Below, piece after piece: positions 1 to 40,483 of a stretch of DNA of 40,483 nt (positions within the stretch are counted from its first letter, which is position 1; every line of letters begins with the position of its first letter). The stretch spans positions 1 to 40,483 of the forward strand of contig JAIRYW010000046.1 of the NCBI GenBank assembly GCA_031267645.1, written 5' to 3'. Origin of the DNA: Propionibacteriaceae bacterium. Its GTDB lineage: Bacteria; Actinomycetota; Actinomycetes; Propionibacteriales; Propionibacteriaceae. A program made the translations under genes and the position numbers. The notes below the pieces were generated by a model that ran no database searches, was not told where the DNA came from, and saw nothing but the letters and a program-made list of their open reading frames with translations.

Positions 1-210
1 CTGAAGGAGGCCCTCCAGGGCTCCGACACCCACGACGCGGTCAAGCAGGCCCTGACCGACCTGAACGACCAAGCCGCCGCCATGGGCCAGGCCATCTGCG
101 CCGCCGCCCAGGCCCGCCAGGAGGCCGAGCAGGCTCAGGCCGGCGCGGACGCCCCGGCCGCCGGCGACGACGACGTGGTCGAAGCTGAGATCATCGACGA
201 GGACAAGTGA
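1..210 (+). CDS. dnaK: Chaperone DnaK, C-terminal fragment (5' end outside window)
   Basis: The first base is already inside an open frame that runs 69 codons to a TGA at 208-210. The peptide is an alanine- and glutamine-rich helical lid segment followed by an acidic tail ending VVEAEIIDEDK, which is the typical C-terminus of actinobacterial DnaK (Hsp70). DnaK binds unfolded polypeptides in an ATP cycle driven by DnaJ and reset by GrpE, and both partners follow immediately on the same strand, which settles the identification. The ATPase and most of the substrate-binding domain lie upstream of the window, as does the operon promoter, so no regulation can be read here. Confidence 0.9.
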   Translation: MKEALQGSDTHDAVKQALTDLNDQAAAMGQAICAAAQARQEAEQAQAGADAPAAGDDDVVEAEIIDEDK

Positions 211-262
211 GCCAAGACCGGCGCTGAGCGGTGCCGCGCCGTCGGGCGCGGCCCGGTCAGCC

Positions 263-341
263 GGCGCCACCGGGGCGCCACCGGTCTGATCGAGGCTGGC
301 GCGGCCGGGCCGGACCGACGGGTCCGGCGCCGGCCGGCGCC
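263..341 (+). repeat. dnaK-grpE spacer: tandem 11-mer and strong hairpins
   Basis: The 149-base spacer between dnaK and grpE holds two perfect head-to-tail copies of GGCGCCACCGG (263-273 and 274-284). After them come a 7-bp hairpin, CCGGACC / GGTCCGG (310-316 and 321-327), and an overlapping perfect 16-base palindrome at 326-341 (arms GGCGCCGG). Such structures between operon genes often act in mRNA processing or partial termination, which would let DnaK be made in excess of GrpE. That role is inference; the repeats are directly visible. Confidence 0.6.
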
Positions 342-359
342 GCACTGGTAAGGAGAACG

Positions 360-1187
360 ATGACTAAGAAGAAGCCCACCGAGCCGGAGCCGGACTGGGA
401 CGACGCCCTCAAGAGCCTGGTCGACCAGTTGCGCCCAGAGGCCGACCAGGCTGATCCGACCGACCCGGTCGACCCGGCTGGTTCGGCCAGCCCGCTGGAC
501 CGGCCGGATGACGCGGCCACCCCCCGGCCCGCTCCCACGCCCGAGCCTGGGCCGCCCTCCCCGGAGGAGCTGTTGGCCGAGCGGACGGCCGACTTGCAAC
601 GCCTCCAGGCTGAGTACGTCAACTACAAGAAGCGGGTCGACCGAGACCGTGACCGGGCCCGCCAGCTGGGGGTCGAGGCCGTCTTGGGCGACCTCCTGCC
701 AGTCTTGGACGGCATCGAAGCGGCCCGCGGCCACGACGAGCTGAACGGCGGGGCTCGGCTGTTGGCCGACGAGCTGGCCAAGGTCACGGCCAAGTACGGT
801 TTGGAGCCCTACGGCCAGGTCGGCGACCCCTTCGACCCGCACGTCCACGAGGCGCTGATGAATTTGGACCGACCGGGCTACGCGGTCACTTCGGTGGCCC
901 AGGTCTTCCAGCTCGGCTATCGCCTGGACGGGCGGGTGCTGCGTCCGGCCCGGGTGGCGGTGGCCGACCCGACCGAACCGGCCCCAGAGCCGACCGTTCC
1001 GGCGGCGGCTGACCCCGCCGCCGCGCCGGTGGCGGACCTGGCCGGTCCCGGTGATACGGCTGCCGCGGCCGAGCCGGGGCCGTCCAGCTCCGATTCGGCC
1101 GCCAGCCCGTCCAGCGCGGCGACCTTGAACAGCCCGTCCAGCCCGGCTGGTCCGGCCGGACCCGACGGCGGCGGTCCGGTCGTATGA
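360..1187 (+). CDS. grpE: Nucleotide exchange factor GrpE
   Basis: A 275-residue GrpE, the factor that releases ADP from DnaK. The start at 360 is chosen because AAGGAG sits 5 bases upstream; an open frame runs further up to 231 but without a ribosome site. The N-terminal ~75 residues are acidic and proline-rich (disordered). Next comes the long helix ([23 protein letters not shown]) and the conserved GrpE core with [12 protein letters not shown] and [14 protein letters not shown], then the beta domain ending [12 protein letters not shown]. The last ~65 residues are an Ala/Pro/Ser-rich tail that goes beyond the usual GrpE fold, which makes the protein longer than the ~200 residues of E. coli GrpE. 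It lies between dnaK and dnaJ in the standard actinobacterial order, so it is surely co-transcribed with them. Confidence 0.95.
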
Positions 1188-1221
1188 CGGCTGGACGGCC
1201 GGCGGTGGTCGAGGAGGTGGC

Positions 1222-2370
1222 ATGAGCACCAAAGACTGGTTGGAGAAGGACTACTACGCCACCCTGGGCCTGAAGAAGGGGGCCAGCCAGGAGCAGATCA
1301 AGAAGGCCTTCCGTAAGTTGGCCCGCGAGAACCACCCCGACCGCCATCCCGGCCAGGCCGAGGCCGAACGCCGCTTCAAAGAGGTCAGCGAGGCCCACGA
1401 CGTGCTGTCCGACCCGGACAAGCGGCGGGAGTACGACGAGGCGCGCGACTTGTTCGGCTCCGGTTTCCGTTACCCCGGCGCCGGCCGGGGCGGCCCCAGC
1501 GGCGGCCCGGCCGGGGTCAGCCTGGACGACCTCTTGGGCGGTCCGGGCGGCGGTCTGGGCGACCTCTTGGGCGGTCTGTTCAACCAAGCCGGTCCGGCCC
1601 CCCGGGGGCGCGGCCCCCGCCGGGGCCAAGACTTCGAGGGCGAGGCTGCCGTCGCCTTCGCCGACGCCGCTCAGGGAGCCACCGTCGCGGTGCCGTTGAG
1701 CTCCGAGGCGGCCTGTCCGTCCTGCCACGGCACCGGGGCCAAGGCCGGCACCACGCCCCGGGTCTGCCCGGCCTGCCAGGGCAGCGGGGCGCTGCACCGC
1801 CAGTCGGGCGCCTTCGCCGTCTCCGAACCCTGCCCCAAGTGTTTGGGACGCGGCCTGCTGGTGGACGACCCTTGTCCGGACTGCGGCGGCTCCGGGCGGG
1901 CCCGTTCCACCCGGACCATCCAAGTCAAGCTGCCGGCCGGAGTGACCGACGGCCAGCGCATCCGGGTCAAAGGCAAGGGCGGGGCCGGGGCCAATGGCGG
2001 CGCGCCGGGCGACCTCTACGTCCAGGTCCACGTCAGCCCCCATCCCCTGTTCGGCCGCCAAGGCGACAATCTGACCTTGACGGCGCCGGTGACGTACGCC
2101 GAAGCCGCCCTGGGGGCAGAGATCGAATTGCCTAGCTTGTTCAACGGCAACTTCCGGTTGCGCTTGCCGGCCGGCACTCCCAACGGGCGCGTCTTCCGGG
2201 TCCGGGGCAAGGGCATCGTGGGCCGGGGCGGCCCCACCGACCTGCTGGTGACGATCGAAGTGCAAGTTCCGACCCAGTTGCCCCCGGCGGCCCAGGAGGC
2301 TTTGGCCGCCTACGCCGCCGTCAGCGGCGAGTCCGACCCCAGAGTCAAGCTGAGGCAGGTGTCTCGATGA
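1222..2370 (+). CDS. dnaJ: Chaperone DnaJ (DnaJ1 of the dnaK operon)
   Basis: A 382-residue type I DnaJ (Hsp40), which delivers clients to DnaK and stimulates its ATPase. The J domain is at residues ~10-75 with the essential HPD at 38-40. A Gly-rich linker (~80-135) follows. The zinc region has four CxxCxGxG repeats: CPSCHGTG (C165), CPACQGSG (C182), CPKCLGRG (C204) and CPDCGGSG (C218), all intact. The C-terminal substrate-binding beta domains follow. A strong ribosome site (GAGGAGG) precedes the ATG. The stop overlaps the start of hspR as ATGA, indicating translational coupling. Location between grpE and hspR identifies it as the HspR-controlled DnaJ1 rather than the HrcA-linked DnaJ2 of actinobacteria. 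Confidence 0.97.
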   Translation: MSTKDWLEKDYYATLGLKKGASQEQIKKAFRKLARENHPDRHPGQAEAERRFKEVSEAHDVLSDPDKRREYDEARDLFGSGFRYPGAGRGGPSGGPAGVSLDDLLGGPGGGLGDLLGGLFNQAGPAPRGRGPRRGQDFEGEAAVAFADAAQGATVAVPLSSEAACPSCHGTGAKAGTTPRVCPACQGSGALHRQSGAFAVSEPCPKCLGRGLLVDDPCPDCGGSGRARSTRTIQVKLPAGVTDGQRIRVKGKGGAGANGGAPGDLYVQVHVSPHPLFGRQGDNLTLTAPVTYAEAALGAEIELPSLFNGNFRLRLPAGTPNGRVFRVRGKGIVGRGGPTDLLVTIEVQVPTQLPPAAQEALAAYAAVSGESDPRVKLRQVSR

Positions 2371-2786
2371 ATCCGCTCAACCGATTGCCGCAGGCGATCG
2401 ACCAGGACGCGCCGGTCTTCCTGATCTCGACCGCCGCCCGCCTGGCCGGCATGCATCCGCAAACTCTGCGCACCTGGGACCGCCTCGGTCTGGTGGTGCC
2501 GCACCGCAGCAAGGGCCGGGGCCGGCGCTACTCCGCCCGCGACGTGGCCCGGCTGCGTCTGATCCAATGCCTGTCCCAGGACGAGGGCATCAATCTGAAC
2601 GGCATCCGCCGCATCCTGGAACTACAGGCCGACAATGAGCAATTGCGGCGCGATCTGTCCCGTCTGGTCCTGGAGATCACCCGATTGCACGCCAGCCCGG
2701 CTGCCCCGGGGGTCTTCGCCGCCTCGGCGCGGGGCGACGTCTGGACCCGGGTCCAAGCCGTCGGGCCCCGTGAGCTGATGCCCTGA
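2367..2786 (+). CDS. hspR: Heat-shock repressor HspR (MerR family)
   Basis: A 139-residue MerR-type regulator. The winged helix-turn-helix spans residues ~18-75 (ISTAARLAGMHPQTLRTWDR, then RGRRYSARDVARLRLIQ), followed by a helix (LQADNEQLRRDLSRLVLEI) for dimerisation. The HPQTLRTWDRLGLV sequence is the HspR hallmark within MerR proteins. In Streptomyces and mycobacteria HspR, with DnaK as co-repressor, binds HAIR sites (CTTGAGT-N7-ACTCAAG) in front of dnaK, clpB and lon. A near-perfect HAIR lies before clpB at 6288 in this window, which supports the assignment. The start overlaps the dnaJ stop by 4 bases (ATGA). Confidence 0.95.
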   Translation: MNPLNRLPQAIDQDAPVFLISTAARLAGMHPQTLRTWDRLGLVVPHRSKGRGRRYSARDVARLRLIQCLSQDEGINLNGIRRILELQADNEQLRRDLSRLVLEITRLHASPAAPGVFAASARGDVWTRVQAVGPRELMP

Positions 2787-2804
2787 GCCGACCTTTCCCA
2801 CCGC

Positions 2805-4187
2805 TCAGTTGAGCGAGTCCATGACCTCGAGCAGGTGGGCGATCTGGAATTCGGCCGGTTGGGTGTCGAGCGGGGTGGAGATGGTGTTCGACTCTCGGCC
2901 CAGATGCTCGATCAGGCGCAGGGCGTCCTCGACCGCGGCCAGCTGGTCCGTGATCTGGGGCACTAGCTGGTCGAGCTGGTCGGCCGCCGGCAGGTCGAGA
3001 TCCCGCTTGACTCGGTTGACGACCTCGCGGTGGTCGGCGATCAAAGCGTGCACCCGCAGCAACTCGTGCGCCATGGTGCCGGCGTAGACAGCGTTCTGCT
3101 CCGACAGCTCGCTGACGAAGGTGAAGTCGTCGTCCAGCACCTGGCACAGCTCCTCGACCGCCGAGCGGGCCTGTTCGGTCTGCCCTTGGTCCATGATCTC
3201 GACCACGAACTGGCCCAGGGCGGCGGTGTGCAGCTCGGCCAGGGCGACCCAACTACGGGTGTCGCGGCAGGACTGGCGCAACACCAGCAGGTGGCGCACC
3301 AGCTCGTTGGTGATGGACGACATCTGAGTCAAACGGGAGGCCAGGAAGGCCAAGGCCCCGGACCGCTCGGCCCCCTTGGGCCGGGCCTGCTGCAGGACGG
3401 TGGCGGTGGCGATGGCGGAGCTGGCGGCGTCCAACAGGTGGGGTATGGCCTCGGAGATGGAGTGGGCCATCTGCTGGATGGCGGCCTGATGGCTGGACCA
3501 ACGGCGCAACTCGGCCGACAGGGTGTGGCAGCAGATCAACATGGCGGCCAGGGGGCCGCTGGCGTGGGGACGGGTCTCCAAGCCGCCCGGCAGATCGCGC
3601 CGGGACTCGACTTCGGCCAGCAGGGCGACCCACTGGAACTCGTCGTAATTGGGCAAGCCGGCCTCGCCCAGCAGCTCTTGCAGCTTGTCCAGCCCGACGC
3701 CGGCCGCCCCCCGCCGGTTGACGCCGTGCTGGCGGGCCGCCCGTTCGACCTGCCGGGTCGGCCGGTAGAGCGAGCGGGCCCGCTCCAACAGGTCGTTCCG
3801 CAGCGGGCGCACCCGGACCGAGAGGTAGCCGTCGTTGGTGGGGGTGACGGTGGCGAAGACGGTGTACGTGCTGCCGTCGGCGGCCAGGTTGTCGACGTAA
3901 CAGCAGAAGGGGCGGCCGGCTTGGATCTCGTCCCACATCAAGCGGAAGGCGGCCGCCGGCATGTCGGGGTGGCGAATGATGGAGTGGGGGGAGCCGATCA
4001 ACTGCTGGCGCGAGAAACGGGCCATCTCGACGAAGACCGAGTTGGCGGCCGTGATGACGCCCTTGGGGTCGGTCATGGAGAAGAACAACCGGCCGGGGCC
4101 GATCTCATGGCGTTGGCCGCTGGCGTCGCGGATCCGCTCCATGGTGGGCCAGGTCACAGAGTCGTCGATGACGGAGTCGTCAACCAT
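2805..4187 (-). CDS. Aer-like PAS sensor protein with helical body (paralogue A)
   Basis: A 460-residue soluble protein of unrecognised overall family. The start at 4187 is preferred over an in-frame ATG at 4232 because GGAAGG lies 7 bases upstream of it. Residues ~30-130 are a PAS domain of the Aer (aerotaxis) type: N49 in ITAANSVF, then GSPHSIIRHPDMPAAAFRLMW with R72, H73, D75 and W85, positions that in E. coli Aer belong to the FAD-binding pocket. The rest (~150-460) is predicted almost wholly helical, with no membrane segment, HAMP, kinase, GGDEF or methyl-accepting tip. It is homologous along its length to the divergent gene at 4610: LLVLRQSCRDTRSWVALAEL matches LLRLRQACAETRFWIGLSQI. A cytoplasmic flavin-based redox or oxygen sensor is inferred; its output is unknown. 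It converges on hspR with an 18-base gap. Confidence 0.75.
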   Translation of the reverse strand: MVDDSVIDDSVTWPTMERIRDASGQRHEIGPGRLFFSMTDPKGVITAANSVFVEMARFSRQQLIGSPHSIIRHPDMPAAAFRLMWDEIQAGRPFCCYVDNLAADGSTYTVFATVTPTNDGYLSVRVRPLRNDLLERARSLYRPTRQVERAARQHGVNRRGAAGVGLDKLQELLGEAGLPNYDEFQWVALLAEVESRRDLPGGLETRPHASGPLAAMLICCHTLSAELRRWSSHQAAIQQMAHSISEAIPHLLDAASSAIATATVLQQARPKGAERSGALAFLASRLTQMSSITNELVRHLLVLRQSCRDTRSWVALAELHTAALGQFVVEIMDQGQTEQARSAVEELCQVLDDDFTFVSELSEQNAVYAGTMAHELLRVHALIADHREVVNRVKRDLDLPAADQLDQLVPQITDQLAAVEDALRLIEHLGRESNTISTPLDTQPAEFQIAHLLEVMDSLN

Positions 4188-4609
4188 GTCGAAGCCTTCC
4201 GCGGTGTGCGCCGCCGGGAAAGCGCCGATCATACACAGGCCAGAGCGAGGTCGCTACGACGGACGGTCCGGCGGGTCCAGCCGCCACGGTGACCGGCGCA
4301 CCATCGCGACATCCGCTCTTGAGTCCCATCCCGCCCGGCGCCTCCTTGCTCGGCCAGCATCGATCGATGCTTCCCCAGCGTAGCGCTGACCCTCGACGGC
4401 CGCGGCGCCGGTCGGGCCGGAGTATCGTCCTCAGCCGGTGGTCCGACGAGCTGCGGCCGGTCGGGCCACGGGGTGTAGGCTCGGTTAGGCCCGGTCGTGT
4501 CGCCTCACGGCCTGTTCCCGGTCGGGCCTGGATTGGGCTGCGGCAGCCGTACGGCTGAAGTCTCGAAGGCTTTGGGGTTGGTGGAAACGCGAGGATCGAA
4601 GGAGGTGTC
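4188..4609. other. Divergent control region between the two PAS genes
   Basis: These 422 bases hold no credible gene and must carry the promoters of both PAS genes. A perfect 16-base palindrome lies at 4356-4371. TAGGCT near 4479, of the actinobacterial TAnnnT -10 type, could serve the plus-strand gene, but no convincing -35 was found. A lone CTTGAGT at 4318-4324 is only half of a HAIR site. Confidence 0.6.
4356..4371. promoter_or_regulatory. Perfect 16-base palindrome, candidate operator
   Basis: AGCATCGATCGATGCT is its own reverse complement and lies about midway between the divergent starts at 4187 and 4610. A perfect dyad of this length in a shared promoter region is what a dimeric regulator controlling both genes would bind. 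No known regulator is assigned. It could also form a cruciform or be chance. Confidence 0.45.
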
Positions 4610-6127
4610 GTGAGCAGCGACACTTGGCTGGCGACGCCGTGGACCTCCGATTTGCCGGCGCCGCGGTCGGTGGACGACGCCTCGCCCCTGGCTTTCGTCT
4701 CGACCGACCATTCCGGGGTCATCAACGACTTGAACGACGTCTTCATCGAGTGGACTCGCTTCGCCCGTTCTCGCCTGGTCGGCACGCCCCACTCGGTGGT
4801 GCGCCATCCCGGCATGCCGGCGGGCCTGTTCCAACTCCTGTGGCAGCGCCTGGAGGCCGGTCAGCCGGTCTGCGCCTACCTCCAGAACCTGCCCGCCGAC
4901 GGCAATACGTACACTGCCCTGGTCACCATCAGCCCGACCGCCGACGGCTACTTGGCCGTCCAGCAGCGGCCCAGTCGCCCGGAGGCGGCCGAGGCCATGC
5001 AGAAGATCTACACCTCGGTCCGGGCGGTCGAATTCGACGCCCAGGACGACGGCCAGCCGGCCGAGGCCGTCACCAGCCAAGGGGCCGCTCTGCTGGTCGA
5101 TCTGATGCGGCAGCTCGGCTTCTCCTCCTTCGACGACTTCATGTGGACGGCCCTGCCCCAAGAAGTGGACGAGCACACCCGGCGCGCCCCCGGGCCGCTG
5201 ACGCCGGTCATGAACGAGTCCGGCCGGGCGGCCGACATCGTGGCCGCCAGTCGCGACCTGGCCCGCGAGCTGCTGCCCTGGTCGGAGCAGCAGGCCGAAC
5301 TGTTGCGCACCTGGGGCATCTTGTCCAAGACGCTGGTCTCCCTCAAGCCGACCATGGACGAGGCCAACCGGGTGGCGGACTCGCTCAACCTGGAGGTCGC
5401 CCAAGAGTCCAGCTTCCACGCCATGCGGTTGTCCATCACGGTCTGGGCCTCCATGGTGGCCGAGATCGAGAAGATCATCACCGACCTGCCGAACGACCTG
5501 CTCCGGCTGCGCCAAGCCTGCGCCGAGACCCGCTTCTGGATCGGATTGAGCCAGATCCACGCCGAGATGGTGGGGCAGGTGGCCTCCGGTCTGGCCGAGG
5601 TCGAAGCCTTGGAGGCCTCGCGGGCGGCTCTGTCCCGGCTCTGCCACACCCTCAGCCACGATTTCGACGAGCTGATCTGGCGGATGGAGAAGAATTCCAA
5701 TCTGGCCACCACGGTGGCCGAGCGGATCCAAAGCCTGCACGACTTGATGGTCATGCCGCGTGACTTGATCGAGAACTGGAAGTCCATGACGGCTGGGCGC
5801 GAGGACGAGTTCGTGACTCGTTTGCTGCCCGAGGTCGACAGTCAGTTGAGCCTGGCGGACCAGACCTTGACCTTGCTCCGCAACCTGGCCCAGCAGTGCC
5901 AGACCATCGCCGTGGTCCAGCCGATGGACACCGCCCGGCGCTGCGTGCGCCGGGTCCAGCGGGCCCTGGAGGACGATCCGACCCCTCCGGTCGTCCCCGA
6001 ACTCCAGCAGCCGGGCTGGCTGGACGACACCATGGCCGCCCCCGGCCTGCTCGACCTGTCGGCCGACGAGGCCGGCTCCCCCGTCACCTCCTGGGCCGCC
6101 ATCCTGGCCTCGCCCGACGCGCCCTAG
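4610..6127 (+). CDS. Aer-like PAS sensor protein with helical body (paralogue B)
   Basis: A 505-residue paralogue of the protein encoded at 2805-4187. The GTG start at 4610 has a near-perfect ribosome site (AAGGAGGT, 4599-4606). The PAS domain (~25-125) includes N42 (INDLNDVF), GTPHSVVRHPGMPAGLFQLLW with R65, H66 and W78, and the strand TYTALVTISPTADGYLAV. The Asp of the RHPDMP motif is Gly here (G68), so flavin binding may differ or be lost. A long helical region follows (~140-470) containing LLRLRQACAETRFWIGLSQI and LCHTLSHDFDELIW, both shared with the paralogue. The C-terminus is Pro/Ala-rich and probably disordered. There is no membrane segment and no recognised output domain. The divergent arrangement suggests an ancient duplication and joint control; the two may form a hetero-oligomer (inference). 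Confidence 0.75.
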   Translation: MSSDTWLATPWTSDLPAPRSVDDASPLAFVSTDHSGVINDLNDVFIEWTRFARSRLVGTPHSVVRHPGMPAGLFQLLWQRLEAGQPVCAYLQNLPADGNTYTALVTISPTADGYLAVQQRPSRPEAAEAMQKIYTSVRAVEFDAQDDGQPAEAVTSQGAALLVDLMRQLGFSSFDDFMWTALPQEVDEHTRRAPGPLTPVMNESGRAADIVAASRDLARELLPWSEQQAELLRTWGILSKTLVSLKPTMDEANRVADSLNLEVAQESSFHAMRLSITVWASMVAEIEKIITDLPNDLLRLRQACAETRFWIGLSQIHAEMVGQVASGLAEVEALEASRAALSRLCHTLSHDFDELIWRMEKNSNLATTVAERIQSLHDLMVMPRDLIENWKSMTAGREDEFVTRLLPEVDSQLSLADQTLTLLRNLAQQCQTIAVVQPMDTARRCVRRVQRALEDDPTPPVVPELQQPGWLDDTMAAPGLLDLSADEAGSPVTSWAAILASPDAP

Positions 6128-6287
6128 GGCTCGCGCCCGGCCTCAGCGGCCCGTCCGGCGCCGGTCTCGACCGAGCGTCGTCCGCCGGCGTCTGGGCCGA
6201 TGGCGAGTCAGCGGCTGAATCCACAACGGCGGAGTCTCGCGCGTGTCCGGGGTGGGCGGTGCGCGCGTCTCTTCCGCTGTGGGTAAA

Positions 6288-6308
6288 CTTGAGCCTAGTC
6301 AACTCAAC
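6288..6308 (+). promoter_or_regulatory. HAIR operator (HspR binding site) before clpB
   Basis: CTTGAGC-N7-ACTCAAC at 6288-6294 and 6302-6308 matches the HAIR consensus CTTGAGT-N7-ACTCAAG in 12 of 14 positions with the exact 7-base spacing. It starts 49 bases before the clpB ATG. A possible -10 (TAAACT, 6284-6289) overlaps its left edge, which fits repression by steric block. The HspR gene is in the same window. Confidence 0.88.
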
Positions 6309-6336
6309 TCATAGTTCAAGGAGTCCTCTCCCGGCC

Positions 6337-8919
<2,583 letters not shown>

Positions 8920-8929
8920 GCCGGGCCGC

Positions 8930-10387
8930 TCAGGCGAAGCGGAAGCTGGCCATCAAACGGTCGATGAAGTCGGTTCCGGCGCCGGGGGCCAGCGTGGCTT
9001 CGACGCGGTAGCGATTGGTCTCCCCCAGCAGTTCGACCATGACGGTGTCGCTGCTGGGGTAGGAGTCGATCAGGATCCGGCCTTGGACGGCGCCGGATTG
9101 GTAGCCCCAGACGGTCTGGGTCAGATAGATCGGGATGTCGCCCAAGGCGCCGTCGGCCGAGTCCTGATCGATCGGATAGGCCCAGACGCCCAGACAAGCC
9201 GGCAGACCATCCACCTCGGGCAGGGCGAAGCCGGCGAAACGGCCGCTCCAGTCCTCGGGCGGATCGATCTGGCAGGTCGTCTCATCCGGTCGGGCTTGAG
9301 CTGGGGGCACGAAGGACAGGTCCAGCAACTCGACCGCCGAACCGGCCTCGGCGGTGGCCCCGGAGCGGGGCAGCCGCGGCAGCGAACTGATCTCGGCTTG
9401 GGGGAAGAGGGCGATGTCGGTCCGACTCAAGCCGGACTGGCTGAGGGCGGTCAAAGACAGCTCGCCTTCAGCCGAGGTGGCCAGCGAGGCGATCAAGTAG
9501 ACGTCGGTGAACTCGTAACGCGACCCGGCGACGCCGTCCATGACGATGGGGCGGACGTAGCTCAGGTGGACCGTCAGATCCATCATCTCGCTGCTTTCAC
9601 CGCCGCGGATCGAGCTCAAGACGAGGCTGGTCACCAGGCTGCGCGGTTGGTCGAGTTGGTACGGGGCGGGCTGGGCCGGCCGCAGGCGGGACCGGTAGCG
9701 TTCCTCGGCTTGACGGGCTTGGGCCAAGCTGGCCTCGTCCCCCTGGGCCGGGAAGATGGACGCCTCCTGGGTCAGGCCGTCCTGGCGCCAGGAATGCCAG
9801 TCCTGGTCCACCGCCCAGGGGCCCAGCACCTGGCCCAACAGGTACGGGCTGTTCTCGCCCAGCAGATCGAGGAAGGTCGGGCCGTCAGCCTGGGTCGGCG
9901 CCCACCAGCCCGACGCGGTCACCCGGTCGGCCACCAGCCGCCGGTTCTGCTCGCTGTCGTCCCAAGCCAGCTCGGAGTCGACCCACTCGTTGACCAGGAA
10001 GTCGGCCAAAGCCACCCAGGCCCGGTTGACCGCCTCGTAATTCCAACTGGTGCCGTCGTCGGGTTGGTCGGCGCTGGGCTCGGGTTGGTTGCTCAGGATG
10101 TCGGCGCCGGGACGGATGGTCAAGGGCTTCCATTGGCCGTAGGCGTCGCTGCGGGGCTGGGCGGCCAGGGTGATGCTGTTGGCCTGCCAGACGTCTATGA
10201 CCGATTCCACGCTCAGGGTCAGGCCGGGGACGTTGAAGAAGGTGGCCGGCTCGGTCATCGGAGTCGGTCCGTCGTCGCCTGAGCAGGCCGTCAAGGCGGT
10301 GGCGGCGGCCAGAGCCAAGGCCGCTCCGCCGATTCGCCAGCCGGGTCGTCCGTCGCGTCGCCGGGCGGTCCGCAGCCTCAGCCTCAT
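8930..10387 (-). CDS. Putative secreted lipoprotein of unknown function
   Basis: A 485-residue protein I do not recognise. The N-terminus is a classic lipoprotein signal: arginine-rich start, a hydrophobic run (GGAALALAAATAL) and the lipobox LTAC with the acylated Cys at 35. The mature part is acidic and globular-looking with no membrane segments. It has many Trp and Tyr residues but no motif I can name. RBS AAAGG lies 9 bases before the ATG. It converges on clpB with a 10-base gap, leaving no room for a separate terminator. It is downstream of glgP on the same strand with a hairpin between, so it is probably its own transcript. Location on the outer face of the membrane is inferred from the lipobox. 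Confidence 0.8.
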   Translation of the reverse strand: MRLRLRTARRRDGRPGWRIGGAALALAAATALTACSGDDGPTPMTEPATFFNVPGLTLSVESVIDVWQANSITLAAQPRSDAYGQWKPLTIRPGADILSNQPEPSADQPDDGTSWNYEAVNRAWVALADFLVNEWVDSELAWDDSEQNRRLVADRVTASGWWAPTQADGPTFLDLLGENSPYLLGQVLGPWAVDQDWHSWRQDGLTQEASIFPAQGDEASLAQARQAEERYRSRLRPAQPAPYQLDQPRSLVTSLVLSSIRGGESSEMMDLTVHLSYVRPIVMDGVAGSRYEFTDVYLIASLATSAEGELSLTALSQSGLSRTDIALFPQAEISSLPRLPRSGATAEAGSAVELLDLSFVPPAQARPDETTCQIDPPEDWSGRFAGFALPEVDGLPACLGVWAYPIDQDSADGALGDIPIYLTQTVWGYQSGAVQGRILIDSYPSSDTVMVELLGETNRYRVEATLAPGAGTDFIDRLMASFRFA

Positions 10388-10438
10388 CTCGGTCGCCTTT
10401 CCCCGCTCGGTCCTGCCTCAGGGGGCGCCACGGCCCGG

Positions 10439-10459
10439 GCTGGGACGGTCGGTCCCAGC
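10439..10459 (-). terminator. Hairpin terminator after glgP
   Basis: An 8-bp stem GCTGGGAC / GTCCCAGC with a 5-base loop lies 51 bases past the glgP stop and before the lipoprotein start. No T-run follows, as is common for terminators in high-GC actinobacteria. Confidence 0.5.
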
Positions 10460-10509
10460 GGGCGGGCGGAGTCCCCCGGTGCCGCCACCGTACCACCGGG
10501 GTTGGGGGC

Positions 10510-13071
10510 TCACAGGGCGGAGACGTGCCAGATGCGGGCGATGTAGTCGCGCATGGCCCGGTCGGAGGAGAAATAGCCGCAACGGGCCAGGTTGAGCACG
10601 GCCGAGCGGGTCCAGGCCTCGGCGTCGGCGTAACGGGCGTCGACCTCGGCTTGGATCTGGAGGTACGAGCGGTAGTCGGCCAGGGCCATGAAACGGTCCT
10701 CGTACAACAGGTTGGACACCACCGGCTCGAAGACGCTGGGGTCGCCGTCGGAGAAGGCCCCGGAGGCGATCAGGTCGATGGCGGCCTTGAGGTCGGGGTC
10801 GGACTCGTAATAGGAGCTGGGCTGGTAACCCCGCTGCAGCAGATCTTCGACCTGGGGCTCGGTCAGGCCGAAGAGGAAGAAGTGGTCGTCGCCCACCAAG
10901 CGGCGGATCTCGACGTTGGCGCCGTCTTCGGTGCCGACCGTCAGAGCGCCGTTCAAGGCGAACTTCATATTGCCGGTGCCCGAGGCCTCTTTGCCGGCCA
11001 GGGAGATCTGCTCGGACAGGTCGGCGGCTGGAATCAGGCGCTCGGCCAGGGTGACGTTGTAGTTGGCCGGGAAGGCCACGGCCAGCACATTGTTGACCCG
11101 GGGGTCGGAGTTGACGGTCTTGGCCACGGCGTTGATCAGATGGATGATCCGCTTCGCCATCTGATAGCCCGGCGCGGCCTTGGCCCCGAAGACGAAGGTG
11201 CGGGGCGTGACCTGGTCGGGCCGCAGCTGGCCGGAGGTCAGCTGGCCGTACAAGGTCACGATGTGGAGCAGCTTGAGGGACTGGCGTTTGTACTCGTGCA
11301 AGCGCTTGACCATGACGTCGAGCAGGGTGTCCCGGGGCAGCTCGATGCCGTCCCGACGCCGTAGGATCCGGTTCAAACGAACCTTGTTCTGGCGTTTGAT
11401 CTTGCGGAAGGCGGCTCGGAAATCGGGGTCCTCGGCTTGGAACTGGAGGTCTTGCAGCAGTTCCAGGTCGGTCAGCCAGCCGACGCCGATGGCGTCCGTG
11501 ATGAGAGCGGCCAGGTCGGGGTTGGCCAGTCTGATGAAACGCCGGGGCGTGACCCCGTTGGTGACGTTGGTGAAACGGTGCGGCCACAGCTCGGAGAAAT
11601 CAGGCAAGACCTTGTCGCGCAGCAGTTGGGAGTGCAATTCGGCCACCCCGTTGACCTTGACCGCCGTGGCCGTGGCCAGATGGGCCATCCGGATCGAGCG
11701 TTCGGGGTAGTCCGACACGATCGACATCCGGCGCACCCGTAACTCGTCTTGGGGCCAGCGTTGGCGCACCTGGGCGCAGAACTGGTCGTTGATCCGGCAG
11801 ATGATCTCCAGATGGCGCGGCAGCAGGTGCCCCATCAGGTCGAGCGGCCAGGTCTCCAGGGCCTCCGGCAGCAGGGTGTGGCAGGTGTAGTTGAAACAAC
11901 CCTGGGTGATCTCCCAAGCCTCCTCCCAGGGCAGGGCGTGGACGTCGACCAGCAGCCGCATCAGCTCCGGGATGGCGATCACCGGGTGGGTGTCGTTGAG
12001 TTGGAAGGTCAAGCGGTCGGGCAGCTGATGGAGATCGAAGTCGTCGCCCAGGACGGACAGACAGTCACGCAGGGAACAGGCCACGAAGAAGTATTGCTGC
12101 TGCAGGCGCAGCTCCCGGCCCTGCGGGGTGGAGTCCTCCGGGTAGAGCACCTTGGTGATGTTCTCGGCGAAGGTCTGGGCCCGCACCGCCGCGGCGTAGT
12201 CGCCGGAGTTGAAGATGCCCAGGTCGAAGGCTTTGGTGGCGCGGGCGCTCCACAGCCGTAGCGTGTTGGTCCAGCCGTTCTCGTAGCCGGGCACCATGTA
12301 GTTGTACGGCACCCCCAGCACATTCCAACTCGGCTTCCAACAGGCCCGGTCGACCCCGTCGGCGTCGATCCGGTGCTCGACCTGTCCGCCGAAGTCGACC
12401 TGGACGGCGTGCTCGGGGTGGGGGAACTCCCAGGGCGAGCCCAGGGCCAGCCAGGTGTCGGGCTGCTCGACCTGGCGCCCGTCCACGAAGGTCTGGCGGA
12501 AGATGCCGTACTCGTAGCGGATGCCGTAGCCCACGCTGGGCACTCGCATGGTGGCCAGGGAGTCGACGAAACAAGCCGCCAGCCGGCCCAGGCCGCCGTT
12601 GCCCAGCCCCGGCTCGACCTCCTGGTCGCGCAGGGTGGACAGGCTCAGCCCGCAGGCCGCCATGGCCTCCTCCGCCACCTCGTCCAGATCGGTCGCCAGC
12701 AGGGCGTTGTCGAGCTGGCGGCCCAGCAGGTATTCAGCCGACAGGTAGGCCACCACTTTGGACTTCGACTCCCTGACCCGGCGCAGCGAGTCCAGCCAAC
12801 GCCCCATCATGTAATGGCGCACGGTCCGGGCCAGGGCCAGGTACTGGTCGTTGACGGTGGAGGTCGACAGCTGGACCCCCTGGCCGGTGTTGAGCTCGTG
12901 CAGGAATTCGCGGATGAACCCGTCCACGGTGTGGGCCGGCGCCGCCACCGGTCCCTGCGCCATGGGGGAAGTGGGCGGGAACTCCGGCCCCAACTGGCGG
13001 GTGGCGTTCTGCAGTTCGTCGTTCGGAGTCAGGGGAGAGCTGGCCTGGCCCGGTCTGGTCGTCTCGGTCAC
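10510..13071 (-). CDS. glgP: Glycogen (alpha-glucan) phosphorylase
   Basis: An 853-residue GT35 phosphorylase that releases glucose-1-phosphate from alpha-1,4-glucans such as glycogen. The diagnostic pyridoxal-phosphate segment KEASGTGNMKFALNGA is present, with the cofactor lysine at K703. VAYLSAEYLLGR, EVEPGLGNGGLGRLAACFVDS and TFQLNDTHP are further family blocks, and the phosphate/active-site region TNGVTPRRF is intact. Length fits the ~800-residue bacterial class plus a ~40-residue N-terminal extension. The GTG start at 13071 has no clear ribosome site; an ATG at residue 37 is an alternative. No other glycogen genes are adjacent. Cytosolic role in mobilising stored glycogen is known for the family. 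Confidence 0.95.
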   Translation of the reverse strand: MTETTRPGQASSPLTPNDELQNATRQLGPEFPPTSPMAQGPVAAPAHTVDGFIREFLHELNTGQGVQLSTSTVNDQYLALARTVRHYMMGRWLDSLRRVRESKSKVVAYLSAEYLLGRQLDNALLATDLDEVAEEAMAACGLSLSTLRDQEVEPGLGNGGLGRLAACFVDSLATMRVPSVGYGIRYEYGIFRQTFVDGRQVEQPDTWLALGSPWEFPHPEHAVQVDFGGQVEHRIDADGVDRACWKPSWNVLGVPYNYMVPGYENGWTNTLRLWSARATKAFDLGIFNSGDYAAAVRAQTFAENITKVLYPEDSTPQGRELRLQQQYFFVACSLRDCLSVLGDDFDLHQLPDRLTFQLNDTHPVIAIPELMRLLVDVHALPWEEAWEITQGCFNYTCHTLLPEALETWPLDLMGHLLPRHLEIICRINDQFCAQVRQRWPQDELRVRRMSIVSDYPERSIRMAHLATATAVKVNGVAELHSQLLRDKVLPDFSELWPHRFTNVTNGVTPRRFIRLANPDLAALITDAIGVGWLTDLELLQDLQFQAEDPDFRAAFRKIKRQNKVRLNRILRRRDGIELPRDTLLDVMVKRLHEYKRQSLKLLHIVTLYGQLTSGQLRPDQVTPRTFVFGAKAAPGYQMAKRIIHLINAVAKTVNSDPRVNNVLAVAFPANYNVTLAERLIPAADLSEQISLAGKEASGTGNMKFALNGALTVGTEDGANVEIRRLVGDDHFFLFGLTEPQVEDLLQRGYQPSSYYESDPDLKAAIDLIASGAFSDGDPSVFEPVVSNLLYEDRFMALADYRSYLQIQAEVDARYADAEAWTRSAVLNLARCGYFSSDRAMRDYIARIWHVSAL

Positions 13072-13140
13072 TAGGACAACGTAGTCAATCGGGGGCGTCG
13101 AACCAAGGCCGCGGGCGGGTGTCCGATGGGCGAGCCCCGC

Positions 13141-13719
13141 TCAATCGGCCCAGTGCCGGCTGATGCCGGCGGCGACACGTTCGAAACGGGACTGGTCCAG
13201 GCGCTCGGCTCGACCGGTCAGGCTGGCCGGCGCGATCCGCAGGATGCGGTCGACCCGGGCGTAGCTGGTCCGGCCCCGGCTGTCCCAGCTGCCCCGACCG
13301 ACCTTGACCCAGAAACGGCCCTGGCTGGCCTCCTGGGCGGCGTCGCGGTCGTGGTCGGTGCTGGACAGGAAGACGGCCAGCAGCCAGCCCTGGTCGTAGC
13401 CGATGACCAAGACCGGGCGGGTCTTGCCTTGACGATGGTCCTCCTCGTACGGCGTCCAGGCCCAGACCACCTCGCCCGGGTCGGCGTCGTGGTCGGCCTC
13501 GGGGGCGTAGACGATGTCGGGACGGCCCGGGTAGTCGCCGGGGTAGGCCGTGGGCAGGGGGTTGGTCTGGTCCGGCGAGGCGGTCTCGGGCCAGCCGGGC
13601 GGGGGTTGGGCCGGGGGCCGGGGACGCGCGGTCCGGTGGGCGGACGGGTTGGCCAGGGCTGAGACCAGCGGGCCGGCCAGGGCGGAGGCGGCTCGCCGCA
13701 GACGGCCGCGTCGGGCCAC
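13141..13719 (-). CDS. PemK/MazF-like family protein, no partner antitoxin
   Basis: A 192-residue protein with an N-terminal Arg/Pro-rich stretch (~1-60) and a C-terminal PemK/MazF-type beta-barrel domain (~78-165): DPGEVVWAWTPYEE, then QGKTRPVLVIGYD, then LLAVFLSSTDHD. The PGEVVWxW and KTRPVLVI blocks are the usual signature of this fold, whose toxin members are endoribonucleases. This longer actinobacterial subgroup often stands alone in the chromosome, and here too no short antitoxin gene is next to it, so a housekeeping or dormant role is as likely as toxicity. The start is GTG with a weak ribosome site, 32 bases after the stop of the membrane-protein gene upstream; the two may be co-transcribed. 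Confidence 0.72.
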   Translation of the reverse strand: MARRGRLRRAASALAGPLVSALANPSAHRTARPRPPAQPPPGWPETASPDQTNPLPTAYPGDYPGRPDIVYAPEADHDADPGEVVWAWTPYEEDHRQGKTRPVLVIGYDQGWLLAVFLSSTDHDRDAAQEASQGRFWVKVGRGSWDSRGRTSYARVDRILRIAPASLTGRAERLDQSRFERVAAGISRHWAD

Positions 13720-13751
13720 CTCAGCCGTCCCGGCGGGGTCGGGCCGTCATC

Positions 13752-14768
13752 TCAGCCGCCGATGGGATGGTACGGTCCGTACAGCGCCGGCGTCGGGTCG
13801 ATCGGCACGTTGGCCGGGCCGGCCGGCGGCGCGCTGACGGCGGCGAAGTGGCGGCGGACCCCGGGCAGCCAGAGCAGCCCGACGCCGACGGCGAAGGGGA
13901 TGGCGGCGGAGATGGCCCAGGGGTGCAGCAGCCAGCTCAGACCGGCCACCAAGACCACCGAGATCAGGCCTCCCAGCGGGGTCCAGGCTCGGCCGCGCCA
14001 GGCGTTGTGCCCGATCGCCACGGCCGCCCCGATCACCATGACCGTCAAGAGGGCGGTCAGCATGACCATGAAGATGGCCCAGAAGGAGACTGGCTCGGGG
14101 GCGGTCCAAGTCAAGATGCGGGCGGCTTGGTGGAAGCCGCTGACGCTGGCCGCCCGCCACCAGAGCAGGGCGTAGGCCCCGGCCCAGCCCAGTCCGGCCA
14201 GCCAGAAGCAAACCGAGGCCAGGGCCAGCGGAGCCGGCCGCCGCAGCTGCCCGGTGATCGGGCTGATCGGCCCGACCGCGGACTGGGTCGGCGGCAGGGG
14301 CGGCCAAGTCTCGATCGGGCCGGGTTGGGCCGGCGGGGCCGGGAGCACGGCCTGGTCGGCGGTCGGAGGGGTGGCTAGGTACGGCGCGGGCCCGGTCGGG
14401 GCGGCGGAAGGGTGGCCGTTGGAACCGACGGCGGTCGGGCCGGGGATCGGGGAGGTCCAGATGGACGAGTCGAACGGGATGGTCCCAGCCACTGGTGGCC
14501 GGGACGGATCCGGCTGGGCGGCCGGTCGCTGGAGCGGGTCGATGGCCGGCGGCGGTGAGGGCGGCGGCGCTGCCGGGGCTGGTCTGGTCGGCGGCGGCCA
14601 AGCGCGGCGGGGGCCGAGCGGGGGCGCCTCCCAGCTGGGCGTGGGCGTCTGGGTCGGGGCCGGGTAGGCCAGAGGGGGTGGGGGCGGCGCGGCGTCGGAG
14701 TCGGGCCGCGGCCAGGGCGTCGGCTGGCCGACCACCGCTGGGTCGGGCTCAGGTCCGTGCTCGGTCAT
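13752..14768 (-). CDS. Proline-rich protein with four predicted membrane helices
   Basis: A 338-residue protein of unknown function. The first ~175 residues are strongly Pro/Ala-rich and surely disordered. Four hydrophobic segments follow (~180-204, 228-253, 264-282, 284-302), then a short Pro-containing tail. GAGGAG upstream of the ATG supports the start. Actinobacteria carry many such proteins with a disordered cytoplasmic arm and a small membrane domain, often in envelope or division contexts, but no named domain is seen. It is the first gene of a possible two-gene unit with the PemK/MazF-like gene downstream. Confidence 0.75.
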   Translation of the reverse strand: MTEHGPEPDPAVVGQPTPWPRPDSDAAPPPPPLAYPAPTQTPTPSWEAPPLGPRRAWPPPTRPAPAAPPPSPPPAIDPLQRPAAQPDPSRPPVAGTIPFDSSIWTSPIPGPTAVGSNGHPSAAPTGPAPYLATPPTADQAVLPAPPAQPGPIETWPPLPPTQSAVGPISPITGQLRRPAPLALASVCFWLAGLGWAGAYALLWWRAASVSGFHQAARILTWTAPEPVSFWAIFMVMLTALLTVMVIGAAVAIGHNAWRGRAWTPLGGLISVVLVAGLSWLLHPWAISAAIPFAVGVGLLWLPGVRRHFAAVSAPPAGPANVPIDPTPALYGPYHPIGG

Positions 14769-14879
14769 GGGGCTCCTCGTGCTGTCGGCCCCAGCCTACC
14801 GGCCAGTCCGGCCGGCCGGTCCGCCGAGACGGGGTCCGCCAGGTCGCTGGCGCGGTGGTCGCCCCACCGTCCAAACGAT

Positions 14880-14947
14880 GGATACTGCGGGAACGCGCGA
14901 TCCTCGACTCCGTCATTCTGCGCGAGCGCGGCGAAGTCGCAGAATCC
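14880..14947. repeat. REP-like nested palindromic element
   Basis: A 68-base element opens with GGATACTGCG and closes with CGCAGAATCC, which pair with one mismatch. The same right arm (CGCAGAAT, 14938-14945) also pairs perfectly with an inner ATTCTGCG (14915-14922) around a 15-base loop, giving two alternative folds. It sits in the 298-base gap between two minus-strand genes. Layout resembles the dispersed intergenic palindromes found in many bacterial genomes. Only one copy is seen in this window. Confidence 0.5.
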
Positions 14948-14979
14948 ATACCAGCCGGCCGGTCCCGCTGAAACGACGA

Positions 14980-15005
14980 GAGCCCCGGCCGTCGGGCCGG
15001 GGCTC
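14980..15005 (-). terminator. Terminator of the CoA-transferase gene
   Basis: A perfect 11-bp GC-rich stem (GAGCCCCGGCC / GGCCGGGGCTC) closes a GTCG loop, 61 bases past the minus-strand stop at 15067. On that strand the sequence after the stem is GTCGTTTC, a weak T-run. Confidence 0.75.
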
Positions 15006-15066
15006 CCCTCAGATCGTGAAGACGCCGCTGGGCGGAGCGGTCCTCTCTGGGTCGCGCCGTAGCCGG

Positions 15067-16575
15067 TCAGGGCTTCATCGAGCCGGTCTCCAAGAAGCGG
15101 ATATGCCAGCTCAAGGCCTCGCGCAGGTCGTGCGGGGTGTGCAGGCCGTTGGCGGTCTTCTCCGCCCGCTCCAAGTAGTCCAGCAGCATGGGCTGGTAGT
15201 CCGGGTGGGCGCAATGCTCGATGACGGCGCGGGCCCGCTTGCGCGGAGCCAAGCCGCGCAGGTCGGCCAGACCTTGTTCGGTGATGATGACCATGACGTC
15301 GTGCTCGGTGTGGTCGTGGTGGGAGACCATCGGCACGATGCAGGAGATGTCGCCGCCCTTGGCCACCGACGGGGTGACGAAGCAGGAGATGAAGGCGTTG
15401 CGGGTGAAGTCGCCCGATCCGCCGATGCCGTTCTGCATCCGGGAGCCCATGATGTGGGTGGAATTGACGTTGCCGAAGATGTCGGTCTCGATCATGCCGT
15501 TGCAGGCCACCACGCCCAGCCGACGGATCGGCTCGGGGTGGTTCGAGATCTCCTGCGGACGCAGGATGATGTGCTTGCGGTAGAACTCGGCGTTGTCGTT
15601 CATCTTCACGGCCGCCTCGGGCGACAAGGAGAAGGCGGTGGCCGAGGCCACGACCAGTTTGCCGGCGTCGATCAGGTCGACCATGCCGTCCTGGATCACC
15701 TCGGTGTAGCTGGTCAGGTTCTCGAACTTGGAGTCCAGCAGACCGGCCAGCACGGCGTTGGCGATGTTGCCGACGCCGGACTGCAGAGGCAGCAGCTCCT
15801 TCGGCAAGCGGCCCTGCTTGACCTCATTGGTCAAGAAGTCGATGAAATTGGCCGCGATGGCCTTGGAGTCCTCGTCCAGGGGTTTGAAGGGGGTGTTGCG
15901 GTCGGGCGAATCGGTCTCGATCACGGCCACCACCTTGCGGGGGTCGACCCTCAAAGTGGGCTGACCGATGCGGTCGCCGGGATTGGTCAGGGGGATGGGC
16001 ACATTGTCCGGCGGCAGTTCGACGCCGTAGTAGATGTCGTGCATGCCCTCCAGATGCTCGGACTGCCAGGCGTTGACCTCCAAGATGACCTTGTCGGCCA
16101 TGTCGATGTACACACTGTTATTTCCGACGGAGGAGCTGGGCACCAGGTCGCCGGCCTCGGTGATGGCGGTGACCTCGACCACGGCCACGTCCAGGTTGCC
16201 CAGGAAGCCCTGCCGGACCTGGGGGCCGGAGTGACTCAGATGGATGTCGGTGTAATCGGAGATGCCCTTGTTGATGGCATTGCGCATGTCGGGGTCGGAC
16301 TGGTACGGCATGCGGTAGGCCACGCCGCCGGTGGCGGCCAGAGCGCCGTCCAGCTCCGGGGCGGTCGAGGCGCCGGTGAAGACGCCGACCCGGAGCGGCT
16401 GACCGTCCGCCTGGGCGGAGCCGATGCGCTCGGCCAGCGCGCCGGGGAAGGCTTTGGGGTAGCCCGAGCCGGTGAAACCGGAGAAACCGATCTGGTCGCC
16501 GTCGTTGATCAAGGCGGCCGCCTCGGCCGCGCTGGCGATCTTACGTTGGAACTTCTTGCTGCGAATACGGGACAT
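15067..16575 (-). CDS. Acetyl-CoA hydrolase/transferase family; succinate CoA-transferase
   Basis: A 502-residue class I CoA-transferase of the AarC/Cat1 type, moving CoA between succinyl-CoA or propionyl-CoA and acetate or succinate. The start has AAAGGA 8 bases upstream. Recognisable blocks are GFSGFTGSGYPKAFP near the N-terminus, TEVIQDGMVDLIDAG with the likely catalytic glutamate E292, ASATAFSLSPEA, and NGIGGSGDFTRNAF. In propionibacteria an enzyme of this family closes the Wood-Werkman cycle by transferring CoA from propionyl-CoA to succinate, which fits the mutase operon in this window. Substrate preference (acetate versus propionyl-CoA) cannot be read from sequence. It is monocistronic: its own terminator lies downstream and a 103-base promoter gap upstream. 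Confidence 0.9.
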   Translation of the reverse strand: MSRIRSKKFQRKIASAAEAAALINDGDQIGFSGFTGSGYPKAFPGALAERIGSAQADGQPLRVGVFTGASTAPELDGALAATGGVAYRMPYQSDPDMRNAINKGISDYTDIHLSHSGPQVRQGFLGNLDVAVVEVTAITEAGDLVPSSSVGNNSVYIDMADKVILEVNAWQSEHLEGMHDIYYGVELPPDNVPIPLTNPGDRIGQPTLRVDPRKVVAVIETDSPDRNTPFKPLDEDSKAIAANFIDFLTNEVKQGRLPKELLPLQSGVGNIANAVLAGLLDSKFENLTSYTEVIQDGMVDLIDAGKLVVASATAFSLSPEAAVKMNDNAEFYRKHIILRPQEISNHPEPIRRLGVVACNGMIETDIFGNVNSTHIMGSRMQNGIGGSGDFTRNAFISCFVTPSVAKGGDISCIVPMVSHHDHTEHDVMVIITEQGLADLRGLAPRKRARAVIEHCAHPDYQPMLLDYLERAEKTANGLHTPHDLREALSWHIRFLETGSMKP

Positions 16576-16678
16576 ACGTCGTCCTTTCGTGGCCGGGCCG
16601 TCGCCGGCGGCTGGAACTGATCAGGTCAGGTCATACGTTAGTGCCCCGCCCCGGGGAAGATGGAATTGCCCTGGCCGG

Positions 16679-17869
16679 TCAGCTCAGGGAGGCGGTCGGC
16701 CGGATCAGCCAACCAGTCAATAGCTTGGGCGTGAAGAAGGTCGACTTGGGTGGCATCAGCAGGCCCTCGCGGGCGGTCCGCACGATCTCGGCCAACGAGG
16801 TCGGCCGGATCAAGACGCCGGCCGTATGAGCCCCGGAGACGACCCGGTCCAAGGTTTGGTCCAGGCCGTGCTGGTAGGCGACGGCGTGGTCCAGCCCGTC
16901 CAGAGCCTGTTCCAACCAGGCCCCGTCCAAATCCCGTTGGCCCTCGAAGGCGCCGGGTCGGGCGATCAGCCATTCGGCCCGCCGGTCCGGCCAGAGCAGG
17001 ATCAAGCGGCCCCGCTCCACCATCTGGGCCAGGCTGTCCGGGGTCGGCCAAGGGGCCTCGGCGAAGTCGAAGGACTGGGCCAGGCGCTGGCGCAGGGCGT
17101 CTGGGTCGACCTCGGCGTAGAGCCGGTGGATGGCCTCGATCGAGAGTTGGTCCTGGCTCAGTTCGTTGACGAAGGTGAGAGCCAGCTCGGCCGCCGTGTC
17201 CGACCGGCCGCTGGCCTCCCGCACCTGGTCGCGGTATATCCGGGCCACGCCGTAGCGGTGGTGCCCGTCCGCGATCAGGACGTCGTCGCGGCCGATGATC
17301 TCGGCCACCTGGGCGATCCGTTCCGGTTGGACGATCCGTTCGACCGAGTGCTTGACGCCGTCCCAGACCACCTCGCCCAGGGGCTGGCCCGGCTCGGCCA
17401 GGGCCTCGGTCAGGCCGCTGGCCAAGGACAGCCCCCAGACGGCCGACAGGTTGGCCGCCGTGGCCCGGGTCAGGTCCAACCGGTCGGTCGAGTCCTTGGG
17501 CGTGGTGCGCTCGTGCCGGAGCACCCCGCCGGCCCCTTGGTCTCGCACCTCCAGGCCGCCGAAGACGCCGGAGACGACGCGGGGGGCGCCGGCGGCGTCG
17601 GTGAAGGCCATGCGATAGATGGTCAGGCTGGGCTCGGGATCTTCCACCAAGACGCCCTGCTCCCGCCACTGGCGCAGGAGCTGAGCCGCCCGCTGGTAGC
17701 GGTCGCCGCCGCCGCGCGGCACGTCGACAAAGGTGATGTTGTGCTGGTGGCTGGACCGCAGGCGGTCCACGTCAGCCGGGCTGAGGACGTCGTAAGGGGG
17801 GGCCAAGACCCGGGACAGGTCTGAGCCGGGGGCGTAACGGAGGGCTGAGAAGGGCTCGAAGCGTGGCAT
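16679..17869 (-). CDS. DUF1015 family protein
   Basis: A 396-residue member of the DUF1015 family, whose biochemical role is not established. Typical blocks are LAPPYDVLSPADVDRL near the N-terminus, the His-containing IADGHHRYGVARIY in the middle, and the closing MPPKSTFFTPKLLTGW. Length matches the family (~400). GTGGAG precedes the ATG. No membrane segment or signal is present, so it is cytosolic. The conserved DGHHR and PPKST motifs look like an active site. It is upstream of the CoA-transferase on the same strand but 103 bases away. Confidence 0.88.
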   Translation of the reverse strand: MPRFEPFSALRYAPGSDLSRVLAPPYDVLSPADVDRLRSSHQHNITFVDVPRGGGDRYQRAAQLLRQWREQGVLVEDPEPSLTIYRMAFTDAAGAPRVVSGVFGGLEVRDQGAGGVLRHERTTPKDSTDRLDLTRATAANLSAVWGLSLASGLTEALAEPGQPLGEVVWDGVKHSVERIVQPERIAQVAEIIGRDDVLIADGHHRYGVARIYRDQVREASGRSDTAAELALTFVNELSQDQLSIEAIHRLYAEVDPDALRQRLAQSFDFAEAPWPTPDSLAQMVERGRLILLWPDRRAEWLIARPGAFEGQRDLDGAWLEQALDGLDHAVAYQHGLDQTLDRVVSGAHTAGVLIRPTSLAEIVRTAREGLLMPPKSTFFTPKLLTGWLIRPTASLS

Positions 17870-17950
17870 GGCTCCACGCTAGCGCGCTCAGCCGGGGTGG
17901 GCGTATTCCCGCGGTCCGGGGCCCGCGGCCTGGGTCGGGCGGACCGGATC

Positions 17951-17970
17951 GGGTCGGGTCGGGTCGGGTC
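17951..17970. repeat. Short tandem repeat (GGGTC)4
   Basis: Four perfect copies of GGGTC run between two minus-strand genes, next to a strong terminator hairpin. It is a likely slippage site with no evident function. Confidence 0.7.
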
Positions 17971-17978
17971 TGGAACGG

Positions 17979-18015
17979 CAGTGGGGGGTTGAGGCCTGGC
18001 CTCAACCCCCCACTG
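17979..18015 (-). terminator. Strong terminator after the septum-formation-type lipoprotein
   Basis: Two perfect 18-base complementary arms (17979-17996 and 17998-18015, including GGGGGGTTGAGG) form a very stable hairpin 13 bases past the minus-strand stop at 18029. The single base between the arms means the tip opens to a small loop. No T-run follows. Confidence 0.8.
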
Positions 18016-18028
18016 GTGAGTCAGCGGT

Positions 18029-18517
18029 TCAGGCGCCGATGCCCCTGATCGTGTCGGTCAGGTCTAGCCCGTCGACCATGCCGAAGCACAGGATCTCACG
18101 GTCGCCGTTGTCCCAGGAGCCTTCGGTCGGAGAGAAGTAAGTCACGTCGAGCGGGGTCGATTCCCAGTTCGGGCCGATGTACTCGGCGGCGGCCTGGCCG
18201 CAGAACACGAAAGCCTCTTCGTCGATGGCGTCTTCGTCGAAGGTCGACACGGCGACGTCGAACTTGCCGATGATCTCGCCGTTGTGGGCTTGGTTGCAGG
18301 GCATGGCCGCCAGGCTGGAGACGGTGTCGCCGTCAGGCACGATGAAGCAATCGCCGACGGCGACGCTGAAGACGTCCAAGTCGCCGCCGGAGGTGATGTC
18401 GCCATCTTCGCCCCGGACCGGAGAGGTGCCGAAGAGGGAACAGGCGCCGAGCAGGCCGGCCATGCTGACAGCTGCCAGACCGGCGACCAGACGACGGAGG
18501 AGGGTGGGGTTTCGCAT
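18029..18517 (-). CDS. Septum-formation-domain lipoprotein
   Basis: A 162-residue lipoprotein. The start at 18517 is chosen because it directly yields a signal peptide (MRNPTLLRRLVAGLAAVSMAG) with lipobox LGAC (Cys 26) and has AAAGG upstream; the frame stays open to 18730 without such features. The mature part carries the actinobacterial septum-formation-type domain: FSVAVGDCFIVP, then MPCNQAHNGEIIGKFDV, with C67-type and later cysteines (FCGQAAAEY, EILCFGM) that may form disulfides outside the membrane. Proteins with this domain are widespread in actinobacteria; a direct role in division is poorly documented. It is a single-gene transcript with a strong terminator. Confidence 0.7.
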   Translation of the reverse strand: MRNPTLLRRLVAGLAAVSMAGLLGACSLFGTSPVRGEDGDITSGGDLDVFSVAVGDCFIVPDGDTVSSLAAMPCNQAHNGEIIGKFDVAVSTFDEDAIDEEAFVFCGQAAAEYIGPNWESTPLDVTYFSPTEGSWDNGDREILCFGMVDGLDLTDTIRGIGA

Positions 18518-19086
18518 ATACGGGGCCTTTCGGATCAGGTCGGCGGTACGAGGGTTCGGAAGTGTCGGCGGCTTGGGAGGTCGGACGGGGCACGGCCGAA
18601 CGACACGAACCCGGGACGTCACGGAGCTAGCGGCCCGGCCCGGCGGCGGCCGGAGGGGGATTCCCCGCTTCGGCCGCTGGAGACGAGGACCATCTGATCC
18701 GATGCGCCCAGGAGGCGTGACGCCCGACACCGGCCACCCACGGCCGACACGGCCAGTCAGAAACAGATACGAACGCTGCCCCTAATTATGGAGCTGAGCC
18801 GGCGTCCAGTCCACCGGCGAAGGCCCTGGTCGGGTCACAGTTTGCTCACGGATGCGCCCGCCACCACGGCCGGGTCGGGACTCAGTCCGGGGTACGTCTC
18901 CGCCCCACCCCCTCCCGGGCGATCGCTTCCGCGGCGTGGTCTACGCTTAGCCACGACGGTCCAGCGTGGATCCTGTGTCGCGTGTCAGAAGTCCGTTGCC
19001 TGCTCGACGACAACCGCTTTCTGACTCACGGCGCTAGCCGCAACCGCCTGACCGCACCGATTTGGTCGTAAGGAGATCGCACGAAA
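18518..19086. other. Divergent intergenic region, lipoprotein and ppdK
   Basis: These 569 bases carry no credible gene. On the minus strand a plausible promoter is TGGACT (18808-18813) and CATAAT (18785-18790) with a 17-base spacer, which would give a leader of roughly 260 bases. GTCAGAA occurs three times: direct at 18756-18762 and 18984-18990, and inverted at 19019-19025. ppdK has AGGAG at 19071-19075, 11 bases from its ATG. Confidence 0.45.
18984..19025. promoter_or_regulatory. Inverted GTCAGAA pair upstream of ppdK
   Basis: GTCAGAA at 18984-18990 and its reverse complement TTCTGAC at 19019-19025 are 28 bases apart and end about 60 bases before the ppdK start. A third copy lies at 18756. 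This is a candidate binding site for an unidentified regulator. Confidence 0.3.
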
Positions 19087-21735
<2,649 letters not shown>

Positions 21736-21738
21736 GCC

Positions 21739-21785
21739 GGTGGACCGCTCCGGCCGGGCCCAGCCCGGCCCGGGGTCGGTCCACC
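21739..21785 (+). terminator. First hairpin after ppdK
   Basis: GGTGGACC (21739-21746) pairs with GGTCCACC (21778-21785) around a GC-rich inner part that itself contains CCGGGC / GCCCGG. It starts 3 bases after the ppdK stop and probably works with the second hairpin. Confidence 0.55.
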
Positions 21786-21826
21786 TAGTCGGGGCGGCCG
21801 ATCGGCCTGACCGATTGACACGAGAA

Positions 21827-21861
21827 CGGGTTGGCCCGGAGCTTGGCTCCGGGCCAACCCG
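21827..21861 (+). terminator. Second, perfect hairpin terminator after ppdK
   Basis: A perfect 16-bp stem (21827-21842 with 21846-21861, including GGGTTGGCCCGGAG) closes a TTG loop, 91 bases past the ppdK stop. It is followed by CTTCGGTT rather than a clean T-run. Confidence 0.8.
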
Positions 21862-22051
21862 CTTCGGTTGGACCGTATGGACGGACCAGGGTCGCGGGAG
21901 GGTCGAGCCGGGGCCGCAGGCGGGCCGGGGTCGGGCCCCGGTTGCCGGATGGGCCGTCAGACGTGTAGAGATGGAGGCCTGGACGAGCCCGGGGCTGGTC
22001 GCGTAGACCGGCTGCGAGCGTTCGGCCAGACCATTGGAGAGAGGTTCCGAC

Positions 22052-22630
22052 ATGCTGCTGAGTGACCGCGACATCCGGGCCGCCCTGGCGGCTGGGCGAG
22101 TCGAACTCGACCCCTACGACCCGGACATGGTCCAGCCGTCCAGCATCGACGTCCGGCTGGACCGCTACTTCCGGGTCTTCGAGAATCGGAAGTATTCCCA
22201 CATCGACCCCTCGATCGAGCAGCCCGACTTGACCAGCCAGGTGCGCTGCGCGGACGACGAGGCCTTCGTCCTGCATCCGGGCGAGTTCGTGCTGGGGGCG
22301 ACTTACGAGCGGGTGCGTCTGGGGGACGATCTGGCCGCCCGGCTGGAGGGCAAGTCCAGCCTGGGCCGCCTAGGTCTGTTGACCCATTCCACGGCCGGTT
22401 TCGTCGACCCCGGCTTCGAGGGGCACATCACCTTGGAGCTGTCCAACGTCGCCACCTTGCCGATCAAACTCTGGCCCGGCATGAAGATCGGCCAGCTCTG
22501 CTTCTTCGCCCTGACCAGCCCGTCCCAGTCGCCCTACGGCAGCGGGACCAACGCCAACCGCTACCAGGGCCAACGCGGCCCCACCCCGTCGCGCGGTTAC
22601 ATCAACTTCCACCGCAGCCAGATCCCCTGA
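22052..22630 (+). CDS. dcd: dCTP deaminase (probably dUMP-forming)
   Basis: A 192-residue homotrimeric nucleotide deaminase. The start at 22052 is preferred because GGAGAGAGG sits 7 bases upstream and the product begins [12 protein letters not shown] as in relatives. Conserved blocks are [10 protein letters not shown], the phosphate-contacting [10 protein letters not shown] (100-109), and [20 protein letters not shown] with the catalytic glutamate E129. The TAGxxDPGFxGxxTLELSN version matches the bifunctional Mycobacterium tuberculosis and Methanocaldococcus enzymes that convert dCTP straight to dUMP, unlike E. coli Dcd. That makes it a dUMP supplier for thymidylate synthesis. It is flanked by a terminator hairpin and a convergent gene. 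Confidence 0.95.
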
Positions 22631-22661
22631 TCGGGCTGGGCCGCCCGCTCCGGCGTTCCGG

Positions 22662-22695
22662 CCGCGCCGGCGGCGACTGCCCCAGTCCGGCGCGG
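22662..22695. terminator. Hairpin between convergent dcd and DoxX-like genes
   Basis: CCGCGCCGG (22662-22670) pairs with CCGGCGCGG (22687-22695), with an inner GACTG / CAGTC stem. It lies in the 120-base gap between two converging genes and could serve both. Confidence 0.5.
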
Positions 22696-22750
22696 TCGGC
22701 CCCCCAGCGCCGATCCGGCGGGACGTCTGGGCAGAGGTCGGTCGGTCGGA

Positions 22751-23185
22751 TCAGCGCGTCGAGCCAGCCGGTCCGGGACGGCGGAAGAGCCGGTCGATCG
22801 AGACGGCGCCGCCGCCGTACGCCACCAGCACCAGGCCCACCAGGGCCAGCACGCCGGCGTACTCCCAGCCGCCTTGGCTGGCGAAGAAGCCCTGGGACCA
22901 GTGCAGCCACAGGATGGTCATGACGAATTCGGCCACGAAGGCCGCCGCCACCAGTCGGGTCAGGGCGCCCAGGGCCAGCAGGACTCCGCCGCCCAGCTCC
23001 AGCACGATGGCGGCCCAGGTCATGATCTTGGGTTCGAACAGTCCGGCCTGGGTCAGCCGTTCGACCTGGGCTGAGACGCCCGGGTCGGCCAGGTGACGCC
23101 AGCCGTGCAGCACCATGACGGCGGCCAGACCGAGCCGGACCACCAGTAGCACGACCTCCTGCGAGCCGAGCAGAAAACTCTTCAC
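22751..23185 (-). CDS. DoxX-like membrane protein
   Basis: A 144-residue protein with four predicted membrane helices (near 9-28, 57-75, 79-98 and 109-127). The GTG at 23185 is selected because AGGAAGGA lies just upstream; a GTG further up at 23212 lacks one. VRLGLAAVMVLHGWRHL in helix 1 and LELGGGVLLALGALTRLVA in helices 2-3 are the DoxX signature. Family members (DoxD/DoxX, MhqP-type) are linked to quinone or thiol redox at the membrane, but most have no assigned reaction. Nothing nearby narrows its role. It converges on dcd. Confidence 0.82.
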   Translation of the reverse strand: MKSFLLGSQEVVLLVVRLGLAAVMVLHGWRHLADPGVSAQVERLTQAGLFEPKIMTWAAIVLELGGGVLLALGALTRLVAAAFVAEFVMTILWLHWSQGFFASQGGWEYAGVLALVGLVLVAYGGGAVSIDRLFRRPGPAGSTR

Positions 23186-23815
23186 GACGGTCCTTCCTGA
23201 GTCTGGAACCAATGCGACGGGGGCGTGCCTGACACGCTACCGGGTGACCCGGCCGCGGCCGGGTAGGACCGGGTCGATCCGCTCACTCCGACGATCTGGT
23301 CAAGGTCCCATTGACTACCTGTGGTCCGCTCGACGGACGCCCCGAGACGGTCTGGGAGGTCCGCTCGTCGCCTCGTTCCGCCGTCCTCCAAACGGCTGGT
23401 GGAGCGAGGCTGCGACCGGCCGGCCGGGGCCGGGGACAGCCGGCCGAAGGTGAGCCGTCAGGCCTCGCCAGGCCGACATACTAGCAAAGTATGATTTCTG
23501 GTCGGATGCATCGTCCAAGGGTAATTCGACTTTGGTGTGAAGGGGGTCAGGATCGATCAAGTGATCTTTATTCAAGCGGGCCCGAAGTTGGAAAATACGA
23601 CTTCAATCAGGCGGCGGACCGGGCCGAGCCCCTGGCCGGCCGCCCGATCGGGGGCCGAAGGCAAGATAGCTTTTGGGGGGTCGCCGGGGGGCCGGAAATG
23701 AGGCCGGACTCGGCCTGGGCCAAGCTCGCCCGGGCCGGTATGGTGTGCCCTGTGATACGGGTCCCAACACCAGTCATCTTGGCTCTACGGCCACCCTCTG
23801 GCTGTGAGGCAGCTC
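23186..23815. other. Long intergenic region before the phosphate transporter
   Basis: These 630 bases hold no credible gene. Between about 23475 and 23620 the sequence becomes noticeably richer in A and T than the surroundings and contains TATGAT (23490-23495), close to a -10 box, overlapped by an inverted repeat CATACT-N5-AGTATG (23477-23493). Another small dyad, GATCA-N2-TGATC, is at 23555-23566. No recognisable Pho box was found. Confidence 0.45.
23477..23493 (+). promoter_or_regulatory. Inverted repeat overlapping a -10-like box
   Basis: CATACT and AGTATG flank AGCAA and overlap TATGAT, a one-mismatch -10 hexamer. No good -35 lies 17 bases upstream, so an activator-dependent or repressed promoter is possible. 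The transporter start is about 320 bases downstream. Confidence 0.3.
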
Positions 23816-25318
23816 ATGCCGATTGAGGCCATGGTCGTCGTCGTAGTGATCACGGCCTTGGTGTTCGACTTCACCAATGGCTTCCATGATTCGGCCAACG
23901 CCATGGCGACCGCCGTCGCCACTGGGGCGTACAAGCCGAAGCGGGCGGTCCTGTTGGCCGCCGTCATGAACTTGGTCGGGGCCTGCCTGTCGACCGAAGT
24001 GGCCCTCACCATCTCCCACGGCATCGTGGACGACTCTTTGGTGACGGTCGAGATGGTCTTCGCCGGGCTGGTCGGCGCCATCCTGTGGAATCTGGTGACC
24101 TGGCTGCTGGGCCTGCCGTCGAGTTCCTCCCACGCCATGTTCGGCGGGCTGGTCGGCGCCGTCGTGGTGATGGCCGGCGTCAGCGGCATCCATCCGGGCG
24201 TCATCCTGTCCAAGATCCTGCTGCCGGCCCTGGTCGCTCCGGTGGTGGCCGGGCTGGCCTCGTACGGCGCCACCAAGATCGCCTATCGCAGCTTCCGCGA
24301 CTCCAGCAAGGGCTCCAAGAAGCGCTTCCGGACCGGTCAACGCGCCTCCTCTCTGATGGTGGCCTTGGCCCACGGCACCTCGGACGGCCAGAAGACCATG
24401 GGCGTCATCACCTTGGTGCTGGTGGCCGGTGGCATGCAGGCCCCAGGCACCGCCCCCCACTGGTGGGTGATCGGAGCGGCCGGGCTGGCCATCGCGGCCG
24501 GCACCTACTCCGGTGGCTGGCGCATCATGCGCACCATGGGCAAGGGCATGGCCGACATCGAAGGGCCGCAGGGCTTCGCCGCCGAGACCTCGGCCATGGC
24601 CGCCATCCTGGCCTCCTCCCACTTCGGCTTCGGGCTGTCCACCACCCACGTCGTCTCCGGCGCCGTCATGGGCACCGGGCTGGGCCGCACCCCGGACCAG
24701 GTGCGCTGGAACACGGCCGGCCGCATGGCGCTGGGTTGGCTCCTGACCCTGCCGGCCTCCGCTCTGGTCGGAGCCGGCGCCGCCCTGTTGGCCCATCAAG
24801 GGGTCTGGGGCTTCGGTTTGGTGGTGGCCATCCTGGTGGCCGCCGCTGGCGCCATCAAGATCATCAGCCAGCGCAACCACGTCTCACCCGACAATGTCAA
24901 CGACGATCACGAGGTCCGGGTCTTCGGCCGGGCCGACAAGGCTGCGCCGGTCACCACCCAAGGCGCCCTGGCCACGCCCTTGGCCCCCTCCCTGCCCAAG
25001 GGCATCACCGCCGAACACCCCCTGGCCGCCACCCCCTTGGTCTTGACTCGGTTGAAGCAGCCCAAACGTAAGAAAGTCAAGGGCAAGCACGTCCCACTGG
25101 ACCAGGACCCCTTGCCTGGCCTGGCCCCGCCGCCCGACCCGATCGAGCGATCGGACGACCTCCCGCCGGAACCGGCCGCCCCGCCCCGCGACCTGGCGGC
25201 GGACCCGGCCCCGTCGCCTTCGAACTCGACCGGCCCGGCCTCCGCCGCGGTCCCCCCGGCGTCCGATCTGACGGTCAAAGCCGAACGGACCGGGGCCGAC
25301 CTGGCGAGGGAGGACTGA
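23816..25318 (+). CDS. Inorganic phosphate transporter, PiT family
   Basis: A 500-residue low-affinity phosphate (metal-phosphate/H+) symporter. The ATG at 23816 follows TGAGG at 6 bases; a GTG 12 bases further up is an alternative. The PiT repeat signatures are both present: FDFTNGFHDSANAM (17-30) and, in the second half, SSHFGFGLSTTHVVSGAVMG, plus LPSSSSHAMFGGLVGA. About ten membrane helices are predicted to residue ~350. The remaining ~150 residues form an unusual hydrophilic tail, first basic (KQPKRKKVKGKH), then Pro/Asp/Ser-rich, presumably cytoplasmic. A 73-residue membrane protein gene starts 2 bases after its stop and is surely co-expressed. No PhoU-like gene accompanies it. Confidence 0.93.
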   Translation: MPIEAMVVVVVITALVFDFTNGFHDSANAMATAVATGAYKPKRAVLLAAVMNLVGACLSTEVALTISHGIVDDSLVTVEMVFAGLVGAILWNLVTWLLGLPSSSSHAMFGGLVGAVVVMAGVSGIHPGVILSKILLPALVAPVVAGLASYGATKIAYRSFRDSSKGSKKRFRTGQRASSLMVALAHGTSDGQKTMGVITLVLVAGGMQAPGTAPHWWVIGAAGLAIAAGTYSGGWRIMRTMGKGMADIEGPQGFAAETSAMAAILASSHFGFGLSTTHVVSGAVMGTGLGRTPDQVRWNTAGRMALGWLLTLPASALVGAGAALLAHQGVWGFGLVVAILVAAAGAIKIISQRNHVSPDNVNDDHEVRVFGRADKAAPVTTQGALATPLAPSLPKGITAEHPLAATPLVLTRLKQPKRKKVKGKHVPLDQDPLPGLAPPPDPIERSDDLPPEPAAPPRDLAADPAPSPSNSTGPASAAVPPASDLTVKAERTGADLARED

Positions 25319-25320
25319 CC

Positions 25321-25542
25321 ATGGGCATCGACTGGTGGGCTCTGGTCCAAGTCTCGGTCGTCACCATCGTCGGCGCCATGGCCATCGTCTCGTTGATGTC
25401 CTTGGCCAACTGGTTGCTGGTCCCCCCCGACGGCGCCTCCCAGGCCGTCGGCTGGCGCCGTTTCAGCGGCTACGGCGTGATCGGGCTGATGGGATTGATC
25501 GTGGCCTTCGGCATCTATTTGCTGGTGCCGTACTTCCACTGA
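25321..25542 (+). CDS. Small two-helix membrane protein, partner of PiT
   Basis: A 73-residue protein with two hydrophobic helices (~8-33 and ~47-71) joined by a short loop, VPPDGASQAVGWRRFSG. Its ATG is 2 bases after the transporter stop, inside a tight operon, and the reading frame is clean with typical high-GC codon use. I do not recognise a family. The context suggests an accessory or stabilising subunit of the phosphate transporter. Confidence 0.75.
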   Translation: MGIDWWALVQVSVVTIVGAMAIVSLMSLANWLLVPPDGASQAVGWRRFSGYGVIGLMGLIVAFGIYLLVPYFH

Positions 25543-25919
25543 GATAGGTCGTCTGTTTGGTGAGACAGGTTTTAGACGGCTGGTGGCTCGGAGCGGTGGA
25601 GCTAGACCGTGTCAAGCGCTCATAGGGCGTGGCATATAGGAAACGGGCCATTTGAGTGGAAGTCTTAGTCAAAAGAGAATCACGCACATGTAATTATTTG
25701 GCGTATTCGTGGAGGACGGCCTCAGTGGCACCAGATCTGGTCAAATGGAAACCAAGGCGCAGACTTGGCAAAGGGCTCAGCCCTCGATTAGGGCGGTCGC
25801 GATGACTGGGGTATCGTGGTCGATCTATTGGCGCCGTGCCAATATGCCGCATCCGGCCTTGATATGTGTCCCCGGATCGGGCGCGTCGAAAAGATGTCCC
25901 TGGAGTCAGGGGGTGACCA
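25543..25919. other. AT-richer gap at the left edge of the island
   Basis: These 377 bases contain no credible gene. Sampled 60-base lines fall to about 48-53% G+C (25621-25740), against ~65-70% in neighbouring genes. Near its start, GAGATAGGT...GTCTG and GAGACAGGT...AGACGG look like imperfect repeats and could be a decayed mobile-element end, though no terminal repeat pair can be shown. The promoter of the following gene must be here. Confidence 0.45.
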
Positions 25920-27635
25920 GTGTCTAGAGTGAAGCGTTCCTCAGGACAGATGGTGTCGGCCCCATCTGAGGCCGATCTGCCGCTGGCTGCCCGCTTACCG
26001 GTCCCCGATTACCCCAGTCAGACGCCGGGTCTCAGCCCCTTCCCCACTCCGGCCGAGGTGCAACGCCGCCAGGCGGGGTACGCTCTGATCGATCTCTGGA
26101 TGCAGTTCCTCAACCCCCTCCTCGACACTTTCGAGTCAGGCCGGAACGCGCTCGATCGGGGTTTGGCCGACGTGCTATTACTGGGTGCCCGGCGGGCTCT
26201 GGCGGTTTACCACCTCTTCCGCTTGGCCGGGCTGGACGAGCACCGACGCGGCACGGTTCTGTCCGATCGTTTCCTGGCTTTGGAAAAAGCAGGAGATTGG
26301 GATCGGCACACCAAGGCCTGGCTGTTCGACGACTGCTCACAATACGGCCGAGCCAAAGAACGGCTGGAAGACGCCGCCCGCTGCCTGTGGGGCCAGGACA
26401 GTGTGGTGGACGGGTGGGCCCACGTGGCGCTGCAGGTGCCTCCGACGTCGCGCCGGCCAGCGCGCAGTACGGCGGACGGCCAGGCCCGAGCGGCCTCAGA
26501 GGACACCGGCAGCGACTGGGGTCGCGCTCTGCACGGCCAGTACGCCCTGGCCTTCGCTCGGGCCGGGGTGCCGTTGTTCGCCGACTTCCCGGTCTCGACC
26601 CAGTTCACCGCCGACGTCTCGACTCTGGCTAAGCTGCTGAATCAGACTCGGTCGGGCCAACGCTTCGACGCCGTCGATGTCACCAACACGGCGGTGGCCA
26701 ACCAGGGCGGGCTGTTCTATTCCCTGTTCCCCCGCCAGGACTTTGTTAGTGGGTTCGCCCAGGAAATCGGACCAGCCGCCCAATTGGTCTCGCTGGTCAA
26801 GCTGCGGGTCTTCTCCTTCGCCGACGGCCGCAGCACCTACCGGGTGCGGGTGGTGCCGATCGTGCTGACTAAAGAGCTGGATTCTGAACTGGTGCTCGAC
26901 TGGCTGCGTCGGATCGGTCGGCCGGTGGCAGAGGAAGTGGAGACCACCTCTTCGGACGAGCGAGAGAACGCGCGGAAGCTGCGGGACAGACAAGCCGCCG
27001 CCGGTTTGGACCTGATCGGTTTCATGCTGGCCCGCCGTTTCATGGACTATGTCAACCAGCGGGTCCCCGATCTGTTCGACGGGCAGCTCCTAAAAGAGGA
27101 CCCCGAATTCACGGCTGTGGCCATGAGCCCGACGATCGACCGAATGGCTTCGGACTGTTTCGACAGTTTGAAAGAACTAGCCAGTGGCGCGACAGAAGTT
27201 CTGCCGTCGGCCAAGTTCGACCTAGCCGAGGGCTGGGAATCGGGCCGGGACATGCTCACCGTCGGGGACCGAAGCAAACGGAGCGGGAACGACGACCCGC
27301 CCGAGTTCTTGCAGGTGGTGCTCGACGCTCTGCCAAAGGCGGTGGGGGAGTTCGAAGACTTCGTCACTCTGACGCAGTTGCAGGAGGAGCTGAAGCGCCT
27401 CGGTCGATCCTTCACCATCTACGATCTGTCGGTCGCTCTGGACATTCTGAACGACCTCGGTTTCGCCGTTCCGGTGTTGACCTGTCGGGATGGCCAGGCC
27501 GTGCGCGGCTACCGCCAGGGCGAACAGGCCGGTCGGATCAAGACCCGGATGCCAGGGGTGTACTCGGCCTACGATGAGAGCTATTGGAATCATGATGAAG
27601 AGCCCATCTTCGAGTGGTTGGGATTCGACCGGTAG
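25920..27635 (+). CDS. Phosphoribosyltransferase-like protein with C-terminal winged-helix-like region
   Basis: A 571-residue protein with no family I can name. The GTG start has AGGGGGT 5 bases upstream. Residues ~80-175 resemble a type I phosphoribosyltransferase core: ADVLLLGARRALAVYHLF, then VLSDRFLAL, then AWLFDDCSQYGRAKERL (133-149), which aligns with the PRPP-loop pattern of hydrophobic strand, acidic pair (D137, D138) and glycine. The usual Thr-Gly pair is Tyr-Gly here. The centre (~205-440) contains LVSLVKLRVFSF and YRVRVVPIVLT, strand-rich and unassigned. Residues ~465-535 look like a winged helix (FVTLTQLQEELKRLGRSFTIYDLSVAL in position, then a DGQAVRGYRQG wing). There is no membrane segment or signal. 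PRTase-like proteins of this size occur in bacterial conflict systems. It is followed, 153 bases on, by the RES fusion gene and shares its lower GC. Confidence 0.5.
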   Translation: MSRVKRSSGQMVSAPSEADLPLAARLPVPDYPSQTPGLSPFPTPAEVQRRQAGYALIDLWMQFLNPLLDTFESGRNALDRGLADVLLLGARRALAVYHLFRLAGLDEHRRGTVLSDRFLALEKAGDWDRHTKAWLFDDCSQYGRAKERLEDAARCLWGQDSVVDGWAHVALQVPPTSRRPARSTADGQARAASEDTGSDWGRALHGQYALAFARAGVPLFADFPVSTQFTADVSTLAKLLNQTRSGQRFDAVDVTNTAVANQGGLFYSLFPRQDFVSGFAQEIGPAAQLVSLVKLRVFSFADGRSTYRVRVVPIVLTKELDSELVLDWLRRIGRPVAEEVETTSSDERENARKLRDRQAAAGLDLIGFMLARRFMDYVNQRVPDLFDGQLLKEDPEFTAVAMSPTIDRMASDCFDSLKELASGATEVLPSAKFDLAEGWESGRDMLTVGDRSKRSGNDDPPEFLQVVLDALPKAVGEFEDFVTLTQLQEELKRLGRSFTIYDLSVALDILNDLGFAVPVLTCRDGQAVRGYRQGEQAGRIKTRMPGVYSAYDESYWNHDEEPIFEWLGFDR

Positions 27636-27668
27636 TCACCCACTGGGTGCGCTGTCCGGTGCTGGTCG

Positions 27669-27689
27669 TTGACGGGCAGGATGGGTCAA
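27669..27689. promoter_or_regulatory. Dyad in front of the RES-fusion gene
   Basis: TTGAC (27669-27673) and GTCAA (27685-27689) form an inverted repeat with an 11-base centre in the 153-base gap between the two island genes, 100 bases before the RES-fusion start. A small dyad CACCCA-C-TGGGTG lies just upstream, around 27640. Candidate operator for self-control, or chance. Confidence 0.25.
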
Positions 27690-27788
27690 TTCGGTTCGAA
27701 CACCTGAGCGTGACGGAACGGTGGCGCGGTCATCTGGCAAGATAACCGTCGTGCTCTCCGTACTCCCAACGCGCGGCTGGTTCGGGCC

Positions 27789-29519
27789 ATGACAGCCCCC
27801 GCGATTTCCACTCGGCAGGCTTTCGACGACGTGCGCTGGGCGACGCGCCTGATCAAGCGCGTCGCCGACATCATCCAGACGATAGCCGTCATAGGCAGTG
27901 GATTGGCCAACCAACAGCCCGATCCTGCGTTAGGTCGGAAGCTGGAAGAACAGGTGTATGAACTTTGGCGGCGCGCCCAGCTGATGAGCGTCCAACCCAC
28001 CAACGGGACCGGGAATCTGGTCATTCCAGCCCCCTGGGTGCGGTCCTACTGGGTTTTGCCGCTGTGCCGTCTGATGGCGGCGGTGGATACTCTGGCCAAG
28101 CTGACTGCGGCCTACGCCTCCGCGCGAGGCGTCCCAGTCCGAATGAGGCAACTCAAAACCGCTGATCTGCCTGTGCTAAATGGCACTCTTATCCCGTACA
28201 ACAGTGTCAAGCGCATGGAGGAACGCGTCCGCAGTCGACTCTTCACCGAGCAAGCCCTCGATCTGGTGGGTGTGCTGTCGGTTTGGGGTCGTCTGGGGAT
28301 GCCGAGGTTCCTTTCGTTGCATGCTCAGGTGGAGACAGCTTTGGGGGGTGCCAGCCAGATTCTTGGCAGCGGGGATCTGGGCCAGAAAGATGATCCCGTG
28401 TTGGCCTTGGACCAGAACTGTCTGGATGCTTCGCAAACAGCGGATCTCCTATTCGGTCGGGACACTGAGCAAAACCGAGATCGTCTGAAGTGGCTAGCCG
28501 ATCATTTGGCCTTGATCGCCGTTCTGGACTATGACGGGTCAAGTCTCCGATTTCCCCGCTTCCAGTTCGCGCCCAGGATCGGACTCAAACCGGAGATCGC
28601 CCACGTCCTCGACCTATTGCGTAAGCGATCAGGGCCGGCTGATCCGCATCCCCTGGACGGTTGGCCTTTAGCCATTTGGGTCTACGCCAACACAGAATCA
28701 GCGCCTCTCAGCCCTGGCCTCATCGGTCAGATCCTGAGCGAAGTCGGTCTTTCGCGCGATGCCTCTACGCCGGCTGAAGCCGACCAGTTGAGTTTCCGGG
28801 CCATCCAGGACGGACCTCAGATTGGGAAAATGATGGGGTGGCCGAGACGGATGGGATGGCTGTTGCGGCTGCTGAAACGTCGGCGACTGCGAAGGCGGAA
28901 TTATTATCGGGTCGGCTCCAACGAGAAGAAGGAATACATCGACCACCCCTACCGTTACTCGCGCCACGACGACCCGGCGCCCAATGGCCGTTACGACCCG
29001 GCTAACAGCCTGGAACAGGGAACTCTCTATTTGGCCGAGGACGCACTCGGCTGCTGGGCCGAGGTGTTGGATCGCCAGCTGGTCGTGACCTTGAGCTATT
29101 TGGCCACTCGGGCCCTGCACGTCATCGAGGTGGGCCCGGACGCCAAGGGCCAGACCCCGAAGCTGCTTGACCTGACGGACCAGCACAGCCGCCTCAACGC
29201 TGCCTCTCGGAACGAGAGCCAGGCAGTAGCCCAGGTGGCCGCCTCCAATCACTTTGACGGCATCCTCTACAGCTTGCGTACCCTGCCCACTCATCTCGGT
29301 CTGGCCGTCTTCGGCCTGCGCGGACCCAGGGAGATCATCACCGGTCCGGCGGCCGAGCCTTCTCATCCTCTGCGGGGTGTCAAGGGGATCTGGACCAAAC
29401 TTGAGACCATCAACTGGTACGACAGCAAAGACCTGTGGCGATATTTGGAAATGGCCCGCTCTGGCCGCTCACCGGCCTTCCCGGTCATCTTGCGGCGATT
29501 GCCTGATCTGCCGGTTTGA
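27789..29519 (+). CDS. RES-domain protein fused to an MbcA/Xre antitoxin-like module
   Basis: A 576-residue protein in three parts. Residues 1-200 are helical and unrecognised. Residues ~210-305 resemble the MbcA/Xre-type antitoxins of mycobacterial RES systems: SQTADLLFGRDTEQNRDRL (helix-turn-helix-like), then LIAVLDYDGSSLRFPRFQF, then PEIAHVLDLLRK and GWPLAIWVYAN. A strongly basic stretch (353-370) follows. Residues ~370-512 are a RES domain: YYRVG (R374), GRYDP (400-404), GTLYLAED with CWAEV (E425), and FDGILYSLR (S495), i.e. the Arg, Glu and Ser that name the family, then LGLAVFGLRG. RES toxins such as MbcT degrade NAD+. A 64-residue tail follows. The ATG has no clear ribosome site. Codon use and GC are below the neighbours. 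Whether the fused antitoxin-like part restrains the toxin within one chain is inference. Confidence 0.65.
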   Translation: MTAPAISTRQAFDDVRWATRLIKRVADIIQTIAVIGSGLANQQPDPALGRKLEEQVYELWRRAQLMSVQPTNGTGNLVIPAPWVRSYWVLPLCRLMAAVDTLAKLTAAYASARGVPVRMRQLKTADLPVLNGTLIPYNSVKRMEERVRSRLFTEQALDLVGVLSVWGRLGMPRFLSLHAQVETALGGASQILGSGDLGQKDDPVLALDQNCLDASQTADLLFGRDTEQNRDRLKWLADHLALIAVLDYDGSSLRFPRFQFAPRIGLKPEIAHVLDLLRKRSGPADPHPLDGWPLAIWVYANTESAPLSPGLIGQILSEVGLSRDASTPAEADQLSFRAIQDGPQIGKMMGWPRRMGWLLRLLKRRRLRRRNYYRVGSNEKKEYIDHPYRYSRHDDPAPNGRYDPANSLEQGTLYLAEDALGCWAEVLDRQLVVTLSYLATRALHVIEVGPDAKGQTPKLLDLTDQHSRLNAASRNESQAVAQVAASNHFDGILYSLRTLPTHLGLAVFGLRGPREIITGPAAEPSHPLRGVKGIWTKLETINWYDSKDLWRYLEMARSGRSPAFPVILRRLPDLPV

Positions 29520-29621
29520 GCCGCTGAGCCGGTGGACTGGCCCCGGCGGCCATCCTTCAAACCACGGCTCGGCTGCAGGCTGCGGCCTGGCGCAGAATCC
29601 AAGGGCTCGACTCGGCGGTGC

Positions 29622-29661
29622 CCGAAGAAGCTTCGGCCGCGCCAACCCAGCTAGGGCTGGG
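29622..29661 (+). terminator. Two small hairpins after the RES-fusion gene
   Basis: CCGAAG-AAG-CTTCGG (29622-29636) and CCCAGC-TAGG-GCTGGG (29646-29661) lie about 100 bases past the stop. Each has a perfect 6-bp stem. Together they may end the island transcript before the mut operon. The 279 bases from 29520 to 29798 otherwise show no gene and no cobalamin riboswitch. Confidence 0.4.
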
Positions 29662-29798
29662 CGACGAGGGGAGCGGCGGGGCCGGGCGCAGCCCCTGCGG
29701 CGGCGGTGGAGCGGTGTGAGGACCGGCCCGGCGAGGCGATAGGTTTGACCTCGGAATCCATGTATTGCCTCGATCACTCGATGGGGAGGAGTCGTTCG

Positions 29799-31661
29799 AT
29801 GTCGGACGAGAAAATGGTGTTGGCGGGCGACTTCACTCAGCCCACAACACAAGATTGGGACCGCGAGGTCCTCAAGATCTTCAATCGCAAGCGGCCACCG
29901 GGCTCCGAGCTGACGTTGGAGCAGGCCATGAAGCGTCTGACCACGGTCCAGGTCGACGGTTTGGTGATCGACCCGCTGTACACCCGGCCGGATGATCAGG
30001 CCATCGGCCAGCCGGGCCAGATGCCCTTCACCCGGGGTTCCGCCGGGAGAGGCCCCAGCCTCGGTTGGAGCGTCGTCGGCCTGCACGAGGACCCCGACCC
30101 AGCGCGGTCCAACCGGGCCGTCTTGGAGGATTTGGCGGCCGGAGCCGACGGCCTTTGGCTGCGGGTCGACCCGGACGCCATCCAACCGGCCGACCTGGCC
30201 GGAGCCCTGGCCGGCGTGCTGCCGGAAGCGGCTTCGATCAGCCTGTCCGGCGCGGCCGACCAAGCCGGGGCCGCCCAAGCGCTGCTCGACTTCTGGGCCG
30301 CCTCCGGCCAGCCGGGCCAAGTGGCGGGCAATCTCGGCATCGACCCCCTGGGGGCTGCCGCTCTGACCGGTCAGGCGCCGAACCTGAGGCTCCTGGCCGA
30401 GTGGGTGGCCAAGGCTCAGGGCTGGGGCCGAGTGCGCGCCCTGGTGGTCGACACGCTGGTCTATGACAACGCCGGAGCCGGCGACGTCGAGCAGCTGGCC
30501 TACGCCGTCGCCAGCGGCCTCGAATACGTCCGGGCCCTGGCCGCCGCCGGGGTCGACGCCGCCACCGCCTTCGACCAGATCGCCTTCCGGGTGGCGGCCA
30601 GCGCCGATCAGTTCCCCACCATCGCCCGGTTGCGCGCTCTGCGTCGGCTGTGGGCCCGCGTGGGCGAGGTCTTGGGTGTGCCCGAGGCCCAGCGCGGAGC
30701 GGTCCAACACGCGGTCACCAGCTGGCGCAACATCTCGCGCGACGACCCCTGGGTCAACTTGCTGCGGGGCACCATCGCGGCCTTCGCGGCCGCCGCCGGC
30801 GGGGCCGAGTTCATCACCGTGCTGCCGCATGACACCGCCTACGGTCTGCCGACCAAGTTCTCCCGCCGCCTGGCCCGTAACATCCAATTGCTGGTGGGCG
30901 AGGAGTCGCACCTGGGCAAGGTCAAGGATCCGGCCGGCGGGGCCTGGTTCGTGGAGTCGATCACCGACCAGTTGGCCCGCAAAGCCTGGGCCGTGGTGCA
31001 AGAGTTGGAGGCGGCCGGCGGTTTCGCCGTCGGGCTGGCCTCCGGCGCCGTGGCCCAGCAGATCGGGCGGGTGACGGCCGAGCGGGACAAGCGCCTGGCC
31101 AGCCGCAAGCTGCCCTTGACGGGTGTCTCGATGTTCCCGAAGCAGGACGAGGAGCCCTTGGCCGACTTCGTGCCGCGGCCGCCCCGCCCCGACTGGGCCG
31201 GGCTCGAGCCCCGGCGCGACAGCGAGGTCTTCGAGGCCCTGCGCGACCGTTCGACCGCCCACGCCCGCGCCACCGGCGCCAAGCCGACCGTGCTGCTGGC
31301 CCTGTTGGGGGCCCGCCGCGACTTCGGGCCGCGCGAGCAGTTCACCACCAACCTGCTGTTGGTGGCCGGCCTCGACTACCGGCCCTTGGAAGGCCCCAGC
31401 CCGGCTGAGATCGTGGCTGCCGCCCAGGAACTCGGTTCCAGCGTCGTCGTCCTGGCCTCTTCCGGCAAGGTCTACGCCGATCAAGCGGAAGCGGCCGCCG
31501 CGGCTCTCAAACAAGCCGGCCAACCATACGTCTACATCGCCGGCCGCAAGGCCGAGGCCAGCCCTGAAGGGCAGGCCTTGATCGACGCCGAGTTCTACGA
31601 CGGCATCGACGTCGTCGCTTTCCTGACTGAGACCCTGGACCGTTTGGGGGTGGCCAAGTGA
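29799..31661 (+). CDS. mutA: Methylmalonyl-CoA mutase, small (beta) subunit
   Basis: A 620-residue MutA. The start at 29799 has GGAGGAG 7 bases upstream; the frame stays open upstream without such a site. It has the mutase fold: an N-terminal barrel ([19 protein letters not shown], then [51 protein letters not shown]) and a C-terminal Rossmann domain (~460-620). The DxHxxG cobalamin ligand motif is absent, as expected, because only the large subunit binds B12 and substrate. With MutB it converts succinyl-CoA to (R)-methylmalonyl-CoA, a core step of propionate fermentation, or the reverse in propionate use. Its stop overlaps the mutB start as GTGA, so translation is coupled 1:1. Confidence 0.95.
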
Positions 31662-33823
31662 CCACGCAGATTCCGCGTTTCGACTCCATCGATTTGGGCC
31701 CCGGCCGGCCCGATCCCGCCGCTTTGGCCCCGGATCTGGGCCTGGCCTGGGAGACGCCCGAACACATCGAGGTGCCGCCCCTGTACACCCAGCAGGACTT
31801 GGACGGGCTGGACTTCCTCCAGACCTTCCCCGGCCTGCCGCCCTACCTGCGCGGCCCCTACGCCACCATGTACGTCAACCAGCCCTGGACCATTCGGCAA
31901 TACGCCGGCTTCTCCACGGCCGAGGATTCGAACGCCTTCTACCGGCGCAACCTGGCGGCCGGCCAGAAGGGCCTGTCCATCGCTTTCGACCTGGCCACCC
32001 ACCGCGGTTACGACTCGGATCATCCCCGGGTCACCGGCGACGTCGGCATGGCCGGCGTGGCGGTCGATTCAATCTTGGACATGCGTCAGTTGTTCGACGG
32101 CATCCCGTTGGACCAGATGTCGGTCTCGATGACCATGAACGGCGCCGTGTTGCCCATCCTGGCCCTCTACATCGTGGCGGCCGAGGAGCAGGGCGTGGCC
32201 CTGGAGCAACTCAACGGGACGATCCAGAACGACATCTTGAAAGAGTTCATGGTTCGTAACACCTACATCTACCCGCCGACCCCGAGCATGCGGATCATCT
32301 CCGAGATCTTCGCTTTCACCTCGCGCAACATGCCGAAGTTCAATTCGATCTCGATCTCCGGGTACCACATGCAGGAGGCCGGCGCGACGGCCGACATCGA
32401 GATGGCGTACACCTTGGCCGACGGCGTCGAGTACATCCGGGCCGGCGAGTCGGTCGGCCTCAAGGTGGACGACTTCGCGCCCCGCTTGAGCTTCTTCTGG
32501 GGCATCGGCATGAACTTCTTCATGGAGGTGGCCAAGCTGCGCGCCGCCCGCCTGCTGTGGGCTCGGCTGGTGCGCCAGTTCAACCCCTCCAACCCGAAGT
32601 CGATGAGCTTGCGCACCCACTCCCAGACCTCGGGCTGGTCGTTGACGGCGCAGGACGTCTACAACAACGTCGGCCGGACTTGTTTGGAGGCGATGGCGGC
32701 CACCCAGGGGCACACCCAGTCGCTCCACACCAACTCCTTGGACGAGGCCATCGCCTTGCCGACCGACTTCTCGGCCCGCATCGCGCGTAACACTCAGTTG
32801 TTCTTGCAACAGGAGTCCGGCACCTGCCGCTCGGTCGATCCCTGGGCCGGTTCGGCCTACGTCGAGCGTCTGACCTACGATCTGGCCCGTCAGGGTTGGG
32901 AGCACATCCAAGAGGTCGAACGGGCTGGCGGCATGGCCAAGGCCATCGAGGCCGGCATCCCCAAGTTACGCATCGAGGAGGCGGCCGCCCGCACCCAGGC
33001 CCGGATCGACTCGGGCCAGCAGGTCTTGGTCGGCGTCAACAAGTATCTGATCGACGACGACGTCCTGCCGGAAGTGCTCAAGGTCGACAACCGGGCCGTG
33101 CGCGAGGGGCAGATCGCCAAGTTGCAGCGGCTCAAGGCCGAGCGCGACGAGACGGCCTGCCAGACCGCTTTGGACCGGCTGACCTGGGCGGCGGGGAACC
33201 CGGATCCGACGGACCCGGAGCGCAACCTGCTCAAGCTGTCGGTCGAAGCCGGCCGGGCCAAGGCCACGGTGGGTGAGATCTCGGACGCCTTGGAGCAGGT
33301 CTTCGGCCGCTACACGGCCCAGATCCGGACTATCTCGGGGGTCTACGCCTCTGAGGTCGGCGCCTCGCCCGAGGTCGACCAGGCTCGTCGGTTGGTCGAG
33401 CGGTTCGCTGAGGAGACCGGCCGTCGCCCGCGTATCTTGATCGCCAAGATGGGCCAGGACGGCCACGACCGAGGCCAGAAAGTGATCGCCACGGCCTACG
33501 CCGACCTGGGCATGGACGTCGACGTCGGTCCGATGTTCCAGACGCCCGAGGAGACCGCTCGTCAGGCCATCGACGCCGACGTCCACGTGGTCGGGGTGTC
33601 CTCTCTGGCGGCCGGCCATCTGACCTTGGTGCCGGCCCTGCGCCAGGAGCTGGACAAGCTGGGCGGCCAGGACATCATGATCGTGGTCGGAGGGGTCATC
33701 CCGCCGGACGACTTCGAGGAGTTGTACGCCGACGGCGCCGCCGCCATCTATCCGCCGGGCACGGTCATCGCGGAGGCGGCGGTCGATCTGCTGAACAAGC
33801 TCGAGGCCACAGTTCAGCGGTGA
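31658..33823 (+). CDS. mutB: Methylmalonyl-CoA mutase, large (alpha) subunit
   Basis: A 721-residue catalytic subunit using adenosylcobalamin. The GTG start overlaps the mutA stop by 4 bases. The barrel domain shows [76 protein letters not shown] and [19 protein letters not shown], all family blocks with the CoA channel residues. The B12 domain (~585-721) has DGHDRG (601-606) with the cobalt ligand H603, then [11 protein letters not shown] and [10 protein letters not shown], completing the DxHxxG...SxL...GG signature. Length matches the Propionibacterium enzyme (~728). It is followed, again with a GTGA overlap, by the chaperone gene meaB. Confidence 0.98.
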
Positions 33824-34836
33824 GTCCGAACCAGTCCAACGTCGAGGAGCTGGCCAGCCAAGTGCTGGCCGGCTCCCGGCGTCACCTGGCCCGGGCCATC
33901 ACTCTGGTCGAGTCGACCAAGGCCGAGGACCGGGCCCGGGCCCGTCAACTGTTGCGCTTGGTGGCCCAGAAGAAGACCGAGGCGGTCCGAGTCGGCGTCA
34001 CCGGCGTGCCCGGGGCTGGCAAATCCACCTTCATCGACGCCCTCGGCGTGCGCCTGATCGAGCAGGGCCACCGGGTGGCCGTGCTGGCGGTCGACCCCTC
34101 GTCCAGCCGGACCGGCGGCTCGATCCTGGGCGACCGCACCCGCATGGGCGCCCTGGCCGCCGCCGACCAGGCCTTCATCCGGCCCTCGCCCAGCGGCAAC
34201 CATCTGGGCGGCGTGGCCCGCGCCACCCGTGAGACCATGCTCTTGGCCGAGGCGGCGGGGTACGACGTGGTGCTGGTCGAAACGGTCGGGGTGGGCCAGT
34301 CCGAGGTGGCCGTGGCCGGCATGGTCGACACCTTCTTGCTGGTCACCTTGGCGCGGGCCGGCGACCAGCTGCAGGGCATCAAACGCGGCATCTTGGAGAT
34401 GGCCGACATCATCACGGTGAACAAGGCCGACGGCGACAACGAGTCCGCCTCCCGGGTGGCGGCCCGCGACCTGCGCACGGCCATGAAACTGATCACCTCG
34501 GACCCGAACGCCAGGCGCCCGCCGGTCTTGACCAGTTCCTCGTACACCGGGCTGGGCTTGGACGAGATCTGGCAGGCCATCTTGGAGCACCGCTCCTATC
34601 TGGAGTCCAGCGGCGGGTTGGAGCGGCGTCGGGCTTTGCAACAACGCGACTGGATGTGGGCCCTGATCGACGACGAGTTGATCGAGGCGGTGCGTCAGAC
34701 CCCCCAGATCAGACAGTCGCGCCAGCAGCTGGAGGAGGATGTCATGGCTGGGTCGCTCAGCGCGGTCGAGGCCTCGCAGACGGTTTTGGAGACCTTCGCC
34801 CGTCATCTGCCAGAGATCTGGACGGGCTCGTCGTGA
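33820..34836 (+). CDS. meaB: Mutase GTPase chaperone MeaB (ArgK family)
   Basis: A 338-residue G3E P-loop GTPase that protects methylmalonyl-CoA mutase from inactivation and gates cofactor loading. Walker A is GVPGAGKST (62-70). Other motifs are [21 protein letters not shown] (switch region, quoted in part), [12 protein letters not shown], and the G4 motif NKAD in ITVNKADGD. The C-terminal dimerisation arm ([17 protein letters not shown]) is intact. GTG start overlapping the mutB stop by 4 bases; its own stop overlaps the next gene in the same way. The family was once called ArgK, but the position here leaves MeaB as the only sensible call. Confidence 0.96.
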
Positions 34837-35129
34837 GCGGGCCGGCCGGCGATCAGATCGACTTCCAGGCCGTCAAAGGCTGGTTGGGCGTCGTGCTGTG
34901 GGTCTGGCTGCTGTCGCTGGGATTGCAGCTGGCGCTGGCCGGCCTGATCGTCGTCGCCGTGCAGGCGCGGCGTCTGGCTGGGCCCGAGACCGCCGGATCG
35001 ACGCTCTGGCTCGTCCTCGGTTTGGGCGCCGTGCTGATCGGTGTCGGGGCCAGCGGGCTATTTCTACGCCACGGTCGCCGCCGGGGCCGGCGCCTGCGCG
35101 ATTTCTTCCACGTCCCGACCGGCGGCTGA
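34833..35129 (+). CDS. Small two-helix membrane protein at the end of the mut operon
   Basis: A 98-residue protein with two hydrophobic helices (~18-44 and ~57-78) and a very basic C-terminal end (RHGRRRGRRLRDFFH), which would sit in the cytoplasm. The GTG start is fixed by the 4-base overlap with the meaB stop; the open frame further upstream is the shadow of meaB. I do not recognise it. Translational coupling to the mutase and its chaperone suggests a linked function, perhaps anchoring at the membrane, but that is inference. Confidence 0.7.
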   Translation: MSGPAGDQIDFQAVKGWLGVVLWVWLLSLGLQLALAGLIVVAVQARRLAGPETAGSTLWLVLGLGAVLIGVGASGLFLRHGRRRGRRLRDFFHVPTGG

Positions 35130-35139
35130 GCGCCTCTCG

Positions 35140-35167
35140 GGCGGGAGCTGATCGATCAGCTCCCGCC
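35140..35167. terminator. Perfect 28-base palindrome, two-way terminator
   Basis: Two 14-base arms (35140-35153 and 35154-35167, left arm GGCGGGAGCTGATC) are exact reverse complements. It lies between the end of the mut operon (35129) and the end of a converging gene (35179), so it can end transcription from both sides. Confidence 0.8.
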
Positions 35168-35178
35168 TCAGCCCCGAC

Positions 35179-36339
35179 CTAGGTCAAGCCGAGGTCGAGT
35201 TTGACGGTGCGGCCAAGGGTGAAGTCGGCTCCGATCAGGACGGCGCCGGCGGTGGCGTCCGGCGGTAGGTCGAAGACGATGTTGCCTCGGACCGGCTGGT
35301 TCGGCTCCAGTAGGGCGACGGTGAGGGCGTCCTCGAACATCACGCTGTGGCCGCTGGCCATGTGTTGGGTTCCGCCGACCTCGAGCACGGCCACGTCTGA
35401 GTTGTAGAAGACGCCGCTGGTCGGGGCCGTTCCGCGCAGGGTGACGGTCAGGTTGACGATGACGAAGACGCCTTGGGGCGGGAAGAGCTCGAAGATGGGG
35501 TCGTGGCTGAGCTGGACCGAGTTGACGACGTATTCGAAGTCGCCGGCCAGACCGGATCGGCCCAGCGGCAAGGCCGCCCCGGGCGGCACCGGCAGGTAGT
35601 CGGCCAGGCTTGACCCGGGCGGGGCCGGGGAGGAGCTGGGGCCGGGCGACTGGCTGGTCGGTCCCGAGGTCGGGCCGGACGGCGTGACGGTGGCGGCGGG
35701 GACGGTCGGTGGGGAGCTGGGCCGGGGCCGGGGGGCCGGTTGACGGCCGAAGAACCACCAGGCCGCCCCGATCACCAGGGCCACCACTAAGAGGACGGCG
35801 ACGATGACGGTGCCGGGCGGCAATCCGCCCAGTCGGCCGCGGTTGGGCGGCGGCGGGGCTGGATCGGACGCCCCCCAGGAGCCCAGCGGTTGGCTGCCCG
35901 GACCGGTCCAGTCCGAACTGGCGAACGCCTGAGCGCTGGCTGGGCCACCACTCCAAGCCGGGTCCGCCGACGGGCCCGAGGCAGGTGGTCCGCCGGGGAC
36001 GCCGAAAGCGGGTTGGCCGCTGGGCGGGCCGAAGTTGGGTTGGCCGGAGCCAGGGGGGCCGAAGCCGGGTTGGCCGGGGAGGGGGCCGTAAGCCGGTTGG
36101 TTGGTCCCGGCGCCGGGTCGGCCGGCGGGTGGGCCGTAGGGCGGTTGGCCGGTGGTGGGTGGGCCATAGCTGGGTTGGCCCGTGGTGGGTGGGACAGGGG
36201 TCGGGCCCGGAGCCGGTTGGCCAGGGGCGGGATTGGGTTGTCCTGGGGGTGGGTCGTAGGTCGGTTGGCCGGGCGGAGACTCGAAACCAGGCCCCTGGGG
36301 CCAGCCGCCGGCGGGGCCCGGCCCGTACGGGTTCGACAT
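35179..36339 (-). CDS. Proline-rich membrane-anchored protein with C-terminal beta domain
   Basis: A 386-residue protein. The start at 36339 has AGGAGG 6 bases upstream, better than an ATG 30 bases earlier. Residues ~1-175 are a low-complexity arm of repeated GQPxYGPP units (21-120) with no cysteine. A single membrane helix lies at ~177-197 (TVIVAVLLVVALVIGAAWWFF). A Pro/Ser/Thr linker (~200-255) would be outside the cell. The last ~130 residues resemble the DUF4352-type beta sandwich found in actinobacterial surface and lipoproteins: DFEYVVNSVQLSH, VFVIVNLTVTLRG, VALLEPNQPVRGNIVFDLPP. Function is unknown. Such domains often bind partner proteins in the envelope. It converges on the mut operon. 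Confidence 0.75.
   Translation of the reverse strand: MSNPYGPGPAGGWPQGPGFESPPGQPTYDPPPGQPNPAPGQPAPGPTPVPPTTGQPSYGPPTTGQPPYGPPAGRPGAGTNQPAYGPLPGQPGFGPPGSGQPNFGPPSGQPAFGVPGGPPASGPSADPAWSGGPASAQAFASSDWTGPGSQPLGSWGASDPAPPPPNRGRLGGLPPGTVIVAVLLVVALVIGAAWWFFGRQPAPRPRPSSPPTVPAATVTPSGPTSGPTSQSPGPSSSPAPPGSSLADYLPVPPGAALPLGRSGLAGDFEYVVNSVQLSHDPIFELFPPQGVFVIVNLTVTLRGTAPTSGVFYNSDVAVLEVGGTQHMASGHSVMFEDALTVALLEPNQPVRGNIVFDLPPDATAGAVLIGADFTLGRTVKLDLGLT
35980..36279 (-). repeat. DNA repeat coding for GQPxYGPP units
   Basis: About 100 codons inside the proline-rich gene repeat short units built on Gly-Gln-Pro and Gly-Pro-Pro. The DNA repeats too: GGTTGGCC followed by GTGGTGGGTGGG occurs twice within 60 bases on the plus strand. 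The region is likely to change length by slippage. Confidence 0.7.
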
Positions 36340-36470
36340 CGGTGGCCTCCTAATGGTCGTCGTACCCACGGTACAGCTTTGGGCAGGCTCCGGCGGCCCG
36401 GCGGCCGGCCGGGGGCGTTGTCAGTCGAACCTGGCATGATGGGCCGTGAAGCGACGAAAGAGAGGCGCCG

Positions 36471-37648
36471 ATGAGCAGCCCCCAGACGATCAGCCAGCCC
36501 GAGCCGCGGCCGGCCACGGTGGCGACCCGGGCCGGTCTGGCCACCGATCCGGCTTATCGGGCGGTGGTGCCGCCGATCTATCTGTCGACCAATTACGCCT
36601 TCGACGACATCGACCGGCGCGGTCCCTTCGACTATTCCCGCTCCAACAACCCGACTCGTCAGATCCTGGCCGACGCTCTAGCCCAGTTGGAGTCGGGCCA
36701 GGGAGCCGAGATCACGAACTCGGGGCTGGGCGCCATCACGGCCTGTCTGCACGCTCTGACCCGGCCGGGCGACCTGGTGTTGGCCCCGCACGACTGTTAC
36801 GGCGGCACCTGGCGCCTGCTCGACGCCTTCGCCCGGCGCGGCTTGATCCGGCTCGAGTTGGCCGATCTGACCGCCCCCGGGGTCGATCAGCTGATCGCCC
36901 GGCTCGAACCGGCCCTGGTCTGGGTCGAGACCCCTTCCAACCCGCTGTTGCGGATCACCGACATCTCGGCCGTGGCCGCGGCCAGCCACGCCGTCGGAGC
37001 CCAGGTCGTGGCCGACAACACCTTCCTGTCCCCGGCCCTGCAGAACCCGCTCCAGCTGGGGGCCGACGTGGTGGTCCACTCCACCACTAAATACATCAAC
37101 GGCCACTCCGACGTGGTCGGCGGCTTGGTGGTGGCGGGACAAGCCGAACGGGCCGAGGAACTGCGCTGGTGGTGCAACGCGCTGGGCCTGACCGCTTCGG
37201 CCTTCGACTGCTACCTGGTCTTGCGCGGCCTGCGCACCCTTTTCCCCCGCGTCCGCACTCACTGTGACAACGCCGCCCACATCGTCGCGGCCATCGCCGG
37301 CCACCCGGCCCTGACCGCTCTCCATTACCCTGGTCTGCCCACCCATCCCGGCCACGCCCTGGCCGCCCGCCAGCAGCACGGCTTCGGGGCCATGGTCAGC
37401 TTCGACGTCGGCGACGAGTCCGCCGCCCGCCGCCTGTTGGACGGATTGCGCCACTTCAGCCTGGCCGAGTCTTTGGGCGGCGTCGAGTCGTTGGTCTGCC
37501 ATCCCGGGCAGATGACCCATGCCGCCATGCCGCCCCAGATCCAGGCCGCCGCCGGCCTGACGCCAGGGCTGTTGCGCCTGTCGGTCGGCGTCGAGGCGGC
37601 CGAGGACTTGGCCGGCGACCTGGTGGCCGGCCTGGACCGGGCCCTCGC

Positions 37649-37652
<4 letters not shown>
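36471..37652 (+). CDS. metB: Cystathionine gamma-synthase
   Basis: A 393-residue PLP enzyme that joins O-acylhomoserine with cysteine to make cystathionine, the first step of transsulfuration to methionine. It matches E. coli MetB closely at VPPIYLSTNYAF, FDYSRSNNPTR, LAPHDCYGGTWRL, VETPSNPLLRITDIS, DNTFLSPALQNPL, GFGAMVSFD and FSLAESLGGVESLVCHP. The PLP lysine is K207 in STTKYINGHSDVVGG. This MetB-like version of the motifs argues for synthase over the related lyases, although actinobacterial members can show gamma-lyase activity as well. AGAGAGG precedes the ATG. Its stop overlaps the recQ start. Confidence 0.9.
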
Positions 37653-39863
<2,211 letters not shown>

Positions 39864-39883
<20 letters not shown>

Positions 39884-40483
39884 TGTCGAGGCTGATCTCA
39901 CTGGCGTCGAGTTGGGTCAGGGCGTCGGCCAGGCTGCGGGTGGAGTAGGCCCCGATGGCGCGGGCCTCCAACAGGGCCTCGCGCATGGCTCGGATGACCA
40001 GACGGCGTAGCTGGCGGTACTGCCGTTTGCGTTCGACGGTGTCCAGGGCGGGCTCGTCGTCCTCGTCCTCGGCCGTCAGGTCGGCTTGGGCTTGAGCCAG
40101 ACGGCCGGGCCCCTCGGCGTCGTCCTGGTCCGGGGCGGGCTGGTCGATCCGGGTGACGTGCAGACGTAACCGGGTCAGAGCCAACAGCTTGGGGTCGTAG
40201 GGCTGGCCGTCAGGCTGGGCCAGGTCGGGGTCGTCCAGGACGCGCAGGGCGGCCTCGCCCAACTCGTGGTCCAGCCGGGTGGCCTCGCCCTCGGGGGGTT
40301 GGTCGCGCCCGATCAGACCCAGAGCGCGGGACAGCACGGACAGGCTGCCGCCTTGCAGCAGCAGCGACAGACTGGCCACGCCGAAGGCGATCAGGATCAG
40401 CAAGGACCGGTGCGGCGTCGTGACGGGCAGGGTCTGGGCGGCGGCCAAGGTCACCACCCCCCGCATGCCGGCCCACACCAGCA
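39864..40483 (-). CDS. Cation/proton antiporter (CPA1/NhaP type), C-terminal part
   Basis: The reading frame enters from beyond the right end of the window, so only the last ~206 residues are present. They start with WAGMRGVVTLAAAQTLP, the well-conserved helix of CPA1 Na+(K+)/H+ antiporters, then another membrane helix (LLILIAFGVASLSLLLQ), then a ~150-residue hydrophilic cytoplasmic tail rich in Asp, Glu and Arg with a coiled-coil-like ERKRQYRQLRRLVIRAMREA. Such tails regulate ion exchange in this family. The ion cannot be told from this part. Its stop overlaps the recQ end by 20 bases. Confidence 0.85.

What the first reader, a model, noticed from the sequence alone, without database searches (positions are those of the whole stretch)
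27789..29519. A single-chain RES toxin fused to an MbcA/Xre antitoxin-like module
The C-terminal ~140 residues carry the RES triad (R374, E425, S495) and GTLYLAED. Just before it, residues 210-305 match the pattern of the separate MbcA/Xre antitoxins: a helix-turn-helix-like run, LRFPRFQF, PEIAHVLDLL and a GWPLAIWV block. Known RES systems (for example MbcTA of M. tuberculosis) encode toxin and antitoxin as two genes. A fusion with an extra 200-residue N-terminal domain implies control inside one polypeptide, perhaps released by a signal. A bacteriophage-sensing NADase is one possibility.
Basis: partly seen in the sequence, partly recalled or inferred. Interest (0 to 1): 0.85.

Follow-up and report, generated by a model that had tools for sequence, protein, structure and literature searches.

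The report
Toxin fused to an antitoxin-like module
A bacterium carries a small two-gene cassette in which an NAD-attacking type of toxin is joined in one chain to a piece resembling its usual antitoxin, beside a second protein that may control it, so it looks like an unusual bacterial growth-arrest switch whose function is still untested.

Summary
The gene at 27789-29519 encodes a 576-aa protein with a real RES domain (PF08808, residues 373-514, E 1.4e-8). The antitoxin-like block (about 210-320) is supported by profile comparison with eight stand-alone antitoxins beside RES toxins of the same family of bacteria (97%; 82% with the shared motif masked; two other regions of the protein 0.1%), firmly for its helix-turn-helix and [FY]PxFQF part, weakly for the rest. 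One triad residue is wrong: S495 is not the RES serine. Leu496 is at that place; 8 of 8 close relatives have Leu/Met there, against Ser in 20 of 24 canonical toxins.

It is not a lone fusion. The upstream ORF (25920-27635) has no Pfam, NCBIfam, PADLOC or PHROGs hit, looks phosphoribosyltransferase-like (weak evidence), and lies beside or fused to RES in 9 of the 14 loci found, one from a Spirochaetia contig. The two genes sit in a low-GC islet of 4.1 kb absent from the relative most alike in the neighbouring gene.

Best reading: a mobile two-gene toxin/defence cassette, a new variant of RES-Xre systems.

The parts
25544..29684 (.). Islet of 4141 bp that holds both genes; 114 bp stand in its place in genome G184
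   Evidence: blastn of the window against G184: 25302-25543 and 29685-32322 are collinear, 114 bp between them; GC 62.4% against 68.1% and 70.0% of the flanks
25920..27635 (+). Partner gene 'UP', 571 aa from a GTG, PRTase-like N-terminal part, no family hit
   Evidence: Beside or fused to RES in 9 of 14 loci; 0 hits in Pfam, PADLOC, NCBIfam, PHROGs
26169..26393 (+). PRTase-like stretch of UP (residues 84-158) with invariant R91, Y97, D116-R117, D137-D138, G143
   Evidence: Invariant in 7 of 7 rows; PF00156 touches relative L034 at E 3.5e-4, below cut-off; motif-length profile match 35-56%
27789..29519 (+). RES fusion gene, 576 aa
27789..28388 (+). N-terminal domain, residues 1-200, no relative known; limits approximate
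   Evidence: No Pfam hit there; aligned with little identity in the relatives; no match to the antitoxin profile (0.1%)
28416..28748 (+). Antitoxin-like block, residues about 210-320: HTH-like run, [FY]PxFQF, GWPLAIWV
   Evidence: hhalign 97.2%, masked 82.1% against eight RES-linked antitoxins
28551..28568 (+). FPRFQF motif, residues 255-260
   Evidence: P256, F258, Q259, F260 invariant in the five rows of A1
28905..29330 (+). RES domain, residues 373-514
   Evidence: PF08808 E 1.4e-8
29274..29300 (+). Leu496 at the RES serine column and Gly504 at a second column often Asn in canonical toxins

Best explanation
A horizontally acquired two-gene toxin/defence cassette. Gene 2 is a RES-type effector of the ADP-ribosyltransferase superfamily that carries, in the same chain, a module related to the separate HTH antitoxin that precedes RES toxins in ordinary pairs; gene 1 is a PRTase-like partner. 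Shown here: domain make-up, conservation of the pair, the islet. Inferred: at rest the built-in antitoxin-like module, with the partner, keeps the RES pocket closed; a nucleotide or PRPP change, or a phage-made signal sensed by the partner, releases it; the RES domain then breaks NAD+ or a related nucleotide and stops growth.
For: RES domain with Arg, Arg, Tyr and Glu kept in every family row that covers them. Block related to RES antitoxins: 97.2%, masked 82.1%, other regions 0.1%; an HMM of the fusion family finds the genome's own stand-alone antitoxin (residues 72-124) at E 0.0029. Antitoxin lies upstream of toxin on the same strand in 8 of 8 canonical loci, the order seen inside the fusion. 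Partner beside or fused to RES in 9 of 14 loci, one being a single 1509-aa ORF, one on a Spirochaetia contig. Islet absent in G184 and low in GC. A RES-Xre pair, NatRT, works by NAD+ phosphorolysis, with the antitoxin's last helix in the toxin's pocket (PMC11535050, passages).
Against: The part of the block after the motif is not recognised on its own (2.5%, E 0.019). Ser is lost in 8 of 8 close relatives, so NAD+ phosphorolysis may not be the reaction. G188 has the pair without a recognisable FQF block. In G031:C142 the two genes are tail to tail, so not one operon there. No known defence gene was recognised beside it, apart from RecQ matches to DpdF models. No structure, no experiment.
Confidence: 0.5

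Rival explanations
1. UP is the real antitoxin or immunity protein, and the HTH-like block in the RES chain is only a scaffold or DNA-binding remnant.
For: UP accompanies every one of the 9 RES loci of this kind; G188 has UP and RES but no recognisable FQF block.
Against: UP relatives also occur without RES, in 5 of 14 loci, one fused to a phosphorylase domain, which suits a regulator or sensor better than a RES-specific antitoxin; the block is kept in 8 of 9 RES loci.
Confidence: 0.25
2. An ordinary RES toxin-antitoxin pair whose two genes fused; the upstream gene is an unrelated neighbour.
For: The same genome has an ordinary pair, and antitoxin-then-toxin order would give this fusion.
Against: UP is beside or fused to RES in two phyla by record title; the family is a branch of its own (90/88; 99/93 without G188) and the tree does not place it among toxins with FQF antitoxins, though it does not settle the sister group.
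Confidence: 0.12
3. A housekeeping or metabolic regulator, or a decayed enzyme: the changed pocket (Leu, Gly) marks a RES fold that binds a nucleotide but no longer cuts NAD+.
For: Ser and Asn columns changed in 8 of 8 rows of the clade.
Against: Arg, Arg, Tyr and Glu are kept in all covering rows; 4 of 24 canonical toxins also lack Ser; patchy spread, 11 of 391 genomes of the order, and an islet do not suit a housekeeping role.
Confidence: 0.13

Closest known systems
RES-Xre type II toxin-antitoxin modules (MbcTA, NatRT, RES-XrePp, GndRX)
   Same: RES domain; related HTH antitoxin-like module; antitoxin-then-toxin order
   Different: One chain instead of two proteins; extra N-terminal domain; RES serine replaced by Leu/Met; PRTase-like partner gene
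Linked RES+Xre proteins noted in two eukaryote-annotated sequences (PMC12457610, passage)
   Same: RES and Xre in one protein
HEPN/RES-NTD1 fusions of RES (PMC3710099, passage)
   Same: RES with a helical N-terminal domain
   Different: The Pfam scan gives no hit in residues 1-372 of the window protein at E up to 10
PRTase-bearing defence systems: retron type III-A1 PRTase/WH and DprA-PRTase (PMC12548924, PMC9122126, passages)
   Same: A PRTase-like protein paired with another gene
   Different: UP has no PADLOC hit; the neighbour here is a RES fusion; no Rfam family is matched in the window

Membership tests
RES domain (PF08808) | Profile match over the curated cut-off | tested here: met
   Window protein 35.4 bits against 23.2. 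Relatives: over cut-off in G183, G031:C142, G188 and Spirochaetia; below it in G185, G031:C2 and G025
RES domain (PF08808) | Arg-Glu-Ser triad | tested here: not met
   R374 and E425 present; the Ser column holds Leu496. 4 of 24 canonical toxins also lack Ser, so the triad is not strict
RES-Xre toxin-antitoxin module | Toxin and antitoxin as two adjacent genes | tested here: not met
   One ORF
RES-Xre toxin-antitoxin module | HTH antitoxin sequence | tested here: met
   97.2%, masked 82.1%
RES-Xre toxin-antitoxin module | Xre/MbcA/ParS toxin-binding part | tested here: inconclusive
   Part after the motif alone 2.5%; with the motif 93.4%; the stand-alone antitoxins reach MbcA (6fkg_C) only at E 0.032
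RES-Xre toxin-antitoxin module | NAD+ phosphorolysis and neutralisation | not testable with these tools
   Needs an assay
Type I phosphoribosyltransferases (PF00156), for UP | Profile match and PRPP motif | tested here: inconclusive
   0 of 6 members of A2 hit; L034 E 3.5e-4 and L035 E 0.29, both below cut-off; motif-length match of 25-28 columns, 35-56%
Known anti-phage systems in PADLOC | Match to a PADLOC model | tested here: not met
   0 families for both proteins at E up to 1

The most novel reading that the evidence does not exclude
UP-like proteins are a family of PRTase-type regulators paired or fused with exchangeable nucleotide-attacking effectors (RES here, a nucleoside phosphorylase in G403, perhaps others), and the RES branch has a rebuilt active site (Ser to Leu, Asn to Gly) with a reaction other than NAD+ phosphorolysis, held in check by an antitoxin captured in the same chain.
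Probability: 0.22. Interest if true: 0.78.

Novelty: new variant of a known kind. Interest (0 to 1): 0.58.

Why it matters
It would show a toxin that absorbed its own antitoxin and handed control to a second, PRTase-like protein: a route from an addiction pair to an inducible cell-arrest system. The co-conserved partner, also found fused to a phosphorylase domain, gives a concrete and testable family to look for.

Tried and rejected
Searches that led nowhere: P0001 in genome contigs and plasmids; A1 and A2 in viral contigs; UP in plasmids and phages; the Spirochaetia RES protein in plasmids. PDB sequence searches with P0001, A2 and A5 gave rows with E 0.1 or worse only; among those for A2 is a purine PRTase at E 0.57. 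Tree of 32 RES domains: no clear source of the fusion. PADLOC DpdF matches of the gene at 37649-39883 (best 4.4e-266) are best read as RecQ, TIGR01389 over cut-off. Rfam: 0 matches. Islet ends: no repeat within either end except one 76% inverted pair; longest exact word shared by the two ends 10 bases direct, 7 inverted, so no att site or duplication was seen. A cyclase-like C-terminus in L033 and L034 is my reading of one motif; not tested.

Limits of the controls. The eight antitoxins were picked, and the family block was centred, by the same motif pattern, which favours a match; hence the masked run. Of 25 RES loci scanned, 7 held such an antitoxin; L016 is the eighth. Of the 37 RES rows, 24 are the canonical set, 6 are this system, 7 were not used. 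G188 was left out of the block profile for lack of the motif. The Asn column has N in only 12 of 24 canonical rows (A 8, P 2, V 2), some perhaps misaligned. In one search the first Arg column is not covered in G185, Spirochaetia and G158; A5 shows that Arg in G185 and Spirochaetia. The PRTase yardstick had badly cut rows (L073 was empty); one search mended the cutting from recorded match places and gave 37.2% (8 rows) and 55.8% (14 rows). Its shuffles: at most 15.9 for 8 rows; for 14 rows one of 40 scored 130 through a degenerate 3-column match, so that control is not clean. Dropped before counting 14 UP loci: G169 (19.5 bits against P0001) and G1028 (22.7 bits).

Full report
What is there. 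The ORF at 27789-29519 (+) has 576 codons from an ATG. Pfam finds one family at E up to 10, RES (PF08808, residues 373-514, E 1.4e-8). PADLOC (E up to 1), NCBIfam (E up to 0.01) and PHROGs (E up to 0.1) give nothing.

The antitoxin-like block. The same genome has a second RES gene with a separate 174-aa HTH-type antitoxin upstream (L016). Eight such antitoxins (7 of 25 loci scanned, plus L016) were made into a profile and compared with the block of eight fusion relatives: 97.2%, E 3.8e-11, 96 columns; the N-terminal domain and the RES part gave 0.1% each. With the shared motif masked in both: 82.1%, E 1e-5. HTH part alone 73.9%, E 2.8e-5; part after the motif alone 2.5%, E 0.019; 60 column shuffles at most 15.0 against 69.5; without the two most HTH-like rows 96.9%; window alone 85.5%. 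HTH plus motif 97.4%, motif plus the rest 93.4%. An HMM of the fusion family (A1) finds the L016 antitoxin, residues 72-124, at E 0.0029. The antitoxin profile reaches PDB 2kfs at E 8.2e-6 (that this is Rv2175c is recalled) and MbcA, 6fkg_C, at E 0.032. In Pfam the eight antitoxins touch several HTH families: AbiEi_4 (4 of 8, best 0.0054), HTH_17 (2 of 8, 1.5e-4), MarR_2 (1 of 8, 1.4e-4), Xre-like-HTH (1 of 8, 0.0028), Xre-MbcA-ParS middle domain (2 of 8, 0.05). So the HTH and FQF part is well supported as antitoxin-related, the toxin-binding part only probably so. In 8 of 8 canonical loci the antitoxin is upstream of the toxin on the same strand.

The active site. Against 24 canonical RES domains the two Arg, the Tyr and the Glu are kept in each family row that covers them (6 of 6, 8 of 8, 8 of 8 and 9 of 9). 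The Ser column has S in 20 of 24 canonical toxins (A 2, C 1, P 1), L or M in 8 of 8 rows of this clade, and S in the divergent G188. A second column has N in 12 of 24 canonical toxins, G in 8 of 8 of the clade, and N in G188 (alignments). NatT's conserved active-site residues include S184 and N193 (PMC11535050, passage); that these are the two columns is inference.

The partner. The 571-aa ORF at 25920-27635 has homologues beside the RES homologues of G183, G185 and G158, is in one 1509-aa ORF with RES in G031:C2, and lies tail to tail with RES in G031:C142. Its profile was found in 11 of 391 genomes of the order, in 1 of 396 of a phylum sample, the window's own, and in 2 of 247 of the phylum of the Spirochaetia genome, one of the two too weak to count. 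The Spirochaetia contig JARKOY010000097.1 has both ORFs, overlapping by ten bases. G188 and G025 add two more. In all 14 loci: 9 with RES, 5 without (G263, G259, G150, G403, G189). Eight of the nine RES proteins hold the FQF block; G188 does not. Of the five without RES, G403 is fused to a phosphorylase-superfamily domain (PF01048 E 1.9e-13) and G150 overlaps a metallo-beta-lactamase-fold gene (PF00753 E 2.1e-8). Evidence that UP is PRTase-like: invariant R91, D116, R117, D137, D138, G143 in 7 of 7 rows, a below-cut-off PF00156 match in L034 (E 3.5e-4), and a match of 25-28 columns around the PRPP motif (35-56%, E 1e-4 to 4e-4). Against: 0 of 6 members of A2 have a Pfam hit, and one of 40 shuffles in the 14-row control gave a degenerate high score. 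I treat it as a lead.

The islet. Six same-genus regions around the neighbouring gene at 29706-31661 (the mutA label is recalled) were compared. In G184, whose copy of that protein is 89% identical, the flanks are collinear and 114 bp stand in place of window 25544-29684. G186 and G182 also lack it, with about 0.26 and 0.62 kb between the matching ends. G175 has about 2.8 kb of other DNA there. In G185 and G187 the region is rearranged. The islet has 62.4% GC against 68.1% and 70.0% for the flanks; third-position GC is 0.78 (UP) and 0.71 (RES) against 0.87-0.93 in six neighbours. This suits gain by transfer in the window's lineage. No flanking repeats were found.

Evolution. On a tree of 32 RES domains the eight family rows form one branch (support 90/88), seven without G188 at 99/93; its sister group is not settled.

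Reading. Shown: a conserved gene pair, an antitoxin-related module in the RES chain, a changed RES pocket, a mobile-looking islet. Inferred: that the chain attacks NAD+ or another nucleotide and stops growth, that the module and UP restrain it, that UP senses a nucleotide or a phage.

Literature. Seven searches of the held open-access library. I saw passages, not whole texts, of PMC9503650, PMC12457610, PMC2701414, PMC12548924, PMC9122126, PMC13092281, PMC3710099, PMC11535050 and PMC7291234. PMC12457610 notes two eukaryote-annotated proteins with RES and Xre linked, so such a fusion as such is not new. No passage that I saw describes a RES fusion with a PRTase-like partner; preprints and most subscription papers are not in the library, so I do not claim that it is absent from print.

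Noticed in passing
L016 (G000:C29) 7317-8470, minus strand: The same genome holds a canonical antitoxin (174 aa) and RES toxin (248 aa, PF08808 E 5.6e-13) with overlapping ORFs.
   Followed up: yes
L036 (G403) 7991-12019: A UP-like N-terminus fused to a phosphorylase-superfamily domain (PF01048, E 1.9e-13), followed by a DUF4365 gene.
   Followed up: partly
L033 (G263) 7895-11371 and L034 (G259) 5862-9239: UP-like proteins of 1158 and 1125 aa with a shared long C-terminal part that has no Pfam hit that names it and a 'WYD(I/L)xDSKGN' stretch.
   Followed up: no
L035 (G150) 6624-9597: UP-like gene overlapping a metallo-beta-lactamase-fold gene (PF00753 E 2.1e-8).
   Followed up: no
L038 (G189) 2820-8928: UP-like gene next to a 653-aa ORF without family and a KAP-family NTPase gene (PF07693 E 1.1e-32).
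   Followed up: no
L127 (G175:C1) about 9797-12597: About 2.8 kb of other DNA at the place where the window has the islet; perhaps an insertion hotspot.
   Followed up: no
L012 (G158:C89) 111-1823: The RES fusion gene is in two ORF pieces there (388 and 147 aa), by decay or by assembly error; the pieces were studied apart.
   Followed up: no
L032 (G025:C116) 6303-11022: UP and RES parts lie in two overlapping ORFs (477 and 1109 aa) where G031:C2 has one ORF of 1509 aa.
   Followed up: no
window 37649-39883: RecQ-type helicase that matches several PADLOC DpdF models, a likely false lead in defence scans.
   Followed up: partly
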